The notes beneath the pieces are model-generated. The model did not search any database and was not told where the DNA came from. It was given only the letters and a program-made list of their open reading frames with translations. Of a stretch of DNA of 64,000 nt, positions 1 through 64,000 are shown piece after piece. This DNA is from a virus. The first letter of the stretch is position 1, and each line of letters starts with the position of its first letter. The stretch is taken from the IMG/VR virus record IMGVR_UViG_3300043823_000198, positions 101,634 through 165,633 of that record, one strand, 5' to 3'. The translations under genes and the position numbers were made by a program.

Positions 1-1017
1 CGTGTTACTGTTCTTCCTGAAGGTAAAAACCATGGTATGATGTTTTTATTAGATTGGTCTGGTTCAATGGATAATGTTATACACGATACATTAAAACAGG
101 TTATTAATCTTGCAATGTTTTGTACAAGAATTAATATTCCATATCGTGTGTTTGCTTTTACTACACAGTATGACGGACATAATAGAAATTTTGATCCGCA
201 AAAATATGACAAATTCTTAAAAAGAAAAGAGGCTTTACAACAGGGTAAAAATATTTTAGGGAACGCCACTACATCATTTAATCTCTTAGAATTATTTTCC
301 AATAAAATGTCAACAAGTGAATTTCACTCAATGGCAAAACGTGTTATTCAAAGAGATTTTCAATGGAATCCTGGATATTCAATGGGAGGAACACCTTTAA
401 ATGAAGCGCTTGCATGGGTTTATTTGAACATTGGTGAGTATATTAAATCAAATTCCATTGAGAAAATGACTTTCATTACTCTTACTGATGGTGAAGGTAG
501 TTCTTTGTATTCTACTGGTAGTCTTGAAGAGCATTCTTATGCTTACGATGAATATCGCCGATACAAAACTGTAAAAAGAAAACATTTTATTCGTGATGCT
601 GTTACACAGAAAACTTATGGATTTTCTAGATATAATAGTGCTCAAACTGAAACACTGTTGCGCATGATCAAAGATCGTCATAATATTAATGTTCTTGGTT
701 TTTATATCTGCCGAAACACACGAAATGAATTGATTTCTGCAATCCGTTCAAATCTTGCTAATTTTTCTGGAAACGAAAATACTCAGGTAGATCTTTGGAG
801 GAAAGATTTTAAACAACAGGGGTTTGCTTCTATTAAAAATACTGGTCGCGATGAGTTGTTTTTGATACCAAAAGAATCAACTAAAATTGAAGAAGGCGAT
901 TTGAATGTATCATCAGATACCAGCGCAAAATCAATTGCATCAAAATTTGGTAAATTCCTCAATACAAAGAAGACTTCCCGAGTCCTCTTGAACCGATTTA
1001 TCGGTTATGTTGCGTAA
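1..1017 (+). CDS. VWA-domain protein, CobT-like (5' partial)
   Basis: The frame is open to base 1, so the true start lies outside the window; 338 codons are visible. A von Willebrand A metal-binding (MIDAS) motif DWSGSM lies near the left edge and a TLTDGEG segment follows about 140 residues later. Proteins of this type partner with MoxR/CobS-type AAA+ ATPases, and such an ATPase is the next gene, so the pair probably forms a chaperone or remodelling complex. Its real substrate in phages is unknown; cobalt chelation is only the namesake function. A hairpin follows the stop codon. Confidence 0.8.
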   Translation, partial: RVTVLPEGKNHGMMFLLDWSGSMDNVIHDTLKQVINLAMFCTRINIPYRVFAFTTQYDGHNRNFDPQKYDKFLKRKEALQQGKNILGNATTSFNLLELFSNKMSTSEFHSMAKRVIQRDFQWNPGYSMGGTPLNEALAWVYLNIGEYIKSNSIEKMTFITLTDGEGSSLYSTGSLEEHSYAYDEYRRYKTVKRKHFIRDAVTQKTYGFSRYNSAQTETLLRMIKDRHNINVLGFYICRNTRNELISAIRSNLANFSGNENTQVDLWRKDFKQQGFASIKNTGRDELFLIPKESTKIEEGDLNVSSDTSAKSIASKFGKFLNTKKTSRVLLNRFIGYVA

Positions 1018-1040
1018 GTTATTGATTTTTAAGGGTAAAA

Positions 1041-1065
1041 ATAACCCTATTTCTTGTAGGGTTAT
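1041..1065 (+). terminator. Hairpin behind the VWA gene (cassette copy 1)
   Basis: ATAACCCTA (1041-1049) pairs perfectly with TAGGGTTAT (1057-1065) around a 7-base loop. There is no clear T-tract, so termination may be weak or the hairpin may act in RNA processing. It is the first of five similar hairpins placed just upstream of a TTGACATTTA promoter. Confidence 0.6.
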
Positions 1066-1077
1066 TCTACAAAGTGC

Positions 1078-1105
1078 TTGACATTTACTCCAGTAGGAGT
1101 ATAAT
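1078..1105 (+). promoter_or_regulatory. Sigma70-type promoter for the cobS-like gene
   Basis: TTGACA at 1078-1083 and TATAAT at 1100-1105 are separated by 16 bases. Both boxes match the consensus exactly, and the -35 box continues into the shared sequence TTGACATTTA seen at five other sites. It reads into the CobS-like gene at 1152. Confidence 0.85.
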
Positions 1106-1151
1106 TATTGTATAAATTGATTGAAAGTTGTATTATATTATGGAGAATTCT

Positions 1152-2300
1152 ATGGCCAAATTTGATGTTGCGTTCCAGTCCCAGTTTGAAAATACTCTAA
1201 ATGAGATGTATCCTGATGTTCAAACAAAAGGTTCAGTTACACGTTCCCAACTGATTGAAGTGATGGAAAAGATCGGTACCAAAACTTATCCAACATGGTT
1301 GATGGAAAATAAAATCGGTCGTGGCTTATATGCGATTGGTGGTAAACCTGCTGTCGTTGGTAACACAGCTTTAAAAGAGAAAGAATCATTTGTTGTGGAC
1401 TATACAGATACAGAATCTTTGATCCCATCCAAGGATCCAAACTTTGTTCCTTTCGGTAACTATACTGACCTTGACTCAATCATCAAGGCAAAATTATTCT
1501 ACCCTGCATACATCAGTGGTCCAACTGGTAATGGTAAATCTACCATGATCGAGCAGATCTGCGCGAAACACAAGCGTCCTCTGATTCGTGTTAACTTAAA
1601 CATGATGACAGATGAAGAACAACTCATCGGTACCAAAACCCTTGAAGACGGTAACGTAAAAATTGTTGAAGGTCCAGTTCTTATCGCAATGCGTACTGGT
1701 TGTACCCTGTTGCTTGATGAAATTGACGCTGGTTCAGCAAACACTTTGCTTTGCTTACAACCTATTCTTGAGGGTAAACCTTATTACTTCAAACTTAAGA
1801 ACGAGATGATCGTTCCTGCTCCTGGTTTCAATGTGTTCGCAACTGCCAACACAAAGGGTAAAGGTTCAGACGATGGTCGTTACATCGGTACAAACGTATT
1901 GAACGAAGCATTCTTGGAACGTTTCGCAGTTACCTTTGAACAAGACTATCCAAACTCAAAGGTGGAATTGAAGATTATTGAGAATCTGATGATCTCTTTT
2001 GGTTGCGAAGATAAAGAGTTCGCAGAAACATTGGTAAAGTGGGCAGATGCAATTCGTCGCACTTTTGCCGATGGTGGTGTCGATGAGACAATTACAACTC
2101 GTCGTATGATTCACATTGTTCGTGCTTATGCAATCTTCAAGAAACGTGAGAAGGCTGTTGAGCTTTGCTGTAATCGTTTTGACTCTGCAACAAAAGCAGC
2201 GTTCATTGACCTTTACGATAAAGTTGCAACTCCTACTCCAGATCCTGTAGTTGTACCCGAACCCATTCCTGCAACACCTTCAGATGAAGTGCCATTTTAA
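1152..2300 (+). CDS. cobS: CobS-like MoxR-family AAA+ ATPase
   Basis: The 382-residue protein has a Walker A motif GPTGNGKST, a Walker B motif LLLDEIDAG and a sensor region with ATANTKG, as in CobS/MoxR AAA+ ATPases. I chose the ATG at 1152 because GGAG lies 6 bases upstream; earlier in-frame starts at 1140 (ATG) and 1128 (TTG) lack this. The first 65 residues form a separate small domain containing YPTWL and GRGLY, which recurs in the next gene. CobS-like genes are common in T4-like phages of aquatic bacteria. The role there is unproven; the neighbouring VWA protein suggests a two-part remodelling machine. Confidence 0.85.
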   Translation: MAKFDVAFQSQFENTLNEMYPDVQTKGSVTRSQLIEVMEKIGTKTYPTWLMENKIGRGLYAIGGKPAVVGNTALKEKESFVVDYTDTESLIPSKDPNFVPFGNYTDLDSIIKAKLFYPAYISGPTGNGKSTMIEQICAKHKRPLIRVNLNMMTDEEQLIGTKTLEDGNVKIVEGPVLIAMRTGCTLLLDEIDAGSANTLLCLQPILEGKPYYFKLKNEMIVPAPGFNVFATANTKGKGSDDGRYIGTNVLNEAFLERFAVTFEQDYPNSKVELKIIENLMISFGCEDKEFAETLVKWADAIRRTFADGGVDETITTRRMIHIVRAYAIFKKREKAVELCCNRFDSATKAAFIDLYDKVATPTPDPVVVPEPIPATPSDEVPF

Positions 2301-2301
2301 T

Positions 2302-2330
2302 TTGACATTTACTATTTTTTGTAGTATAAT
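2302..2330 (+). promoter_or_regulatory. Sigma70-type promoter
   Basis: TTGACA (2302-2307) and TATAAT (2325-2330) have a 17-base spacer, and the -35 element extends as TTGACATTTA. It begins directly behind the cobS stop codon and reads into the gene at 2362. There is no preceding hairpin here, unlike the cassette copies. Confidence 0.85.
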
Positions 2331-2361
2331 TGTGTTTGAAACTTGATAAAGGAAATTAATT

Positions 2362-2823
2362 ATGTTAAAATTCAAAGATCTTTCGAAGTCACAAAAAGAC
2401 TTCATCGTCCGTACTCTTGAGAAATTCCCTGAGTATCGCACTGAGAAAACCTTGGGAGCGAAGCAAATCCATGCTTCATATTATGCTCTGAAGGATGATC
2501 GAGGTTCAAGTGGTGAGAAGTTGGGTTATCCTAACTGGCTCCAGAAGGAGAACCGTGTAGGTCGTGGAACTTATGAGATGCCATGGCCAACTGAGTCAGA
2601 ACTTTCTGACTATGCGAAACCTGTTGTTGCAAAGGCAAAGGTTAAAGTAGCAACTGCAAAAGTTGTTAAGAATAAAACAGTAGCAAAGGTTACTAAAGCG
2701 AAACCTGCTGCTGATCTTTCCGAGACTACTCGTCTTGAGAAGATCATTGATGACTCTGTTGAAGTTGATGAAGATGTCGAAGACTTCAATCAGATTCTAC
2801 GCGAAAACGGCATCGAAGTCTAA
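2362..2823 (+). CDS. Unknown protein sharing the CobS N-terminal domain
   Basis: This 153-residue protein has an N-terminal segment with YPNWLQ and VGRGTY that resembles the YPTWLM and IGRGLY segment of the preceding CobS-like ATPase. An Ala/Lys/Val-rich linker (about residues 85-115) and an acidic tail follow. The function is unknown; the shared domain suggests it binds the same partner or DNA. It has its own promoter and a strong terminator, so it is a one-gene transcription unit. Confidence 0.75.
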   Translation: MLKFKDLSKSQKDFIVRTLEKFPEYRTEKTLGAKQIHASYYALKDDRGSSGEKLGYPNWLQKENRVGRGTYEMPWPTESELSDYAKPVVAKAKVKVATAKVVKNKTVAKVTKAKPAADLSETTRLEKIIDDSVEVDEDVEDFNQILRENGIEV

Positions 2824-2836
2824 TCGCGTTCTTATA

Positions 2837-2875
2837 CCAGAGAGGTTACTGCCATCTCCTCTCTGGTTTTTTTTT
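2837..2875 (+). terminator. Strong Rho-independent terminator
   Basis: CCAGAGAGG (2837-2845) pairs perfectly with CCTCTCTGG (2858-2866) and is followed by nine T residues. It closes the single-gene unit at 2362. Confidence 0.9.
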
Positions 2876-2903
2876 CATATGATGGTTTATTATGGAGATA
2901 CTA

Positions 2904-3167
2904 ATGTCAAAGCAAGATACGTTGTTAAGTAATCTAAAAGCAGGTCGTGAATTTACTGCGAAACAAATTAAGGGTTCATTTGGTATTGCACATCCAGCTT
3001 CTGCGATTCGTAACTTACGTGAGAAGGGTTATTGTGTATATTCAAATACAGCTACATTGTCCGATGGAACAAAGACTACCAAATATCGTTTGGGTGCACC
3101 AAGCAAACGTATGGTTCGTCTAGCGAATTTCATCTTGGGCGCATCTGCATTTAGAGCACAGAAGTAA
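2904..3167 (+). CDS. Small helix-turn-helix-like protein
   Basis: The 87-residue basic protein has a pattern suggesting a winged helix: a helix with FTAKQIKGSFG, a second helix with PASAIRNLREKG, then a turn rich in strand formers ending in TTKYRLG. It may be a DNA-binding regulator, by inference only. The ATG at 2904 is preferred because GGAG lies at 2894-2897; an ATG at 2892 overlaps that site. Confidence 0.65.
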   Translation: MSKQDTLLSNLKAGREFTAKQIKGSFGIAHPASAIRNLREKGYCVYSNTATLSDGTKTTKYRLGAPSKRMVRLANFILGASAFRAQK

Positions 3168-3173
3168 TTATGT

Positions 3174-3192
3174 GGGTCTGCGGTCCAGACCC
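3174..3192 (+). other. Perfect 7-bp hairpin upstream of a small gene
   Basis: GGGTCTG (3174-3180) and CAGACCC (3186-3192) form a perfect GC-rich stem with a 5-base loop. No T-tract follows. The stem ends about 11 bases before the ATG at 3204, next to its GGAG, so it could influence translation or RNA stability. Confidence 0.55.
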
Positions 3193-3203
3193 TGGAGAAT
3201 TTA

Positions 3204-3308
3204 ATGGCTGATCTTTTACCCTTCGTTATTGTTATTGGTGTTGTTGCTTATCTGGTATACAAACTGATCAGCCATTGTAAAAATACAGATCTATCATCGG
3301 AGGATTAA
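3204..3308 (+). CDS. Small single-span membrane protein (34 aa)
   Basis: This short frame starts with ATG at 3204 behind GGAG (3194-3197) and encodes a hydrophobic segment (residues 4-22) followed by a short polar tail. Its stop overlaps the ATG of the next gene by one base, which suggests a real coupled gene. The function is unknown. Confidence 0.6.
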   Translation: MADLLPFVIVIGVVAYLVYKLISHCKNTDLSSED

Positions 3309-3661
3309 TGGCACGAGACACAATCGTTACTGTTAAAGATAAAGTAAAAGCAAGTCAGACTGCCACTACTGGGGGCAGAAAATTTGATGGAGGTAAACCA
3401 CAATATGGTTTACTTCCTCCCTTGGCGCTAGAAGAAACTGCGAAAGTGTTAACATTCGGAGCTCAGAAATATGAACCTGATAATTGGAAATATGTACCTG
3501 ATTCTAAACGTCGCTATTTTGATGCCTTACAACGCCACCTATGGCAGTGGAAGCAAGGAGAACAGAACGATGCAGAGACTGGATTGTCGCATTTGGGACA
3601 CGCGATGTGTTGCCTAATGTTTTTGTATGAGCATGATGTGAAGTATTCTTTGGAGAAATGA
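3308..3661 (+). CDS. dATP/dGTP diphosphohydrolase-like protein (DUF5664 type)
   Basis: The 117-residue protein carries the pattern GGRKFDGGKPQYGLLPP, then GAQKYEPDNW, and a helix ending LSHLGHAMCCLMFL. This is typical of small phage proteins of the DUF5664/MazG-like group, some of which are dATP/dGTP pyrophosphohydrolases. The enzyme would act on nucleotides in the cytoplasm; its exact substrate cannot be read from sequence. It overlaps the upstream 34-aa gene by one base. Confidence 0.75.
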   Translation: MARDTIVTVKDKVKASQTATTGGRKFDGGKPQYGLLPPLALEETAKVLTFGAQKYEPDNWKYVPDSKRRYFDALQRHLWQWKQGEQNDAETGLSHLGHAMCCLMFLYEHDVKYSLEK

Positions 3662-3686
3662 TTGTGAATATTTGGAATAAGAAATA

Positions 3687-4040
3687 ATGACAACTGAACA
3701 GATTGTTTACGGATCGCTGGTTTGGTTTATTGTAACGATTATTACCTATACACATTGTTCTTGGGAAAACATCAAGGAATGTTATGGGATGTTGCTGACC
3801 AAAGAGTATTGGACAAGTTATAATATTGTTGATGCTTCCGCATGGTTGGCAAAGGCAATGATTATTATTCCAGGACTTATCTGGGGTGTTCAGGTTTGGC
3901 AACTATACTGGATTGCATTGGGAACTTCCGTTGCTTTAATCTGGTCAAGTTATAAGAGAGCAAGCCCAAACGTATTGGCGTTCAATACAATTTGGTGTTG
4001 GATCAGTTGCATGGTTCTGGCGCAACATTTAGTAAAATAA
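3687..4040 (+). CDS. Small multi-span membrane protein
   Basis: The 117-residue protein has about four hydrophobic segments (near residues 6-22, 50-68, 70-88 and 98-115) and is rich in Trp. I do not recognise the family. It is the last gene before the sliding-clamp promoter. Confidence 0.6.
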   Translation: MTTEQIVYGSLVWFIVTIITYTHCSWENIKECYGMLLTKEYWTSYNIVDASAWLAKAMIIIPGLIWGVQVWQLYWIALGTSVALIWSSYKRASPNVLAFNTIWCWISCMVLAQHLVK

Positions 4041-4042
4041 AT

Positions 4043-4071
4043 TTGACAAACCGAGCGAAAATTAGTATAAT
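4043..4071 (+). promoter_or_regulatory. Sigma70-type promoter for the replication operon
   Basis: TTGACA (4043-4048) and TATAAT (4066-4071) are spaced by 17 bases and lie 40 bases before the clamp gene, which has its own AAGGAA ribosome site. It likely starts the clamp, halogenase, clamp loader and regA transcript. Confidence 0.85.
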
Positions 4072-4110
4072 CTTTTATACATATTATATAATCAACAAGA
4101 AGGAAACATA

Positions 4111-4767
4111 ATGAAATTAAGTAAAGAAACCGTAGGATTGATCAAGAACTTTGCTGGTATTAACAGCAACCTGTTGTTGAAGTCTGGTAATAAACTTGCC
4201 ACAATCTCGGCTCAGAAAAATGTGATGGCTGACGCAACTGTCAAAGAAACATTCCCTGATTTTGGTATCTATGATCTCAATGAGTTCCTGGGTGCTATGT
4301 CTATCTTTGAAGATCCTGAGTTGGTTTTCAGTGAGAAATATGTTACTATTAAGCAAGGTAACATGAGCATTAAATATTTTGCTGCAGAAGCGAGTGTATT
4401 AACTGCACCTCAGAAATCAATTACCTTTCCACAAGCAGAAATTGAATTTAAACTTACTGCAGGTGTTTTAGATATGATTCGAAGAACTGCTGGTGTACTC
4501 CGAGCATCTGATTTAACTATTTCTGGTGACGGTAAAAACATTACTGCGATTGTTGGTGATAAAAAGAACGCAACAGGTAATACCTTTCAAGAACCAGTTG
4601 GAGAAACTGATAAGAAATTTACGGTTAATCTGAAAGTTGAAAATCTAAAAATGCTTCCAGGTGATTATAATGTAAGTGTATCTTCAAAGAAAATCTCTCG
4701 TTTTTCTGGCGCAGGCGATTTGGTATATTACGTTGCTGTTGAAGCTGACTCTTCTTTCGATTTCTAA
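4111..4767 (+). CDS. 45: Sliding clamp, DNA polymerase processivity factor (gp45)
   Basis: The 218-residue length (T4 gp45 is 228), the gene order with gp44, gp62 and regA downstream, and a repeating strand/helix pattern identify it as the T4-type trimeric clamp. It encircles DNA and tethers the gp43 polymerase; in T4 it is also the late-transcription coactivator. Segments such as LSKETVGLIKNFAGIN at the N-terminus resemble phage clamps. The halogenase gene begins two bases after the stop. Confidence 0.85.
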   Translation: MKLSKETVGLIKNFAGINSNLLLKSGNKLATISAQKNVMADATVKETFPDFGIYDLNEFLGAMSIFEDPELVFSEKYVTIKQGNMSIKYFAAEASVLTAPQKSITFPQAEIEFKLTAGVLDMIRRTAGVLRASDLTISGDGKNITAIVGDKKNATGNTFQEPVGETDKKFTVNLKVENLKMLPGDYNVSVSSKKISRFSGAGDLVYYVAVEADSSFDF

Positions 4768-4768
4768 G

Positions 4769-6253
4769 ATGAAGAAAACAATTATTCTTGGTGGTGGAAC
4801 TGCTGGTCTTGTATCAGCACTTATCCTTAAGAAGGCATTCCCTCTCGACACAATCACAATCATCGAATCTGATGAGATTGGAATTGTTGGAGTGGGAGAA
4901 GGTTCAACAGAACACTGGAGAAACTTCCTAGAATTTTGTGAGATTGATACCGCAACACTTGTCAGAGATACAGATGCTACTCTGAAGAAGGGTATTAAAT
5001 TTGAAAACTGGAATGGTGATGGTAAGAGTTATTTTCATGCTCTTGCTGAACCATTCTATACCGAATATTCTAGGGCGTATCCTTCTGGTAATACGTTCAT
5101 TCGAACATTAATTGCTCATGATATAAAAACTCAAGAGTTGTTAACAGACACAAATTTAATTTACTACAATGGTGGTATTCGTTCAACGAACCAATATCAA
5201 TTTAACACATTCAAACTGAATGCATTCCTACATAAAGTTGCTGCTGAACGTGGTGTTGAAATTGTAAAAGACACTATCTCCGATGTTCAATTGAACTCAG
5301 TTGGGGATGTTGAATCTCTACTTGGTTCGGAAGGTGTTGTTTATCGTGCTGATCTTTTCATTGATAGTAGCGGATTCAAGCGTGTGATCTCTTCTAAACT
5401 TGGAGCCAAATGGGTTTCATATAAGAAGTATCTACCAATGAATCATGCGTTGGCATTCCCAACTGAAGATGTATCAGATCTAAAGGCATATACGTTGTCG
5501 AGAGCTCTGTCTTCTGGATGGAACTGGAGAATTCCAACTCAAAGTCGATACGGTAATGGGTATGTTTTCTGTGATGAGTTTCAAACATCAGAACAGGCAC
5601 TCGCAGAAGTCCAATCTTTTTACTCCGAAGAAGTAAAGGTTGTGAAAGATATTAAGTTTGAGGCAGGACGTGTTGATCAATTCTGGATCAACAATTGTGT
5701 TTCAGTAGGGTTATCTGCTTCATTCGTTGAGCCATTGGAAGCTACAAGTATTGGTAATTCTATTCTTCAGGCATTTGGTCTTGTTGAGATGTTACAGACA
5801 TGGTATTATGACAGAGGTGTCGCCAACATCTACAATAAAAAGTTCATCGGATGTTTCGATAACATTGTTGACTTTGTACAGTTACATTATGTTACTAAAC
5901 GAGAAGACACTGAGTTTTGGAGAACTATAAAGAACACGATGGTAATGACAGATTTTAATGCTGCGAACTTAGAAACATTTAAGAAAGCCATCCCTTGTCA
6001 GCAATACTTTGGTGGATATCATCAGTTTAACATGTTCAATGCTCCGAATTACATACAAGTAATGCATGGGCTAGAAATGTTTGACCTTGATGCTATTCGA
6101 GAGTATAATAAAACCTATATGTCTCAGGAAACTGTTAACAAAGAACTAGAAACATACAATAAACATCTGGAGAATCTTAAGAAAGAATCTTTGATTGAAC
6201 ATAAAGTTTTGCTTGAACAGAACAGATATGTTCTACAATTTGAACCACAATAA
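4769..6253 (+). CDS. Flavin-dependent tryptophan-halogenase-like enzyme (copy 1, canonical motifs)
   Basis: The 494-residue protein has the FAD-binding motif GGGTAG (residues 8-13), GVGEGST (41-47), a lysine at 73 aligning with catalytic Lys79 of PrnA, the halogenase signature WNWRIP (251-256) and FVEPLEATS, which contains the conserved glutamate region. Flavin-dependent halogenases make hypohalous acid from FADH2, O2 and halide; a cyanophage member, VirX1, has been described. The ATG at 4769 lies two bases after the clamp stop. It is inserted between genes 45 and 44, which are neighbours in T4. No flavin reductase gene is seen in the window. The substrate is unknown. Confidence 0.85.
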   Translation: MKKTIILGGGTAGLVSALILKKAFPLDTITIIESDEIGIVGVGEGSTEHWRNFLEFCEIDTATLVRDTDATLKKGIKFENWNGDGKSYFHALAEPFYTEYSRAYPSGNTFIRTLIAHDIKTQELLTDTNLIYYNGGIRSTNQYQFNTFKLNAFLHKVAAERGVEIVKDTISDVQLNSVGDVESLLGSEGVVYRADLFIDSSGFKRVISSKLGAKWVSYKKYLPMNHALAFPTEDVSDLKAYTLSRALSSGWNWRIPTQSRYGNGYVFCDEFQTSEQALAEVQSFYSEEVKVVKDIKFEAGRVDQFWINNCVSVGLSASFVEPLEATSIGNSILQAFGLVEMLQTWYYDRGVANIYNKKFIGCFDNIVDFVQLHYVTKREDTEFWRTIKNTMVMTDFNAANLETFKKAIPCQQYFGGYHQFNMFNAPNYIQVMHGLEMFDLDAIREYNKTYMSQETVNKELETYNKHLENLKKESLIEHKVLLEQNRYVLQFEPQ

Positions 6254-6288
6254 TAGCTACACTTGCAAAATTTATTTGAGGATTTGTA

Positions 6289-7239
6289 ATGATTGAATTT
6301 CGTGATGACCAATTTCTTTGGGTTGAGAAGTATCGCCCACAGAAGATTGATGACTGTGTTCTCCCTGATAGTTTGAAAGAAACATTTAAGCAATACGTTG
6401 CTCAGGGCGAACTCCCGCACTTCCTGTTGTCTGGAACTGCTGGTATTGGAAAGACAACTATTGCCAAAGCTCTATGTAATGAGATTGGCGCTGAGTATAT
6501 TATGATCAACGGCTCAGAGGAATCTGGTATCGACACTCTTCGAATTAAGATTAAAGGGTTCGCCTCAACTGTATCTCTCACTGATTCGCCGAAGGTTATT
6601 ATTATCGATGAGGCAGATTATCTGCAAGCGAACTCTACTCAACCTGCTCTTCGTAGCTTCATTGAAGAGTTCTCTTCAAATTGTCGTTTCATCTTTACGT
6701 GTAACTTTAAGAACCGAATTCTTGAAGCGATTCATTCGCGTTGCGCCTGTATTGACTTTAAGATTGATCCAAAAGACAAACAGGTTCTACTTGGAACTTT
6801 CTTCAAGAGAGCATCTATCATCCTAAAGCAGGAAGGTGTTGAGTTTGATCCAAAGGTTGTGGCTGAATTGATCACCAAACACTTTCCTGATTATCGTCGT
6901 GTTTTAAATGAACTCCAACGATACAGCGTGTCTGGTAAAATTGATTCTGGTATCCTTGTTAACATGAGCGAAGAATCTTTCAAAGACCTTATTAAGTTGA
7001 TGAAAGAAAAAGACTTTACCAGTGTACGTAAGTGGGTCGGCAAACATTCTGATGCTGATACTGTTGCCTTGTTCCGAGAGTTCTATGATACGGCAGCAAA
7101 CTTTATGGTTGCTGGAAGTATCCCTCAGATGGTTCTTATTCTTGCAGACTATCAGTACAAGGCAGCTTTCGTTGCTGACCATGAGTTAAATATCATGGCT
7201 GCGATGACTGAGATAATGGCTGACTGTAAATTTAAGTGA
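6289..7239 (+). CDS. 44: Clamp loader large subunit (gp44)
   Basis: The 316-residue AAA+ protein (T4 gp44 is 319) has the start WVEKYRPQ, Walker A GTAGIGKTT, Walker B IIIDEADY, and the Ser-Arg-Cys arginine-finger motif in IHSRCA. With gp62 it loads the gp45 clamp onto primed DNA. A GAGG ribosome site precedes the ATG. Confidence 0.93.
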   Translation: MIEFRDDQFLWVEKYRPQKIDDCVLPDSLKETFKQYVAQGELPHFLLSGTAGIGKTTIAKALCNEIGAEYIMINGSEESGIDTLRIKIKGFASTVSLTDSPKVIIIDEADYLQANSTQPALRSFIEEFSSNCRFIFTCNFKNRILEAIHSRCACIDFKIDPKDKQVLLGTFFKRASIILKQEGVEFDPKVVAELITKHFPDYRRVLNELQRYSVSGKIDSGILVNMSEESFKDLIKLMKEKDFTSVRKWVGKHSDADTVALFREFYDTAANFMVAGSIPQMVLILADYQYKAAFVADHELNIMAAMTEIMADCKFK

Positions 7240-7246
7240 GATTGCC

Positions 7247-7567
7247 ATGGATTATTTGTTATATATAGTGGTATGGACAATGGGTGCAGTTTTTGGTTGG
7301 TATGCTAGGGAACGTCATGCGAGAAGACTTATTGATCGCTTGATTATAAATCATCATCAAGAATTAAAATCAACCAAACCATTAGAAGATACTGTCATTC
7401 ATGTTGTAATTGAAAAGCATAATGGCTTTTTTTATGTTTGGGGTAAAAATAAGCATGATTTTATGGCTCAGGGTTCGACTAGAAAAGAACTCGAAGAAAA
7501 TCTTGCAAAGAGATACCCCGATAAATTATTCGCAGCAACTACAGAAAATCTAAAGGTGTTCGAATGA
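7247..7567 (+). CDS. Membrane-anchored unknown protein
   Basis: The 106-residue protein has one N-terminal hydrophobic span (residues 3-19) followed by a basic stretch, then a soluble part with VIHVVIEKHNGFFYVWG. It sits between gp44 and gp62 and overlaps gp62 by an ATGA. The family is not recognised. Confidence 0.6.
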   Translation: MDYLLYIVVWTMGAVFGWYARERHARRLIDRLIINHHQELKSTKPLEDTVIHVVIEKHNGFFYVWGKNKHDFMAQGSTRKELEENLAKRYPDKLFAATTENLKVFE

Positions 7568-7947
7568 GCCCATTTGATTTTTTAAACGCAATAAATCTAA
7601 CTAAGGAGGACTTGTTTAAAGATAATCCACAAGCAAGGAAAGATTATAGCGCATTTCTTATAAATAGAGGGTTATCATATTTTCCTGATACTATCTTTTA
7701 TGCAAACGAGATGAATCAACGTCATAGTTTGGATGAAGATATGCAGTTTTCTTTTTGCCTAAATATTATTTCAAAGAAGAAGAGATTCAGTAAATGGTCT
7801 AAAAAAGATCCAGCTACCGAAAACCTTCAACTGGTTAAAGAGTATTATGGATATTCAAGTGAAAAAGCGACAGAAGCGTTAAAGATTTTGTCAGATGAAG
7901 ACTTGATTATGATAAAAGAAAAACTAAATAAAGGTGGAAAATCATGA
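7564..7947 (+). CDS. 62: Clamp loader small subunit (gp62, short form)
   Basis: The 127-residue product starts MSPFDF and contains YSAFLINRGLSYFPDT and KRFSKWSKKD, matching the short gp62 of cyanophage-type T4-like phages; T4 gp62 has 187 residues. It would form the 4:1 loader with gp44. It overlaps both neighbours by four bases, indicating coupled translation. Confidence 0.85.
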   Translation: MSPFDFLNAINLTKEDLFKDNPQARKDYSAFLINRGLSYFPDTIFYANEMNQRHSLDEDMQFSFCLNIISKKKRFSKWSKKDPATENLQLVKEYYGYSSEKATEALKILSDEDLIMIKEKLNKGGKS

Positions 7948-8363
7948 CAGTTGAAATGATTTATTACGACTGGACGCCAGAGTCTATGCTTGAAGTGGTC
8001 TTGCCAGAACCAGATGCGTTTCTGAAGGTTCGCGAAACTCTTACTCGCATTGGAATCGCATCCAGAAAAGAAAACAAACTTTATCAATCTTGCCATATTT
8101 TACATAAGCAAGGTAGATATTTTATCGTTCACTTCAAAGAATTATTTGCTTTGGACGGTAAAGAATCAAATATCACTGCTGGTGATATTGAGCGTAGAAA
8201 TGCCATTGCCAGTCTGTTGGCTGATTGGGAACTTTTAAAGATACTAAATAGTTCGCAGGCTGAGCAAAAAGCATCTCTGTCGCAAATCAAGGTTGTCTCT
8301 TTTAAAGAGAAGGACCAATGGGAATTAGTACCGAAATACAACATAGGAAAGAAAACAAAATGA
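7944..8363 (+). CDS. regA: RegA translational repressor
   Basis: The 139-residue protein matches T4 RegA over most of its length, with KVRETLTRIGIAS, LYQSCHIL, YFIVHFKELF, RRNAIASLL and WELVPKYNIG. RegA binds ribosome-binding sites of early mRNAs and blocks translation. Gene order 44-62-regA is as in T4. It overlaps gp62 by ATGA. Confidence 0.93.
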   Translation: MTVEMIYYDWTPESMLEVVLPEPDAFLKVRETLTRIGIASRKENKLYQSCHILHKQGRYFIVHFKELFALDGKESNITAGDIERRNAIASLLADWELLKILNSSQAEQKASLSQIKVVSFKEKDQWELVPKYNIGKKTK

Positions 8364-8575
8364 TCAAACTTGAACTTGAAATTAATGAAGTAAATATGAT
8401 TCTTGCAGTTTTGGGTAAACATCCATTCGAGGAAGTTGTTGCTCTAGTAAGCAAAATCAAAACTCAGGGCGACCCACAAGCGCAAGCCATCGCTGATGCT
8501 GCAGCTGCTGCTCAGGCACCACAAGCACCTGCTGATCAAGCTGCTCAGGCACCACAAGCACCTGCTGCTCAATAA
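8360..8575 (+). CDS. Small protein downstream of regA with an Ala/Gln/Pro tail
   Basis: The 71-residue protein starts at the ATG overlapping the regA stop. The N-terminus (LELEINEVNMILAVLGKHPF) resembles a small conserved protein found in this place in other T4-like phages. The tail contains an 11-residue repeat made by a 28-bp direct repeat (8507-8534 and 8540-8567). Function unknown. Confidence 0.7.
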   Translation: MIKLELEINEVNMILAVLGKHPFEEVVALVSKIKTQGDPQAQAIADAAAAAQAPQAPADQAAQAPQAPAAQ

Positions 8576-8586
8576 AGGAAACTAGA

Positions 8587-8781
8587 ATGACAGATTCAGT
8601 AGTAATACTTCCAGTAACAGAACCTAAAACAGTAGAACAACCCGACGTTGATTCTATAAAAAAACAACTAGAAGCTAACGCTGCGACAGAACTCTCTACG
8701 CACCAAGCTAAAGTAGAAACTGATCGTATTGCTGCTCTTGCTGACTCTGCTACTAAGTTTCCTGAGTATCATAAACAGTAA
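8587..8781 (+). CDS. Unknown acidic small protein
   Basis: The 64-residue protein has an AAAGGAAACTAG ribosome site just upstream and a likely helix (about residues 20-55). No family is recognised. A 145-base structured non-coding stretch follows. Confidence 0.55.
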   Translation: MTDSVVILPVTEPKTVEQPDVDSIKKQLEANAATELSTHQAKVETDRIAALADSATKFPEYHKQ

Positions 8782-8799
8782 AAAGAATTCATCTTAGGA

Positions 8800-8888
8800 C
8801 CGCTAAGTACGAATCGTTGGTAAAGCGGATGTGACGTACGACATCGCTGGAACTCGTAACCAGTATTAACTGTCTCGCCTTCGGGGAG
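8800..8888 (+). other. Structured leader with three hairpins before hsp20
   Basis: CCGCT (8800-8804) pairs with AGCGG (8824-8828), CTGG (8847-8850) with CCAG (8860-8863), and C8874-C8879 with G84-G88 around a stable TTCG tetraloop (8880-8883) with one bulged G. No frame of note crosses it. It may be a regulatory leader or small RNA for the heat-shock gene, by inference. Confidence 0.45.
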
Positions 8889-8926
8889 ATAATTTATATT
8901 AAACTCGCTTAATAGGAGAAAACAAA

Positions 8927-9415
8927 ATGACAAAATCATTCATTCCAACATTTTTTAGTCAAGATTTATTCAAAGACTTCGATAAAGTATTCGTAGGATT
9001 TGATGACAATTTCAAACGCATGCAGCAATTGCATGATGATCTGACTAAAGACATCCCAAACTATCCACCATTTAATGTTCGTAAGAACGGAAACACATAC
9101 ACGATCGAGATCGCTGTAGCTGGTTTCGCTCAAAACGAAATTGATATTACAATTGATGGTGGTAAATTAATTGTTAAGGGTAACTCTTCTTCGACAGAAC
9201 CAGAAGACAACTTTTTATTCAAGGGTATTGCTAATCGTGCGTTTACTCGCGCATGGGCTATCGGTGATACTTATGAAGTTAAAGACGCAGAAATTTTCAA
9301 TGGTATTTTAAAAATTGCTCTTGATAAATTGGTTCCTGAAACACCAAAAGCAAAAAAAGTGCCAGTCAAAAATGGTAACGAAAAACAATATTTGACTGAG
9401 GAAAATTCTTTATGA
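8927..9415 (+). CDS. Small heat-shock protein, Hsp20/alpha-crystallin family
   Basis: The 162-residue protein has an alpha-crystallin core from about residue 45, with PPFNVRKNGNTYTIEIAVAG, INDITIDGGKLIVKG-like strands and the start of the domain typical of IbpA. Hsp20 genes are widespread in T4-like aquatic phages and probably help virion assembly or protect phage proteins. An AGGAG ribosome site precedes the ATG. The stop overlaps the next ATG. Confidence 0.88.
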   Translation: MTKSFIPTFFSQDLFKDFDKVFVGFDDNFKRMQQLHDDLTKDIPNYPPFNVRKNGNTYTIEIAVAGFAQNEIDITIDGGKLIVKGNSSSTEPEDNFLFKGIANRAFTRAWAIGDTYEVKDAEIFNGILKIALDKLVPETPKAKKVPVKNGNEKQYLTEENSL

Positions 9416-9519
9416 AAGCACTAAATGCATTAAAGAGATTTTTAATTACTATGGGCGAAGCTGTTATTGAAGCCAGAAAGGCTCGAGCATCAGCTATCGT
9501 TAAAGGTATCGGAAGATGA
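9412..9519 (+). CDS. Small basic protein (35 aa)
   Basis: The frame begins with ATG overlapping the hsp20 stop (ATGA) and ends overlapping the next ATG. The product is an amphipathic basic peptide. Perfect overlap spacing on both sides supports it as a real gene; function unknown. Confidence 0.55.
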   Translation: MKALNALKRFLITMGEAVIEARKARASAIVKGIGR

Positions 9520-9671
9520 TCTTATTTAATTTAATAACAAGATTATTTACTTTACCTTCTGAACAAACGACCCTTGAAAATTTTATTACCAGTAAACGCC
9601 CAACAAATGGCGCAGAAGTTGATCATTGGATACGTTATTACTACGATAATAAGTCGAGGATTTTATTATGA
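9516..9671 (+). CDS. Small unknown protein (51 aa)
   Basis: This 51-residue frame overlaps its neighbours by ATGA at both ends. It has a hydrophobic N-terminus (LFNLITRLFTL) and a polar rest. Function unknown. Confidence 0.55.
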   Translation: MILFNLITRLFTLPSEQTTLENFITSKRPTNGAEVDHWIRYYYDNKSRILL

Positions 9672-9754
9672 ACCAATGGATACCTATGACTGATGATGAT
9701 TGGGATTGGGTTAATGGTAAAGTGCCAGCTAACCCAAATAACAAAACAAAGTGA
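9668..9754 (+). CDS. Small unknown protein (28 aa)
   Basis: A 28-residue acidic, Trp-rich frame (DDDWDWVNG) starts in the overlap with the previous stop and ends 7 bases before the rubrerythrin ATG. Support comes mainly from spacing. Confidence 0.4.
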   Translation: MNQWIPMTDDDWDWVNGKVPANPNNKTK

Positions 9755-9761
9755 GAACAAT

Positions 9762-10211
9762 ATGTCTGTAACATTAAAAAATCTTGAGAGTGCATTGGCT
9801 GGCGAATCAATGGCTCATATCAAATATCGATATTTCGCTAAACTTGCACGTGCTGAAGGATATGAAGAAGTTGCTCAACACTTTGAACACACAGCTGATC
9901 AAGAAATATTACATGCTTGGGGTCATCTAGAATTGCTAATCGGTAAGCCATCTACTAAAGAATGTCTAGAGAAAGCAATTGAAGGTGAAACATATGAGTA
10001 TACTCATATGTATCCACAAATGGAAGCTGAAGCAAGAGGTGAAGGACTGTTAGAAGCTGCTTCTGAGGCTGCAGAACAAATCGCAGAATCTAAAGAGCAT
10101 GCTGAGCAATTTAAAGAAATTCTTGCTAAAGCACAAAAGCGTTTCAATGCTCTTAAGAAAGTTGAACAACGTCATGCTGATGCATATAAACAAGTAAAGG
10201 ATACATTATGA
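9762..10211 (+). CDS. Rubrerythrin-type diiron protein
   Basis: The 149-residue protein is a four-helix ferritin-like domain. Ligand motifs include ESMAHIKYRYFA near the N-terminus, QHFEHTADQEILHAWGH and a second-half EARGEGLLEAASEAAEQIAE-like helix. Rubrerythrins reduce peroxide. The usual C-terminal rubredoxin domain is absent, but the next gene encodes it separately. The ATG at 9762 gives the standard start MSVTLKNL. Confidence 0.85.
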   Translation: MSVTLKNLESALAGESMAHIKYRYFAKLARAEGYEEVAQHFEHTADQEILHAWGHLELLIGKPSTKECLEKAIEGETYEYTHMYPQMEAEARGEGLLEAASEAAEQIAESKEHAEQFKEILAKAQKRFNALKKVEQRHADAYKQVKDTL

Positions 10212-10339
10212 TCGAACATATATGTGTAGTATGTGGACATGTCCACGATGAAGAACTTGAAGGTAAATGGGAAGAACTTCCAGAAACATTTACTTGTCCA
10301 GAGTGTGGTGTGGGTAAAGAGGACTACGAAGTAATCTAA
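10208..10339 (+). CDS. Rubredoxin-like iron protein (43 aa)
   Basis: This short frame overlaps the rubrerythrin stop by ATGA. It has two knuckles, CVVCG and CPECG, followed by GKEDY, the arrangement that holds a single Fe(SCys)4 in rubredoxin. It most likely donates electrons to the adjacent rubrerythrin, acting as its split-off domain. Confidence 0.82.
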   Translation: MIEHICVVCGHVHDEELEGKWEELPETFTCPECGVGKEDYEVI

Positions 10340-10372
10340 CAGATATTGGGGAGTAAAATCCCTAAATATCTG
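10340..10372 (+). other. Long hairpin abutting a start codon
   Basis: CAGATATT (10340-10347) pairs with AATATCTG (10365-10372), and GGG (10348-10350) pairs with CCC (10360-10362), with a two-base bulge. There is no T-tract. It begins one base after the rubredoxin stop and ends one base before an ATG at 10374, so it may separate the two genes or control translation. Confidence 0.55.
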
Positions 10373-10373
10373 T

Positions 10374-10577
10374 ATGAAAGCACGATTATCACCACATCTT
10401 ATCTCTTTCTTTCTCGTTCGCAGAGGAAATTGGTATCTAAAAGTATCTGTCTATAAAAATAGGCAGATACTTGTTTTGCTTCAGCATGCATATGATATGG
10501 ATAACATTGTTATACAATACTTCCATGACCAAAACAAAGCAGCAGAATTTATTGAACACATTATAGAGGAAGTATAA
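10374..10577 (+). CDS. Unknown small protein
   Basis: The 67-residue basic protein contains WYLKVSVYKN, QILVLLQHAYDM and a C-terminal helix. The ATG lies immediately after a hairpin and has no evident ribosome site, so the start is uncertain. Family not recognised. Confidence 0.5.
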   Translation: MKARLSPHLISFFLVRRGNWYLKVSVYKNRQILVLLQHAYDMDNIVIQYFHDQNKAAEFIEHIIEEV

Positions 10578-10578
10578 A

Positions 10579-10863
10579 ATGATTAAAGTATTTAAACTCG
10601 TGAATGGTGAAGAACTCATTTCCAATGCAACTGGCAATGGTGGAAACGCATACGTTCTAAAAGATCCAGCGGCAATCGTAATCCAGCAAACCCAAAAGGG
10701 TGTTGGCGTTGCGTTGGCTCCATATATGCCATATGCCAACAGTGAGATTACTTTGTACCTTACAGCCATTGTTTCTGAGTCAACCCCCAATGTGGACATG
10801 GAAAACGAATACAACCGAATTTTTGGCTCTGGCATAGAGATTGTTTCATCTATACAGCGATGA
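10579..10863 (+). CDS. Small Sm-like/beta-barrel phage protein
   Basis: The 94-residue protein begins MIKVFKLVNGEELI, followed by strands and a proline segment, a pattern seen in small conserved proteins of T4-like phages thought to have an Lsm-like barrel. This assignment is an inference. GAGGAAG lies upstream. The gene is followed by a terminator and a new promoter. Confidence 0.6.
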   Translation: MIKVFKLVNGEELISNATGNGGNAYVLKDPAAIVIQQTQKGVGVALAPYMPYANSEITLYLTAIVSESTPNVDMENEYNRIFGSGIEIVSSIQR

Positions 10864-10931
10864 GGCTCCAAAGTCCTCCAAAAGGCTTACAAAGGTAATA
10901 AAAAAGGTTTACTTTTCAATGACTTACGAAT

Positions 10932-10958
10932 AACCCTACTTTTTAGTAGGGTTTTCAT
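10932..10958 (+). terminator. Rho-independent terminator (cassette copy 2)
   Basis: AACCCTACT (10932-10940) pairs perfectly with AGTAGGGTT (10945-10953) around TTTT, followed by a short T-rich run. It closes the preceding unit and sits 14 bases before the next -35 box. Confidence 0.85.
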
Positions 10959-10966
10959 CATTTTAC

Positions 10967-10994
10967 TTGACATTTACCTTCATAAGAGTATAAT
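10967..10994 (+). promoter_or_regulatory. Sigma70-type promoter (cassette copy 2)
   Basis: TTGACA (10967-10972) and TATAAT (10989-10994) are separated by 16 bases, with the extended TTGACATTTA. It drives the genes from 11020. Confidence 0.88.
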
Positions 10995-11019
10995 TACTCT
11001 ATTGATTGAAAGGATACAA

Positions 11020-11217
11020 ATGTTATATAAGTCTAAAGCTGAACTTCGTGCTGAAACTGAAAAACAAATTGCTTTGTTTTTGAAGAAAGGTGGTTCCATT
11101 GAAATTGTAAAACCTCGCAAAGCTCCACGTTCTAAGATGGTTGCTAGATCAACAAGAGTTGCATCCACTGGCACCTCTGGTTTCGCTGTTGGTTTCCCTA
11201 GAAAATCATTTGTTTAA
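11020..11217 (+). CDS. Small basic protein
   Basis: The 65-residue protein has a helix (residues 4-22) and a very basic middle with KPRKAPRSK. AAAGGA lies 5-10 bases before the ATG at 11020. First gene after a strong promoter; such genes often encode early takeover or DNA-binding factors, but no family is recognised. Confidence 0.65.
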   Translation: MLYKSKAELRAETEKQIALFLKKGGSIEIVKPRKAPRSKMVARSTRVASTGTSGFAVGFPRKSFV

Positions 11218-11229
11218 TAGGAGTTAATT

Positions 11230-11694
11230 ATGGGTTTGGATATGTACCTGTCGGGTAAACGTCATATGAGCAAGTATTTTGATAAAGAAGACTCTGTTCG
11301 TATCAAGAAAGTCAATGAAGCATTTGGTATCGATGGTATCGAAGATGAGGATTATGCAGCTCAAGAGGTCACTTTCCGACTTGGTTACTGGCGTAAGGCA
11401 AACCAGATTCACAAGTGGTTCGTTGACAAGTGCCAAAATGGAGTCGATGAATGTCAGGAAACATTTATTACTCGCGACCAATTGCTTGACCTACAGAATA
11501 CCTGCAAGCAAGTTCTTGCGGATATTAGTAAGGCTGATGAATTGTTACCAACTGGAAGTGGTTTCTTCTTTGGCTCAACGGATTATGATGAATGGTACAT
11601 GCAAGATCTTGAGTATACCGTTGAGCGAATCCAAAAGATTCTCGATGATGAGGCTCTTAAACGATGTGATTTTTACTATCAAGCGAGTTGGTAA
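11230..11694 (+). CDS. Conserved phage protein of unknown function (MGLDMY type)
   Basis: The 154-residue protein starts MGLDMYLSGKRHMSKYF and contains LGYWRKANQIHKWFV and a C-terminal FYYQASW. These are signatures of a small family common in phages and bacteria with no known role. AGGAG precedes the ATG. Its stop overlaps the next ATG by one base. Confidence 0.75.
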   Translation: MGLDMYLSGKRHMSKYFDKEDSVRIKKVNEAFGIDGIEDEDYAAQEVTFRLGYWRKANQIHKWFVDKCQNGVDECQETFITRDQLLDLQNTCKQVLADISKADELLPTGSGFFFGSTDYDEWYMQDLEYTVERIQKILDDEALKRCDFYYQASW

Positions 11695-11882
11695 TGAGAG
11701 CTTTTCAAGAGACAACTAAGGACTGGGTTGGTGATGTTGCTAACCATATATACTACCTTACGGACAATAAGGAGTATATGGTTGCGTTCTATAACGTCAA
11801 CACAAAAGAGATAAAGAAGTTTATCAAACCAATCCGATTTGACATGAGACACAGAACATTTAAGGAACTGAAACACAAATGA
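11694..11882 (+). CDS. Small unknown protein
   Basis: The 62-residue basic frame runs from the ATG overlapping the previous stop to an ATGA overlap with the ligase. It contains WVGDVANHIYYL. An upstream TTG at 11688 is a less likely start. Function unknown. Confidence 0.6.
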   Translation: MRAFQETTKDWVGDVANHIYYLTDNKEYMVAFYNVNTKEIKKFIKPIRFDMRHRTFKELKHK

Positions 11883-13186
11883 ATATCGATGCTTTTTTGA
11901 CCTCTCTTGCTTCGAATGCCTCACGTAACTTTAAGAAAGAACAGTTACAGGACAACGCTGACAATGAAATTCTGCGTAACGTAGTTCGGTTGGCTCTTGA
12001 TCCATTTACTCAATTTTATATTCGTAAGATTCCAACCTATACACCTAATAAGGGTAAAGGTATTGATCTTTCGTTTGCTTTGGACTCTTTATATGACCTT
12101 TCTTCTCGTCAGGTAACTGGTAATGCTGGTATTGCACATTTAAAAGGTATGTTAGAAGCATTGAATGAATCAGACGCAAAGGTAATTGAGAGAATCATTC
12201 AGAAAGATCTTAAGTGTGGTGTTCAGGCATCAACTGCCAATGACGTTTGGATGGGATTGATTCATGAGTACCCATGTATGCTATGTTCTCCTTTTGAACA
12301 GAAGCTGGTTGATAAGATTCCTTACCCAGCCTACGCACAAATGAAGATGGATGGTATGCGATTCAACGCAATTGTTCGTGATGGTCAGGTTGAATTTCGC
12401 AGTCGTAACGGTAAAGAGATTAACCTACTTGGACATCTTGAGAAAGAGTTTGCCGCATTGGCTGGTGACACTGATTGTGTATTTGACGGAGAGTTGTTGG
12501 TAATGTTTGAAGACGACCATCAATTTGCTGATCGTCAGACTGGTAACGGAATTCTAAACAAAGCCAACAAGGGAACTATCAGCGAAGCAGAAGCCAAGTT
12601 GGTTCATGCATCAGTATGGGACATGATTCCCTACATGTACTTTGTTGACGGATATTGTCCAACTCCATACTCTCAGCGTTTCTCAAAACTTGAGAAGTTG
12701 GTAACTGGTCAGAAGGCAAAAGACAAACGTATCTGGGCTGTTACGTCAACCATTGTTCAATCCTTCGACGAGGCGCAAGCAATCTTTGAAGAATACTTGA
12801 GTCTTGGTTACGAAGGCATCATCCTCAAGGATGGTTCTGGTTGCTGGGAAGACAAACGTGCCAAACACCAGATTAAATTCAAGGGCGAACTTGAATGTGA
12901 CCTGAAAATTGTTGATGTTGAAGAGGGTAACGGTAAGGCTGCAGGATCTCTTGGTGCAATTATTTGTGAATCTTCAGATGGTGTTGTAAAGGTTCGAGTT
13001 GGGTCAGGGTTCAGTGATTCTCAACGCAAAGCATACTGGTCTGAAAATATAGTTGACAAAATTGTGGCAGTTAAGTATAATAGTCGAATCAAGAATAAAC
13101 TTGGTGAGAACAGCCTGTTCCTTCCTGTGTTTATTGAACTTCGAGAAGATAAAGAAGTAGCAGATGCTTCTAAGATTATTAAATAA
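11879..13186 (+). CDS. 30: ATP-dependent DNA ligase, T4 gp30 type
   Basis: The 435-residue protein carries the adenylation motif KMDG (lysine 156), a downstream FDGELL motif, NGILNKANKGTIS as in T4 ligase, YEGIILKDG (motif IV) and QIKFKGE (motif V). It seals nicks during replication and recombination. T4 ligase has 487 residues; this one is somewhat shorter. It overlaps its upstream neighbour by four bases. Confidence 0.93.
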   Translation: MNIDAFLTSLASNASRNFKKEQLQDNADNEILRNVVRLALDPFTQFYIRKIPTYTPNKGKGIDLSFALDSLYDLSSRQVTGNAGIAHLKGMLEALNESDAKVIERIIQKDLKCGVQASTANDVWMGLIHEYPCMLCSPFEQKLVDKIPYPAYAQMKMDGMRFNAIVRDGQVEFRSRNGKEINLLGHLEKEFAALAGDTDCVFDGELLVMFEDDHQFADRQTGNGILNKANKGTISEAEAKLVHASVWDMIPYMYFVDGYCPTPYSQRFSKLEKLVTGQKAKDKRIWAVTSTIVQSFDEAQAIFEEYLSLGYEGIILKDGSGCWEDKRAKHQIKFKGELECDLKIVDVEEGNGKAAGSLGAIICESSDGVVKVRVGSGFSDSQRKAYWSENIVDKIVAVKYNSRIKNKLGENSLFLPVFIELREDKEVADASKIIK

Positions 13187-13195
13187 GGATTTATT

Positions 13196-13867
13196 ATGCC
13201 GAATTATTGTGATAACAATTTAAGACTGAAACATTCAGATCAATCAAAAATTGATTCATTAGAGAAGATGCTTTCTTCTGACAATCAAGAGTTATTTAAT
13301 TATCTAAGACCAAATCCCAATGGAGATTGGAATTATGACTGGTCAATTAATAATTGGGGTTCAAAGTGGGATGCTTCTATAATTGATTGGGATAGAAATG
13401 ATAATGAAATTTGGATTTCGTTTGAATCTGCATGGTCTCCACCAACAAAGTTATACGACTTTCTAACTGAGAATGGTTGGGAAGTTGATGCAATTTATTA
13501 TGAACCTGGAATGGGATATGGTGGAATTTATTTAAATGGTAATGATGATTATTATGAATTTGATATGACCAATCGTGAAGACATTGAAAGTTTACCATTA
13601 GATTTGATTGAATATGGTGATCTTTTAAATAAGTTTGATGAATATGAGATTGATCGTCTCGAGGAAGAATGGGTAGATGCCGAACGAACAGAATGGTACC
13701 CGATGAATATTTCTCCTGTTCGTGATGGGTATTATGAACTTAATGTAAAGGGATATGAGGATAAACTCTTTGTTCACTTTGCCAAGTTTGTTAATGGTGA
13801 ATGGGACTGGTGGAATCTAGACAGTGTTATTGAATGGCGTGGATTAACGAAAGATTATACGATATGA
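13196..13867 (+). CDS. YubB/Api92-like ferredoxin-fold protein
   Basis: The 223-residue protein begins MPNYCDNNLRL and has NWGSKWDA followed by a segment with FESAWSPP, typical of the YubB/Api92 (DUF1281-like) ferredoxin-like family in phages and plasmids. It is very acidic and rich in Trp, Tyr and Asn. The role is unknown. Its stop overlaps the next gene by ATGA. Confidence 0.75.
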   Translation: MPNYCDNNLRLKHSDQSKIDSLEKMLSSDNQELFNYLRPNPNGDWNYDWSINNWGSKWDASIIDWDRNDNEIWISFESAWSPPTKLYDFLTENGWEVDAIYYEPGMGYGGIYLNGNDDYYEFDMTNREDIESLPLDLIEYGDLLNKFDEYEIDRLEEEWVDAERTEWYPMNISPVRDGYYELNVKGYEDKLFVHFAKFVNGEWDWWNLDSVIEWRGLTKDYTI

Positions 13868-14088
13868 TACTAGAAAGCATACTAATTAAGAAACGATTCT
13901 TTGATGCGAAGTCAGAAGCTGACGTCAATGAGTTTAAGAAATTTGTTGAATCACATTCATGGGGTGGTAAGCCATGCCCATTTTTCTTGGAGTTTCCATA
14001 TCTGACAATTCCAGATATGATTAAAGACAAGATTATACATAATGCGCTCGGTTTAGAATTTGACAAATTCCATCACATTGGAGTGTAA
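13864..14088 (+). CDS. Unknown small protein
   Basis: The 74-residue protein starts at the ATG overlapping the previous stop and contains HSWGGKPCPFFLEFPYLTIPDMIKDK in its middle region, split here by the reading of short motifs HSWGGK and PFFLEFPYL. It ends directly before the next ATG. Family not recognised. Confidence 0.6.
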   Translation: MILESILIKKRFFDAKSEADVNEFKKFVESHSWGGKPCPFFLEFPYLTIPDMIKDKIIHNALGLEFDKFHHIGV

Positions 14089-14520
14089 ATGAAAATAGTT
14101 ATTAATAATTGTTTCGGTGGTTTTTCTCTATCATCAGAAGGTATAAAGAGATACTGCGAACTTAAGGGTATACCACATTGGATTGAAATTGATACACAAT
14201 TCAAGTCAATGGAATTATATACTGTTTTTACAGTTCCAAAAGAAGAGCGTATTCCTGAGAAAAGAGGTGAAGATTTTTACAGCATGAATACTCAAGATCG
14301 TATTGAATATAACAAAGCATATTCTAAACAGATATTGGATCATCATGATATTCCTAGAGACGATGCAGCGTTGGTTCAATTAGTTGAAGAAGATTCTGTA
14401 AAATACTCTGGTATGCATGCTGAACTTAAAGTTGTAGAAATACCTGATGGTATTAAATGGATTATTGAAGAATATGATGGCAACGAACATGTTGCTGAAG
14501 AACATAGGGTTTGGTACTAA
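14089..14520 (+). CDS. Conserved phage protein of unknown function
   Basis: The 143-residue protein starts KIVINNCFGGFSLS, a signature of a small family found in many phages, and ends with an acidic region containing WIIEEYDG. Its function is unknown. It starts immediately after the previous stop codon. Confidence 0.7.
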   Translation: MKIVINNCFGGFSLSSEGIKRYCELKGIPHWIEIDTQFKSMELYTVFTVPKEERIPEKRGEDFYSMNTQDRIEYNKAYSKQILDHHDIPRDDAALVQLVEEDSVKYSGMHAELKVVEIPDGIKWIIEEYDGNEHVAEEHRVWY

Positions 14521-14575
14521 TTTCAATTGCACAGAATGTGTAACTTACACTATACAAACAAATGATTGGTGCATT

Positions 14576-15112
14576 ATGAACGAAGACAACTATGAAGTTT
14601 TCTCAAAACACATGAAGGAAAAGTATCCTCGCTATTGTGGTGAGGGTAAACACTTCGGTGGGTTTGCGGTTGGATCAGGATGGTATCCTATCCTAGAAGC
14701 TCTGATTGGGCAAATTGATTCCTATACTAAATGGCGTCGCCGCATGCGTGCCGAAGATCTACGTAACCAACGTCTGGCTCGTAAGGGTCGAGATGCGGTT
14801 GTTGACAAAATCACTAATGGTCGTGGAGTATCATACTCATGGGAAGAAGAACGTATCAATAAGATTATGGTCGGTGCAGATATTACACCACGTGTAGATT
14901 ATATTCACATTGAACAAATCAAAGAGAAGTTCGGTGGTCTACGATTCTATTATTCTGGTGGCGATGACACGATTGGTGGTATGGTAACTATGGCTGAGGT
15001 ATGGGCTTCACAATCATGCGAAACCTGCGGTAACAGAGGTAAGAGTCGTAATGGTGGATGGATTCGTACTCTTTGCGATCAACATGAAGAAGAAAGAAGG
15101 GTAAATCAATGA
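14576..15112 (+). CDS. Conserved phage protein with a C-terminal Cys pair
   Basis: I place the start at 14576 (178 residues), because the upstream part of the open frame lies over the previous gene. It contains GFAVGSGWYPILEAL, KEKFGGLRFYYSGG and CETCGNRGKSR with a further Cys in TLCDQH, a likely zinc site. This combination recurs in phage proteins of unknown role. No strong ribosome site is visible. Confidence 0.65.
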   Translation: MNEDNYEVFSKHMKEKYPRYCGEGKHFGGFAVGSGWYPILEALIGQIDSYTKWRRRMRAEDLRNQRLARKGRDAVVDKITNGRGVSYSWEEERINKIMVGADITPRVDYIHIEQIKEKFGGLRFYYSGGDDTIGGMVTMAEVWASQSCETCGNRGKSRNGGWIRTLCDQHEEERRVNQ

Positions 15113-15420
15113 AAAAGTATGTTATGGTTGAGGCGATTTCACAATTTCGCCAACGATATGTAATTGAAGTGCCTGATGACCATGATAAAGGAGACTTCCC
15201 ATGTTCTTCTATTGAGTGGGCTGAAGATACTGTTACGATGGAACAGATGACAGAGTTTTCTCAGAAATGGCTCGGTGAAACTATTATTGGATCTCGTGAA
15301 GTTACAAAGGAAGAAATCCTGCGTATATGTGATGAAGATAATGAATATTGTAAATCTTGGACAGATGATCATAAATTTGATACGTTCGTTACTCCAATTG
15401 GATATGAAAGAGAACTATAA
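15109..15420 (+). CDS. Unknown acidic protein
   Basis: The 103-residue protein overlaps its upstream neighbour by ATGA and the exonuclease gene by one base. It begins with a strand-rich region (YVMVEAISQFRQRYVIEVPDD). Family not recognised. Confidence 0.6.
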   Translation: MKKYVMVEAISQFRQRYVIEVPDDHDKGDFPCSSIEWAEDTVTMEQMTEFSQKWLGETIIGSREVTKEEILRICDEDNEYCKSWTDDHKFDTFVTPIGYEREL

Positions 15421-15989
15421 TGTTTATCTTTGATGTAGAAACTCTTGGTGTTGAATCTACTTCAGTTGTTCTATCAGCTGCATTGATTCACTTTGACCCA
15501 GAGAAACAACCAACATATCAAGATCTACTTGATTCTGCTTTGTTTGTTAAGTTTGATTCCAAGGATCAAATCCAAAGACTCAAGCGTATTATTGATAAGG
15601 ACACTCTAGAGTGGTGGTCTAAGCAGCATGAGTATACTCGTAAAGTTTCTTTCGATGTAGACGAACACGACGTAAGTGCTGAAGCTGGTATTAAACTATT
15701 GCATGAATACATGAAAAAGTTTCCAAAGGCTCATGGTCAAACTATGTGGGCACGTGGTTCTCTTGACCAGTTGGTGATCGATTCGCTGTGTAAAAAAGTT
15801 GACATGGAACCAATTACGAACTATAATATGTGGAGGGACGTTAGAACTGCCGTTGATATTTTGTGCGGAACTACTAACGGATATTGTGAAGTCGATCACC
15901 CAAACTTCGACAGAGCTGCAGTTATTAAACACCACCCTGTTCATGACTGTGCCCTTGATGCGATGATGTTAATGTACGGAAAAACTTAA
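15420..15989 (+). CDS. dexA: DnaQ-like 3'-5' exonuclease, DexA type
   Basis: The 189-residue protein has the exonuclease motif FDVETLG at the N-terminus, DTLEWWSKQ, WARGSLD, RDVRTAVD and the HxxxD motif in HHPVHDCALDAMML. All have counterparts in T4 exonuclease A (DexA, 227 residues). It degrades single-stranded DNA. It overlaps the polymerase gene by one base. Confidence 0.85.
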   Translation: MFIFDVETLGVESTSVVLSAALIHFDPEKQPTYQDLLDSALFVKFDSKDQIQRLKRIIDKDTLEWWSKQHEYTRKVSFDVDEHDVSAEAGIKLLHEYMKKFPKAHGQTMWARGSLDQLVIDSLCKKVDMEPITNYNMWRDVRTAVDILCGTTNGYCEVDHPNFDRAAVIKHHPVHDCALDAMMLMYGKT

Positions 15990-18475
15990 TGGAATTTTAT
16001 ACTTCAGTAAACCCCATGGGCGACAAGATCTTCGTCAGGGGTATTGAAAATGGTAAACGATACCAACGCAAAATAGACTTTAGTCCTACGCTGTATGTAA
16101 ACTCGAAGAAACCCTCCAAGTGGAAAACACTGGAGGGAACATTCGTTGATGAAGTACAGCCTGGAACTATCAAAGAAACTCGTGACTTCATTAAACGCTA
16201 CGATGGTGTTCAGGGTTTTGAAGTTTATGGTAATACAAACTACGCATACCAATACATCAGCGACACCTATGAAGGTGATGTTAATTGGGATATGGAACAG
16301 ATTAAAGTATTTACTATTGACATTGAAACCAGCACGGAGAATGGATTCCCAGACATCCGATCAGCGAACGAAGAAGTCCTTCTAATCACTATCAAAGATC
16401 TTCAAACAAAACGAATCATTACTTTCGGTAGCAAGTCCTACGTGAACCCACGTGAGGATGTTATCTATGTTACCTGTAAGAATGAACACGCACTTCTAAC
16501 TCAATTCCTTGAGTTTTGGATAAAGAGTTATCCCGATGTTATCACTGGATGGAATACAGACTTCTTTGACGTTCCATATCTTGTCCGTCGCATTGAACGT
16601 GAACTTGGTGATGGCGAGTCCAATAAAATTAGCCCATGGGGATATGTTAATGAACGCAAGACATTTATCAAGGGTAATGAAGAAATCCACTATGATATTG
16701 TAGGTATTGCTCAGCTGGATTATCTTGAACTCTATAAGAAGTATACTTATCAGAAACAAGAATCATATCGCCTAGACTACATCGCAGAGCAAGAACTCGG
16801 TGACAAGAAGAAAGAAAATCCAGGAGAGTCTTTCAAGGATTTTTATACAAATTACTGGCAATCGTTTGTTGACTATAACATTCATGACGTAGAGTTGGTT
16901 GATAAACTCGAAGACAAGATGCGTTTGATTGAACTGCATCTGACCATGGCATATAATGCGAAGATTAACTTTGAAGATGTTTACTCACAGGTTCGTATGT
17001 GGGATACCATCATCTATAATCACCTGCGCAAGAAGGGTATTGTTATTCCTGCCAAGAATCATTCTGGAAAGGATGCTCAGTTTGAAGGCGCTTTTGTTAA
17101 AGATCCTATCATTGGATTGCATAAATGGATGGCTTCTTTCGACTTGAACTCTCTATATCCTCACTTGATTATGCAGTATAACATCAGCCCAGAGACTCTG
17201 ACCTCAGAGAAGCTGAGTGTGACTGTTGATAAGCTACTCAATCAAGAAGTTGATACAAGCTACTTGAAGCAACGCGACCTTGCTCTTACTGCCAACGGAT
17301 GGACATATACCAAAGAATTCAAAGGGTTTATGCCAGAACTAATGGAAAAGATGTATAAAGATCGATCTAAATTCAAGAAGCAGATGCTCAGCGTTCAGCA
17401 ACAGTACGAAAAGGATAAGTCTCAAAAACATCTCCTAAAAGATATATCTCGTTTGAATAACCTTCAGATGGCCATGAAGATTGCGTTGAACTCAGCGTAT
17501 GGTGCCATGGGTAACCAGTACTTTCGTTACTTTGATATTCGTATGGCTGAAGGGATTACTACTTCTGGTCAGTTGTCTATTCGTTGGATGGCAAACAAAT
17601 TAAATGCCTTCATGAACAAAACTCTGAAGACCGAAGGTATAGATTATGTCGTTGCCATTGACACTGACTCAATCTACCTGACACTTGAACATTTAGTTGA
17701 GAAAACCTGCGAAGGTAAAACAACTGAACAGAAGATCAAGTTTATGGATAAGATCTGCGAAGATGTTTTCCAACCATTCATTGACTCTGGTTATCAAGAG
17801 TTGGCTGAATATATGAATGCATATTCTCAGAAGATGCAGATGAAGCGAGAAGTTCTTGCCGATAAAGGTATTTGGACTGCCAAGAAACGCTACGTTCTAA
17901 ATGTTCATAACTCTGAGGGTGTTCAGTTTGCCAAGCCAAAGGTAAAGGTGATGGGTCTTGAGATGGTTAAGTCGTCTACTCCAGCAATCATTCGCGATAA
18001 ATTAAAGGATTCCATTGATGTTATTCTTCAGGGAGATCAGAAACTACTACATAATTATGTTACTGAGTTTAGAAAAGAGTTTGATAAATTACCTGTTCAA
18101 GATATTGCGTTTCCACGTGGTGTGAATGGTATTAAACAGTATGCTGGTTCTCCAATCTACTCAAAGGGAACACCTATCCATGTTCGTGGGGCGCTATTGT
18201 TTAATCATTATGTAAAGAAGATGGGGCTTGATAAAAAATATCAACCGATTCGGGATGGCGACAAGATTAAATTCGTTTATGTTCGCAAACCAAATCCATT
18301 TCAAGAGGATGTGATTGCTTTCAGTCAGAAACTACCCGATGAGTTTGATTTGAAAACATACATAGATTATGATAAACAATTTGAGAAAGTTTTTCTTGAT
18401 GCGCTTCAGATTGTTATTGAACCACTAGGATGGAAAACACAGGAAGAAAATTCTTTGGAGAATTTCTTTGGATAA
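15989..18475 (+). CDS. 43: Family B DNA polymerase (gp43)
   Basis: The 828-residue protein (T4 gp43 is 898) shows exonuclease motifs DIETS, GWNTDFFD and YNIHDVEL, polymerase motif A DLNSLYPHL, motif B KIALNSAYGAMGN, motif C DTDSIYL and KKRYVLNV. It is the replicative polymerase with proofreading. The frame is intact with no intron or split, unlike some T4-like relatives. The C-terminal tail ends ENFFG, a likely clamp-binding peptide. Confidence 0.95.
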   Translation: MEFYTSVNPMGDKIFVRGIENGKRYQRKIDFSPTLYVNSKKPSKWKTLEGTFVDEVQPGTIKETRDFIKRYDGVQGFEVYGNTNYAYQYISDTYEGDVNWDMEQIKVFTIDIETSTENGFPDIRSANEEVLLITIKDLQTKRIITFGSKSYVNPREDVIYVTCKNEHALLTQFLEFWIKSYPDVITGWNTDFFDVPYLVRRIERELGDGESNKISPWGYVNERKTFIKGNEEIHYDIVGIAQLDYLELYKKYTYQKQESYRLDYIAEQELGDKKKENPGESFKDFYTNYWQSFVDYNIHDVELVDKLEDKMRLIELHLTMAYNAKINFEDVYSQVRMWDTIIYNHLRKKGIVIPAKNHSGKDAQFEGAFVKDPIIGLHKWMASFDLNSLYPHLIMQYNISPETLTSEKLSVTVDKLLNQEVDTSYLKQRDLALTANGWTYTKEFKGFMPELMEKMYKDRSKFKKQMLSVQQQYEKDKSQKHLLKDISRLNNLQMAMKIALNSAYGAMGNQYFRYFDIRMAEGITTSGQLSIRWMANKLNAFMNKTLKTEGIDYVVAIDTDSIYLTLEHLVEKTCEGKTTEQKIKFMDKICEDVFQPFIDSGYQELAEYMNAYSQKMQMKREVLADKGIWTAKKRYVLNVHNSEGVQFAKPKVKVMGLEMVKSSTPAIIRDKLKDSIDVILQGDQKLLHNYVTEFRKEFDKLPVQDIAFPRGVNGIKQYAGSPIYSKGTPIHVRGALLFNHYVKKMGLDKKYQPIRDGDKIKFVYVRKPNPFQEDVIAFSQKLPDEFDLKTYIDYDKQFEKVFLDALQIVIEPLGWKTQEENSLENFFG

Positions 18476-19019
18476 TATCAGAATAATTAAGACTGGTTTA
18501 AATGTTTCTAAAATATTGAAACAATTAAAAGATCATCCAGAAGATTGGGGAGCCCAAAAGAATATTGAAGGCATCCATAATGTTCATGACGACCATGGGT
18601 TTCCTGAAATTAATGCAGGTGTTTTGCAATTAGTCATTGGTGGTATATCCAAGCAAGGAGAATATGTTGGTGACACTGAACTTTGCAAACCAACAGATGC
18701 ATTTTATAAACATACACACATAGTTTCTTTTTTGAAAAGACACTTTCACACATTTCGTAGATGTGGGTTTCTTTCTTTGCCAATTGGTGGTGAAGTAGGA
18801 ACTCACATTGACGTTGGTAGCTACTACCAAACAAAGGACAGGTATCATCTATCAATTCAGGGTAGATACATATACACAGTGGGAGATGAATCCGTAACTG
18901 TTGAACCTGGAACTTTGTTGTGGTTCAATAATAAACTACCTCATGGAACAAAGAACATTGGTGATTGTGTTCGTGTTACTTTTGTATTTGATGTTCCGCA
19001 TCACAAGAGTAATCCATAG
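18468..19019 (+). CDS. Aspartyl/asparaginyl beta-hydroxylase-like Fe(II)/2OG oxygenase
   Basis: The 183-residue protein has a cupin-like core with HID (HxD), a distal histidine in KLPHGTKN and an arginine in VRVTFVFDV, as in the aspartyl/asparaginyl hydroxylase family. No ATG is available, so the start is probably TTG at 18468, with GGAG seven bases upstream and an 8-base overlap with the polymerase. Target unknown. Confidence 0.75.
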   Translation: MDNIRIIKTGLNVSKILKQLKDHPEDWGAQKNIEGIHNVHDDHGFPEINAGVLQLVIGGISKQGEYVGDTELCKPTDAFYKHTHIVSFLKRHFHTFRRCGFLSLPIGGEVGTHIDVGSYYQTKDRYHLSIQGRYIYTVGDESVTVEPGTLLWFNNKLPHGTKNIGDCVRVTFVFDVPHHKSNP

Positions 19020-19048
19020 TTGCTTTGCAATTAAATTCATAGTATAAT
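19020..19048 (+). promoter_or_regulatory. Promoter of the TTGCTTTG group
   Basis: TTGCTT (19020-19025) and TATAAT (19043-19048) have a 17-base spacer. The start TTGCTTTG followed by AATT is shared with promoters at 37741 and 52379. It drives the thioredoxin and uvsX genes. Confidence 0.7.
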
Positions 19049-19066
19049 ATATTAAAGGAGAATGAT

Positions 19067-19477
19067 ATGAAGATTTTACGTTTCTATGCTGAATGGTGCG
19101 CACCCTGCGCTCAATTTAGTGAGATTTTAAAAGAAGTTAAAGAAAAACTTGGTGGCTCTTTCCCTGTTCAAATTGACTCAGTCAATATCGAAGAAAACAT
19201 TATGGAAAGTATTGCCTATGACATTAAAAATATTCCGACACTCGTTCTCATTGATGACAAACGCAACGAAATTAAACGTAGCGTTGGTGTTATGAGTGTT
19301 GATCAAACAATTGCATGGTTGAATGATACGTCACCAGTTTCTAAGTCAGAAGTCAAGAAACCAGCAGCAAAGAAAGCTCCAGCTAAAAAGGTTGCAGCTA
19401 AAAAGGTTGCAGCTAAAAAGGTTGCAGCTAAAAAGGTTGCAGCAAAGAAAGTAGCAAAACCAAAGGCAAAGAAATGA
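19067..19477 (+). CDS. Thioredoxin-like protein with a histone-H1-like Lys/Ala tail
   Basis: The 136-residue protein has a thioredoxin fold over residues 1-90 with active site WCAPC and the cis-proline motif NIPTLVLID. After that comes a repetitive Lys/Ala/Val tail made from a 15-bp unit repeated exactly four times (19381-19440). The tail resembles histone H1-like or nucleic-acid-binding tails and is unusual on a thioredoxin. GGAG precedes the ATG, and the stop overlaps a second thioredoxin gene. Confidence 0.85.
   Translation: MKILRFYAEWCAPCAQFSEILKEVKEKLGGSFPVQIDSVNIEENIMESIAYDIKNIPTLVLIDDKRNEIKRSVGVMSVDQTIAWLNDTSPVSKSEVKKPAAKKAPAKKVAAKKVAAKKVAAKKVAAKKVAKPKAKK
19381..19440 (+). repeat. 15-bp tandem repeat, four exact copies
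   Basis: The unit AGCTAAAAAGGTTGC is repeated four times without change and keeps the frame, encoding the AAKKV tail of the thioredoxin. Identical copies imply recent expansion by slippage or recombination. Confidence 0.9.
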
Positions 19478-19722
19478 AGGTGTTAAAATTCTATGCTGAC
19501 TGGTGTGGACCATGTAAAGCATTAAGTTCTACAATTGAGCAACATTATAAAGGTAATGTTCCAATTGAAAATATTAATATTGACACTGATCAAGAAACTG
19601 CTGTTACATATGGTATTCGTGGTGTTCCTACTTGTATTTTGATTGATGAACATGGCTCTGAAGTACGTCGTAAAAGTGGTGCTATGATGATAGATCAATT
19701 CGAAAAATTTATTAAAGGATAA
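19474..19722 (+). CDS. Thioredoxin/glutaredoxin-like protein
   Basis: The 82-residue protein has the classical thioredoxin active site WCGPC and RGVPTCILID with the cis-proline. It overlaps the previous thioredoxin stop by ATGA. It is a plausible reductant for ribonucleotide reductase. Confidence 0.88.
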   Translation: MKVLKFYADWCGPCKALSSTIEQHYKGNVPIENINIDTDQETAVTYGIRGVPTCILIDEHGSEVRRKSGAMMIDQFEKFIKG

Positions 19723-19725
19723 AAC

Positions 19726-20793
19726 ATGAGTATTCTAGATAAACTTAAAAAGAATTCTACCATTAAAGATACAAGCATCCTTTCTGGTTCTAAATTCTTT
19801 ACTAAGAAAGATATGATTCCAACTACGATTCCTGTTATCAATGTTGCTCTTTCTGGTCGATTAGATGGTGGTTTAACTCCTGGTCTTACAATGTGGGCTG
19901 GTCCAAGTAAACATTTTAAAACCGCATTTTCTTTGTTAATGGCTAAAGCATATCTGGACAAATATCATGATGGTGTTGTTTTGTTTTATGATAGTGAGTT
20001 TGGTACTCCTCAGTCCTATTTTGATTCTTTCGGTATTGATACTGATCGAGTTATTCATACACCAATAACTGATATTGAACAGTTAAAGTTTGATATAATG
20101 AAACAGATTGAAGGTATTGAACGTGGCGATCATGTCATTGTTGTTATTGACTCAATTGGTAATTTGGCTTCAAAGAAAGAAGTTGAAGATGCTCTTGAAG
20201 GTAAATCTGCTGCAGACATGACTCGTGCCAAACAGTTGAAATCTTTGTTTCGTATGATCACACCCCATCTTACACTTAAAGATATTCCATGCGTAGTTGT
20301 TAATCATACGTATATGGAAATTGGAATGTTTCCTAAAGCCATTGTTGGTGGTGGTACTGGCGCATATTATTCTGCAGACAATATTTTTATCCTCGGTCGT
20401 CAGCAAGAGAAAGAAGGTACTGAAATCGTAGGATATAATTTTATTATCAATGTAGAAAAATCTCGTTATGTCAAAGAAAAATCTAAAATCCCTGTTAGCG
20501 TATCTTTTGATGGTGGTATCAGCCGTTGGTCTGGTTTACTTGATATCGCTCTCGAATCTGGACATGTAATCAAGCCATCAAACGGATGGTATTCTAAGGT
20601 CAACAAAGATACTGGTGAAGTAGAAGATAGGAAGTATCGTATTAAAGATACAGATAATAAAGAATTTTGGATGTCAATTCTTACAACTAAATCTTTTAAT
20701 GACTTTGTAAAGTCCAAATATTCAATTGGGCAGGGAGAAGCAATCATGCGCGATGATGTAGATGTTGCACTTGAGGCTCTCGAAGATGAGTGA
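19726..20793 (+). CDS. uvsX: RecA-like recombinase UvsX
   Basis: The 355-residue protein has the phage-type Walker A motif GPSKHFKT, Walker B VIVVIDSIGNL, and the DNA-binding loop region around GGGTGAYYSADNIF. It catalyses strand exchange for recombination-dependent replication. It overlaps the next gene by eight bases. Confidence 0.93.
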   Translation: MSILDKLKKNSTIKDTSILSGSKFFTKKDMIPTTIPVINVALSGRLDGGLTPGLTMWAGPSKHFKTAFSLLMAKAYLDKYHDGVVLFYDSEFGTPQSYFDSFGIDTDRVIHTPITDIEQLKFDIMKQIEGIERGDHVIVVIDSIGNLASKKEVEDALEGKSAADMTRAKQLKSLFRMITPHLTLKDIPCVVVNHTYMEIGMFPKAIVGGGTGAYYSADNIFILGRQQEKEGTEIVGYNFIINVEKSRYVKEKSKIPVSVSFDGGISRWSGLLDIALESGHVIKPSNGWYSKVNKDTGEVEDRKYRIKDTDNKEFWMSILTTKSFNDFVKSKYSIGQGEAIMRDDVDVALEALEDE

Positions 20794-21115
20794 TCATTTA
20801 GCATCTCCTCCTTTTATTGCAGTTGAAAATCGCAAAACAGGTACAGTTGCTTTAAAGTTGATATCTGGACCATATGAGGGTATAATATTTTCATATGGTA
20901 AGGTTGACTTTAACGAACAAGATGATACCTGTAAAATGCATTTTGAATATGATGTTCATGAAAACCCAATGGTATATGATCAAAAAGAATTTGAAAATTA
21001 TCTTGGCGATTTATTAGTATTCATAATTGCTGACCAATTGCAGAAGAACGAAATTATTTACACTGGCGGAATTGATGAGAATAGAAACGAAGATTCTAAG
21101 CAATCTGATATATGA
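20786..21115 (+). CDS. Conserved small protein between uvsX and gene 41
   Basis: The 109-residue protein begins MSDHLASPPFIAVENRKTG and has strands (LISGPYEGIIFSYG) with an acidic body. It is in a position that often holds a small conserved gene in T4-like phages. Role unknown. The end overlaps the helicase gene. Confidence 0.65.
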   Translation: MSDHLASPPFIAVENRKTGTVALKLISGPYEGIIFSYGKVDFNEQDDTCKMHFEYDVHENPMVYDQKEFENYLGDLLVFIIADQLQKNEIIYTGGIDENRNEDSKQSDI

Positions 21116-22469
21116 TGAGCAGTACTGTAGAAAAGTTATTCCATTTATCAAGAACGAATACTTTTCGGACAGGAAAGAAGCAATTCTTTCAAAGATAATT
21201 ACTGACTTTTTTACGAAGTATAATAAACCACTAACAAAAGAAATCCTTTCGATTGAAGTTGGTAATAGAACTGACATAAACAACAAAGAACTTACAGAAT
21301 TAAACACATACATTGACACACTGACCCATGAAGAAGTTAATGATTCATGGATGATTGAGCAAACTGAAAAGTTTTGTAAAGATAAGGCAGTATATAATGC
21401 AATTCTACACTCAATTAAAATCATCGATGGAGGAGATAAGATACACACCAAGGATTCAATTCCTTCTATCCTCTCTGACGCTCTTGCCGTTTCTTTTGAT
21501 AGCCATGTTGGCCATGATTACCTCGAAGACAGTAACTCTCGTTACGAATTTTACCATAGGGTTGAAGAAAAAATTGCTTTCGATTTGGACATGTTCAACA
21601 AGATTACTAAGGGTGGTCTTTCAAAGAAAACATTGAACATTGCTTTGGCTGGTACTGGAGTTGGTAAGTCTTTGTTTATGTGTCATGTTGGCGCATCTGT
21701 TCTGATTCAGGGAAAGAATGTTCTGTATATTACAATGGAAATGGCTGAGGAACGTATCGCTGAACGTATCGACGCAAACCTTTTGAATCTAACAATGGAT
21801 GAGTTGAAGGTTATCGACAAAGATATTTTCGACAGTCGTCTTCAAAAGATTTCCAAGAAAACGCAAGGTAAATTAATTGTCAAGGAGTATCCGACTGCTG
21901 GCGCTCATGCTGGACACTTCCGTGCTTTGCTTGAAGAACTTAAACTTAAGCGTGAATTTACTCCAGATATTATCTTTATCGACTATCTTAACATCTGTGC
22001 CAGCCATCGTATGAAACAGGGAGCCAATGTAAACTCTTATACATATATTAAGAGTATCGCTGAAGAGTTGCGTGGTTTGGCTGTTGAATATAATGTTCCA
22101 ATTGTTTCTGCCACACAAACAACCCGAAGCGGATACACTAATAGCGATCCAGGACTTGAAGATACTTCAGAGTCTTTTGGGTTACCAGCCACGGCTGACT
22201 TTATGTTTGCGTTAGTTTCAAATGAAGAACTCGAAGCGTTGAACCAGATTATTGTTAAACAGTTGAAGAATCGTTACAATGATCCAAGTTTTTATAAGCG
22301 TTTCGTTGTTGGGATTGATAGATCCAAAATGCGATTATATGATGTTGAAGCATCTGCTCAGGTAGGATTGGCTGATTCTGGTCAAGAAAAACCTGATGTT
22401 CCTATGTTTGATAAGAGCGAATTTGGTAAACGTCAAAGGTCAGAAGGCTTCGATGGGTTTAAGTTTTAG
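21075..22469 (+). CDS. 41: Replicative DNA helicase (gp41, DnaB-like)
   Basis: I choose ATG at 21075 (464 residues; T4 gp41 has 475) because the sequence from there aligns with the start of T4 gp41. Walker A is GTGVGKSL; the segment LYITMEMAEE and Walker B IIFIDYLNIC, followed by ESFGLPATADFM, match T4 well. It is the hexameric 5'-3' helicase that works with primase gp61, encoded at 37790. It overlaps the upstream gene by 41 bases. Confidence 0.93.
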   Translation: MRIETKILSNLIYDEQYCRKVIPFIKNEYFSDRKEAILSKIITDFFTKYNKPLTKEILSIEVGNRTDINNKELTELNTYIDTLTHEEVNDSWMIEQTEKFCKDKAVYNAILHSIKIIDGGDKIHTKDSIPSILSDALAVSFDSHVGHDYLEDSNSRYEFYHRVEEKIAFDLDMFNKITKGGLSKKTLNIALAGTGVGKSLFMCHVGASVLIQGKNVLYITMEMAEERIAERIDANLLNLTMDELKVIDKDIFDSRLQKISKKTQGKLIVKEYPTAGAHAGHFRALLEELKLKREFTPDIIFIDYLNICASHRMKQGANVNSYTYIKSIAEELRGLAVEYNVPIVSATQTTRSGYTNSDPGLEDTSESFGLPATADFMFALVSNEELEALNQIIVKQLKNRYNDPSFYKRFVVGIDRSKMRLYDVEASAQVGLADSGQEKPDVPMFDKSEFGKRQRSEGFDGFKF

Positions 22470-22478
22470 GAGAAAGAT

Positions 22479-23849
22479 ATGGTAAAAGTAATTGTAGCTG
22501 AAAAGAAAATTGATTGTTCACATCTGTTGGGTAAATTCTTAGACGAAAGTCATTACGACATTTTGGTAGAGGAAGATGCTGACGTTTATATGCCAGCAAC
22601 TTGCGATATCGCAACTCAAGCTACTTGCGAGTTGAATAAAGATTGTGCATCATGCTCCAAGGGTACTGATGAATTGCGCATCGCTTTCAAATTCCGCAAG
22701 AACTACTTTAGTAAAGAGCAACAAGACGCAGCGTATCTTGGTCTAAGAGAAGCTGCAGGTAGAACTGAGAATCGTGGACTTGCCTCTGGTATTAAAGATG
22801 GTGTTCTTGCTACTTCCGAAGGACGTGAGTGGGTTACCAATTATCAAGACGAGATGATGCAGATGATTCTTAAAAACCGTGACGCTGCTATTACTGGTTT
22901 GGATGAAGACGTCATAGACACTATTCGTGGTAAATATCCTACAGAAACTGATAAGAAGATGGCTGGTGGCGACGGTAAAAACAACGTCTGGGTTATCTCT
23001 CGTTTCCGTGGTAAGTTTGACTTTGAACAATGGCTTGATTCTATCAAACCTTTGAGTCGCGAAGAACGAGCAAAGGCAACTGAAGAAGTTATGAAGATGG
23101 TTAGTACAACTACTTACGGTAACGCAGTTAACTCTGGTATCGCTGGATGGTTTGACCGCTACCCACGTATTCCTTATGGACGTGCGACTTCTTATACTCG
23201 AGATAACTTTGATAAGTTTAAGATGGCTTACCCGTTCCTTCAAACACTTGCCAAAGGTTTCAAGGATCTGTTACCATGGCGCTATAATAACCAAATGGAA
23301 GCTGCCAAGAAAGTTGATCCACGTTACTTGGTTCCAGAAACACCATTCACAACTATCACTGTAAATAAAACTTTCCGTACAGCGGCACACTTTGACGCAG
23401 GTGATTTACATACTGGTTTGTCTAACCTTCTAGTTCTATCTAACAATGGTAACTACAAAGGTGGGTATCTTATCGCACCTGAGTACCGTGTTGCAGTCAA
23501 CGTTCGTCCTGGCGATTTGCTATTGATTAACAACCACGAAGTTATGCACGGTAACACTCCAATTGAATTGTTGGACGAGGAAGCTGAGCGTGTGTCGTTG
23601 GTTTGTTATTTCCGTGAGAAGATGTTGGAACTTGGTTCTTATGAATATGAAGAATGTCGTTACAACTTTGTTGAGAAACGCAGACTGAACAAAGAACACC
23701 CAATGTGGAAACATTTATGGAATGGTGTTTCTGAAGGTATGTGGGAAACAAAAGAGTGGTATGATTATCTTGAAGAACAGCTTGGTCGCGATGTTCTTGT
23801 TAAGTATCATCCAAAGGCAAACGCAGGTTCTCTTGAAGGATTTTTCTGA
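22479..23849 (+). CDS. TET/JBP-type Fe(II)/2OG dioxygenase
   Basis: The 456-residue protein has, in its last third, HFDAGD (iron ligands H304 and D306), then GLSNLLVL, GGYLIAPEY, RPGDLLLI, the distal histidine region HEVMHGNTPI and RVSLVCYFRE. This order matches the TET/JBP family, which oxidises 5-methylcytosine or thymine in DNA. The N-terminal 290 residues are an extra domain with a Cys-rich start (CELNKDCASC). A glycosyltransferase lies two genes downstream. Activity on DNA is a family-based inference; no C5-methyltransferase was seen in this window. Confidence 0.8.
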   Translation: MVKVIVAEKKIDCSHLLGKFLDESHYDILVEEDADVYMPATCDIATQATCELNKDCASCSKGTDELRIAFKFRKNYFSKEQQDAAYLGLREAAGRTENRGLASGIKDGVLATSEGREWVTNYQDEMMQMILKNRDAAITGLDEDVIDTIRGKYPTETDKKMAGGDGKNNVWVISRFRGKFDFEQWLDSIKPLSREERAKATEEVMKMVSTTTYGNAVNSGIAGWFDRYPRIPYGRATSYTRDNFDKFKMAYPFLQTLAKGFKDLLPWRYNNQMEAAKKVDPRYLVPETPFTTITVNKTFRTAAHFDAGDLHTGLSNLLVLSNNGNYKGGYLIAPEYRVAVNVRPGDLLLINNHEVMHGNTPIELLDEEAERVSLVCYFREKMLELGSYEYEECRYNFVEKRRLNKEHPMWKHLWNGVSEGMWETKEWYDYLEEQLGRDVLVKYHPKANAGSLEGFF

Positions 23850-24235
23850 TGACTCCTAATAATTCTGTTACCATTTCCTCCTCAACGTATGATATTACCA
23901 GCAACGGAACAGTATCAATAACAACACCATTGACTGTTAACAGTTTGATTGAAGACATTCTAGATCAATATGAACTAAACGAAATGCTTGTGGAGCATCG
24001 TGTTCAAGAGCAAGAAATGTTAAAATTGAAAGAACAAAATGTTGATTTTGCAGAGATAATCAAGGAAAATATTTCTAAGAATATGGCTAGACAAATTATT
24101 AAAAAGATATCTTTTACAAAGAAGTATGAGGTAGACTCTGATGTTCATTCTTACCGTGGACGCTGCTGGGTATTCAATAAAGAAGAACTTATTCAATTTA
24201 TAAAAGACAGTTGGAGTAAGGCTGGCCATGTTTGA
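23849..24235 (+). CDS. Unknown protein
   Basis: The 128-residue protein has a Ser/Thr-rich start, a helix with likely coiled-coil character (about residues 40-75) and a basic C-terminal half with YRGRCWVFNKEELIQF. It overlaps neighbours at both ends. It lies between the TET/JBP-like and glycosyltransferase genes and may belong with them. Confidence 0.6.
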   Translation: MTPNNSVTISSSTYDITSNGTVSITTPLTVNSLIEDILDQYELNEMLVEHRVQEQEMLKLKEQNVDFAEIIKENISKNMARQIIKKISFTKKYEVDSDVHSYRGRCWVFNKEELIQFIKDSWSKAGHV

Positions 24236-24572
24236 TAAATTCGGTGTTGTTGATAAGATGACCTTGGGAAAAACAACAAGAGAAGTCATTACACGTAAAA
24301 TTGTTTTCTCGGATTCTATTACGATTAATAATTATCTAGAAGGCAAACCACTGTTGTTTGCTTCTCCAAATCCAAGTATTGTAGGATACTACATAGAAGA
24401 CAAACACCTATACATTATCTTATCATATGCTTCATTGGAAGATCTTATGAATTGGATCTCAGGAAATAATGTAAATATTCTTTTGGTGCATGTTAAAGAA
24501 ATTGTTGACCGTTGTAAAGTCTTGGTTAACACAGAAGTTTTTGAAAATCCTAACTTAGAGGAAGTATTATGA
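24228..24572 (+). CDS. Unknown protein
   Basis: The 114-residue mixed alpha/beta protein overlaps its neighbours by eight and four bases. It contains YYIEDKHLYIILSYASLEDLM broken into strand and helix segments. Family not recognised. Confidence 0.55.
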   Translation: MFDKFGVVDKMTLGKTTREVITRKIVFSDSITINNYLEGKPLLFASPNPSIVGYYIEDKHLYIILSYASLEDLMNWISGNNVNILLVHVKEIVDRCKVLVNTEVFENPNLEEVL

Positions 24573-25918
24573 AAATTATGATGGTAATGCATACCTTCAA
24601 TAACTTTGGTGGTATTATTAATCACTGCGAGCATTTGATGGCTGGTTTGAAAGAACTTGGTCATGAAGTAACCTTCGCATATCTTAAACCAAATAAGCAG
24701 GTTAAAGCTGTAGAGATTCCAACAACTTTAGCAGAAGGCTATGAGATTGGCGTTGGTTCTGGATATCCTGTTCATCAGGGCGACGGATGGATTGCACCAT
24801 ATTACTCCTACAAAGTTAAAGAGTCTATTGATCAGTTTGTTAAAGATGCCAATGAACATGACCTAGTAATATGGCAGTCTATTTTTGGATTTAAAAACAA
24901 AGATACTGAGCAAGATCTTGGATGGCTCCCAATGATCGAGGACGTAACAACTACTCAGGTTCCAATTATTCATGACGCAAACCTAAAGAAGTTGTATCCT
25001 TGGATCAAGTTGTTTGAGCATAAGTTTGCTGGTCTTGCTTGTGTGCATCCAGCTGCATATGAATCAGCTGATTTTATGAATGTTCCACGTGCATTGATTT
25101 TGAATCCTCAAGACATTGCTGGCGTTCCTGATACTCCACCTTTTGCAAATCGTGAGAACAAACTTCTATCGATCCAAACCTTCAAGCGTTGGAAGCGTGT
25201 CGATGATTTAATTCGTGCCGTTCCGTACATGAAAGATGTTAAAACCCTTGTCGGTGGATATGGTATTGAGGCAGCTTATATGATGTCTAAAGACAAGTGT
25301 AAAGAAGAATATTTTGCAACTAAAGAATACGATCCTGACGTAACATCAGACAGAGAAGGTAAACGTATCTGGGAGAATGCCGAGAACTCAGGTAATTTTG
25401 AATATCTTGGCTTTATTTCAGGAGCAAAACGTGATGAGATTCTGGCCACTTCTAAATTTTTGGTTGATCCAAGCTGGTCTAATACTTTCGGGGAACACTT
25501 CAACAGAGTTGTTATTGATGCTATGCGTATTGGCACTGTTCCAATTGCTATCAATTTTGGTGTATCCAATAATGAAGAAGGTAATGGGGTTGTCCTAAAG
25601 GCAGGTGTAAACTATTGCATGATCAAGAAGGGATCCACTCCAAAGCAGTACGGAGAAGCGATTGCTAACTTTTGCAATATGCCAGAAGATGAGTACAGAC
25701 AGATTCAGCTAAATAACTATGAACTGATCAAACAGTTCGACAGGAAAGTTATTGCTCAGCACTATATTGAGTTGGCGCAACAAACTCCTACAGGTTATCT
25801 AAAAGAGCTGAAAACAAAATCTAACCACAATCCAAAATTACAGAAAATTGCAAGGGATATGTTCGATGATCACTTCCAAGTTAAAGAAGATTTTGATATG
25901 GAATCTTTATTTGGGTAA
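24569..25918 (+). CDS. GT-B-fold glycosyltransferase (GT4-like)
   Basis: The 449-residue protein has an N-terminal FGGIINHCEHLMAGLKELGHEV region and a C-terminal donor domain with LSIQTFKRWKRVDDLI, FEYLGFISG, DPSWSNTFGEHFNR and VVIDAMRIGTVPIA. This is the layout of family 1/GT4 retaining enzymes. Phages use such enzymes to glycosylate modified DNA bases, host surface sugars or virion proteins. Its place near a TET/JBP-like gene favours base modification but does not prove it. Confidence 0.8.
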   Translation: MKIMMVMHTFNNFGGIINHCEHLMAGLKELGHEVTFAYLKPNKQVKAVEIPTTLAEGYEIGVGSGYPVHQGDGWIAPYYSYKVKESIDQFVKDANEHDLVIWQSIFGFKNKDTEQDLGWLPMIEDVTTTQVPIIHDANLKKLYPWIKLFEHKFAGLACVHPAAYESADFMNVPRALILNPQDIAGVPDTPPFANRENKLLSIQTFKRWKRVDDLIRAVPYMKDVKTLVGGYGIEAAYMMSKDKCKEEYFATKEYDPDVTSDREGKRIWENAENSGNFEYLGFISGAKRDEILATSKFLVDPSWSNTFGEHFNRVVIDAMRIGTVPIAINFGVSNNEEGNGVVLKAGVNYCMIKKGSTPKQYGEAIANFCNMPEDEYRQIQLNNYELIKQFDRKVIAQHYIELAQQTPTGYLKELKTKSNHNPKLQKIARDMFDDHFQVKEDFDMESLFG

Positions 25919-25921
25919 TGT

Positions 25922-26617
25922 ATGAACTACATTCAAAGTTTAGATTTCGATTTTGTTGATATGCTAAACTTTGATGAACGTCCGTTCAGGGCAAAATTCG
26001 TTCCATCTAAAATTTGGAACGATCTGGATAAATATAAAAACGACGCCACTGGCTTGAGGAATTACTTCAAGAAGTGGCGTTTCAGCATTAGATTTTTAGT
26101 TGAAAAGAAACCAATTAAGAGTTTACTTATTGGTGGTGGATATTATACAGAAGAAGGTAGATCTGAGATAGACATCTGGAATAGCCCAGATACTTCTTAT
26201 GATACATATAAATTTACAGATAAATCTTGGGATAGATTTAAGTTTAGATGCATTCAGGTGGCTATGCATGAACTTATCCACTGTAAACAATATTATGGTA
26301 AACCAGAAGAATACAATGCTACAAAGGTGTATTACAAGAAAACTGGTAAGGCTCAGCTAGATAATACTAGAGATTATCATGCAGGCAGAGATGAAATAGA
26401 AGCATATGCTCACTGCATTTATCTGGACTTTAAAATGAAAAGACCAACCATTCCAGTGTCAACCCTGATTCGATATGCCAAAACATATAAGGTGTCGAAA
26501 AACCTCAATGGAATTCAAAGGGTCTTTAAGACTGACAAGTACAACGAAGTCATTCCACTTCTTCTTAGAAAAATTTTAGTCTGGGAACGTAGATACACAA
26601 ACCTAAATATAGTATAA
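25922..26617 (+). CDS. Zinc-metalloprotease-like protein
   Basis: The 231-residue protein has AMHELIHCKQY (HExxH) and a downstream DEIEAYAHCIY that may supply the third ligand. Overall it is basic. The HExxH motif indicates a zinc site and probable peptidase activity, though other hydrolases share it. GGGTAATGT lies upstream. Confidence 0.6.
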   Translation: MNYIQSLDFDFVDMLNFDERPFRAKFVPSKIWNDLDKYKNDATGLRNYFKKWRFSIRFLVEKKPIKSLLIGGGYYTEEGRSEIDIWNSPDTSYDTYKFTDKSWDRFKFRCIQVAMHELIHCKQYYGKPEEYNATKVYYKKTGKAQLDNTRDYHAGRDEIEAYAHCIYLDFKMKRPTIPVSTLIRYAKTYKVSKNLNGIQRVFKTDKYNEVIPLLLRKILVWERRYTNLNIV

Positions 26618-26618
26618 T
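26613..26618 (+). promoter_or_regulatory. Possible -10 element before the gene at 26641
   Basis: TATAAT at 26613-26618 lies in AGTATAATATATTAAA, identical to the -10 region of the promoter at 19043. No good -35 box is seen at the expected distance, so this is tentative. Confidence 0.4.
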
Positions 26619-26640
26619 ATATTAAAAGTTTGAGGGTTCT

Positions 26641-27717
26641 ATGGCTGGGCAGGTTAAAAATAAACAATTGATTCCAACTGCATTCGGTTTAGCCGACGGC
26701 AGTGAGATCACACTTGACGCACTTACTGATGCTGTTAAGAAAAAGGTAAAGTCGATTGGTCTTACACCTGCTGTTCAAGAAGTTTGCATGCATTTGTATA
26801 ACCATGCTTTAGATGGTAAGGATACATTCACTGCGAACCCTATGACTCTTAGTAAAGAGGATTATAACATCGTAATTAAAGACTTCGGTGAAATCACTGG
26901 AGCTGCATGGCTTTTGACTGCTCATGCTAAGAAGTATAAGTCTGTAAAATTTCCAATCGGTAACGAGAAACTGATTGACTATGTTCTAGTAACGAATCAG
27001 AAGTTAGAGGAAAAGTTTTCAGCCAAAGCTGGTCAGGGCGGTAAACCTTCCATCACTTCTCTGATGCCAGTTATTGAAGAACTCATTAGAACCAAAGGAT
27101 CTACGTTAGATATTAAGTTGGCCAAACCATCATGGGTAATTTATCACTTATCAACTGAAGAGAAGAATGGTCTTTACTGGGGTCCACTGAAAGCTGCCCA
27201 GTACTTGGATAGTCCAGGATGGAAGGCGCTGACTAAACTTCTAAAGAATAAAGAGCTCAAGACAGGGTATGTCTCTGGGCTTCCAACACAACAGCAGATG
27301 GAAACAGCAGTTGTTAACATGGGTACTTACGAGAAACTTCGCATATATGCAAAGGAGTTCTATGACGCCACTGGTTATAGCAACACCATCAACGTTGAAG
27401 TTTCGAAGCGTATTATGGGTAAGAATTATGACCGTGTAAGATATGGTCTGTTACACTATCCAATAACAGCCGAAATGGTTAAGTGGTTAAATACACCAGC
27501 AAACAATGCACAAACCCTTCTGAACATGACTGCTAATACCCTTAACATTCAACAGGTCTATATGGACTTAAAGGGTACTTCTATTGTTTATAGCGTAAAG
27601 GCATTCTCAGACGCTGAATTTAAGTTTGGATCGCCATCCAGCGCACCTTACCCAACCAACAACCGTATGGGATTTACAATGAATAAGTCCCCTATGCCGA
27701 TCTCTAAGATCAAATAA
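26641..27717 (+). CDS. Unknown protein, possibly structural
   Basis: The 358-residue protein begins MAGQVKNKQLIPTAFGLADG. It has no transmembrane or enzyme motif that I recognise. The C-terminal part has QQVYMDLKGTSIVYSVKAFSDA and a Pro/Ser-rich tail. It is followed by a T4-type late promoter, and lies at the border of the presumed late region. Confidence 0.6.
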   Translation: MAGQVKNKQLIPTAFGLADGSEITLDALTDAVKKKVKSIGLTPAVQEVCMHLYNHALDGKDTFTANPMTLSKEDYNIVIKDFGEITGAAWLLTAHAKKYKSVKFPIGNEKLIDYVLVTNQKLEEKFSAKAGQGGKPSITSLMPVIEELIRTKGSTLDIKLAKPSWVIYHLSTEEKNGLYWGPLKAAQYLDSPGWKALTKLLKNKELKTGYVSGLPTQQQMETAVVNMGTYEKLRIYAKEFYDATGYSNTINVEVSKRIMGKNYDRVRYGLLHYPITAEMVKWLNTPANNAQTLLNMTANTLNIQQVYMDLKGTSIVYSVKAFSDAEFKFGSPSSAPYPTNNRMGFTMNKSPMPISKIK

Positions 27718-27718
27718 A

Positions 27719-27726
27719 TATAAATA
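27719..27726 (+). promoter_or_regulatory. T4-type late promoter motif
   Basis: TATAAATA is the exact T4 late-promoter -10 sequence and lies 28 bases before the ATG of the next gene, in the short intergenic space. In T4 such promoters need gp55, gp33 and the gp45 clamp. It suggests that the following virion-like block is transcribed late. Confidence 0.65.
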
Positions 27727-27754
27727 ATACTATACTATTTGTAGATGGATAAAC

Positions 27755-29119
27755 ATGAAAGAATATAGACAACTATTAAGAGAACTACCAACCAAAACAA
27801 TCGTACTCGCCTGTGGAAAGTTTAATCCACCGTCAAGAGAGCATGAACTGTTGGTAAAATCTGTCAAAAAACTCGCCGAACAAAAAGGCGCAGATCACAT
27901 AATCTACGCATCAGCTGCATGCGATAAAAGAAATCCACTACTTCCTAGTAAAAAGTTCCATTACCTTAACTTAGTTTTTCCAAATACAAATTTTGTCGAG
28001 AATGCGGATACAACTCATAACCTCGTAAGAAAACTAAAAGAAAGTTACAAAAATATAATTCTTGTAACAAGCGAAGAAAAAAATAATACATTTAGACGCC
28101 TTGGTATTGAAGTAGTTTCTGCCTGTGATAAAGATCCAGATGCAGATGACAAACTCCGCAATTATGCCACCAAAGGATTGTATGAAGAATTTAAAAATAA
28201 TTTACCATCATCAATTCGTGATATAGATTCGCGTAGATTGATGAATGATATAAGGATTGGTTCTGGATTAGAGCCAATTAAAGAAGAACTTAACTTGGTA
28301 AAAGACGAAATGAGAGAAAAATATTTCCGTGGAGAAATCTTCAGTGTAGGCGAGATCGTAGAGTCTGATGGTAAGAAACTTGAAATTGTCAAACGTGGCT
28401 CTAATCATCTTCTTCTTAAAGAACACAGCGGTAAATTAATTACTAAGTGGATTCATAATGTTAAACCTATAAAAGAATCTATGAAAACAAAAATGACTGT
28501 CTCTGATAAAATTAAAAAACAATCAATTGTTGAGATTACTGAAGAACATGATGATCATTATAACAATGCTCAAATGCATAAAAATAATGCAGAAAAGGCA
28601 AAGGCAAGAAATAACATAGGTTCTTATCATTCTCATATGGTCAATCATCATGATGAATTGGGCAAATGGCATGCCGCTAAAGGACGTCATTCTTCTGCTG
28701 ATAGAGAATATGAAAAAGCTGAAAAACATCATGACGAATTCTTAAAGCATCCATACATTGCTGAAGAGATGGAGATGAATGGTAAGAGTGGAGTTGAACA
28801 TCACAAAGACCATAAGATTGTGCACCATGGCCATGATGTTCAAATTAAAATAGAAAAGAAACACCATGGTAAGATTAAGGCATTGAATCATGGAGAACGC
28901 CATACATTTAAAGATCAAAATGATAATCACTGGATGGCAGTTAAGAGCGGAGAACGCATTCACTTTGTTCCACATAGTGTAGATACTCAGACTATGTCTA
29001 ATATGTCGTTCCATATTCACCAGAACGAATTCTCTGGAGACAATGGACCAGAGTCTGCTCCACCTGCCGATGGTCATCAACCATACGATCCATTTTCTAG
29101 TGTAGGGAATTTACCATAA
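27755..29119 (+). CDS. Nucleotidyltransferase-like protein with a His-rich C-terminus
   Basis: The 454-residue protein has an N-terminal cytidylyltransferase-like start VLACGKFNPPSREHELL, a variant of the HxGH-type motif, followed by a Rossmann-like pattern to about residue 110. Residues 260-420 are unusually rich in His and Lys. Similar two-part proteins occur in T4-like phage structural regions. Function unknown. Confidence 0.65.
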   Translation: MKEYRQLLRELPTKTIVLACGKFNPPSREHELLVKSVKKLAEQKGADHIIYASAACDKRNPLLPSKKFHYLNLVFPNTNFVENADTTHNLVRKLKESYKNIILVTSEEKNNTFRRLGIEVVSACDKDPDADDKLRNYATKGLYEEFKNNLPSSIRDIDSRRLMNDIRIGSGLEPIKEELNLVKDEMREKYFRGEIFSVGEIVESDGKKLEIVKRGSNHLLLKEHSGKLITKWIHNVKPIKESMKTKMTVSDKIKKQSIVEITEEHDDHYNNAQMHKNNAEKAKARNNIGSYHSHMVNHHDELGKWHAAKGRHSSADREYEKAEKHHDEFLKHPYIAEEMEMNGKSGVEHHKDHKIVHHGHDVQIKIEKKHHGKIKALNHGERHTFKDQNDNHWMAVKSGERIHFVPHSVDTQTMSNMSFHIHQNEFSGDNGPESAPPADGHQPYDPFSSVGNLP

Positions 29120-29565
29120 TGGAAGAATTAACAACTGCAATTAAAGTGTTGCTTGCAAATGCAACAGTTATGTATTATAAGACTCATCAATTCCACTGGA
29201 ATGTTGAGGGTATTTTATTTACACAATATCATGCATTTTTTGAAGAAATGTATTTAGATGTTTATAACTCTATAGATCCAACTGCAGAATTTTTAAGAAA
29301 ATTTGATGAATATGCGCCTGTAAGTATCGACGAGCTGTACAAGTATAAAACAATTGAAGAAGAGTCTGAAAGAAAAATACTACTTTCAGACATTCTTGCA
29401 AGTTTAATTGCTGCAAATCAAGAAGTCCTTAACAGCCTAAATAAAGTATTCGATATAGCAAATAAACAAAAACAACAGGGCGTTTGTAACTTTGTTGCAG
29501 ATAGAATAGACACTCACCAGAAACATGGTTGGTGGTTAAAGTCATCAGCAAAGAAAATAGGATAA
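29119..29565 (+). CDS. Dps/ferritin-like protein
   Basis: The 148-residue helical protein has THQFHWNVEG, HAFFEEMYLDVYNSID and a C-terminal helix DRIDTHQKHGWWLK, typical of Dps-type miniferritins. The ferroxidase residues are at the expected spacing. It may store iron and protect DNA from peroxide. It is coupled to the previous gene by an overlapping stop/start. Confidence 0.82.
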   Translation: MEELTTAIKVLLANATVMYYKTHQFHWNVEGILFTQYHAFFEEMYLDVYNSIDPTAEFLRKFDEYAPVSIDELYKYKTIEEESERKILLSDILASLIAANQEVLNSLNKVFDIANKQKQQGVCNFVADRIDTHQKHGWWLKSSAKKIG

Positions 29566-29568
29566 CCA

Positions 29569-29988
29569 ATGATAAATTTTAAGCAATACCTAGATATCGC
29601 AGAATCTCATGCAGAATTAGATAAACACATATCTGATTTTTCTAAACGAATCAATACAGAAAAAGGTTCACAGAGCTCTACTTATCAAACTGGACATTCC
29701 ACTTATAAAAATGGTGGTGGTAAAATTCATAACATGAAGTATGTGGCAACTGATGCTCCACACGAAAAAATTTTTAAACATCTTAAGAGTATGGGATATA
29801 AAAAGATGTCTGGACATGATCCTAAGCCCAATGAATTTGATGTTCATCACAATCATGAAACGATGACTTCAAGAACATCACCAGTTCATCATCCATCTGG
29901 AATTTCTGCGCATGTTGAAACAGAACATGGTAGTAGACCAAAAGTTCATTTTACACATAATAAAATTACAGAAAATCTCTGGCTCTAA
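29569..29988 (+). CDS. His-rich unknown protein
   Basis: The 139-residue protein has many His residues in its second half (for example HHNHETM). It starts three bases after the Dps stop. No family is recognised; composition resembles its two downstream neighbours. Confidence 0.55.
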   Translation: MINFKQYLDIAESHAELDKHISDFSKRINTEKGSQSSTYQTGHSTYKNGGGKIHNMKYVATDAPHEKIFKHLKSMGYKKMSGHDPKPNEFDVHHNHETMTSRTSPVHHPSGISAHVETEHGSRPKVHFTHNKITENLWL

Positions 29989-30004
29989 GAAAGTGGAATT
30001 GCTA

Positions 30005-31231
30005 ATGAAATCATTTCAAACATACTTAAAAGAAGAAGCGGAAGCAGATAAACTTACGCATATTACTCATGCTGAGGATCGTCCATTATTTCATGGTCAT
30101 GAAGGTTTTGAACATGCGCATGGCGCATTAACTCAAGCTCATGAACATATGAAAGCTGGTGGAAACAACAGTAATCTTACAATGAAGTATGATGGTTCTC
30201 CTTCAGTTGTGTTTGGTCATCATCCAAAAAATAACAAGTTTTTTGTTGCAACTAAAGGCGCATTCAATAAAGAACCAAAAATAAATCATACTCATGAAGA
30301 CATTGAAAGAAACCATGGACATGCTCCAGGTCTTGCATCAAAACTTCATGCTGCTCTTGATCATCTGCCAAAAGTAACACCAAAGAAGGGTGTTTATCAG
30401 GGCGATCTACTCCACTCTCATGGTGATGTTGAGCATGATAAAAAGGCAGGAACTGCAAAGTTTACTCCAAACACTATAACTTATACTGCTAAAGGTGAAG
30501 AAGCTAAGAAAGCAGCTGGTTCTAAGATCGGTGTTGCTGTTCACCAGAAGTATGAGCATGGTGAGGGTGCTGATAAGAAGAGTCTTGAATCAATGCATGT
30601 TACTCCACACCCAGATACTCATAACTTCGGCGAGCATAAAGACGTTCACTTCAAGACTGCTAATCATGACACAAGCAAGATTGATTATCCAGAAAAGGAT
30701 CAAGCAGAGTTCCATAAGCATATGAACGCTGCCAAAGAAATCCATGATACTCATGGTTCTAAAATGTATTCAGCTATTCACCCAAAGCATTCTGGTGAAA
30801 CTGGCCATCTAGGAACATACATCAACAGCACTGTTAGAAATGACGAAGTGCCTAATGTTGAAGGTTTCAAGAAGCATGTTAAGTCTTTCTATGACAAGAA
30901 AGCAGCTGGGGTTAAAACAGAGAAAGCAAAAGCAGCACATACTAGTGAAGGTGAATCTCAGAATGCTCATGTTGAAGCGAACAAAGAACACTACAGTAAT
31001 TTGCTAACTATGCACCATCACTTGCAACAAGCAAAGAACACTCTAGTTAAAAACCTTAACAAGAATACCAATGGTCTTGAGCATCACATTGATGATAAGA
31101 AAACAGAACCAGAAGGCTTCGTCGTTAATCACACTCATAATGGAAAAGAACAGCCAACTAAGTTGGTAAATCGTTCTGAATTTGCGAAAGCCAATTTACT
31201 AAAAGTTAAAAAGTGGAACCAACCAAAATGA
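30005..31231 (+). CDS. Ligase-fold nucleotidyltransferase-like protein (DUF6267-like), His-rich
   Basis: From ATG at 30005 the protein has 408 residues. It shows a KYDG motif at residues 61-64 (KxDG adenylation motif), GVYQGDLLHS, and a late EPEGFVVN followed by LLKVKKW, matching motifs I, IV and V of DNA/RNA ligases and capping enzymes. The body is His-rich. Annotated relatives in T4-like phages carry the label DUF6267. A ligase or RNA-capping-like activity is inferred, and the neighbourhood suggests a virion or late role. Confidence 0.65.
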   Translation: MKSFQTYLKEEAEADKLTHITHAEDRPLFHGHEGFEHAHGALTQAHEHMKAGGNNSNLTMKYDGSPSVVFGHHPKNNKFFVATKGAFNKEPKINHTHEDIERNHGHAPGLASKLHAALDHLPKVTPKKGVYQGDLLHSHGDVEHDKKAGTAKFTPNTITYTAKGEEAKKAAGSKIGVAVHQKYEHGEGADKKSLESMHVTPHPDTHNFGEHKDVHFKTANHDTSKIDYPEKDQAEFHKHMNAAKEIHDTHGSKMYSAIHPKHSGETGHLGTYINSTVRNDEVPNVEGFKKHVKSFYDKKAAGVKTEKAKAAHTSEGESQNAHVEANKEHYSNLLTMHHHLQQAKNTLVKNLNKNTNGLEHHIDDKKTEPEGFVVNHTHNGKEQPTKLVNRSEFAKANLLKVKKWNQPK

Positions 31232-33828
31232 GTCAAGAAAAACACCATGTAATGGCATTCGCCAGAATGAATCCAATCACTTCTGGTCACGAGAAAGTAG
31301 TTAATAAAGTTCATGAAGTTGCAGCAGAACATAATGCTGGCCATAGCGTTATTCTATCACATTCTCATGACGCTAAAAAGAACCCTCTATCTCCAGAGCA
31401 GAAGGTTAAGCATGCGAAGAATGCATTTCCTGGAACTAATATTTCAGCTGGTTCTAAAGAGAAACCAAATCATTTAGCTCATGCTTCTGATTTACATAAG
31501 CAGGGTGTTACTCACCTTCACGTAGTTGCTGGTTCTGATCGTGTTGAAGCCACGCATAAATTATTGCATGATTATAACGGTAAGTCAGGTCCTCATGGCC
31601 ATTATAATTTTAAATCAATTACTGTTCACTCATCAGGAGAACGTGATCCTGATTCAGAAGGTTCTGAAGGTATTTCAGCAAGCAAAATGCGTGAACATGC
31701 TGCTTCTGGTAACAAGAAAGAATTCCATAAAGGAGCGCCAAAATCTATGAGCACTTCACATAAAGATGCAATGTATAAAGATGTTCGCAAGGGCATGGGT
31801 TTACATGAAGATGTTTCTTCTATCCCACCAAAAAATGTTCAAAAGAAAACATATAGAGATATGGTCAGAAATATGACCAAGCGTAATGGTCCAGAAAAGG
31901 ATCCAGAAGTTGCTCTAGATAAAAAAGAAAAGCAAGCAATGGAACAAAAAGTCCATGAAAATGCTCCAGTTGCTCCTGTTCTTGATAGAAAATATATCAA
32001 AGGTACTCCAGAATGGAAAGCTCACAAAGAAAAGAGTAAACCAATCAATGGACACCCAACTAAAACTAATGTTAAAGAAGAAACTGCCAAGAAAGAGAAG
32101 GAAGAAATTATTCCTACTCATAGAATCATGGTTGTTTGTTCAGAACCCGATCATAAGCATCAAAGTAAACGTGAACCAACAGAGCGCTTTATTAAAACAA
32201 CTGCAAAAACCAAAGCTCTTGCTGTTTTGAATGGTAAACGCTACTTTAAGAAAATGGGTTTCAAAGTGCATGATGCTAAACATTTGCATATAATTTCTGA
32301 AGACTTAGAAGAACATTTAGATCCAAAAAATGGAGCTGGTTCATACATTAATGATTTTATTAAATCAACGAATCCACGTTTCGTAAATAAGTCCAAAGAA
32401 GAGCGTCGTAGAATGGCCATCGGTGCTTATATGGCTGCAAAGAAAAAGTATAGTATGAATGAAGAATCTGGCGAGCATGAATTAGGAATCCACCACGACG
32501 AACCTATTTCTCGTCACCCACACATTAAAGAAGTATTAGAACGCCATGGCGCAAAGCACAATGGCCATAGCGATAAAGCCACTTACTTCAAATTCCCAAG
32601 CGCTGAGCATGCTCGTTCAGCGAAACAACAATTGCATATGGCTGGTGTTAGACCAGACCACTGGGTAAATGGTGAACATATTAATGAAGAGGCTGATAAG
32701 CAACCATCTAATGCGAGAAGATTCAAATTCTTCAAAGGACAAGAACATATTGTTGGTCCAAAAGATAAAGATGGTCAAAAGACAGTTAAAGAAGGTGTTG
32801 AACAAATAACTGGAGACGACTCAATCCCAACATATTCTGCTGGAGAAGATGGAGAATCTCAGCGTAAGAAAAAAGGTTTCAGAACTTCCTTAGTTAAAAT
32901 AAGTAAGAACTCAATTGGTAGAGAAACTGAAGAAGGTTGGGAAAAACCAAAAATTAAAGGCACAACAAAAATGAGAGAAGAAACTGAAGAACAAGCAGCT
33001 GATCACAATAAACGTTTAAAACGATTTAAAGATATGGCTAAACAAGGTGAGTTGTTGCCAAAGTCTATTAAAGAAGCCAATCATCGTGAATTCGCTTCTC
33101 AAGGTAAAATGCATCCAGATATGGCAAAGCATATGACTGTTGGTCAACATATGGACTACTATGAGCCAAAGACTGGTGATAAAGTACATGGTAAGGTTAT
33201 TCATAACAACGGTAAAGAAGTTCATGTTCGACAATCTCATGACTCATATGACTCTAAGAAAGTTGGAAATGTACATAAGTTTGAAGTTTCCAATAAGTTG
33301 GACGAAGAGCAGATTGATGAGTTGTCAAAGTCAACTCTAGGTTCATATGCCAAAAAAGCATCATATGATGCTACGATTAAACGTAAAATTGGTGGTGATT
33401 TTGAACATATGGCAGATAAGTCTAGAAAACCTGATTATAAAGATGCAGCAACAAGGCAAGCTGATAAATGGAAAGACATGGCTAGAAAACGCAAAGCTGG
33501 AGTTGAAAAAGCCATTGATCGCTTAACTAAAGAAGAAGTTGAGTTGGACGAGTCTGGTTACAAAGGTGATGGAAAAGTAGTAACTAATAAATATTCATGG
33601 GGCACAATGAAGCATGTTGAGCACGGCAACGATTTCAGCATTCCACTACATCCAGAACACCATAAAGCAATTGCCAAACTTGAAGATGGTCAAGAACATC
33701 ACTTCAAGGATGAAACTGGTAAACATTGGGGCGCATATCGCAGAGGCGATGATGTACATTTTAAGTCAGCTGATTTTCATGGTTCGATGAAGACTAAAGT
33801 ACCTCATCATACTATGCACGAGGAATAA
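31228..33828 (+). CDS. Large modular protein with N-terminal nucleotidylyltransferase domain
   Basis: The 866-residue protein starts at ATG 31228, overlapping the ligase-like gene. Residues 5-160 form a nucleotidylyltransferase domain with FARMNPITSGH and GISASKMREHA (the usual ISxSKxR motif). Low-complexity, charged and His-rich modules follow. Two modules recur in the next gene: EETEEQAADHNKRLKRFKDMA and DELSKSTLGSY. Such proteins occur in T4-like structural regions. Function unknown. Confidence 0.65.
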   Translation: MSQEKHHVMAFARMNPITSGHEKVVNKVHEVAAEHNAGHSVILSHSHDAKKNPLSPEQKVKHAKNAFPGTNISAGSKEKPNHLAHASDLHKQGVTHLHVVAGSDRVEATHKLLHDYNGKSGPHGHYNFKSITVHSSGERDPDSEGSEGISASKMREHAASGNKKEFHKGAPKSMSTSHKDAMYKDVRKGMGLHEDVSSIPPKNVQKKTYRDMVRNMTKRNGPEKDPEVALDKKEKQAMEQKVHENAPVAPVLDRKYIKGTPEWKAHKEKSKPINGHPTKTNVKEETAKKEKEEIIPTHRIMVVCSEPDHKHQSKREPTERFIKTTAKTKALAVLNGKRYFKKMGFKVHDAKHLHIISEDLEEHLDPKNGAGSYINDFIKSTNPRFVNKSKEERRRMAIGAYMAAKKKYSMNEESGEHELGIHHDEPISRHPHIKEVLERHGAKHNGHSDKATYFKFPSAEHARSAKQQLHMAGVRPDHWVNGEHINEEADKQPSNARRFKFFKGQEHIVGPKDKDGQKTVKEGVEQITGDDSIPTYSAGEDGESQRKKKGFRTSLVKISKNSIGRETEEGWEKPKIKGTTKMREETEEQAADHNKRLKRFKDMAKQGELLPKSIKEANHREFASQGKMHPDMAKHMTVGQHMDYYEPKTGDKVHGKVIHNNGKEVHVRQSHDSYDSKKVGNVHKFEVSNKLDEEQIDELSKSTLGSYAKKASYDATIKRKIGGDFEHMADKSRKPDYKDAATRQADKWKDMARKRKAGVEKAIDRLTKEEVELDESGYKGDGKVVTNKYSWGTMKHVEHGNDFSIPLHPEHHKAIAKLEDGQEHHFKDETGKHWGAYRRGDDVHFKSADFHGSMKTKVPHHTMHEE

Positions 33829-33830
33829 AA

Positions 33831-34787
33831 ATGAATGAAGGACTTGCCGACGATCTTTTAAGTGTTGCTAAAAAGGTTAATTCTAATGCAAAACTAAGAT
33901 CTGGCTCACAACCAAAAAAAGAACCAGTAAAGGTCACTCCAAAGAAAACAGAGTCAACTGGTAAAACAGGTTTGGCTGTAAATCATGGTTATGGGCAGGG
34001 TCGCTATATGGGGGACTCAGTTGAACTTAGTGGTAATCAGATTGATGAATTGAAAAAATCTACTTTGGCATCTTATGTTAAAGGTGCAATGCAAGATCGC
34101 GAAGAACGTGCTACTGCTGCTTCATTTAAGTCTGGTGCTGCTGGTGACAAATACAACAAAGCAGATGAGACACCAAAAGAAATTAAACGTGGTAAAGGTA
34201 TACATACTGCGCTTTCTAAGTTAACACGAGAAGAAACTGAAGAGCAAGCAGCTGATCACAAAAAAAGACTAAAAGGGTTTAAAGATATGGCTAAAATTAA
34301 TGAAGGTACTGATAAAGATATGGTCATGATTGACCTACAAACAATTCTAAACCATGTTAATCGTTTAGAAAAACATATTGGTAAAGAGATGGACTTACCT
34401 GAATGGGTAGAAGCTAAAATTACATTGGCAGCAGACTATATTGGTTGTGTTGCAGATTATATTGAAGCTGATTTACAAGTTAATGAAGAAAAATCCAAAA
34501 GAAAACCAAAATGGTTGGAAAACGCAGAAAAACGTGCCGAAGCCAGAGAAGGTAAATATGTGAAAGAAAATTCTATATCTTTTAAAGATTTTACATCAAT
34601 ACTAAAAGAATATGAATCTGATAAAAATGGTGTATATCGCCATACTAAAAAGGCTTCTTATGGAACTTCTTACAATGATCCAGAGGGTGAATTTGAATCT
34701 AAAGATGACATGAAAAAATCAGAGAAAAAAACAGGTCGTCAGAGTGGTTCCAAGGTTGGTTCTTACAAACGTCGCCAACCAAAATAA
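33831..34787 (+). CDS. Modular charged protein, paralogue of part of its neighbour
   Basis: The 318-residue protein repeats the neighbour's modules: IDELKKSTLASYVKG and EETEEQAADHKKRLKGFKDMA. Between them is a helical segment with LNHVNRLEKHIGKEM. The tail is basic. It could be a scaffold, core or internal virion protein; this is an inference from composition and position. Confidence 0.6.
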   Translation: MNEGLADDLLSVAKKVNSNAKLRSGSQPKKEPVKVTPKKTESTGKTGLAVNHGYGQGRYMGDSVELSGNQIDELKKSTLASYVKGAMQDREERATAASFKSGAAGDKYNKADETPKEIKRGKGIHTALSKLTREETEEQAADHKKRLKGFKDMAKINEGTDKDMVMIDLQTILNHVNRLEKHIGKEMDLPEWVEAKITLAADYIGCVADYIEADLQVNEEKSKRKPKWLENAEKRAEAREGKYVKENSISFKDFTSILKEYESDKNGVYRHTKKASYGTSYNDPEGEFESKDDMKKSEKKTGRQSGSKVGSYKRRQPK

Positions 34788-34824
34788 GATAAATAACTAA
34801 AAGTCCAAATTCAAGGAGATAAAT

Positions 34825-35703
34825 ATGGCACTATGGGGAAATCAAGACGCTTTGGCATCAGCACCAAAGTGGATCGCTCGAATCGATACATTTGATGGTA
34901 GCAATTCATCAGTTGTAAACACTTCAGCAAACACAATCTATCTAGCAGGTTCAACTAACTTCGCTACTGGCGATGCGTTAGTTTACACTAATGGTGGTGG
35001 AACTTCTATTACTGGCTTAACAAGCGGAAATACATACTATTGCCGTCGTGTAGATTCTTTTAACATTGAGTTGTTCGATACTCAGGCTCATGCTATTGCA
35101 ACTGGTTCTAATACTGGTTTAATTACATTGAGCGCTGTTGGTGCAGGAACTACTCACACTCTACAACGTGATCCTTCTGTTGCTAACGCATTCGGTCGTT
35201 CTGGTAAAGTAACTTTCCTAGTATCAAAAGAAGAATCTCAATCATTCGAAAACCGTGCTCTTGGTATCGATGGTCCAGGATGGTGGTCATACCTGTCATA
35301 CACTGCTGCTGATGGATCTGTTCGTCACAAAGCAGAACGTGTTGTCGCGATGAACTCTGAAGTTACTGAAGCATCTGATAACATCAACGTATCTAATGAT
35401 CCATTGGTCTCAGGTGAAATCACTATCATCACTCAACCATCTAGCTTGTCTATTACTCACCCAGCTACTGCGACATTTACTGTTGCAGCGTCTATCACTG
35501 GTATTGGTACTCTTGGATATCAATGGTATCGTCAGGCTAACGGAACTGGTAGCTTCGCAGCTATCTCTGGTGCGACTTCAGCTTCTTACACTACTCCAGC
35601 AACAACTGTTGCCGCAAACAACGGCGACGTATACTACTGCGTAGTGTCAGCAACTGACTACACTGTTCAACAATCTTCTAGCGCAACTCTAACAGTAGCA
35701 TAA
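34825..35703 (+). CDS. Virion structural protein with C-terminal Ig-like domain
   Basis: The 292-residue protein is rich in Ser, Thr, Ala and Gly, starts MALWGNQDAL, and has beta-rich segments. The last 90 residues form an Ig-like domain (ITIITQPSSLSI, YQWYRQANGTG, GDVYYCVVSATD). It resembles decoration or surface proteins of T4-like phages. AAGGAG precedes the ATG, and a strong terminator follows. Confidence 0.8.
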   Translation: MALWGNQDALASAPKWIARIDTFDGSNSSVVNTSANTIYLAGSTNFATGDALVYTNGGGTSITGLTSGNTYYCRRVDSFNIELFDTQAHAIATGSNTGLITLSAVGAGTTHTLQRDPSVANAFGRSGKVTFLVSKEESQSFENRALGIDGPGWWSYLSYTAADGSVRHKAERVVAMNSEVTEASDNINVSNDPLVSGEITIITQPSSLSITHPATATFTVAASITGIGTLGYQWYRQANGTGSFAAISGATSASYTTPATTVAANNGDVYYCVVSATDYTVQQSSSATLTVA

Positions 35704-35717
35704 TAAATAAATTATGA

Positions 35718-35747
35718 GAGGGAGGGTTTTCCTCCCTCATTTTGTTT
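35718..35747 (+). terminator. Strong Rho-independent terminator
   Basis: GAGGGAGG (35718-35725) pairs with CCTCCCTC (35731-35738) around a 5-base loop, followed by a T-rich run. It ends the Ig-domain gene transcript. Confidence 0.9.
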
Positions 35748-35760
35748 GAAGGTATAATGT

Positions 35761-36138
35761 GTGAATGAGAATTTAAATGAATCGAACTTTTTACTCTATG
35801 CCATGCATCATTATGATAACACACAGTGTTATAGTTTAGCTGAATTTGAGGAAGATCTTAAAAAGTTTTTATATCTAAAGAAACTAATTTCAAGATATAA
35901 AAATAATGGCGAATTAAAAGAACGATTAATATTAAATCATATTATTGTTTTGTATAACCTTTTTGGGGATGCAACAACAAAAATGTTGTTTTATAAAATT
36001 GATCAAAGCTGCTGGGATGTTCTTATAACATTTTTGGTTTATCTTAATAAGATGCCAGAAAAAGTTGTTGAATATAAAATAAATCTTTCTGATTATGTTT
36101 TAGATGAAACTATTATAGCAACGCTAAGGAAAATTTAA
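35761..36138 (+). CDS. Conserved small phage protein
   Basis: The 125-residue protein probably starts at GTG 35761. It contains LLYAMHHYDNTQCYS, FLYLKKLISRY and RLILNHIIVLYNLFG, a pattern found in small proteins of cyanophage-like T4 relatives. Function unknown. It overlaps the next gene by one base. Confidence 0.65.
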   Translation: MNENLNESNFLLYAMHHYDNTQCYSLAEFEEDLKKFLYLKKLISRYKNNGELKERLILNHIIVLYNLFGDATTKMLFYKIDQSCWDVLITFLVYLNKMPEKVVEYKINLSDYVLDETIIATLRKI

Positions 36139-36734
36139 TGAGCCAATTAATTGACAATGCTCTTGCGCTACGAGTGATACATATGCTCGTTACCAACTTT
36201 ACTGACACTGATGCTTACAAGTTAGGTATTATTGATGCCAAGGGTAATAATCTTATTAAAACAAGCGCATTTAAAACACAGCAACAGCGTGATGCGTATG
36301 ATTATCTTACCCGTTTAGTCTTTAATCTTAAAAAACTGATCAATAAGTTCGGTGGAGAGAGCAGATTAAAAAGTATTGCTGCAGCTCTTTGGTTGATTCA
36401 GGAGAATCTAAAGAGTGGAACGAAATCAACTGTATACCTAGAAGAAAGATTTAAAGTTCTACTGGAAAAATTAGAAAACGGTGTTTGTTTAGTTGAAGAA
36501 GAAATTCTTGTTGGTAAATTTTTAAAAGAAGACGGTGGCGTCGGTATTGGAGCCATTGCTGGAGGTAATATGACTAGTCCAGGTGGACCTCCAACAAATA
36601 ATACTTCTGGTAATGTTGCAACACAAGAACCAAAGATTTATAAGAAAGACATAAAGAAATACCAAAAAGGTAAGTCCAAGGTAATTTTTGGTATGGGTCG
36701 TCGTAAACCAGTAGGTGTGACTGAGATAACTTAA
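36138..36734 (+). CDS. Unknown protein with Gly/Asn/Pro linker
   Basis: The 198-residue protein has a helical N-terminal 130 residues, a Gly/Asn/Pro/Thr-rich stretch (about 140-165) and a basic tail. It belongs with the preceding gene. Family not recognised. Confidence 0.6.
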   Translation: MSQLIDNALALRVIHMLVTNFTDTDAYKLGIIDAKGNNLIKTSAFKTQQQRDAYDYLTRLVFNLKKLINKFGGESRLKSIAAALWLIQENLKSGTKSTVYLEERFKVLLEKLENGVCLVEEEILVGKFLKEDGGVGIGAIAGGNMTSPGGPPTNNTSGNVATQEPKIYKKDIKKYQKGKSKVIFGMGRRKPVGVTEIT

Positions 36735-36735
36735 T

Positions 36736-37158
36736 ATGTGGATGTTGTCATTTATCCCTGATGCTTGGTTGTATTATGCGGTTCTAATTGTTTTTGGCGC
36801 AGGCGTAACATCATATGTTGTTAGTTTTATCCCATTACTTCCATATAGAGAATTGATTAGAATTGTTGGCACTTTACTGACAATTCTTGGTGTCTATTTT
36901 TACGGTAGTTATTCGACTGAGATTGACTGGCGCAGTAAAACTGAAGAGATGCAGAAACAGATTGATGTTGCCAAGGTTAAATCCCAGGACGCAAATAATC
37001 AAATTAAGACTCTTATTGCTCAAAAGACAAAAGTTATACACGATAAACAAGTTGTTATTCAAACTGTTATTAAGCAAAACGCAGAACAGATTGATAAACA
37101 ATGTACAGTTGATCCTGAAGTTATCACTATACTAAATAATGCAGCGAGTGGAAAATGA
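36736..37158 (+). CDS. Inner-membrane spanin-like protein (Rz-type)
   Basis: The 140-residue protein has N-terminal hydrophobic spans (about residues 8-32 and 42-56), then a long coiled-coil (60-120) and ends with CTVDPEVITILNNAASGK, a pattern common at Rz C-termini. The stop overlaps the next gene, which is a lipoprotein, as in Rz/Rz1 pairs that fuse inner and outer membranes at lysis. It implies a Gram-negative host. Confidence 0.7.
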   Translation: MWMLSFIPDAWLYYAVLIVFGAGVTSYVVSFIPLLPYRELIRIVGTLLTILGVYFYGSYSTEIDWRSKTEEMQKQIDVAKVKSQDANNQIKTLIAQKTKVIHDKQVVIQTVIKQNAEQIDKQCTVDPEVITILNNAASGK

Positions 37159-37415
37159 AGAAACTATTGATCGTAGTCTTATTGTTATCTGGATGTTCAA
37201 CTGTCGTTCCAGTTAAACAACAATTTCCTTCAGTTCCAGAAGAACTGAAATCACCATGTCAGGATTTAAAACTGACTGATCAAACAACAAAACTGAGTGA
37301 TGTTGTTTCGGTTGTTACTTATAATTACAGCTTATATCAAGAATGCCAGTTGAAGACTCAAGAGTGGATTGATTGGTACAATAAACAGAATTCTATATTT
37401 AAAAGTGTAAAGTAA
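37155..37415 (+). CDS. Outer-membrane spanin lipoprotein (Rz1-like)
   Basis: The 86-residue protein has a signal peptide with lipobox LSGC (Cys14), then a Pro-containing region and two further Cys residues. The overlap with the previous coiled-coil protein supports a spanin pair. It would sit in the outer membrane. Confidence 0.7.
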   Translation: MKKLLIVVLLLSGCSTVVPVKQQFPSVPEELKSPCQDLKLTDQTTKLSDVVSVVTYNYSLYQECQLKTQEWIDWYNKQNSIFKSVK

Positions 37416-37416
37416 C

Positions 37417-37737
37417 ATGGATTTGGAAAGAATAGCAAAATTGGAAGCACAGGTAGAATCCCTTAAAGAAGACGTTGCTGATGTCAAAGTTGACATCAAA
37501 GAACTACACTCACGTATAACTACAGGAAACCGTGAAATCATGGACAAGTTAGATCAAAAAATTGATGAGCTTGCAAAATCAGACCGAGAACAACATGAAT
37601 CCCTAAAGAAGTCCATGGAAAATGTAAAAGACCGTGTTGATATTCTTGAGAAGTGGCGCTGGATGATTGTGGGTGGTGCAATTGTAATTGGTTATCTAAT
37701 GGGTCACTTGGACTTTTTTGCAAAATTTCTAAAATAA
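37417..37737 (+). CDS. Coiled-coil membrane protein, XhlA/holin-associated type
   Basis: The 106-residue protein has a long heptad helix (residues 3-80) and one C-terminal transmembrane span (WRWMIVGGAIVIGYLMG). This is the build of XhlA-like lysis proteins. It lies right after the spanin pair and probably completes the lysis cassette. An endolysin is not seen next to it. Confidence 0.6.
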   Translation: MDLERIAKLEAQVESLKEDVADVKVDIKELHSRITTGNREIMDKLDQKIDELAKSDREQHESLKKSMENVKDRVDILEKWRWMIVGGAIVIGYLMGHLDFFAKFLK

Positions 37738-37740
37738 AAC

Positions 37741-37769
37741 TTGCTTTGTAATTCCTTATGATGTATAAT
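37741..37769 (+). promoter_or_regulatory. Promoter of the TTGCTTTG group
   Basis: TTGCTT (37741-37746) and TATAAT (37764-37769) have a 17-base spacer, and the sequence starts TTGCTTTGTAATT, like the promoter at 19020. It drives primase and downstream genes. Confidence 0.7.
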
Positions 37770-37789
37770 ATCTCATATGCGGAGATATT

Positions 37790-38818
37790 ATGTTATACAT
37801 TGATACAAAGTACACCAATATCCTTGGCAGTCGTCTAAGGAATTTCAAACAGAAAAAAGAATACCTCTGGAATTTCTCTTGCCCAGTTTGCGGAGACAGC
37901 ACAAAGAATAAGCTGAAGGCTCGTGGTTATATTGTTCGCAATGAACAACAACTATTTTATAAGTGTCACAATTGTGGCCATGGTTGTAATCTCGGTAATC
38001 TAATCAAGTACGTTGATGCAAACCTATACAATGAATATGTTTTGGAACGCTATAAATCTGGCGCATCTAAACATCATGATCACAAAAACATACAACAAAC
38101 AACAGTTGTACTGGAAACTCCCAAAGAAGAACTATTAGAAGACGATATCTTGTCTAGTTTAACACGGCTAGACAAGATGCCATTGTCACATCCAGCAGTT
38201 CAGTATCTTGTCAATAGAAAGATTCCAAAAGAAAAATGGAATCTTTTATACTTTGCGCCTAAATTTAAAGCATTTACTAATTCTGTAACTGCAAAATTTC
38301 AAGAACCAATAAAAGATGAGCATCCCCGCATGATCATCCCATACTTTACCCCAGCTGGTAAATGTTTTGCTTTTCAGGCACGTGCCTACGGTAAAGAAGA
38401 ACCTAAGTATTATACAATTAAGGTTGATGAAACAGAGGAGAGAATTTATGGACTCGACAGAATTGACTATGGTAAACCAATCTACATTGTGGAAGGTCCA
38501 ATTGATTCTCTTTTCATCCCAAATTGTTTGGCTGTTTCAGGATCCAGCTTTGACATGCCTACTATTAGGTCTATACTTCCAAACGCAACACTTGTGATGG
38601 ATAATGAACCAAGGAGTAAGGAGATAACAAAACTTCTTGACAAAAATATAAAGGCAGGGTATAATGTATGTATGTTCCCAGAACATATCGAACAGAAGGA
38701 TATAAATGAAATGATTTTGGCAGGAATGACTTCTGAAGAAATTATTAATACGATAAATACAAATACTTTCAACGGTATTGAGGCGAAACTAAGATTTTCC
38801 ACTTGGAAAAAAATTTAA
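37790..38818 (+). CDS. 61: DNA primase (gp61)
   Basis: The 342-residue protein (T4 gp61 is 342) has a zinc finger CPVCGDS with CHNCGHG, the motif LDKMPLSHPAVQYL, a TOPRIM-like YIVEGPIDSLF and VMDNEPRSKE. It aligns along its length with T4 gp61 and makes primers with helicase gp41. Confidence 0.93.
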   Translation: MLYIDTKYTNILGSRLRNFKQKKEYLWNFSCPVCGDSTKNKLKARGYIVRNEQQLFYKCHNCGHGCNLGNLIKYVDANLYNEYVLERYKSGASKHHDHKNIQQTTVVLETPKEELLEDDILSSLTRLDKMPLSHPAVQYLVNRKIPKEKWNLLYFAPKFKAFTNSVTAKFQEPIKDEHPRMIIPYFTPAGKCFAFQARAYGKEEPKYYTIKVDETEERIYGLDRIDYGKPIYIVEGPIDSLFIPNCLAVSGSSFDMPTIRSILPNATLVMDNEPRSKEITKLLDKNIKAGYNVCMFPEHIEQKDINEMILAGMTSEEIINTINTNTFNGIEAKLRFSTWKKI

Positions 38819-38828
38819 AGGATTAAAA

Positions 38829-39434
38829 ATGAATGTATATATTTTGCTAGACCGTAGTGGCTCTATGGCTACTTTGTGGAATGAGGCGATTGGTTCTATT
38901 AATGGTTATATTGAAAAGTTGAAAAAGACTGATAAGGTTCATTTAGCTGTTTTCGATAATGAGTATACCGTTATCCGTGACGTTAAAGTTAAAGATTGGG
39001 AAGATGTTACCTCCGAGGAAGTTCAACCTCGTGGCACTACAGCTTTGTATGATTCTTGCGGCAAGATTATGACACAAGCCGAAGAAGATGATGCCAACAA
39101 AACTGTATTGGTTGTCATGACTGATGGTTATGAAAATTGCTCAAAAGAATATACTCAGGCTGCCATTAAAGCACGTGTTAAGCAATTTGAAGATAAGAAG
39201 TGGGAAGTTGTGTTTCTTGGCGCAAACTTTGATGCCGTTGAATCTGTTTCAGGTTCTCTTGGTGTCATGGCTGGCAAGACAATGAACATTAACGCAGGTA
39301 TGTTACGTTCTTCTATGGACTCGTTGTCTGCCTACACTACAGCTTATGCTACAACTGGAGCGACAATTAACTTTACTGCCGAAGATAAGATGCGAGCAGT
39401 AAATGCAGGTGGTGTTGCTGGCACAGGAGTTTAA
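38829..39434 (+). CDS. VWA-domain protein
   Basis: The 201-residue protein has a VWA fold with MIDAS motif DRSGSM, a conserved threonine in PRGTTALYD and the aspartate in VMTDGYEN. It has a divalent-metal site that binds partner proteins. No ATPase gene is adjacent here, unlike the first VWA gene. AAAGGA precedes the ATG. Confidence 0.8.
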   Translation: MNVYILLDRSGSMATLWNEAIGSINGYIEKLKKTDKVHLAVFDNEYTVIRDVKVKDWEDVTSEEVQPRGTTALYDSCGKIMTQAEEDDANKTVLVVMTDGYENCSKEYTQAAIKARVKQFEDKKWEVVFLGANFDAVESVSGSLGVMAGKTMNINAGMLRSSMDSLSAYTTAYATTGATINFTAEDKMRAVNAGGVAGTGV

Positions 39435-39436
39435 TA

Positions 39437-40117
39437 ATGCAGGTGAAGTTGATTAGTTATAGCAAACCTTCGGAAGAAATGTATCAAGAAGGTTTAGTAG
39501 ATGTTCAGGAGTTGATTGCTTTCTGTGCACGTGTAAGCAACCCAAGCAATCAGTTTAACACAGAAACATCAGAGAAGTTAATTAAGTATCTAATCAACAA
39601 TAAGCACTGGTCACCTCTAGAGATGGTCAGTGCTTGTATTGAAATTGAAACTACTCGTGATATCGCAAGACAAATTTTGCGTCATCGTTCTTTCTCGTTC
39701 CAAGAATTCTCTCAGCGATATGCTGATCCAACTAAAGACTTATCTTTCATTCTTAGAGAAGCCCGACTCCAAGACAAGAAAAATCGTCAAAATAGTATTG
39801 AGATGAATCTCCAAGACGACGATCAACGTAGAGTTGCATATCAATGGGAACAAATGCAACAAAGAGTTATCGATGCCGCAAAAAACGCATACACATGGGC
39901 GATTGACCATGGTATTGCCAAAGAACAAGCAAGGTCAGTTCTACCAGAAGGTTTAACTGTTTCTCGTTTGTATATGAACGGAACTCTTCGAAGCTGGATT
40001 CATTTCATTGAACTCCGTTCTGCCAATGGGACTCAAAAAGAACACCAAGAAGTAGCAAAAGCATGCGCAAAGGTAATTGCTGAGATCTTTCCTCTAGCAA
40101 AACAATTAACAAAATAA
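39437..40117 (+). CDS. thyX: Flavin-dependent thymidylate synthase ThyX
   Basis: The 226-residue protein has the ThyX signature RHRSFSFQEFS (RHRx7S) followed by QRYAD and the C-terminal SWIHFIELR. ThyX makes dTMP from dUMP with FAD and methylene-tetrahydrofolate. It lies in the ribonucleotide reductase cluster. Confidence 0.93.
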   Translation: MQVKLISYSKPSEEMYQEGLVDVQELIAFCARVSNPSNQFNTETSEKLIKYLINNKHWSPLEMVSACIEIETTRDIARQILRHRSFSFQEFSQRYADPTKDLSFILREARLQDKKNRQNSIEMNLQDDDQRRVAYQWEQMQQRVIDAAKNAYTWAIDHGIAKEQARSVLPEGLTVSRLYMNGTLRSWIHFIELRSANGTQKEHQEVAKACAKVIAEIFPLAKQLTK

Positions 40118-40133
40118 TAATAAAAGGATAAAT

Positions 40134-41933
40134 ATGAACGACATTGTGCATGGTATAAAAGTTGATTATAGTCGTGACGGATTATTCGATGAGTTGGGTA
40201 AGTTAAGATTAAAAGAAAGTTATATGAAGGATGAAGAGACAAGTCCTCAAGAGCGATTTGCGTTTGTCTCAAAACAATTTGGAAGCAATCCTGAACATGC
40301 GCAAAGATTATATGAATATTCAAGTAAGCATTGGCTCTCTTATTCTACTCCCATTCTTTCTTTTGGTAGGAGTAAGCGTGGTATGCCTATATCATGTTTC
40401 CTTAATTATATTGAAGACACTGCGGAGGGTTTAGTTGATAATCTTTCAGAAACTAATTGGCTATCTATGCTTGGCGGTGGCGTGGGTATTGGCTTTGGTA
40501 TACGGTCTGCTGATGACAAGTCTACTGGCGTTATGCCTCACCTTAAAATGTATGATGCTAGCTCTTTGGCGTATCGTCAGGGGCGCACGAGACGTGGTAG
40601 TTATGCTGCTTATCTTGATATCTCTCATCCTGATATTATTAATTTCTTAGAGATGCGCAAGCCAACTGGCGATCAGAACATGCGTACTCTCAACATGCAT
40701 CATGGTATTAATATTCCCGATGCGTTTATGGAGATCATTGAGAGATCTATGATCGATGACCAATCTGATGATTCATGGCAACTTATTGATCCTGCATCAA
40801 AAGAAGTTCGTGAAACTGTATCAGCAAGAGAATTGTGGCAACGTATTTTAGAAATGCGTATGCAAACTGGTGAGCCATACCTACATTTTATTGACGAATC
40901 AAATCGTAAACTACCACAATGGTTGAAGGACAAAGGACTAAAGGTTCATCAGTCAAACCTTTGTTCAGAAATCATTCTACCAACTAACGAGAAGCGAACA
41001 GCTGTTTGTTGTTTGTCTTCACTAAATCTGGAATACTATGATGAATGGAAAGATGATGTTCTATTTCTCCGTGATGTTGCTGAAATGCTCGACAATGTAC
41101 TTGAGTATTTTATACTTCATGCGCCTTCCACCATTAAGCGTGCAAGGTATTCTGCCTCACGTGAGCGCAGCATTGGCATCGGTGCTCTGGGCTGGCATGC
41201 TTATCTACAACGAAATTCAATTCCATGGGAATCCCCAATGGCAGTCGGAAGAAACAAACAAATCTTCGCTCATATCAGAGGAAAATTAGACGATGCGAAT
41301 AAAGAACTTGGACTGGAGCGTGGTGAGGCTCCTGATGCGGTTGGTACTGGAAATCGGTTTAGTCATCTTATGGCTATCGCTCCCAATGCTTCTTCTTCCA
41401 TTCTTATGGGCAATACCTCTCCTTCTATTGAACCTTATCGTGCCAATGCGTATCGCCAAGACACTCTATCAGGCTCGCATTTAAATAAGAATCGCTATCT
41501 TGATAAGTTGATTAAGCAGGAGGCTGAGAATCATAAGGAAGGTTGGTATGAAGACACTTGGAGTTCAATTATTGCGAACGATGGTTCAGTTCAGCACTTG
41601 GATTGGATGGGAGACTGGGCAAAGGATTGCTTCAAAACATCTATGGAAATTGACCAGCGTTGGGTCGTCCAACATGCCGCAGACAGGCAGGTATATATAG
41701 ACCAAGCGCAGTCGCTTAATGTGTTCTTCCGACCAGATAGTCATATCAAGTATATTCATGCGGTTCACTTCCAAGCATGGAAACAAGGATTGAAGACAAT
41801 GTACTATTGCCGTTCAGATAAGATTGCCAAGGCAGATAAAGTTGCCAAACGTATTGAGCGTGAGGTTATTAAAGAAATTGATTTAACAGCATTAACAGGT
41901 GACGCTGATACTTGCCTTGCGTGCGAAGGATAA
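40134..41933 (+). CDS. nrdA: Ribonucleotide reductase class I large subunit NrdA
   Basis: The 599-residue protein is short for NrdA (E. coli is 761) and has no N-terminal ATP-cone, as in many phage enzymes. It has the active-site motif SNLCSEI, the cysteine in TAVCCLSS, the RNR signature SSILMGNTSPSIEPY and a C-terminal CLAC. It reduces ribonucleotides with NrdB, encoded at 44049. Confidence 0.93.
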   Translation: MNDIVHGIKVDYSRDGLFDELGKLRLKESYMKDEETSPQERFAFVSKQFGSNPEHAQRLYEYSSKHWLSYSTPILSFGRSKRGMPISCFLNYIEDTAEGLVDNLSETNWLSMLGGGVGIGFGIRSADDKSTGVMPHLKMYDASSLAYRQGRTRRGSYAAYLDISHPDIINFLEMRKPTGDQNMRTLNMHHGINIPDAFMEIIERSMIDDQSDDSWQLIDPASKEVRETVSARELWQRILEMRMQTGEPYLHFIDESNRKLPQWLKDKGLKVHQSNLCSEIILPTNEKRTAVCCLSSLNLEYYDEWKDDVLFLRDVAEMLDNVLEYFILHAPSTIKRARYSASRERSIGIGALGWHAYLQRNSIPWESPMAVGRNKQIFAHIRGKLDDANKELGLERGEAPDAVGTGNRFSHLMAIAPNASSSILMGNTSPSIEPYRANAYRQDTLSGSHLNKNRYLDKLIKQEAENHKEGWYEDTWSSIIANDGSVQHLDWMGDWAKDCFKTSMEIDQRWVVQHAADRQVYIDQAQSLNVFFRPDSHIKYIHAVHFQAWKQGLKTMYYCRSDKIAKADKVAKRIEREVIKEIDLTALTGDADTCLACEG

Positions 41934-41934
41934 T

Positions 41935-43449
41935 ATGAAAGTTGTTATTGTTGGTGGAGGGGTTGCTGGATGGTATATAGCGCATTCTTTACAGAACCAC
42001 ACCAACTGTGACATAACAATAATTGATACTGACAGGATTAAGAAACTTCCTGTTGGAGAGACTTTAGATTTAGATGCACCCAATAATTTTAGAAATCTAC
42101 TACGACTAGGAAACGAGTACGAGTGGATGAAAGAGATTGGCGCTATTTATAAATTTGGTTCATTATATAACAATATGTTTGAACAAGACCCATACTCTAT
42201 GGTACATTGGGACTCATGGAATACAAATGGTTCTGGTCAAACAGGCGAGTTTAGTTCAAATAACATGTTAAATGTTATGGTATATCTGATAAAAACAGGT
42301 AAACTTTCTCATGATCAGGTTATAAATTCTATGAACGCTGGTTCTTATTTTGTTAGAAGTAATGTTTCTCCTTTCGTCAACGGTAAGTTAGAAGGTCTTC
42401 GCCACTACAGTTACAATTTGGATTCAGATAAATTTGCAGAATTCCTTAAAAAACGACCAAGAACAAAAATATCCCACATAAACAAATTTATTAAAGATGT
42501 CACATTTACAGATGGAAATGTTGATAAAATTGTTTTTGAAGACGATACAATATTAACTTCTGATCTATTTATCGACGCAAGTGGATTTTCAAGGGTTATC
42601 GCTAAAAGACATCCTCTTTTCAAATTTAATACTCTTGAACATTCTTACAACAACACTGCTGTTGTTGTTCCGACAAAATATAAAGATCCAGAATTTGAGA
42701 TGAGGCCAAACGTAACCTTTAATGGTTATGAAAATGGATGGGGGTTTAAAATAAATCTTTACCATAGGATAGGTAATGGAATATTATTTAATGATTCAGT
42801 TGTTGATGTTGAAGATGCTAGAAAAGAATTTTTATCTAAGATAGATGAAACTACATTATTGGGAGATCCAAAGACAATAAAATGGGAATCTGGATTTTAT
42901 GAAACTCCGCTCATCAATAACCTTATGGTAATGGGACAGGCTGCTGGATTTATCGAACCATGGAATTCTAATTTGATTAGTAGACTTAGTGGTGAAATTT
43001 ATGGACTGTTTGGGTTTATAAAAGAAAACAAACGTGAAGAATATAATTCTTTATTTAGAGATAGAATTAAACAGATAACCGAAATAATGACCAGTGAATT
43101 TACAACAAATAAATTTTCTTCTAAGTATTGGAATTGGTTTAAGTCTGGCAAATCCTCTAAAATAATATATGAAAATTTGAATTTTCAAAAATATAGTAAT
43201 CTTAAATTTCTTCCCTTTGTAGCTCCATATTATAGGATGTTAATTAGTAGAAAATTATCTCTTGATTGTTTAGATTTACCTATACCAAACTCAGATCAGA
43301 TACAAAAAACTATTAACTATCTAGAGATGAATACTAAAATGTTTGATGTGTTAAAAGATAAACAAACGCAGCCATATTATCTTTGGTTAAAGGAAAATGT
43401 ATATAATGGTATTACTTCTGAAGATTACTTAATGCAAGAAAATGGTTAA
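41935..43449 (+). CDS. Flavin-dependent halogenase-like enzyme (copy 2, divergent)
   Basis: The 504-residue protein starts two bases after nrdA. It keeps the FAD motif GGGVAGWY, VGETLD and a lysine at 73 matching the catalytic lysine position. The WxWxIP signature is replaced by WGFKIN, and the EPLE motif by IEPWNS. It is thus a member of the tryptophan-halogenase superfamily with altered active-site features, so it may not halogenate. The downstream gene overlaps it by eight bases. Base composition is more AT-rich than nrdA. Confidence 0.75.
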   Translation: MKVVIVGGGVAGWYIAHSLQNHTNCDITIIDTDRIKKLPVGETLDLDAPNNFRNLLRLGNEYEWMKEIGAIYKFGSLYNNMFEQDPYSMVHWDSWNTNGSGQTGEFSSNNMLNVMVYLIKTGKLSHDQVINSMNAGSYFVRSNVSPFVNGKLEGLRHYSYNLDSDKFAEFLKKRPRTKISHINKFIKDVTFTDGNVDKIVFEDDTILTSDLFIDASGFSRVIAKRHPLFKFNTLEHSYNNTAVVVPTKYKDPEFEMRPNVTFNGYENGWGFKINLYHRIGNGILFNDSVVDVEDARKEFLSKIDETTLLGDPKTIKWESGFYETPLINNLMVMGQAAGFIEPWNSNLISRLSGEIYGLFGFIKENKREEYNSLFRDRIKQITEIMTSEFTTNKFSSKYWNWFKSGKSSKIIYENLNFQKYSNLKFLPFVAPYYRMLISRKLSLDCLDLPIPNSDQIQKTINYLEMNTKMFDVLKDKQTQPYYLWLKENVYNGITSEDYLMQENG

Positions 43450-44047
43450 AACAACAGTAATTGATAATTTCTTTGACGATCCATACTCCATAAGGAACTA
43501 TGCTCTATCGTTAAAATACCCAAACAAAGGAATATATCCTGGAAAAAGAACTCTTCATTTAAAACAGGTAAACGAAAATTTCTACAATGAGATGGTGCGT
43601 AAAATTATGTCTTCTGTTTTTCAAGATTACTCTAAAATAGAATTTGATATGGATTTAAAATTCCAACTCGGTCAGGGTAGATACAAGGAAGGTTGGGCGC
43701 ATGCGGATGGTAAATACGCAGACATGTCTGGTATAGTTTATCTAAGTCCTGATGCTCCATTAAACTCTGGGACTATTATGTGCGATCCTGTTAATCCTGA
43801 AGACTGGAATAGGCAGGAGCATATTTTAAAAACTATACCAATAAGAAATAAACTTTATCTAGATGAGATAGATAATGCTGATGATAAGAGAATTGAACAT
43901 AACAGTCAATTTGTAACAAACATAGAAGTATCTAATATATTTAATAGAGCGTTCATATTTAATAGTCACAAATTTCACAGGGAGAATGTTGTTTTTGAAG
44001 ATAGATTAATAATGATATTCTCAACAAAATTATTTTTTAAGGTTTGA
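43442..44047 (+). CDS. Fe(II)/2OG-like oxygenase, DUF6445-like
   Basis: The 201-residue protein begins with FFDDPYSIRNYALSL and has WAHADGKYA (HxD) and a distal FNSHKFHREN with nearby arginine in DRLIMIF. DUF6445-type proteins accompany tryptophan-halogenase genes in several bacterial loci. It overlaps halogenase 2, so the two are likely co-translated. Assignment is by motif pattern and context. Confidence 0.6.
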   Translation: MVKTTVIDNFFDDPYSIRNYALSLKYPNKGIYPGKRTLHLKQVNENFYNEMVRKIMSSVFQDYSKIEFDMDLKFQLGQGRYKEGWAHADGKYADMSGIVYLSPDAPLNSGTIMCDPVNPEDWNRQEHILKTIPIRNKLYLDEIDNADDKRIEHNSQFVTNIEVSNIFNRAFIFNSHKFHRENVVFEDRLIMIFSTKLFFKV

Positions 44048-44048
44048 A

Positions 44049-45041
44049 ATGATAACTAAATCTAAACATAAATTAACTGACGAACGAACTTATTTTAAGC
44101 CGTTCAATTACCCATGGGCATATGAAGCGTGGCTTAAACATGAACAGGCGCATTGGTTACACTCTGAAGTGCCGATGGCTGAAGATGTTAAAGATTGGAA
44201 AAAGAAATTAACTGCTGAAGAAAAGCAGTTTCTGACGAACATTTTTAGATTCTTCACGCAAGGCGATATTGATGTTGCTGGTGGATATGTTAAGAATTAT
44301 CTTCCATATTTCCCACAGCCTGAAATTCGTATGATGTTATCAGGATTTGCTGCTCGAGAAGCGCTACATATCGCAGCATATAGTCACTTAATCGAAACGC
44401 TTGGTATGCCTGAGACAACTTATAATGAGTTCTTGGAATATCAGGAAATGAAGGATAAACACGAATATGTTGTCGAACAAAGTTCGAAAAATGGTACTAT
44501 TGAATCAACTGCGCAACACATCGCCATCTTCTCTGCTTTTACAGAAGGTATGCAGTTGTTCAGTAGTTTTATTATGCTTCTTAATTTTCCTCGTCATGGT
44601 TTGATGAAGGGGATGGGTCAGATTGTCACTTGGTCAATTGTTGATGAAACAATGCATGCTGAGAATATGATCAAGTTGTTCAAAGAATTCATTAAAGAAA
44701 ATAACGAAATCTGGAACGATGAGTTGAAGAGTAAAATTTATACCATTGCCGAAAAGATGGTAGAGCTAGAAGATAAGTTCATTGACCTTTGTTATGAAAA
44801 TGGTGATATGAGAGAACTTTCTGCTTCTGATGTAAAGCAGTACATTCGCTATATCGCAGACCGTCGCCTAATCTCATTAGGCATGAAGGGTATTTTCAAA
44901 GTTAAAAAGAATCCACTACCATGGGTCGAGGAGATGATTAATGCGCCAGTACATGGCAACTTCTTTGAGAATCGTGTTACAGATTATGCTAAAGGTGCGT
45001 TAACTGGTTCGTGGAACGATGTATGGGGGAAAGCAGCGTAA
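44049..45041 (+). CDS. nrdB: Ribonucleotide reductase class I small subunit NrdB
   Basis: The 330-residue protein has the diiron and radical-site residues: E104, H107 and Tyr111 (EALHIAAY), plus TEGMQLFSS and VDETMHAEN with the last Glu and His ligands. The radical tyrosine is present, so it is a standard class Ia-type enzyme. The stop overlaps a zinc-ribbon gene. Confidence 0.93.
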   Translation: MITKSKHKLTDERTYFKPFNYPWAYEAWLKHEQAHWLHSEVPMAEDVKDWKKKLTAEEKQFLTNIFRFFTQGDIDVAGGYVKNYLPYFPQPEIRMMLSGFAAREALHIAAYSHLIETLGMPETTYNEFLEYQEMKDKHEYVVEQSSKNGTIESTAQHIAIFSAFTEGMQLFSSFIMLLNFPRHGLMKGMGQIVTWSIVDETMHAENMIKLFKEFIKENNEIWNDELKSKIYTIAEKMVELEDKFIDLCYENGDMRELSASDVKQYIRYIADRRLISLGMKGIFKVKKNPLPWVEEMINAPVHGNFFENRVTDYAKGALTGSWNDVWGKAA

Positions 45042-45190
45042 TGACTACAAAACATTTTGAGTGCGAAGAATGTGGCGCTCATGGTAAAATTATTGTAAAA
45101 GGTGAAGATCACAAATTAGAAGATATAGTCTATTGTCCAATCTGTTCAGCAGACATTTATGAAGAGGAAGACTTTGATGAAGAACAGTGA
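45041..45190 (+). CDS. Small zinc-ribbon protein (49 aa)
   Basis: The 49-residue protein has CEECG and CPICS, a likely Zn(Cys)4 knuckle pair, and a very acidic tail. It overlaps the nrdB stop by one base, suggesting a link to the reductase. Function unknown. Confidence 0.65.
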   Translation: MTTKHFECEECGAHGKIIVKGEDHKLEDIVYCPICSADIYEEEDFDEEQ

Positions 45191-45219
45191 AGGTTGGGAT
45201 GGTTAATAAATAGTCCACT

Positions 45220-45645
45220 ATGTGGATATTTAATAATCTGATCGTTGAAGAACTTCCCGAAGACTGTGTTGGCTTTGTTTATTTAATTACGAACAAAGCC
45301 ACCAGTCGTATGTATATTGGTAAGAAGTTGGCCAAGTTCAGCAAGACTACCTACAAGACTGTTAAACTTAAGAACGGAACTAAAAAGAAAAAGAAAATAC
45401 GTGGAAAAATTGATTCTGATTGGCGAGATTACTATGGTTCAAGCATAGAACTAAATAAAGATATAGAGTCTCTGGGTAAAGAAAACTTTACTCGTGAGAT
45501 TCTTTTTTATTGTAAATCAAAAGCTGAATGTTCATATATTGAAGCGAGAGAACAGTTTTCTAGAAAGGTGTTAGAATCAGATCAATACTATAACGGACAG
45601 ATATCTGTTAGAGTCCATGGTTCTCATATTAAAGGTAAATTATGA
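45220..45645 (+). CDS. GIY-YIG-type endonuclease
   Basis: The 141-residue protein has a GFVYLI ... RMYIGKK motif pair, a variant of GIY-YIG, then a Lys-rich insertion and DYYGSS with SYIEAREQF. Such proteins in T4-like phages are mobile Seg-type nucleases. It lies just outside nrdAB. A TAATAAATA sequence precedes it, a weak late-promoter-like match. It overlaps the next gene by ATGA. Confidence 0.75.
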   Translation: MWIFNNLIVEELPEDCVGFVYLITNKATSRMYIGKKLAKFSKTTYKTVKLKNGTKKKKKIRGKIDSDWRDYYGSSIELNKDIESLGKENFTREILFYCKSKAECSYIEAREQFSRKVLESDQYYNGQISVRVHGSHIKGKL

Positions 45646-46751
45646 CATATCTATTATTTGCTTCAGCATTAGGCTTATCTGCCTGTGCTGCATATTATTC
45701 TGTTATGGGATTGGTTGCCATATTCGCAGCATCCGTAGTTCCAATCTTTATCATGGGTACTTTACTTGAAGCATCCAAATTAGTAGTAGCATCCTGGATT
45801 TATCGTAACTGGAAAGACATTCCTCTTATGATGAAATCTTATTTCACAATCGCATTAGTGATTTTAATGATGTTGACTTCAATGGGTATTTTTGGCTATC
45901 TATCCAAGGCACACTTGGACCAAAATATTCCTAGTGGCGATGTAGCGGCAAAACTTGCATTAATTGATGAGAAAATTAAAACCGAAAAGGAAAACATCAA
46001 TGCCAGTCGTAAAGAAATTACTCAACTTGATCAACAAGTGGATCAAACCATCGGCAGAACCACAGACGATAAAGGAGCTGAGCGAGCCATCGCCATCCGA
46101 AAAGGGCAGCAAAAAGATCGTCAAAGAATCCTCAAAGAAATCTCCGATTCGCAAACTAAACTCGCAGGTTACAACGAAGAGCGTGCTCCAATCGCGAGCG
46201 AAGTCAGAAAAGTCGAAGCAGAAGTTGGACCGATCAAGTACATAGCAGCACTAATATATGGCGATAACCCAGAGAGCGATGTTTTAGAAAAAGCAGTTCG
46301 CTGGGTTATCATTATGATTGTTTCAGTATTTGACCCACTTGCCGTTCTATTATTGATTGCCGCAAACTGGCAACAAAAACGTGATAGTGAAGATGATTCT
46401 TTTAAGGACAAACCAAATATAATTGATGAGGGTATTCTTCCAGAAGTCGAAGAAACGCCAAAAATAATTAGTATGTCAGTTGGTGATGTGGTTATTGTTG
46501 GAGAAGAAACTGATATAAAAACATCTTATGAAGACAAACCAGTCGAAGAAACTGCAACAGAAGAAGATTTAGATATTAAAGTTGATGAATCCAAAGACTG
46601 GGAAGCATCTCTTTATGACAGAATTGATAATAGAACAGAAGAAATTTCTTCAAATAAAGCAAAAAGTTTCTTATCTAAAGCAAAAGATGTATTTACAACT
46701 GGTATAAAAACTATTGAAACTGAAGTCGAAGAAATCCAAAAGAATAAATAA
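45642..46751 (+). CDS. Multi-span membrane protein with coiled coil
   Basis: The 369-residue protein has three N-terminal hydrophobic segments (about residues 1-50 and 65-88), a coiled coil (105-180), another hydrophobic segment (220-245, KAVRWVIIMIVSVFDPLAVLLL) and an acidic tail. The layout resembles DUF4407-type membrane proteins. Role unknown; perhaps superinfection exclusion or lysis timing. Confidence 0.6.
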   Translation: MTYLLFASALGLSACAAYYSVMGLVAIFAASVVPIFIMGTLLEASKLVVASWIYRNWKDIPLMMKSYFTIALVILMMLTSMGIFGYLSKAHLDQNIPSGDVAAKLALIDEKIKTEKENINASRKEITQLDQQVDQTIGRTTDDKGAERAIAIRKGQQKDRQRILKEISDSQTKLAGYNEERAPIASEVRKVEAEVGPIKYIAALIYGDNPESDVLEKAVRWVIIMIVSVFDPLAVLLLIAANWQQKRDSEDDSFKDKPNIIDEGILPEVEETPKIISMSVGDVVIVGEETDIKTSYEDKPVEETATEEDLDIKVDESKDWEASLYDRIDNRTEEISSNKAKSFLSKAKDVFTTGIKTIETEVEEIQKNK

Positions 46752-46768
46752 AATAAAAAGGATTCAAA

Positions 46769-47293
46769 ATGGCAGAAGTAAAACCTCTATCTCGTTCAGA
46801 GAGAGAAGCGAAAATCAAAGATAAAGCTGGCTGGGCAATTACTGTCCTTGCAGCTGCATTGGCAATCAATACATACTTCGGGAATGCCAATTCGAGTAAA
46901 ATTCTAAATAATACAATTGCAATAAACGACGTATGGTCATTTTATCAGGCCAAGTCAATAAAACAAAGTATTACTGAGATGGCTATCGATCAAACTAAAG
47001 ATCCAGAAAGAAAAAAACAGCTACAGGCTAAAGTTGAGCGATATGAAACCGATCCTATTAGTGGTGAAGGTAAAAAAGAATTATCAGCTAAAGCCAAAAA
47101 GTTAGATTCAGAAAGAATAGAAGCCAAGAAGAATTCTCCTTGGTATACATTCGCTGGTTCTACATTACAAATTTCAATCGTTTTATTATCAGCATCAATT
47201 TTGTCCGTAAGCATGGGTATGTTTTGGGCAAGCATTGGTGTTGGTGCTGTTGGAATTTTGTTAATGCTACAAGCAATGATGGCAATTATATAA
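46769..47293 (+). CDS. Membrane protein with central coiled coil
   Basis: The 174-residue protein has an N-terminal span (about 25-40), a charged helical middle and two C-terminal hydrophobic segments (about 127-173). The ribosome site AAAGGA precedes the ATG. It probably works with the neighbouring membrane protein. A perfect 7-bp AATTCGA/TCGAATT hairpin follows at 47292-47310. Confidence 0.6.
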   Translation: MAEVKPLSRSEREAKIKDKAGWAITVLAAALAINTYFGNANSSKILNNTIAINDVWSFYQAKSIKQSITEMAIDQTKDPERKKQLQAKVERYETDPISGEGKKELSAKAKKLDSERIEAKKNSPWYTFAGSTLQISIVLLSASILSVSMGMFWASIGVGAVGILLMLQAMMAII

Positions 47294-47388
47294 TTCGAAA
47301 ACATCGAATTGAGCAGTTAGTTTTGTATTCTATATCATAATCCTATAACAATAATAACTGGAGGGGTGGTCAAAAGCTGCCTTAAGAA

Positions 47389-47916
47389 ATGATTAGATTA
47401 AATCAAATCGCTGCTGTGGCAGCATTAGCATTTGTGTGCGTAAATGTATCGGCACAAACAGACCCAATCGTAACTCAAAGCACTAGCACTAGTACAGCTA
47501 CGAATAATGGTTCGACAACAACCAAGGTAATCTCACCACCACCAACAGCAGTTGCACCAACCATCACAACTATCAATAATGATGTTTGTGCCACAGCTGC
47601 ATCAGGTGCAGTTCAAACACAAATTCTTGGTATCTCCATGGGTGGTACAACAAGAGATATGAATTGTGAGCGTATTAAACTTTCTAAGAACCTATACGAC
47701 ATGGGTATGAAAGTTGCTGCGGTTGCTACTCTATGCCAAGACGATAGAGTATTTAAAGCAATGCTCGATGCTGGAACACCATGCCCAATACAAGGTAAGA
47801 TTGGTGAACAAGCAAAAGAACTTTGGACTGCCAAAGGACGTATTAAAGAAGAAGATATCGTTCAGTTACCAGAAAAGAAAAAAGAAGAACCAGTTAGAGA
47901 GTCTGGCGAGAAGTAA
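47389..47916 (+). CDS. Secreted protein with signal peptide
   Basis: The 175-residue protein has a signal peptide ending at SAQ (about residue 23), a Thr/Ser-rich region, then a cysteine-containing domain and a Glu/Lys-rich tail. It overlaps the next gene by one base; GGAGGGG lies about 26 bases upstream. Likely secreted to the periplasm. Confidence 0.65.
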   Translation: MIRLNQIAAVAALAFVCVNVSAQTDPIVTQSTSTSTATNNGSTTTKVISPPPTAVAPTITTINNDVCATAASGAVQTQILGISMGGTTRDMNCERIKLSKNLYDMGMKVAAVATLCQDDRVFKAMLDAGTPCPIQGKIGEQAKELWTAKGRIKEEDIVQLPEKKKEEPVRESGEK

Positions 47917-50111
47917 TGAAACTCTTAGCAGTTATCTTTTCTGCTATTTTAGTTGCTGGTTTAGGTAAATGCAGCAACGTACATGCGCAGACTGGAGTTT
48001 CTCCTAACCTAGTCGCTGTTCCTTATAGTTCTCCGACCAATGTTATCAACTATACTGGAACAGGTGGTGGGGTTTCAGGAGGAGCAACTCCTGGTCTGAA
48101 CACATCTAGTAATGTTCTCTATTTTGGCTATACCCAGCAGACAGTGGCATACGCATACGCTTTTAATCAAGCACTTCAAAACAGCGGTATGACTATTACT
48201 GGGTATAATTACTCATGGGATTATTTGAATCAAGGGTATAGCGCAGGTACTTTATCTGCCAATTTAAATTTCTCTGGAACAAATGGAACTTCTCTTTACA
48301 GTAAGAGTTGGTCCTTGGGAACTACTACTAATTGGACAACTGTAAGTGGAACTGATACATTACCAAATAATGGATTGCTGGCTTCAAGCATAGCAAATTT
48401 CTCTTTATCTTTTACTGGTAAAGATAATCGTTATTGGGCAGGTTATTATGGTCCACAAGTTAGAAACCCCTCTTTATCTTTGAACTACACATTTGATGTA
48501 TGTTCAACAAATCCATTATCAAGTCCAAATTGCCCAGGATATGCTGCTGCATATCTTACGCAACAGTGTAACGCAAATCCTTTATATAATTCTAGTTGTC
48601 CAGGATATGCTGCTGCTTTATATACTCAACAATGTAATGCGAACCCTCTTTCTGATCCTGGATGCCCAGGATATGCTGCTGCATATCTAACATATCAGTG
48701 TTCAGTTAACCCACTTTACTCAACTACTTGTTCAGGATATGCCACAGCCTACCACAATCAACAATGCGCAGCGAATCCATTATATGCTACTGATTGCTCA
48801 GGATATCAACAAGCGTATCTTGCACAACAATGCTCTGCTAATCAACTTTATTCAACAAGTTGTCCAGGTTATGCTGTTACCTACCACAATCAACAGTGTG
48901 CCGCCAATCAACTCTACGCAACAGACTGTCCAGGATACCAACAAGCGTATCTAGGGCAACAGTGTAGTTTGAATCAGTTGTATAGTACATCATGTCCAGG
49001 ATATCAAGCAGCATATACTCAACAACAATGTTCAACAAATCCTTTATACAGTACAACTTGTACGGGATATGCGCAGGCATATTTTAATCAACAATGCTCA
49101 GCAAACCCTTTATATAATTCTAGTTGTCCAGGATATGGTCAAGCATACTTTAATCAACAATGCTCCATCAATCCATTGTATAATGTTAACTGTACTGGGT
49201 ATACCCAAGCATATCACATGCAACAGTGTACAGCCAATCCACTATATGCAAGCGATTGTCCAGGATACCAACAAGCATACTTTAATCAACAATGTTCATT
49301 AAATGGATTGTATAGCACACAGTGTCCAAACTATGCCACTGCTTATGCCACACAACAAGCGTTACAACAATCAACAGCAACTACTAAAAGCAGTACCGCA
49401 ACTACTACAAACACAACTACAGCTGCTCCTGTTGTAGTTGCTGCGGCAACAACTACGGCAACTTCTACTGGTACCACATCATCGGTTCCTGTTGCTGTTG
49501 TTTCAAATCCAGTTGTTAACACCATTGTAACATCAACGTCAACTGCCACTAACTCAGCTACTGCTCCAGCTGCAGCAGTTTCATTAACACCATCGGCAGC
49601 AAGTACCACAACAACAGCCACTGTTCAATCAACAGCAACAACTGATAGTTCTTCAAGCTCAAGTAGTTCAACTACAAGTTCTTCTAGCAGTTCTTCTTCA
49701 AGCTCAAGTAGTTCTACGTCATCTAGTTCTTCTGCTTCTACGCCAATGCCGACAACTTCTGGGGTTCAAAGTGCGCCTCCAGCAAAATCAGCTCGTCAAG
49801 AAATTCAAGAGAAGCGTGAAGCAGCTGCAAAAGAAAAAGCAGTAGAAGAAGGTAAGAAAGCTGACGCAAGCAAAGCTGCAAACTTCGAACAGCAGTTGAA
49901 GGTTCAGAATGTTGTTATCCAGGCAATGGGTTTCACACCTGGATTCCAAACATATAATTTTATAATGCCAGACGGTATTGGTTATAGATCATACAGCGTC
50001 TATAACAATCAAACCAACGTTGATAATAAACGACTAGGATGGGGTCTGTACGGACCATCTGATAAATTACATAATGAACTAGTAGAATCACAATATAACA
50101 GAGGAAATTAA
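47916..50111 (+). CDS. Secreted repeat protein with thirteen 22-residue cysteine repeats
   Basis: The 731-residue protein has a signal peptide (cleavage near VHA-QTG), a beta-rich Ser/Gly/Asn region (residues 30-190), thirteen 22-residue repeats (196-481) with consensus CxxNPLYxxxCxGYxxAYxxQQ, a long Ser/Thr/Ala stalk with poly-serine, and a C-terminal 130-residue domain that ends with a Tyr-rich globular part. Two Cys per repeat suggests disulfide-stabilised units outside the cytoplasm. It may be a virion adhesin or envelope protein; I know no family. Confidence 0.75.
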   Translation: MKLLAVIFSAILVAGLGKCSNVHAQTGVSPNLVAVPYSSPTNVINYTGTGGGVSGGATPGLNTSSNVLYFGYTQQTVAYAYAFNQALQNSGMTITGYNYSWDYLNQGYSAGTLSANLNFSGTNGTSLYSKSWSLGTTTNWTTVSGTDTLPNNGLLASSIANFSLSFTGKDNRYWAGYYGPQVRNPSLSLNYTFDVCSTNPLSSPNCPGYAAAYLTQQCNANPLYNSSCPGYAAALYTQQCNANPLSDPGCPGYAAAYLTYQCSVNPLYSTTCSGYATAYHNQQCAANPLYATDCSGYQQAYLAQQCSANQLYSTSCPGYAVTYHNQQCAANQLYATDCPGYQQAYLGQQCSLNQLYSTSCPGYQAAYTQQQCSTNPLYSTTCTGYAQAYFNQQCSANPLYNSSCPGYGQAYFNQQCSINPLYNVNCTGYTQAYHMQQCTANPLYASDCPGYQQAYFNQQCSLNGLYSTQCPNYATAYATQQALQQSTATTKSSTATTTNTTTAAPVVVAAATTTATSTGTTSSVPVAVVSNPVVNTIVTSTSTATNSATAPAAAVSLTPSAASTTTTATVQSTATTDSSSSSSSSTTSSSSSSSSSSSSSTSSSSSASTPMPTTSGVQSAPPAKSARQEIQEKREAAAKEKAVEEGKKADASKAANFEQQLKVQNVVIQAMGFTPGFQTYNFIMPDGIGYRSYSVYNNQTNVDNKRLGWGLYGPSDKLHNELVESQYNRGN
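48501..49358 (+). repeat. Thirteen tandem 66-bp coding repeats
   Basis: The segment is exactly 13 units of 66 bases, all in frame. Units differ mainly at third positions and at variable residues, so the repeat is old or under selection at the protein level. It is not a CRISPR array. Confidence 0.9.
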
Positions 50112-50112
50112 A

Positions 50113-50631
50113 ATGACAGACTTAGACAAAAAAGTAGATGAATTAGAAGCAGCTAAAGAAAAGTACATGAGCGCAAATACTGTTATCAGTATCGGTGGTT
50201 ATGAATTCACACCAGCAAAATTAATGGTGGCATTCACTCTTATCTCTTCAACACTAGGTGGTCTATATGGTGCGTTTGAAGTGTATAAAGACTACCAAGA
50301 TATGAAAACTAAAATCGCCAAATATGTATCACCAGACTTATCTGAGTTCGATAAGCGTCTTGCTGTTTTAGAACAAAATAGTCAGAAGCAGGTTGATGCC
50401 ACTGACACAATTAAAAACGATTTAAAAAGTGATATCCGTCATCTAGGAGATACAGTTGATGCTGTTGAACGTTCTTCTAAACAAACACAACGTGATGTTT
50501 CACAAGACATCCAAGATGTACGTAAAGAACTGCGAACATCATCTAAGGAAACAGAAAGCAGACTTCAACAAATTAGTAAAGATGTTGATAATAAAATTCA
50601 GAAAGCATTAGATAATCCTTTGGCTCACTAA
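50113..50631 (+). CDS. Coiled-coil membrane protein
   Basis: The 172-residue protein has a membrane span (about 33-55) and a long coiled coil (80-165). It starts just after the repeat protein. It resembles small phage proteins that anchor complexes to membranes. Function unknown. Confidence 0.6.
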   Translation: MTDLDKKVDELEAAKEKYMSANTVISIGGYEFTPAKLMVAFTLISSTLGGLYGAFEVYKDYQDMKTKIAKYVSPDLSEFDKRLAVLEQNSQKQVDATDTIKNDLKSDIRHLGDTVDAVERSSKQTQRDVSQDIQDVRKELRTSSKETESRLQQISKDVDNKIQKALDNPLAH

Positions 50632-50653
50632 ATAGAAAACAATTGGAGATATT

Positions 50654-50998
50654 ATGAAGAAAATACTTTTGTCTGTATTCGTATTGTTATCTGGCTGTTC
50701 TTTAATGCCAAGATCGCATGATGGCGCAATGTTTGATGATCTAGTGTCAGTAAAAATTGCAATTGAAAAATTAGATTGCTCAAATAGAGATTGGTATTGG
50801 AATGATGCCAAAGATAAAATTAGAAGACTAGAAATTTATACCCAATGGCGTGGAGATCCACAAGCAGGTTCAATCTCACAATTAGGTATTACTCTTGGTA
50901 AAGCTGAAGACACTAAAAATGAAGTTTTTTGCGAAGACCTGTTAAAGATAAATAAAACAAGAATTGAAGTTATCGCTGACGCATGGAAGGGAAGATAA
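50654..50998 (+). CDS. Small lipoprotein
   Basis: The 114-residue protein has a lipobox LSGC (Cys15) after a hydrophobic signal. The mature part has helical segments and two Cys. It may be a second outer-membrane lipoprotein of the phage, besides the spanin. GGAG precedes the ATG. Confidence 0.7.
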   Translation: MKKILLSVFVLLSGCSLMPRSHDGAMFDDLVSVKIAIEKLDCSNRDWYWNDAKDKIRRLEIYTQWRGDPQAGSISQLGITLGKAEDTKNEVFCEDLLKINKTRIEVIADAWKGR

Positions 50999-51231
50999 TG
51001 TTAGAACAGTTAAGAGAACAAGCAGGATTGGGTGGACCAGCAGCACAATTAGCCAATCAATTATTGGTTATTCGTGAGCAGTATGAGACGCAAATTATTA
51101 CAACTGATGAATATCAATTTCTTTTGCAACAGATTGCTGAAGTTCAAGCAGCACAAGATCTTGCAAACGACGAAGTTGCGATGAGGTTTATAGTCAATTC
51201 AGCTGAATTTCTTGCGAGTCAGCTTTTATAA
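50998..51231 (+). CDS. Small helical protein
   Basis: The 77-residue protein is Gln/Ala-rich and helical (LREQAGLGGPAAQLANQLL). ATG at 50998 overlaps the lipoprotein stop. Role unknown. A terminator follows. Confidence 0.6.
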   Translation: MLEQLREQAGLGGPAAQLANQLLVIREQYETQIITTDEYQFLLQQIAEVQAAQDLANDEVAMRFIVNSAEFLASQLL

Positions 51232-51254
51232 GTCTAAAGTTTTACTTTAACATA

Positions 51255-51279
51255 AAACCCTACTGACAGTAGGGTTTTT
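51255..51279 (+). terminator. Rho-independent terminator (cassette copy 3)
   Basis: AAACCCTACT (51255-51264) pairs with AGTAGGGTTT (51268-51277), followed by more T residues. It closes the membrane/secreted protein unit. Confidence 0.85.
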
Positions 51280-51290
51280 CATCATTTTGC

Positions 51291-51318
51291 TTGACATTTA
51301 TTGCAAATAGAGTATAAT
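51291..51318 (+). promoter_or_regulatory. Sigma70-type promoter (cassette copy 3)
   Basis: TTGACA (51291-51296), extended to TTGACATTTA, and TATAAT (51313-51318) are 16 bases apart. It drives the MazG-like and phosphatase genes. Confidence 0.88.
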
Positions 51319-51353
51319 TACTGTATAAATTGAAAAATGATGAAAGGTTTGTT

Positions 51354-51656
51354 ATGAAGAAATTTGCGATGAAAGATTTGTTAGTTGCCAAGAATGAAGA
51401 AATTCTGTTAATAACTCAAGAAGAATGTGCCGAGGTTACTCAAGCGATTAGCAAGGTTTTTCGATTTGGTATGGAAGATACATTCAATGGCATCTCTAAT
51501 AGAGAACACTTAGAAGAAGAAGTTGGTGATTTACTTTGTATGATTGACCTTCTTATTGATTCAGGAATGCTTGACGAAACATCTGTTATGGCAGCAAGAT
51601 CTGCTAAACTTAACAAACTGAAAAAATGGACTGGTATTTTTAAGGAAGTTGCATGA
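51354..51656 (+). CDS. MazG-like nucleotide pyrophosphohydrolase
   Basis: The 100-residue protein has EECAEVTQAISK followed by HLEEEVGDLLCMIDLLID, the EExxE and ExxD metal motifs of MazG-like enzymes. ATG at 51354 is preferred because AAAGG lies nearby; an earlier in-frame start at 51330 lacks it. It may lower (p)ppGpp or recycle non-standard nucleotides. Confidence 0.8.
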   Translation: MKKFAMKDLLVAKNEEILLITQEECAEVTQAISKVFRFGMEDTFNGISNREHLEEEVGDLLCMIDLLIDSGMLDETSVMAARSAKLNKLKKWTGIFKEVA

Positions 51657-52144
51657 CTCGTTGGATTGAAAATGTAAGTAGGGATGCTGTTCGAAATGGA
51701 CATCATTCTGATATGGGTGTTAACTCTATGCTGATTCAGATTGCTGATCCAGCTCAAGGGTTTCCTACACCTAAACATACATTTAAAGAAACCCATACGT
51801 TTGAATTTCTTGATGCAGACGATACTGATAGTTTTCCTGAAGAGTGTCTGATTAGTCAGAATCAAGCAGATGAATTGGTTCGTTTGTTGCAACATGCCCT
51901 TGACAATTCTATGAACGTATTGGTTCATTGTCATGCTGGTATTTGCCGTAGTGGTGCTGTTACTGAAGTTGGCACAATGATGGGTTTTACTGCAACCGAA
52001 AGGTTCCGTATGCCTAATCTGCGTGTGAAACACTTTATGATGAAAACCCTTGGATTGACATACGACTCTGCGGAGCCTACGTCATGGACCAATGGTTGGG
52101 TCACAGAATCTGGAATTGTTATGCCAAATGGAGATTTTGAATGA
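51653..52144 (+). CDS. Dual-specificity/tyrosine-phosphatase-like protein
   Basis: The 163-residue protein has VHCHAGICRSG, the HCxxGxxRS phosphatase loop, with a helix before it. The general-acid aspartate may be in the DADDTDS segment. It probably removes phosphate from a protein or small molecule of the host. It overlaps both neighbours by four bases. Confidence 0.8.
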   Translation: MTRWIENVSRDAVRNGHHSDMGVNSMLIQIADPAQGFPTPKHTFKETHTFEFLDADDTDSFPEECLISQNQADELVRLLQHALDNSMNVLVHCHAGICRSGAVTEVGTMMGFTATERFRMPNLRVKHFMMKTLGLTYDSAEPTSWTNGWVTESGIVMPNGDFE

Positions 52145-52389
52145 AAGGTTTGATCACAAACGACTGGGACAGGGATAATCTGAACTTCTTGCTTAATGCA
52201 AGTCCAGAGACAATGGCTGATTGGGAAGCCACCGTTGATGAAGACGATAAGGTATATGCTCAAGAATTGCTTGATGCGTACGCAGAAGAATTGCGCATTC
52301 AAGCCCATGATCTTGTGATCGAAGGTAAGATGGCGTTGATGATGGAATATAGGGACGCTGATAGCGTGTTAAAGAAATTTGCTTTGTAA
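52141..52389 (+). CDS. Unknown acidic small protein
   Basis: The 82-residue helical, acidic protein overlaps the phosphatase gene by ATGA. Family not recognised. Confidence 0.6.
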   Translation: MKGLITNDWDRDNLNFLLNASPETMADWEATVDEDDKVYAQELLDAYAEELRIQAHDLVIEGKMALMMEYRDADSVLKKFAL

Positions 52390-52407
52390 GAGAAAATGAT
52401 GTATAAT
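52379..52407 (+). promoter_or_regulatory. Promoter of the TTGCTTTG group, inside a coding end
   Basis: TTGCTT (52379-52384) and TATAAT (52402-52407) have a 17-base spacer. The sequence TTGCTTTGTAA and GATGTATAAT match the promoter at 37741. It overlaps the 3' end of the preceding gene and the start of the 48-aa frame, so it likely serves the gene at 52526. Confidence 0.55.
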
Positions 52408-52542
52408 AAACCTTCGAAACCTAGAAATCTTGTAGCAAAAGATTTACGTACTCCAAAATACCGTATGCGTGTTGTGGAGTCGAAGGTTGCTTACACACGC
52501 AAAGTTAAACACAAAGGAAACGCAAATGCCCTACTCTCATAA
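52396..52542 (+). CDS. Small very basic conserved phage protein (48 aa)
   Basis: The frame encodes a 48-residue basic protein with AKDLRTPKYRMRVVESK followed by YTRKVKH, a pattern I know from short proteins in many T4-like phages. It overlaps the next gene by 17 bases. Likely nucleic-acid binding by composition. A promoter -10 box lies inside its first codons, so it must be transcribed from upstream. Confidence 0.65.
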   Translation: MMYNKPSKPRNLVAKDLRTPKYRMRVVESKVAYTRKVKHKGNANALLS

Positions 52543-52726
52543 GTTGAGTGTTGAAAGTCTTCCAGTTCCAAAAGATTACATTCGGGTTGTGATTGAAACC
52601 GATGTTGGTACGCATATTACTTCTAAAGAGTTATATGCAACGCCAGAAGACTTTCTGGAATTTTGGAAGCCATTAGTTGATTATTATAAAGGATTGAAAA
52701 ATGCAAACAGTATTAAAAACGGATAA
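52526..52726 (+). CDS. Unknown small protein
   Basis: The 66-residue protein starts at ATG 52526 behind AAAGGAAA; the longer open frame upstream lies over the 48-aa gene. Family not recognised. Confidence 0.6.
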   Translation: MPYSHKLSVESLPVPKDYIRVVIETDVGTHITSKELYATPEDFLEFWKPLVDYYKGLKNANSIKNG

Positions 52727-52997
52727 AGAGTTCGAAGAATTTAAGACCTGGACACTAGGAGTTCTGCATGACAACAGCGTTAAAGATTTGTGCGTTACTT
52801 TCACCAAAGCTGATGGAAGCGAGCGAGAAATGTATTGTACCCTTGTTGAAGGAAGAATCCCCTCAGAGAAACTCCCGAAAACACAGCCAGCAACTGGCCA
52901 GACTACTGGATCCGCAGTACGTGTCTATGATACAGAAAAAGGTGAGTGGCGCAGTTTCCGCTGGGATTCTGTAATTAAAGTTGACTTTACACTGTAA
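52701..52997 (+). CDS. SH3-barrel-like phage protein (DUF2693-like)
   Basis: The 98-residue protein has WTLGVLHDNSVKDLCVTFTK, the residue pair YCTLVEG, and AVRVYDTEKGEWRSFRW, fitting the small beta-barrel family common in phages. Role unknown. The gene overlaps the upstream gene by 26 bases. Confidence 0.65.
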   Translation: MQTVLKTDKEFEEFKTWTLGVLHDNSVKDLCVTFTKADGSEREMYCTLVEGRIPSEKLPKTQPATGQTTGSAVRVYDTEKGEWRSFRWDSVIKVDFTL

Positions 52998-53005
52998 GGT
53001 TTATT

Positions 53006-53188
53006 ATGAACTCTGATATTTCTGCTGTTCTGTTGTATTTGGCTATTATTGGTCTAATTGTGTATGGTTGGATTAACAATATTGTTATTCTGTTCCATTC
53101 TACATTCACCAATATCACTGGTGAACTTGTATTGAGAGCAATTGGTGTTGTGGTTGGACCACTTGGTGTTGTAATGGGTTATCTATAA
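53006..53188 (+). CDS. Small membrane protein
   Basis: The 60-residue protein has two hydrophobic spans (about 5-28 and 44-58). Function unknown. Confidence 0.55.
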   Translation: MNSDISAVLLYLAIIGLIVYGWINNIVILFHSTFTNITGELVLRAIGVVVGPLGVVMGYL

Positions 53189-53204
53189 TCTTAAGGAATA
53201 TATC

Positions 53205-54338
53205 ATGAGTAATTTGAAGCGTCGTCAGGTGATTGAAAAAGCAGAACGTATGTCTAAGGGTGGAGATGAGATTACGCTCAGCGAAGATACTTATCAACGC
53301 GATCTGTTGATTGCTTTGAATTACTACAATTCCAACCATGATGACAAAGACAAGAAGAAGTGGTTCATTACCCACTACGCAAAGATTGATAAAAAAACTG
53401 CCGCAGAGATGCTGAAAGTTGATGAACACCATTTCCGTCATGCAGGTATTCTTACTCGATTGATTGATCTCGGTTCTGAACTTCAAGAGAAGGAACAGAA
53501 CTTTCTAAACGAACGAATTGAATTTTTAAAATCTCAAGTAACTGTTCGTCAAAAATCCCAAGACAAAGCTGATAAGAAAGCTACTGACGCTGAGAAAGCT
53601 GCTGCGCCAGCCAATGTTATTTCAATCCAACAACGCATGGAAGATAAAGCCCATGAGATTGCTGGTGAGATTGAAGGTGCCATCGATGATTTCGTTCTCG
53701 GTGGATGTAAATCTGACTTCTCAACAAAGAACTATCTACTTGCCAATCAGGTAGCAGGTCCAATCGCTAAACGTATTGGAGAATTTTTTGTTTCTACTGC
53801 CAAAGAACTTCGTGAAGCATTAGAAGGTGACGATCCACAATTGGTGGAAGGTTACTCCCATCTAACCAAGCGTGAGCTGAAGCGATTCGCTGAGTTTGTT
53901 GAAGGTATTATTGCCGATTGTCAACAGATGGTTCAAACTGCCAAGGCAAATCGTGCGCCTCGTAAGACTAAACCTGTTTCTCCAACTAAACTCGCATCTA
54001 AGATGAAATATCTTAAAGAGTTTGCAGAGTTGAATCTAAAATCCATTGTTCCTTCAAATTGCGTTGGAGCATCAGAAGTTTGGTTCTATAACACTAAATA
54101 CCGTCGTGTAGGTGTTTATAAAGCAGAGAATGGTACGTTGTCTGTTAAAGGAACAACCATAATTGGGTTTGATATCAAAGAATCTAAAGCATTCACCCTA
54201 CGTAAACCAGAGGATTTCTTCAAGGGATTGTCTCTAGGTAAACGTGCATTGGGTAGTGCTATTAAAACTCTTAAGACCAAACCTTCTCAACCAAATGGAC
54301 GTATTAATGAGGAAACAATTATCCTCGGGGCATTTTAA
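53205..54338 (+). CDS. Unknown helical protein
   Basis: The 377-residue protein is helical and basic with a Lys/Ala-rich linker (about 110-130). A C-terminal segment with VWFYNTKYRRVGVYKAENG looks beta-rich. It resembles an uncharacterised protein family of T4-like phages, possibly DNA associated. It overlaps the next gene by one base. Confidence 0.6.
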   Translation: MSNLKRRQVIEKAERMSKGGDEITLSEDTYQRDLLIALNYYNSNHDDKDKKKWFITHYAKIDKKTAAEMLKVDEHHFRHAGILTRLIDLGSELQEKEQNFLNERIEFLKSQVTVRQKSQDKADKKATDAEKAAAPANVISIQQRMEDKAHEIAGEIEGAIDDFVLGGCKSDFSTKNYLLANQVAGPIAKRIGEFFVSTAKELREALEGDDPQLVEGYSHLTKRELKRFAEFVEGIIADCQQMVQTAKANRAPRKTKPVSPTKLASKMKYLKEFAELNLKSIVPSNCVGASEVWFYNTKYRRVGVYKAENGTLSVKGTTIIGFDIKESKAFTLRKPEDFFKGLSLGKRALGSAIKTLKTKPSQPNGRINEETIILGAF

Positions 54339-54952
54339 TGGATCATAAAATCAACGTTACGTTTGTTCATGAAGGAATTGACGTGGCGGTGTTTGATAAT
54401 TTTTATTCGGAAGAGCAATTAGAGATAGCATTGAACGAATGCGTTTCTTTAATTCCTCTTCTTTTAACACCTGATAATACAGCATCAGCTGTCGGTAATA
54501 ACAAGCAATTGTTAAAACGTAATCATGGGGCATTTATCGAGGAAAAAAGTTCTTCGGTTGTAGAAATCGATTACAAAATAATAAAAGACAAATCAATACT
54601 CTCATCAATCATTCAATACAATTCTCTATATAGAATGCTGACATCGATGAATAAGACTAGTACTCTCTTGTCGTATTATACGGATGGAGATTACTATGAA
54701 ACCCATACTGATGCAGCAATGTTTACAATGATTGTTTGGATATACAAAGAACCAAAAATTTTCTCTGGTGGAGAACTTATTCTTTACGGTCCAGATAATA
54801 AAGAGATTAAGATAGAATGCTTAAACAATAGAGTTGTTTTATTCCCAAGTTGCACACCACATAGTGTTTCAAAGGTAACAATGCCAGATATTCATGACGC
54901 TGGTAGATTTTGTGTGACACATTTTTTTAATTTTATAGATGAGAAATTATGA
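54338..54952 (+). CDS. Fe(II)/2OG oxygenase, prolyl-4-hydroxylase-like
   Basis: The 204-residue protein has YETHTDAAMF (HxD), GGELILYG, a distal histidine in CTPHSVSKV and an arginine in GRFCVTHFF, in the order seen in prolyl-4-hydroxylase-like enzymes. Similar phage enzymes occur near structural or modification genes. Target unknown. It lies between a helical protein and RNase H and overlaps both. Confidence 0.78.
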   Translation: MDHKINVTFVHEGIDVAVFDNFYSEEQLEIALNECVSLIPLLLTPDNTASAVGNNKQLLKRNHGAFIEEKSSSVVEIDYKIIKDKSILSSIIQYNSLYRMLTSMNKTSTLLSYYTDGDYYETHTDAAMFTMIVWIYKEPKIFSGGELILYGPDNKEIKIECLNNRVVLFPSCTPHSVSKVTMPDIHDAGRFCVTHFFNFIDEKL

Positions 54953-55842
54953 TTCTAATTGATTATTCACAAGTAGCATTAAGTGCTATTCTTACATTCC
55001 AACGAGAGTTGAAGGGAACTGATAGTGAGATAAAGAATCTTATCCGCCATGTTACATTGTCAACTATCAAAGCATACAAGAAAAGGTATGGTAAAGAATA
55101 TGGACAGGTTGTTATCTGTTGCGATAGTAGACATTACTGGCGTAAAGAATACTTCGCAAACTATAAAGGTATGCGTAAAGTTGCTCGGGAAAAATCAGAC
55201 CTTAATTGGACATTGATCTTTGACACACTCAGCGAGATGCGTCAGGATATTGCCGATAACTTTCCTTACAAAGTATTGCATGTTGATAGAGCAGAGGCAG
55301 ATGATGTTATCGCTGTACTTACAAAATATGCGCAAGAGAACGAACTCATTCAGGAAGGTTTGGTTGAGGAACCACAGAAGATTTTGATTCTTTCATCTGA
55401 TAAAGATTTTAAACAACTTCAACTATACCCAAATGTTAAACAATGGTCTCCAATGCAGAAAAAGTATGTAACTGCAACGAAAAAAGAAATTATTGATTAT
55501 AAAATTGAACATATTGTTAAGGGTGATGCTGGCGATGGTGTTCCAAATATTCTAAGTAAAGATGATGTGTTTATGGTTGGCGAACGTCAGAAACCTGTAA
55601 GTGGAAAACGTCTCGGCGATTTTATCGAGAATGGTTTTAATGCATGCAAAACTGATGAAGAACGTCGTAATTGGCAAAGAAATGCAACTCTAGTTGATTT
55701 TGATTTTATTCCAGAAGATGTTTCACAATCAATTATTAATTCATACATAAATATCAAACCAAGCGGAGACAAAATGCAGATTATGAATTATCTTATGAAG
55801 CATAAATGTCGATTATTATTAGACGACCTCGAGGACTTTTAA
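54949..55842 (+). CDS. rnh: RNase H / 5'-3' exonuclease (T4 Rnh type)
   Basis: The 297-residue protein (T4 Rnh is 305) has ILIDYSQVALS, CDSRHYWRKEYF, RAEADDVIAV, LSSDKDFKQL and GDAGDGVPNI, the acidic motifs of the FEN-1/RNase H family. It removes Okazaki primers. It overlaps upstream by four bases. Confidence 0.92.
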   Translation: MILIDYSQVALSAILTFQRELKGTDSEIKNLIRHVTLSTIKAYKKRYGKEYGQVVICCDSRHYWRKEYFANYKGMRKVAREKSDLNWTLIFDTLSEMRQDIADNFPYKVLHVDRAEADDVIAVLTKYAQENELIQEGLVEEPQKILILSSDKDFKQLQLYPNVKQWSPMQKKYVTATKKEIIDYKIEHIVKGDAGDGVPNILSKDDVFMVGERQKPVSGKRLGDFIENGFNACKTDEERRNWQRNATLVDFDFIPEDVSQSIINSYINIKPSGDKMQIMNYLMKHKCRLLLDDLEDF

Positions 55843-56279
55843 TGCGTAAATATGTGACCCAAATGCTTGATGAGATTCAAGCAGATCCAAAAGTAATTGA
55901 AACATACAAGAACGATGCTGTTCTGAAGATTCTATTTGAGTATGCTTTCGATACATCTAAAAAAATGATTCTTCCAGAGGGAACACCTCCATTCAAACCA
56001 GCATCTGAACCTCTAGGTATGACACCAACAAATTTATTTGGTGAGATGCGCAGGTTATATGTTTTCTGTCGAGAAGACTTAAAACCACTGAAACGTGAGA
56101 GTTTATTCATCTCTTTACTGGAGGGTGTACATCCGTCAGAGGCTGATATTCTGATTGCTGTCAAAGACCAAACTCTTCATAAGAAATATCCAAAGATCAC
56201 TCGAAAACTTGTCACTGATGCTGGGTTCATTCCTCCTGTAGAAAAGAAGGTAAAAGCCAGTGAGACATCTAGAGGATAA
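55842..56279 (+). CDS. Conserved phage protein (DUF6433-like)
   Basis: The 145-residue protein starts at ATG 55842 overlapping the RNase H stop. It contains FEYAFDTSKKMILPEGTPPF and MRRLYVFCREDLKP, a pattern found after rnh in T4-like aquatic phages. Function unknown. Confidence 0.7.
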   Translation: MRKYVTQMLDEIQADPKVIETYKNDAVLKILFEYAFDTSKKMILPEGTPPFKPASEPLGMTPTNLFGEMRRLYVFCREDLKPLKRESLFISLLEGVHPSEADILIAVKDQTLHKKYPKITRKLVTDAGFIPPVEKKVKASETSRG

Positions 56280-56478
56280 TGATAGAGATTTCATTTTATT
56301 TCTTCTAAGTTTAGAAGAAGATGAATTCAAGATGATGCTTAACTCTATGACTGATGAAGAAGCTCTTGTTGTATTAAATAATATCCAACTCGCAAGAGAA
56401 GAACTTTTTGATGACGAGATGGATAAAAATGGAACTCCAGATGCGATTAAAATTATTGATAGGATAAAAAGAAAATGA
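56260..56478 (+). CDS. Unknown acidic helical protein
   Basis: The 72-residue frame probably starts at GTG 56260 with a 20-base overlap. It is acidic and helical (FILFLLSLEEDEFKMMLNS). Start uncertain. Confidence 0.55.
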   Translation: MRHLEDNDRDFILFLLSLEEDEFKMMLNSMTDEEALVVLNNIQLAREELFDDEMDKNGTPDAIKIIDRIKRK

Positions 56479-57284
56479 TGTTCTTTGTAAAAAATAAAAA
56501 AGTTGTTGTTGATTGTTTTACTTATGTTGATGTTGCTTATGATTTTTTTAAAATTAGAAAGGCATTAAGATATTATCCAGAAATAATTAAAAAAATGGAT
56601 CCATTTGTAATTGAAGGTGCCAGAAAAGATCCAAGAACAAATATTAGTATAACAACCCCAACAATTAAAATGTGTACTGGGTTGAATTTGTTATATAAAC
56701 ATGGTGCAATAATGCCATTTTGGACTGATGTTAAGATATGCCCAAAATCATATCTTTCCAATCAGTCTTCAATCGCAATGACAGAACCATGGTATCAAGA
56801 AAAAATACATGAACATCCAAAAGAGCAGTTTGCTGGGATGATGGAAGGATATACTCATATTAAATTTATTGGAGTTTGGAATATACAAGAAAAAAATGGA
56901 ATAAAATTTACTTGGAATCCAGCATTTTGGAATATGGACGTTCTCAATAAAAATCTTCTAATTCCTCCTGGTGTAACATTTTATGATAATCAATGTCAAA
57001 CTAACATAAATGCCTTTGTTAGAAATGATGCTGATGATTTTATACTTAAAGCAGGCACTCCATTAATTCACATAACTCCTTTGACTGAAAAAGAAGTTGA
57101 GTATAAATGTCATCTTGTATCTTATGAAGAATGGATTAAGAAAAATCAGATTACTCTAACGTATCCGAATTTCGTTCCTGGTCTTCGTTGGAACAGAGTT
57201 CTTAAAGACAGAGCTTCTTCAAAAGAGATGGATAGACTTGATGCTGCTGAGAATCGTAAATGTCCATTTGGATTTGGAAAATGA
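56475..57284 (+). CDS. Unknown protein, remotely DUF6065-like
   Basis: The 269-residue protein has MCTGLNLLYKHGAIMPFW, FTWNPAFWNMDVLN, an ITPLTEKEVEYKCHLV segment and a tail ending CPFGFGK. The pattern loosely resembles DUF6065 proteins. It lies between RNase H-linked genes and dCMP deaminase and overlaps the latter. Not resolved further. Confidence 0.55.
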   Translation: MMFFVKNKKVVVDCFTYVDVAYDFFKIRKALRYYPEIIKKMDPFVIEGARKDPRTNISITTPTIKMCTGLNLLYKHGAIMPFWTDVKICPKSYLSNQSSIAMTEPWYQEKIHEHPKEQFAGMMEGYTHIKFIGVWNIQEKNGIKFTWNPAFWNMDVLNKNLLIPPGVTFYDNQCQTNINAFVRNDADDFILKAGTPLIHITPLTEKEVEYKCHLVSYEEWIKKNQITLTYPNFVPGLRWNRVLKDRASSKEMDRLDAAENRKCPFGFGK

Positions 57285-57712
57285 AAGAAAAATGGATTAA
57301 AGCATTCATGGACACAGCGGCAAGGTTCGCTGACTTGTCCAGCGCAGTTCGATTGAAGGTTGGTTCAGTTGTTGTAAAAGACAACCGTATCATCTCTATC
57401 GGATACAACGGCACACCTGCGGGTTGGGACAATGCGTGCGAGTATGTGGAATACGATGACAATGGTGATCCACTTGGAACAAAAACGAAGGACGAAGTTA
57501 TTCATGCAGAAGCCAATGCGATTGCTAAGCTCGCCCGTGATGGTGAGTCTGGTAGTGGCGCTACTTTATTTGCAACTCATGCTCCTTGCGTTCAGTGCGC
57601 CAAACTGATTTACGGTGCAGGAATTACTAAGGTTTACTACAAAAATTCCTACCGAAACACTGCTGGTTTGGATTTTCTAAACAAATGTGGAATTGAAACG
57701 GAACAAGTTTAA
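57281..57712 (+). CDS. cd: dCMP deaminase
   Basis: The 143-residue protein has the zinc deaminase motif HAEANAI and PCVQCAK, the SIGYNGTPAGWDN segment and a basic substrate region. It makes dUMP from dCMP, feeding ThyX. It overlaps upstream by ATGA and downstream by one base. Confidence 0.93.
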   Translation: MKEKWIKAFMDTAARFADLSSAVRLKVGSVVVKDNRIISIGYNGTPAGWDNACEYVEYDDNGDPLGTKTKDEVIHAEANAIAKLARDGESGSGATLFATHAPCVQCAKLIYGAGITKVYYKNSYRNTAGLDFLNKCGIETEQV

Positions 57713-59229
57713 TGAAAAATATTGTTATTCTTGGTGGTGGTGCTGCTGGTTGGTTAACATGTTTATTTTTAAAAAAACAATGGCCAACACTTGATATTAC
57801 TGTTGTTGAAGATCCATCTAAACCACCAATAATTGCTGGTGAATCTGGATCATATGCTCTTAATAATCTGTTTAACGATCTTGACATTGATATTTTTCAA
57901 TGGGTTATCAATACCAATGCGATGCCAAAAAATGGCGCCAAATTTCATGATTGGACTAAACTGAATCATACATTCACACATTCAATAATTGATCCTAAAA
58001 GAAGAGAGGAACAAAAACGTAAAACAACCCTTAGCGATATTACGTTTGATATGATCACACTATCAAAAGAAATTACTATCTCAGATTCTTACACCTGGGG
58101 AACTTTAATTCATGAAAACATGGTACCGTTTATTAAAACAGACGATCGTGGGTATGATGCCATGACACACCCAATGTTTCATTTTGATAGCAGAGCAAAT
58201 GCTGCTTACCTGAAAAAACTTGGAATTGAAAGAGGTGGTAAACTTCGTGAAGGAAAGTTTGTTGAGGCGAAACGTGATGTCGATAATGGAAACATTCTTT
58301 CTCTTTTGTTTGATGATGGAACAACTATTGATGGAGACTTTTTTTTTGATTGTTCTGGTTTCGCCAAACTATTGTTGAAGGGTGCGCTTGATGTTAAATT
58401 TGATGACTACTCTCAATATTTTCCAGCATCATCTGTTCTTGGATGGTGGGGATCTGAGATAGAGAATAAATCTTATACTGACATAACTGCTTTAAAAAAT
58501 GGATGGACCTTCAATATCAATATCAGAAACAGAAGCGGTAATGGTTACATTTATGATAATAGTGAAATATCAGTAGATCAGGCTATAGAGGAAATTGAAA
58601 CAAAATTTGGTAAAAAAATTGAACCAATTGCTTCTTTTACATATCAACCAGATCTTGCAACTGAATTTTGGAAAAATAATGTAATTGGTATTGGAATAAG
58701 TACTGGTTTCGTTGAACCGCTTGAATCAAATGGTCTAGGTACTGTTGTGCATAGTATCATTAATCTAAGTCCATACTGGGATCCAGAAAATAAAGATTTT
58801 CATGTTGAACGTAAATTATATAATGAAGAGATGATTAAAATGGCCAAAGGTGTTATTGATTTTTTAAATTTACACTATAGAGGTAAAAGAACAGACACAA
58901 ACTACTGGCGAAAACTTAAAGATCGCAAATTTTGGACTGATAGAGTTTGCGATTATGTTGATCTGTGGAGCAATGGTAATCTTGGTGAGTATACTTTATA
59001 TTCAGCTTATGGTTTCGGAAGTTTTTTTACTGTTGCTCAGGCTCTTGAGCTTATAAATGTTGAAAAAATTAAAGAAAAAGTTTCTAAAGTTGATACTAAT
59101 ATTGTAAAACAATACGATGATATTGTTATACCAATTCAGCAAGAGTACAAAAAGCGTATCTTAAACGAATGCTATAAGATAGATGATTGGAAAAATGCAT
59201 TTTATGCAGGATTGAATAAAAATCCTTGA
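57712..59229 (+). CDS. Flavin-dependent halogenase-like enzyme (copy 3, divergent)
   Basis: The 505-residue protein has GGGAAGWL, AGESGSY, lysine 73 in MPKNGAKFHDW and FVEPLESNG, close to halogenase consensus. The WxWxIP signature is altered to WTFNIN. It directly follows dCMP deaminase, the start overlapping its stop by one base. It is intermediate between copy 1 and copy 2 in motif conservation. Substrate unknown. Confidence 0.8.
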   Translation: MKNIVILGGGAAGWLTCLFLKKQWPTLDITVVEDPSKPPIIAGESGSYALNNLFNDLDIDIFQWVINTNAMPKNGAKFHDWTKLNHTFTHSIIDPKRREEQKRKTTLSDITFDMITLSKEITISDSYTWGTLIHENMVPFIKTDDRGYDAMTHPMFHFDSRANAAYLKKLGIERGGKLREGKFVEAKRDVDNGNILSLLFDDGTTIDGDFFFDCSGFAKLLLKGALDVKFDDYSQYFPASSVLGWWGSEIENKSYTDITALKNGWTFNINIRNRSGNGYIYDNSEISVDQAIEEIETKFGKKIEPIASFTYQPDLATEFWKNNVIGIGISTGFVEPLESNGLGTVVHSIINLSPYWDPENKDFHVERKLYNEEMIKMAKGVIDFLNLHYRGKRTDTNYWRKLKDRKFWTDRVCDYVDLWSNGNLGEYTLYSAYGFGSFFTVAQALELINVEKIKEKVSKVDTNIVKQYDDIVIPIQQEYKKRILNECYKIDDWKNAFYAGLNKNP

Positions 59230-59254
59230 CTTTTATAAATAAATAGAATATAAT
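59226..59254 (+). promoter_or_regulatory. Sigma70-type promoter
   Basis: TTGACT (59226-59231) and TATAAT (59249-59254) have a 17-base spacer. The -35 box overlaps the halogenase 3 stop codon. It drives the small secreted gene at 59278. A TATAAATA late-like sequence also lies in the spacer. Confidence 0.75.
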
Positions 59255-59277
59255 TTATCTAACAGTTGGAGAAATCT

Positions 59278-59583
59278 ATGAAAAAAATTGTATTTGCTTT
59301 ACTTTTCTTAGCTGCAACTGCATCTGATGCATGTTGCTATCGTGGTCCATATTTTCATGGTGGACCAGTTGGTTGCTGTGTCAGTGGATGGGTTGCTCCT
59401 GCTCTAGTTGGTGGAGTTATTGGTTATGAGTTAGCAAAACCAAATACTGTTGTTGTTCAACCACCTGTTGTTGTTCAACAACCAGTAGTTACTCAATTAC
59501 CTCCTGCTCCGTATGGCTATCACTATCAAATGATGGTGAATCCTCAAAATAATTTTCAACAATGGGTCTTAGTACCAAACTAA
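59278..59583 (+). CDS. Small secreted protein, Pro/Val-rich
   Basis: The 101-residue protein has a signal peptide (to about residue 18) followed by Cys pairs (ACCYRG and GCCVSG), a Gly-rich hydrophobic segment and a VVVQPPVVVQQ repeat. ATG at 59278 is chosen because GGAG lies 6-10 bases upstream. Likely exported; function unknown. Confidence 0.65.
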   Translation: MKKIVFALLFLAATASDACCYRGPYFHGGPVGCCVSGWVAPALVGGVIGYELAKPNTVVVQPPVVVQQPVVTQLPPAPYGYHYQMMVNPQNNFQQWVLVPN

Positions 59584-59603
59584 GATGTATATATATTAAA
59601 TAA

Positions 59604-59620
59604 CCCTACAAAAAGTAGGG
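59604..59620 (+). terminator. Hairpin (cassette copy 4)
   Basis: CCCTAC (59604-59609) pairs with GTAGGG (59615-59620) around AAAAA. It is shorter than the other copies and lacks a T-tract. Confidence 0.6.
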
Positions 59621-59627
59621 GAATTGC

Positions 59628-59656
59628 TTGACATTTAACCAAAGGCGTAATATAAT
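59628..59656 (+). promoter_or_regulatory. Sigma70-type promoter (cassette copy 4)
   Basis: TTGACA (59628-59633), extended as TTGACATTTA, and TATAAT (59651-59656) have a 17-base spacer. Transcription would start near 59663, next to an ATG at 59664. Confidence 0.85.
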
Positions 59657-59663
59657 TTCTACT

Positions 59664-59792
59664 ATGAAATCGTTAAACATATCCAGATCGATGAGTAAGC
59701 ATCTACCGTTATCATGCGGTTGGACAGGCTCACGTTCACAGTTTAACAACACAACAGCGATTGAGTATGATACTGGGGGTTTTGGAAAGTAA
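59664..59792 (+). CDS. Possible leaderless peptide of 42 aa
   Basis: A 42-codon frame starts at the expected transcription start and has no ribosome site. Its last codons run into a hairpin arm. It may be a leader peptide, or the transcript may be a small RNA and the frame chance. Confidence 0.3.
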   Translation: MKSLNISRSMSKHLPLSCGWTGSRSQFNNTTAIEYDTGGFGK

Positions 59793-59850
59793 AGTTTACC
59801 TTACTTTGTTTCCCAAAACCCCGATACTGAGAAGTTCGGGGTTTTTTGTT
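59776..59850 (+). terminator. Attenuator-like pair of exclusive hairpins with terminator
   Basis: GGGGTTTTGG (59776-59785) can pair with CCAAAACCCC (59813-59822). The same AAAACCCC can instead pair, as part of AAAACCCCGA (59815-59824), with TCGGGGTTTT (59836-59845), which is followed by T residues and forms a good terminator. The two folds exclude each other, as in attenuators. Confidence 0.65.
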
Positions 59851-59891
59851 TTGTAGGTCTAATAAAACTTAAAAACTAAAAGTTTTTTATT

Positions 59892-59899
59892 TATAAATA
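59892..59899 (+). promoter_or_regulatory. T4-type late promoter motif
   Basis: TATAAATA matches the T4 late promoter exactly and is 22 bases before the HNH gene's ATG. Late expression of homing nucleases is known in T4. Confidence 0.5.
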
Positions 59900-59921
59900 T
59901 CTGTATAACCGAGGAGGAAAT

Positions 59922-60284
59922 ATGGATACTAAAGAAAAAAACAAAAAGTATTATGAAGCCAACAAAACAAAAATGATTGAGTACCAGAAGGAAAGATATA
60001 ACTCTCTACTTGAAGTTTATTCAAAATGGAAGAAAACTTTAAAGTGTGTTTGTTGCGGTGAATCTGATCATAACTGTTTAGATTTTCACCATGTTAATCC
60101 AGAAGAGAAAGAGATAAAAATCTCAACAGCCCTTGGCCGAGGTGCTAAGACTGTTGTGAAGGAATTAAAAAAATGTATTGTTGTGTGTGCCAATTGTCAT
60201 AGAAAGGTTCATGCTTACAATACTGTAGTTGAGGTTGATGAAGAACTTTCAAATTCTTTTGAAAAATCTTTAAAAATCCCTTGA
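59922..60284 (+). CDS. HNH endonuclease
   Basis: The 120-residue protein has a basic helical start, then CVCCGES, LDFHHVNP and CANCHRKVH, an HNH/zinc-finger nuclease core. Probably a mobile nuclease at the edge of the tRNA cluster. A strong GAGGAGG ribosome site precedes it. Confidence 0.85.
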   Translation: MDTKEKNKKYYEANKTKMIEYQKERYNSLLEVYSKWKKTLKCVCCGESDHNCLDFHHVNPEEKEIKISTALGRGAKTVVKELKKCIVVCANCHRKVHAYNTVVEVDEELSNSFEKSLKIP

Positions 60285-60309
60285 CTTTGAATTAAACTTA
60301 GTGTATAAT
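60281..60309 (+). promoter_or_regulatory. Promoter of the tRNA cluster
   Basis: TTGACT (60281-60286) and TATAAT (60304-60309) have a 17-base spacer and overlap the HNH stop. It reads into the tRNA array. Confidence 0.8.
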
Positions 60310-60346
60310 TCAATCTGTTCTTTAAAAATTTGCGTACCATATTTAA

Positions 60347-60382
60347 GAGTCACCAGTGATAGTTCGCTGGAGCTGGTGACTC
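60347..60382 (+). other. Leader hairpin ahead of the first tRNA
   Basis: GAGTCACCAG (60347-60356) pairs perfectly with CTGGTGACTC (60373-60382), loop 16 bases. It lies five bases before tRNA-Gln and may guide processing of the precursor. Confidence 0.6.
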
Positions 60383-60387
60383 ACTGT

Positions 60388-60461
60388 TCCTCGATAGTGT
60401 AGCGGTAACACAGTTGACTTTGACTCAACTATCACAAGTTCGAATCTTGTTCGGGGTGCCA
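60388..60461 (+). tRNA. tRNA-Gln (anticodon TTG)
   Basis: The cloverleaf has GTG/CAC D stem, anticodon stem GTTGA/TCAAC with loop CTTTGAC, T arm ACAAG/CTTGT and encoded CCA. Bases 1 and 72 are unpaired, as in many tRNA-Gln. Confidence 0.85.
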
Positions 60462-60691
60462 TATAGAAACACATTATGTCAGTGAGGAGGCACCAAGTTG
60501 TGTGCAACGGTAGTGTGTTTTTATATGGTATAGCTTAATTCAAGAGCAGTGGGCACACAGGCGTCAACGACTACCCATCAATGCAGGTGCAACCCCTGCT
60601 ACCATATAAAAACACACTAACCAATCGGTTTAAAGGGTCGCCGAGATGCCAAGAGGTATGTATAGCCCTGTTAGTGTGTTTTTATATGGTA
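60457..60691 (+). repeat. Four-copy 20-base repeat arms (two inverted, two direct)
   Basis: The arm TAGTGTGTTTTTATATGGTA occurs at 60511-60530 and 60672-60691. Its exact reverse complement is at 60600-60619, and a 17/20 match to that is at 60457-60476. The arms can form hairpins enclosing 34, 69 or 52 bases. The enclosed segments are not clear tRNAs. They resemble stable small RNA units placed among the tRNAs, like T4 RNAs C and D, or eroded tRNA genes. Confidence 0.7.
60524..60606 (+). ncRNA. tRNA-like structured element, unassigned
   Basis: TATGGTA (60524-60530) pairs with TACCATA (60600-60606) like an acceptor stem, and GCAGG/CCTGC with loop TGCAACC resembles a T arm. GCTT/GAGC resembles a D stem. 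No clear anticodon arm is found, so it is either a decayed tRNA or another RNA. Confidence 0.35.
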
Positions 60692-60695
60692 TAAT

Positions 60696-60770
60696 GCAGG
60701 TATAACTCAATGGTAGAGTAATCGGCTTTTAACCGATAAGCTGTGAGTTCGAGTCTCACTGCCTGTACCA
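60696..60770 (+). tRNA. tRNA-Lys (anticodon TTT)
   Basis: Anticodon stem ATCGG/CCGAT with loop CTTTTAA, T arm GTGAG/CTCAC and encoded CCA. The 1-72 pair is G-T. Confidence 0.92.
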
Positions 60771-60789
60771 TCTAAAATAAAAAGACTAC

Positions 60790-60864
60790 GGTGACTATGG
60801 TGTAATGGTAGCACCCGACTCTGTGAAAGTCGTAGCACGAGATCGATACTCGTTAGTTACCCCA
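60790..60864 (+). tRNA. tRNA-His (anticodon GTG)
   Basis: Anticodon stem CGACT/AGTCG with loop CTGTGAA. An extra 5' G (60790) opposite C73 gives the histidine identity pair. Encoded CCA. Confidence 0.9.
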
Positions 60865-60866
60865 AT

Positions 60867-60942
60867 GCAACTTTAGCTGATGTGGTCATAGCGGTGGTCT
60901 GAAGAACCATTGAAAGAGGTTCGATTCCTCTAGGTTGCACCA
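60867..60942 (+). tRNA. tRNA-Phe (anticodon GAA)
   Basis: Acceptor GCAACTT/AGGTTGC, anticodon loop CTGAAGA, T arm AGAGG/CCTCT, encoded CCA. Confidence 0.9.
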
Positions 60943-60954
60943 AAGATGTCCTTT

Positions 60955-60977
60955 CGCCTAGAAAATAATTAGGCGAT
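60955..60977 (+). other. Hairpin between tRNAs
   Basis: TCGCCTA pairs with TAGGCGA around a 9-base A-rich loop. It sits in the 69-base spacer between tRNA-Phe and tRNA-Ile and may be a processing site. Confidence 0.5.
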
Positions 60978-61011
60978 AAAGAGTGGAGATGGGATCCCAC
61001 CCAAATATTTT

Positions 61012-61085
61012 CCTCTTGTAGCTCAAAGGTAGAGCAATCGGCTGATAACCGATAGACACAGGATCGTTCCCTGTCGAGAGGACCA
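61012..61085 (+). tRNA. tRNA-Ile (anticodon GAT)
   Basis: Acceptor CCTCTTG/CGAGAGG, anticodon stem ATCGG/CCGAT with loop CTGATAA, T arm ACAGG/CCTGT, encoded CCA. Confidence 0.9.
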
Positions 61086-61092
61086 AGTTTTC

Positions 61093-61166
61093 GCCCTACT
61101 AGTATAATGGTATTACGTCGGTTTTGTAATCCGAATACGGCAGTTCGATTCTGTCGTGGGGCACCA
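61093..61166 (+). tRNA. tRNA-Thr (anticodon TGT)
   Basis: Acceptor GCCCTAC/GTGGGGC, anticodon loop TTTGTAA with a T-T mismatch at the top of the stem, T loop TTCGATT, encoded CCA. Confidence 0.88.
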
Positions 61167-61174
61167 GTTTTTAT

Positions 61175-61251
<77 letters not shown>

Positions 61252-61256
61252 AGTTT

Positions 61257-61331
61257 GGGCTGTTAGTGATAATGGGAGCACGCTGGCTTTGCACGTCAGA
61301 GGTAAGAGTTCGATTCTCTTACGGTCCACCA
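61257..61331 (+). tRNA. tRNA-Ala (anticodon TGC)
   Basis: Acceptor GGGCTGT/ACGGTCC, anticodon loop TTTGCAC, T arm AAGAG/CTCTT, encoded CCA. The alanine G3-T70 identity pair is present. Confidence 0.9.
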
Positions 61332-61340
61332 AATTTTTAT

Positions 61341-61416
61341 GCGGGAGTATCTCAGTTGGTAGAGAGCTTGCTTGCCAAGCAAGATGTCGCGAGTTCGAAC
61401 CTCGTCTCCCGCTCCA
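61341..61416 (+). tRNA. tRNA-Gly (anticodon GCC)
   Basis: Acceptor GCGGGAG/CTCCCGC, anticodon stem CTTGC/GCAAG with loop TTGCCAA, encoded CCA. Confidence 0.93.
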
Positions 61417-61422
61417 AATTAT

Positions 61423-61496
61423 GCCTCGTTAGTTGAATGGTAAAACACCCTCCTTACAAGTGGGATACGGCAGTTCGATTCTGTCACGAGGTACCA
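61423..61496 (+). tRNA. tRNA-Val (anticodon TAC)
   Basis: Acceptor GCCTCGT/ACGAGGT, anticodon loop CTTACAA with one T-T mismatch in the stem, T loop TTCGATT, encoded CCA. Confidence 0.87.
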
Positions 61497-61502
61497 AGTT
61501 AT

Positions 61503-61578
61503 GCCCGATTGGTGAAATGGATAATCATACTGTGCTACGAACGCAGAGGTAGGGGTTCGATTCCCTTATTGGGTACCA
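61503..61578 (+). tRNA. tRNA-Arg (anticodon ACG)
   Basis: Acceptor GCCCGAT/ATTGGGT, anticodon stem CTGTG/CGCAG with loop CTACGAA, encoded CCA. The A34 is normally edited to inosine by the host TadA. Confidence 0.9.
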
Positions 61579-61582
61579 AATT

Positions 61583-61656
61583 TGTAGTTGAGACTCGAGA
61601 CAAATCCACTGTTAAATAAAGAGAGAACTGAGTGGTACTCTCCAACTACATTTTTT
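61583..61656 (+). terminator. Long stem-loop with T6, terminator-like or small RNA
   Basis: TGTAGTTG (61583-61590) pairs with CAACTACA (61643-61650), followed by TTTTTT. Inside, CCACT pairs with AGTGG. It lies between tRNA-Arg and tRNA-Ser and may be an intracluster terminator or a small RNA. Confidence 0.5.
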
Positions 61657-61661
61657 AATAC

Positions 61662-61752
61662 GGAGACGTGGTCGAGTTGGTTTATGGCTCTAGTCTTGAA
61701 AACTAGCGAATTAGAAATAGTTCCGTGGGTTCGAATCCCACCGTCTCCTCCA
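61662..61752 (+). tRNA. tRNA-Ser (anticodon TGA)
   Basis: Acceptor GGAGACG/CGTCTCC, anticodon stem CTAGT/ACTAG with loop CTTGAAA, long variable arm typical of class II, encoded CCA. Confidence 0.92.
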
Positions 61753-61773
61753 ATTTTTATGAAAGGAAAAGTT

Positions 61774-62340
61774 ATGCCAAGCGTATTCTTAGTAAGCGAC
61801 ACGCACTTTGGTCATGCTGGTGTGACTAAATTTTTGCGTGCTGATGGTAGTAAATTGCGACCATGGGATTCTGTTGAAGAAATGGATGAAGCAATGGTAA
61901 AAGCATGGAACGAAACAGTGAAACCAACTGATAAAGTTTATCATTTGGGTGATGTAGTTATCAATCGTAAAGCACTTTCGATTATGCATCGTTTGAATGG
62001 CGATAAAGTTTTGATTCGTGGTAACCATGATATCTTTAGAGATGATGAATACCGTCAACACTTTAGAGAATTGCGTGCGTACCATGTAATGAATGGCATG
62101 ATACTTTCACATATCCCTATTCATACTGAAAGTTTGGGTAGGTTTGGTGTGAACATTCATGGTCACTTACACAGTAATCGTGTTATGATTACTGATCAAT
62201 ACGATGTTACTAAAGTAGATCCAAGATACCACTGCGTCTGCGTTGAACAAACAGACTTCAGACCCATCTTGTTTGAGCAAGTGATCCAAAAAATCAAAGA
62301 CGAAGGTGGTGTTGTTGGATTTAAAAATGGTAATCATTAG
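61774..62340 (+). CDS. Metallophosphoesterase
   Basis: The 188-residue protein starts at ATG 61774 behind AAAGGA (in-frame ATG at 61759 is the alternative). It has VSDTHFGH, HLGDVV, RGNHD, SHIPIH and GHLHS, the five calcineurin-like metal motifs. It sits in the tRNA cluster; a link to RNA repair is only a guess. Its stop codon overlaps the next tRNA by one base. Confidence 0.85.
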   Translation: MPSVFLVSDTHFGHAGVTKFLRADGSKLRPWDSVEEMDEAMVKAWNETVKPTDKVYHLGDVVINRKALSIMHRLNGDKVLIRGNHDIFRDDEYRQHFRELRAYHVMNGMILSHIPIHTESLGRFGVNIHGHLHSNRVMITDQYDVTKVDPRYHCVCVEQTDFRPILFEQVIQKIKDEGGVVGFKNGNH

Positions 62341-62429
62341 GAGAGTGGGCAGGATGGTAATGCAGCGGATTGCTAATCCGTACACTTATGAAAGTAGGTG
62401 AGTGGGTTCAATTCCCACACTCTCCACCA
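62340..62429 (+). tRNA. tRNA-Ser (anticodon GCT)
   Basis: Acceptor GGAGAGT/ACTCTCC, anticodon stem GCGGA/TCCGT with loop TTGCTAA, long variable arm, encoded CCA. Base 1 is the G of the upstream TAG stop. Confidence 0.9.
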
Positions 62430-62433
62430 AATT

Positions 62434-62510
62434 GCGGATGTGATGGAATTGGTATACATATCAGACTTAAAATCTGAGTTCTGAGGGTTCGAGTCCCTCC
62501 ATCCGTACCA
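62434..62510 (+). tRNA. tRNA-Leu (anticodon TAA), short variable arm
   Basis: Acceptor GCGGATG/CATCCGT, anticodon stem TCAGA/TCTGA with loop CTTAAAA, T arm GAGGG/CCCTC, encoded CCA. The variable region is only about five bases (GTTCT), whereas bacterial tRNA-Leu normally has a long arm. Confidence 0.85.
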
Positions 62511-62516
62511 GTTTAT

Positions 62517-62591
62517 CTCGCTTTAGTATAATGGATAATACAGTAGGCTTCTACCCTACGAATGTGGGTTCGATTCCTGCAGGCGAGACCA
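62517..62591 (+). tRNA. tRNA-Arg (anticodon TCT)
   Basis: Acceptor CTCGCTT/AGGCGAG, anticodon stem GTAGG/CCTAC with loop CTTCTAC, encoded CCA. It reads AGA/AGG codons common in AT-rich phages. Confidence 0.9.
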
Positions 62592-62597
62592 GTTGTT

Positions 62598-62672
62598 GGG
62601 CTTATAGCATAAAGGTAGTGCTGTCAACTCATAATTGATAAGGTAGTGGTTCGAATCCACTTGAGCCCACCA
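62598..62672 (+). tRNA. tRNA with anticodon CAT (Met or Ile2)
   Basis: Acceptor GGGCTTA/TGAGCCC, anticodon stem GTCAA/TTGAT with loop CTCATAA, encoded CCA. Whether it is elongator Met or a lysidine-modified Ile tRNA cannot be told from the anticodon alone. Confidence 0.85.
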
Positions 62673-62673
62673 T

Positions 62674-62751
62674 GCCCCTGTGGACAAATTGGCAAAGTCG
62701 CTTCTCTCAAAAGGAAGAGTTCTCTCAGTTCAAATCTGAGCAGGGGTACCA
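62674..62751 (+). tRNA. tRNA-Leu (anticodon CAA), short variable arm
   Basis: Acceptor GCCCCTG/CAGGGGT, anticodon stem CTTCT/GGAAG with loop CTCAAAA, T arm CTCAG/CTGAG, encoded CCA. The variable region is again only six bases. Confidence 0.82.
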
Positions 62752-62757
62752 AATTAT

Positions 62758-62833
62758 GTGGGTGTGTCCCGAAAGGCTAGGGGAGGGATTGCAAATCCTT
62801 TTTATGCAGGTTCGATTCCTGTCACCTACTCCA
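62758..62833 (+). tRNA. tRNA-Cys (anticodon GCA)
   Basis: Acceptor GTGGGTG/CACCTAC, anticodon stem AGGGA/TCCTT with loop TTGCAAA, T arm GCAGG/CCTGT, encoded CCA. Confidence 0.85.
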
Positions 62834-62836
62834 ATA

Positions 62837-62855
62837 ACCCTACTTGCAATAGGGT
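62837..62855 (+). terminator. Hairpin (cassette copy 5)
   Basis: ACCCTA (62837-62842) pairs with TAGGGT (62850-62855). It separates two parts of the tRNA array, immediately before a promoter. Confidence 0.65.
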
Positions 62856-62869
62856 AATAAAAATATCGC

Positions 62870-62898
62870 TTGACATTTATATCAAGTTGATGTATAAT
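62870..62898 (+). promoter_or_regulatory. Sigma70-type promoter (cassette copy 5)
   Basis: TTGACA (62870-62875), extended to TTGACATTTA, and TATAAT (62893-62898) have a 17-base spacer. It restarts transcription of the second tRNA group. Confidence 0.87.
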
Positions 62899-62937
62899 TA
62901 AGTTTCTTTAGTTGATAATCAAAAATCCTCTCTAAGT

Positions 62938-63013
62938 CTTTACGTAAAGTCGGAAGCATGAGGTGATACTGCTGGTTTGGTGGATTTTACCAGTTAATAC
63001 CAAAAATCCACCA
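62938..63013 (+). other. Structured leader before tRNA-Glu
   Basis: CTTTACGTAAAG (62938-62949) is a perfect palindrome, and TGGTGGATTTT (62978-62988) pairs with AAAATCCACCA (63003-63013). They lie between the promoter and tRNA-Glu; possibly a small RNA or processing signal. Confidence 0.5.
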
Positions 63014-63017
63014 CTCT

Positions 63018-63092
63018 GCACGGTTCGTCTATCGGTTAGGACACCAGCCTTTCACGTTGGTAAGACGGGTTCGATTCCCGTACCGTGTACCA
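63018..63092 (+). tRNA. tRNA-Glu (anticodon TTC)
   Basis: Acceptor GCACGGT/ACCGTGT, anticodon stem CCAGC/GTTGG with loop CTTTCAC, T arm ACGGG/CCCGT, encoded CCA. Confidence 0.9.
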
Positions 63093-63210
63093 GATTTAAT
63101 TGTATTGGGTTGCCAATACCAGTAGGATACTTTCCACCAAGCTGCATTGACGGATGTGGGGTGAAGTGAAGTTATCATGAAACCTTGAGATAATATCAGG
63201 AGGACGCTGG

Positions 63211-63357
63211 ATGAAGTTGGGATGTAATGTAGAAGTTGTCTTATCGGTAGACGATACCGTGAGAATCCCTAATGTACTTGGGTTGACGACTGATATCCCA
63301 GTGCAATTAAATGTGGTAAAGCAGATTAGAAATCCGCTTTTAACTAAATATGGTTAA
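63211..63357 (+). CDS. Small protein (48 aa) in the tRNA cluster
   Basis: A 48-codon frame has a strong AGGAGG ribosome site nine bases before the ATG at 63211 and ends 11 bases before the HNH start codon. Its product is mixed hydrophobic and polar. The 118 bases upstream contain no clear tRNA. Function unknown. Confidence 0.5.
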   Translation: MKLGCNVEVVLSVDDTVRIPNVLGLTTDIPVQLNVVKQIRNPLLTKYG

Positions 63358-63367
63358 GGGGATTACT

Positions 63368-63811
63368 ATGAAGCAAGATAGAAATAAATTTACAGATCAA
63401 GAATTGATTGATGCGTATAATGAAGAGAAACATCTAGGTAAACTAGCTGCAAAATTCAAAGTTCCAATTATACAGATCTGGAGAAAATGTAAAGTTTTAG
63501 GTTTAGAGTTCGGAAGCGGTGGTGGTAAACAATCAAAAATATCTCTTAATGAGATTCTTGATGGCCTTCATCCTTATTATCAAACATTAAAGTTAAAGAA
63601 AAGACTGATTAGAGAAGGAGTTCTTGAGTATAAGTGCTCTAGTTGTAATATTAGTGACTGGCAAGGCAAGGAACTTTCTTTACAACTTGACCATATTAAT
63701 GGCGATAACTCTGATCATAGAAAACAAAATTTAAGACTCATGTGCCCAAATTGTCACTCACAAACAGACACATGGTGCGGTAAAGGTATTAATGGAGATC
63801 TAGTCCCGTAA
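63368..63811 (+). CDS. HNH endonuclease ending inside tRNA-Tyr
   Basis: The 147-residue protein (ATG 63368, AGGGG upstream) has a helix-turn-helix-like N-terminus (LGKLAAKFKVPIIQIW) and an HNH core: CSSCN, LQLDHINGDN, RLMCPNCHSQT. Its last 18 bases overlap the 5' end of tRNA-Tyr. Likely a mobile nuclease placed against a tRNA gene. Confidence 0.85.
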   Translation: MKQDRNKFTDQELIDAYNEEKHLGKLAAKFKVPIIQIWRKCKVLGLEFGSGGGKQSKISLNEILDGLHPYYQTLKLKKRLIREGVLEYKCSSCNISDWQGKELSLQLDHINGDNSDHRKQNLRLMCPNCHSQTDTWCGKGINGDLVP

Positions 63812-63880
63812 TGGTATCGGGGGTTGACTGTAAATCAATTGTCTTTGACCTTCTCTGTTCGAATCGGAGGGTCTCCACCA
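63794..63880 (+). tRNA. tRNA-Tyr (anticodon GTA)
   Basis: Acceptor GGAGATC/GGTCTCC, anticodon loop CTGTAAA, long variable arm as in bacterial tRNA-Tyr, T loop TTCGAAT, encoded CCA. The first 18 bases also encode the HNH C-terminus. Confidence 0.9.
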
Positions 63881-63888
63881 AGTTCAAC

Positions 63889-63959
63889 AATGAAGGATGT
63901 TTAAGACGGCTTGTAAACTTCATTGGATTCAGGTACAGATTGCCGTTAATTCCTGAGTC
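63889..63959 (+). other. Two hairpins after tRNA-Tyr
   Basis: AATGAA/TTCATT with inner GTTTA/TAAAC, and GATTCAGG (63926-63933)/CCTGAGTC (63952-63959), fill the space. I see no tRNA or gene; a TATAAT at 63972-63977 without a clear -35 follows, with the window ending at 64000. Confidence 0.4.
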
Positions 63960-64000
63960 AATTTAATTTGTTATAATGAAGAATCCGAAAGCGAGGATGA

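Follow-up and report, generated by a model that had tools for sequence, protein, structure and literature searches.

Organization of the locus

The window, that is the whole stretch of viral DNA analyzed here, comprises 64,000 nucleotides (positions 101,634 to 165,633 of the IMG/VR record IMGVR_UViG_3300043823_000198). The record has 165,633 bases, and its B-family polymerase is closest to those of marine T4-type myophages with 55% identity. Within the window three adjacent genes, designated c1, c0 and c2, form the core of a predicted operon. The following features were assigned in this region, coordinates being those of the window.

45642–46751, plus strand: membrane protein of 369 amino acids, a frequent though optional upstream neighbor in 31–34 of 122 loci
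46769–47293, plus strand: DUF4337 membrane protein (Pfam PF14235, E 2.6e-29), a frequent though optional neighbor in 22 of 122 loci
47389–47916, plus strand: c1, small secreted partner of 175 amino acids with a signal peptide, a Ser/Thr/Asn-rich stretch and four invariant Cys
47916–50111, plus strand: c0, repeat protein of 731 amino acids, whose start codon shares bases with the stop of c1 (TAATG)
47916–47990, plus strand: c0 signal peptide, residues 1–25 (sequence heuristic; AlphaFold helix 3–15)
48033–48500, plus strand: c0 head, approximately residues 40–195, predicted beta-sandwich related to the FBA (sugar-recognizing F-box) domain (profile, Foldseek, pLDDT)
48501–49358, plus strand: c0 repeat array, residues 196–481 (sequence, AlphaFold model, homologue survey)
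49380–49787, plus strand: c0 Ser/Thr/Ala-rich linker, residues 489–624 (pLDDT < 50)
49647–49733, plus strand: Ser tract in the c0 linker, residues 578–606 (sequence)
49791–50108, plus strand: c0 conserved C-terminal helical domain, residues 626–731 (alignment)
50113–50631, plus strand: c2, predicted single-pass membrane protein of 172 amino acids with a coiled coil and a C-terminal DNPL motif (alignment)
50654–50998, plus strand: lipoprotein of 114 amino acids with the lipobox LLSGC, the next gene after c2 in the operon (sequence)
50983–51231, plus strand: ORF of 82 amino acids, the last before the terminator, partly shared (L008; clusters c55 and c56)
51254–51278, plus strand: predicted intrinsic terminator (consensus match only), which would close the operon

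The initial annotation had described c0 as a secreted protein with thirteen Cys repeats followed by a Ser stalk. This was right but limited to the middle of the protein; the head, the C-terminal domain and the two partner genes were missed. Export of c0, which had also been proposed, is well supported by its sequence. The N-terminus of c0 is signal-peptide-like, as are those of 106 of the 109 non-redundant c0 homologues and of all 180 c1 homologues, compared with 147 of 705 control ORFs. Neither a lipobox nor a barrel that would place the protein at the outer surface was found in c0. The proposed flexible stalk was recovered as the Ser/Thr-rich linker, which is probably disordered as judged from its low pLDDT. 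The C-terminal domain is present in 156 ORFs and was modeled as helical with modest confidence.

Elsewhere in the window, three genes (4676–6253, 41899–43449 and 57712–59229) match the "tryptophan halogenase" family PHROG 2928 with E values of 1e-55 to 1e-101, and 19 tRNA genes are clustered at 60388–63092.

The 22-residue repeat array of c0

The array consists of 13 consecutive units with the consensus CxxNPLYxxxCxGYxxAYxxQQ, each of exactly 22 residues and without any insertion or deletion. Cys1, Asn4, Leu6, Cys11, Tyr14 and Gln22 are invariant in all 13 units, while Pro5 occurs in nine and Tyr7 in eleven. The self-identity of the protein at a lag of 22 residues was 0.62 (maximum of 2000 shuffles, 0.16), which confirms the thirteen repeats originally reported. 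At the nucleotide level the units share an identity of 0.46 at third codon positions versus 0.70 at first and second positions. Thus, the repeat is maintained by selection at the protein level and does not stem from a recent duplication of the DNA.

The structure of c0 was predicted with AlphaFold2 using 16 aligned sequences. In the model each unit forms one 12-residue helix and a ten-residue Cys-bounded loop, with the first Cys located at one end of a helix and the second within the loop. The pLDDT of the array was mostly 75–86 and lower near residue 310. The pTM of the whole model was 0.33, so that the overall shape of c0 is not predicted. The prediction supports a helical unit and an elongated spacer as part of the postulated disulfide-rich rod, but not a rigid rod.

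Among 111 non-redundant c0 homologues the number of units ranges from 0 to 21, and 594 of approximately 650 repeat spacings are exactly 22. Of these 111 proteins, 105 have an even number of Cys residues in the mature part, in agreement with the paired Cys suggested before; this fits the formation of disulfides but is no demonstration of it. The array changes in length by whole units: loci with flanks of 97–100% identity differ by 66 nt (L151/L165 and L171/L059) or 132 nt (L003/L156).

Profile searches of Pfam, NCBIfam and PHROGs revealed no family with an assigned function for the repeat, and the original statement that no described family was known for it was thereby upheld for these collections. 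The same searches gave no functional family for c1 or c2. The only matches were weak ones to PHROG 20531 (matched by c1) and PHROG 30205, both of unknown function. No description of the repeat or of the trio was found in limited searches of the open-access literature, so both are provisionally regarded as not described.

An FBA-like head that is exchanged between loci

In the AlphaFold2 model the head forms a beta-sandwich at approximately residues 60–193, with a pLDDT of mostly 84–92 over residues 60–170. When a profile of 14 heads was compared with the PDB using hmmsearch, the sugar-recognizing F-box proteins FBXO6 (E 5.4e-6), FBXO44 (E 9.7e-5) and FBXO2 (E 4.6e-4) were matched, the FBXO6 match running over DxxFWAGxYGPxVxNxS. 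A Foldseek search of the PDB with the head model returned FBA proteins (Fbs1, Fbs2 and FBG3) for all of the top ten matches, with E values of 3e-8 to 3e-6. The curated cut-off of the Pfam FBA family (PF04300) was not reached by the heads; the best E value was 0.04, and matches were seen in two of 14 heads. By profile and predicted fold the c0 head is FBA-like. It differs from FBXO2, FBXO6 and FBXO44 in that c0 carries no F-box and is an exported phage protein.

In Fbs1, the residues Phe177, Tyr279 and Trp280 hold GlcNAc-GlcNAc (PMC4603797). Tyr279-Trp280 of Fbs1 aligns with a Phe/Tyr-Trp pair of the phage heads, the Trp being invariant in the head alignment. However, FBG3 retains the equivalent sugar-site residues yet binds no sugar (PMC4603797), so the FBA fold is no proof of sugar binding. 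We infer that the c0 head may bind a glycan.

The 111 c0 homologues include single FBA-like heads (39 proteins), tandem FBA-like heads (28), heads with the pattern FPFYG..NG..CC (31) and minimal forms (8). The FPFYG..NG..CC class is unrelated to the FBA-like class, and searches of Pfam and the PDB revealed no known relatives of it. An assignment of this class as nidogen-like found no support in either database.

Heads are swapped between these unrelated classes, as judged by sequence comparison, while c1, c2 and the C-terminus of c0 are conserved. In 234 pairs of loci whose c1 and c2 share 75% identity or more, the heads were mostly 20–50% identical and the C-terminal domains mostly 60–80%. 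In the pair L171/L053 the flanks are 93–94% identical and the signal peptide is kept, but the head is replaced. A c1 tree of 93 rows contains at least 18 changes of head class, seven of them forced by well-supported branches; the classes are still clustered on this tree relative to shuffled labels. Replacement of the head on an otherwise constant base suggests that the ligand varies, and exchange could reflect variable ligands other than glycans as well. A second copy of the c0 head was not found in the other genes of the phage; therefore, a receptor shared with its own tail fiber could not be demonstrated.

Conserved partner proteins c1 and c2

The core of c1 is predicted to be all-helical. 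Its alignment contains 33–38 invariant columns, and no match for its fold was found in the PDB. The protein c2 has one apparent transmembrane segment and a coiled coil, both read from the sequence, and is predicted to be anchored in the membrane. The C-terminal NPL of c2 is invariant in the alignment, which suggests a conserved docking site. In the window this end of c2 is encoded at 50583–50628; the c2-like proteins of isolates, although these phages have diverged strongly, also terminate in NPL followed by one to three residues.

The order of the three genes is conserved. Either c0 or its minimal form follows c1 in about 110 of 122 non-redundant c1 loci, and c2 adjoins c1 or c0 in 97 of the 122, always on the same strand. 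In all 20 records of 32–374 kb inspected for copy number c1 is a single-copy gene. The minimal c0 variant has about 290 amino acids and no array; in 12–16 loci three further small secreted proteins are encoded between it and c2 (for example L080 7379–8685, L093 7348–8617 and L101 7334–8753). By eye these were taken as pilin- or chaperone-like, for which Pfam gave no support.

Distribution among phages

Scans of IMG/VR yielded 541 confirmed c0 loci and at least 598 c1 loci, from which 80 loci each were kept for c0 and c1. Among 84,980 prokaryote genomes a single confirmed locus was found, on a phage-like contig of an Alteromonadales MAG. A tblastn search of 50,697 phage records with c0, its repeats or its head gave no match, so that isolates were reached only via c1 and c2. 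The c1 gene is present in the Pelagibacter phages HTVC115P, Mosig, Baldr, HTVC033P, HTVC202P and HTVC023P, in the Roseobacter phages CRP-207 and CRP-810 and in the uncultured phage S28-C10. Most c1-bearing isolates encode a secreted protein without Cys repeats in the place of c0, together with a c2-like protein that has NPL at its C-terminal end.

Two of these proteins, each labeled "putative carbohydrate binding domain containing protein" (in HTVC033P, gp45, and in S28-C10), resemble c0 in secretion, in their place between c1 and c2, and in having a binding-type head, a low-complexity middle and a similar C-terminal layout. They differ in the head itself and in a Glu/Pro-rich spacer without Cys repeats, and are annotated by domain only. 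Two proteins of the Roseobacter phages are labeled "lysozyme". CRP-810 gp51 (OR671924.1, 44624–45046) reads as a c2-like membrane and coiled-coil protein ending in NPLGR, and its label is probably wrong. CRP-207 gp73 (MZ892987.1, 51023–51604) matched only Pfam models of the coiled-coil type.

Genomic neighborhood and a possible role in lysis

Where at least 5.8 kb was available on both sides of the trio (26 loci), lysis-type genes were located downstream in 15 and upstream in one. The lysis-type set included GH19 endolysin, holin-like proteins, a small YRYPCQDP protein and S11 carboxypeptidase, among others; "holin-like" refers to size, membrane segments and neighbors, as curated models gave only a weak holin match. 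In the window and at other loci, nrd genes and a gene for a GIY-YIG endonuclease are neighbors of the trio. In the phage studied here, about 124 kb separate the GH19 endolysin gene from the cassette. Thus, the linkage to lysis genes is not universal. A fatty-acid desaturase-like membrane protein with histidine boxes is encoded near the trio in 12 loci (e.g., L073 10716–11417).

The T4-type late promoter TATAAATA occurs six times in the window, which corresponds to chance level, and no late promoter was seen before c1. A perfect sigma70-type match, TTGACA-16-TATAAT, is located at 51291–51318 directly after the terminator and is the sole 12/12 match in the 8 kb scanned.

This neighborhood makes it possible, if doubtful, that the trio is a lysis tether which works like a spanin without belonging to the spanins. 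In such a tether c2 would span the inner membrane and, as a coiled coil, the periplasm, c1 would bridge and the c0 head would grip peptidoglycan or an outer-membrane glycan, thereby aiding disruption or release of the outer envelope. Besides the downstream position of lysis-type genes, S11 carboxypeptidase is found in 12 loci, and in HTVC033P, HTVC023P, S28-C10, ct7L0027 and ctXG6705 the trio lies near lysozyme, M15/amidase, peptidase or chitinase genes. The binding of GlcNAc-GlcNAc by the FBA fold of Fbs1 (PMC4603797) and the membrane segment and coiled coil of c2 are consistent with this role. With its predicted anchor and coiled coil c2 also resembles lambda-type spanins (Rz/Rz1), which, however, lack counterparts of the secreted c1 and c0, and the PHROG spanin match reached an E value of only about 0.03. 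A lipoprotein gene follows c2 in the window but in just 10 of 86 loci. Since a cognate outer-membrane lipoprotein is not general, a spanin pair was rejected, and the same finding weighs against a tether, as does the remote endolysin gene of this phage. Moreover, peptidoglycan varies little. A tether would explain the neighborhood and c2, but not the hypervariable heads.

Proposed function in the envelope of the infected cell

Tentatively, and as a plausible rather than a probable reading, we regard c0 as an exported modular envelope protein with a lectin-like head, which together with c1 and c2 acts late and occupies host-specific glycans of the envelope. The protein would be sent by Sec to the envelope of the infected cell and would not be an ordinary part of the virion. 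From the N- to the C-terminus it would present an exchangeable head, a spacer that varies in length by whole units, the flexible linker rich in Ser/Thr, and a C-terminal domain that is constant and is probably the docking site for c1 and for the membrane-anchored coiled-coil protein c2. Production of c0 is probably late, with action around lysis, and the head would most likely occupy or hold host-specific envelope glycans. In this way receptors of the class used by the phage itself would be masked, rival phages kept out and progeny saved from loss on debris. The initial annotation left the choice between an adhesin and a host-envelope factor. Given the signal peptides of c0 and c1 and the predicted membrane anchor of c2, a host-envelope factor is favored over an adhesin of the virion.

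An adhesin acting between cells is an unlikely alternative, in which an exported rod sticks infected or dying cells to their siblings and so brings new hosts to the progeny. Such "sibling capture" has been proposed for pelagiphage curli (PMC7029224, PMC9599517). An exchangeable lectin-like head on a spacer of variable length is indeed an adhesin-like anatomy and would account for the heads. CsgG was not found in the own record or in any of the 20 trio-bearing records tested. HTVC008M (NC_020484) encodes CsgG without c1, and Mosig (MT647606), which infects the same host, encodes c1 without CsgG. From these few genomes there is a hint that curli and trio may replace each other, but only a single phage with CsgG underlies this alternation. 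Against an adhesin, the cassette offers no secretion route through the outer membrane.

Curlin repeats are similar in length to the c0 units. No curlin match was obtained for c0 in Pfam, and the c0 repeat is Cys-bounded and predicted to be helical. Like the CsgA/B proteins that accompany CsgG/F in pelagiphages (PMC7029224, PMC9599517), c0 is a phage-encoded exported repeat protein. As the likeness to CsgA is one of period only and CsgG is missing from the own record and the 20 trio-bearing records, curli were rejected.

A virion-borne receptor-binding or decoration fiber is improbable. The variable head, variable spacer and constant tail of c0 resemble tail fibers, tailspikes and tail fibers appear below the FBA matches in the Foldseek list, and the S28-C10 trio lies a few genes after a tail fiber and a SPRY protein. 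However, the signal peptides of c0 homologues and c1 argue against a virion component, and in many genomes the trio stands beside nucleotide-metabolism or lysis genes. Equally improbable is a secreted decoy or inhibitor without adhesive role, for instance a periplasmic protein binding proteases or hydrolases, in which case other proteins of the envelope would drive the exchange of heads: export and anatomy alone would permit it, but the head matches a glycan-binding fold.

Receptor occupation is preferred because it accounts for the variability of the head as well as for the lysis neighborhood, and because T5 and BF23 achieve it with Llp lipoproteins that block the receptor and have the same function while being unrelated in sequence (PMC4728585). 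T5 Llp thereby has the effects proposed above for c0, although the two proteins are unrelated. On the preferred reading c0 and Llp are alike in being phage products of the infected cell that are directed to its envelope. They differ in that Llp is an outer-membrane lipoprotein encoded beside the gene of the receptor-binding protein, whereas c0 is large and modular, has no lipobox and comes with two partner genes, its neighbors being the DUF4337, c1, c2 and nrd genes.

As a design, an exported binding head on a spacer with an anchor is familiar; the present combination, with a head of the FBA-like type, appears to be undescribed. More speculatively, the trio may represent an envelope apparatus common to marine and freshwater phages, from podoviruses of 32 kb to contigs of 374 kb. 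In it, an exchangeable-head lectin on a Cys-bounded helical ladder would be exported and docked to periplasmic c1 and the membrane coiled coil c2, would manage access to host glycans at lysis and may replace phage curli.

The trio or a relative of it occurs in hundreds of viral contigs and in SAR11 and Roseobacter phage isolates, mostly as "hypothetical proteins", and it supplies a genomic context for PHROG 20531. With the FBA-like head, phages would possess a relative of a fold that is familiar chiefly from the ubiquitin ligases of eukaryotes. Should the head bind glycans of the host, it would give direct access to the ways in which such phages compete for their hosts or leave them, and the exchanged heads would represent a set of naturally exchanged lectins.
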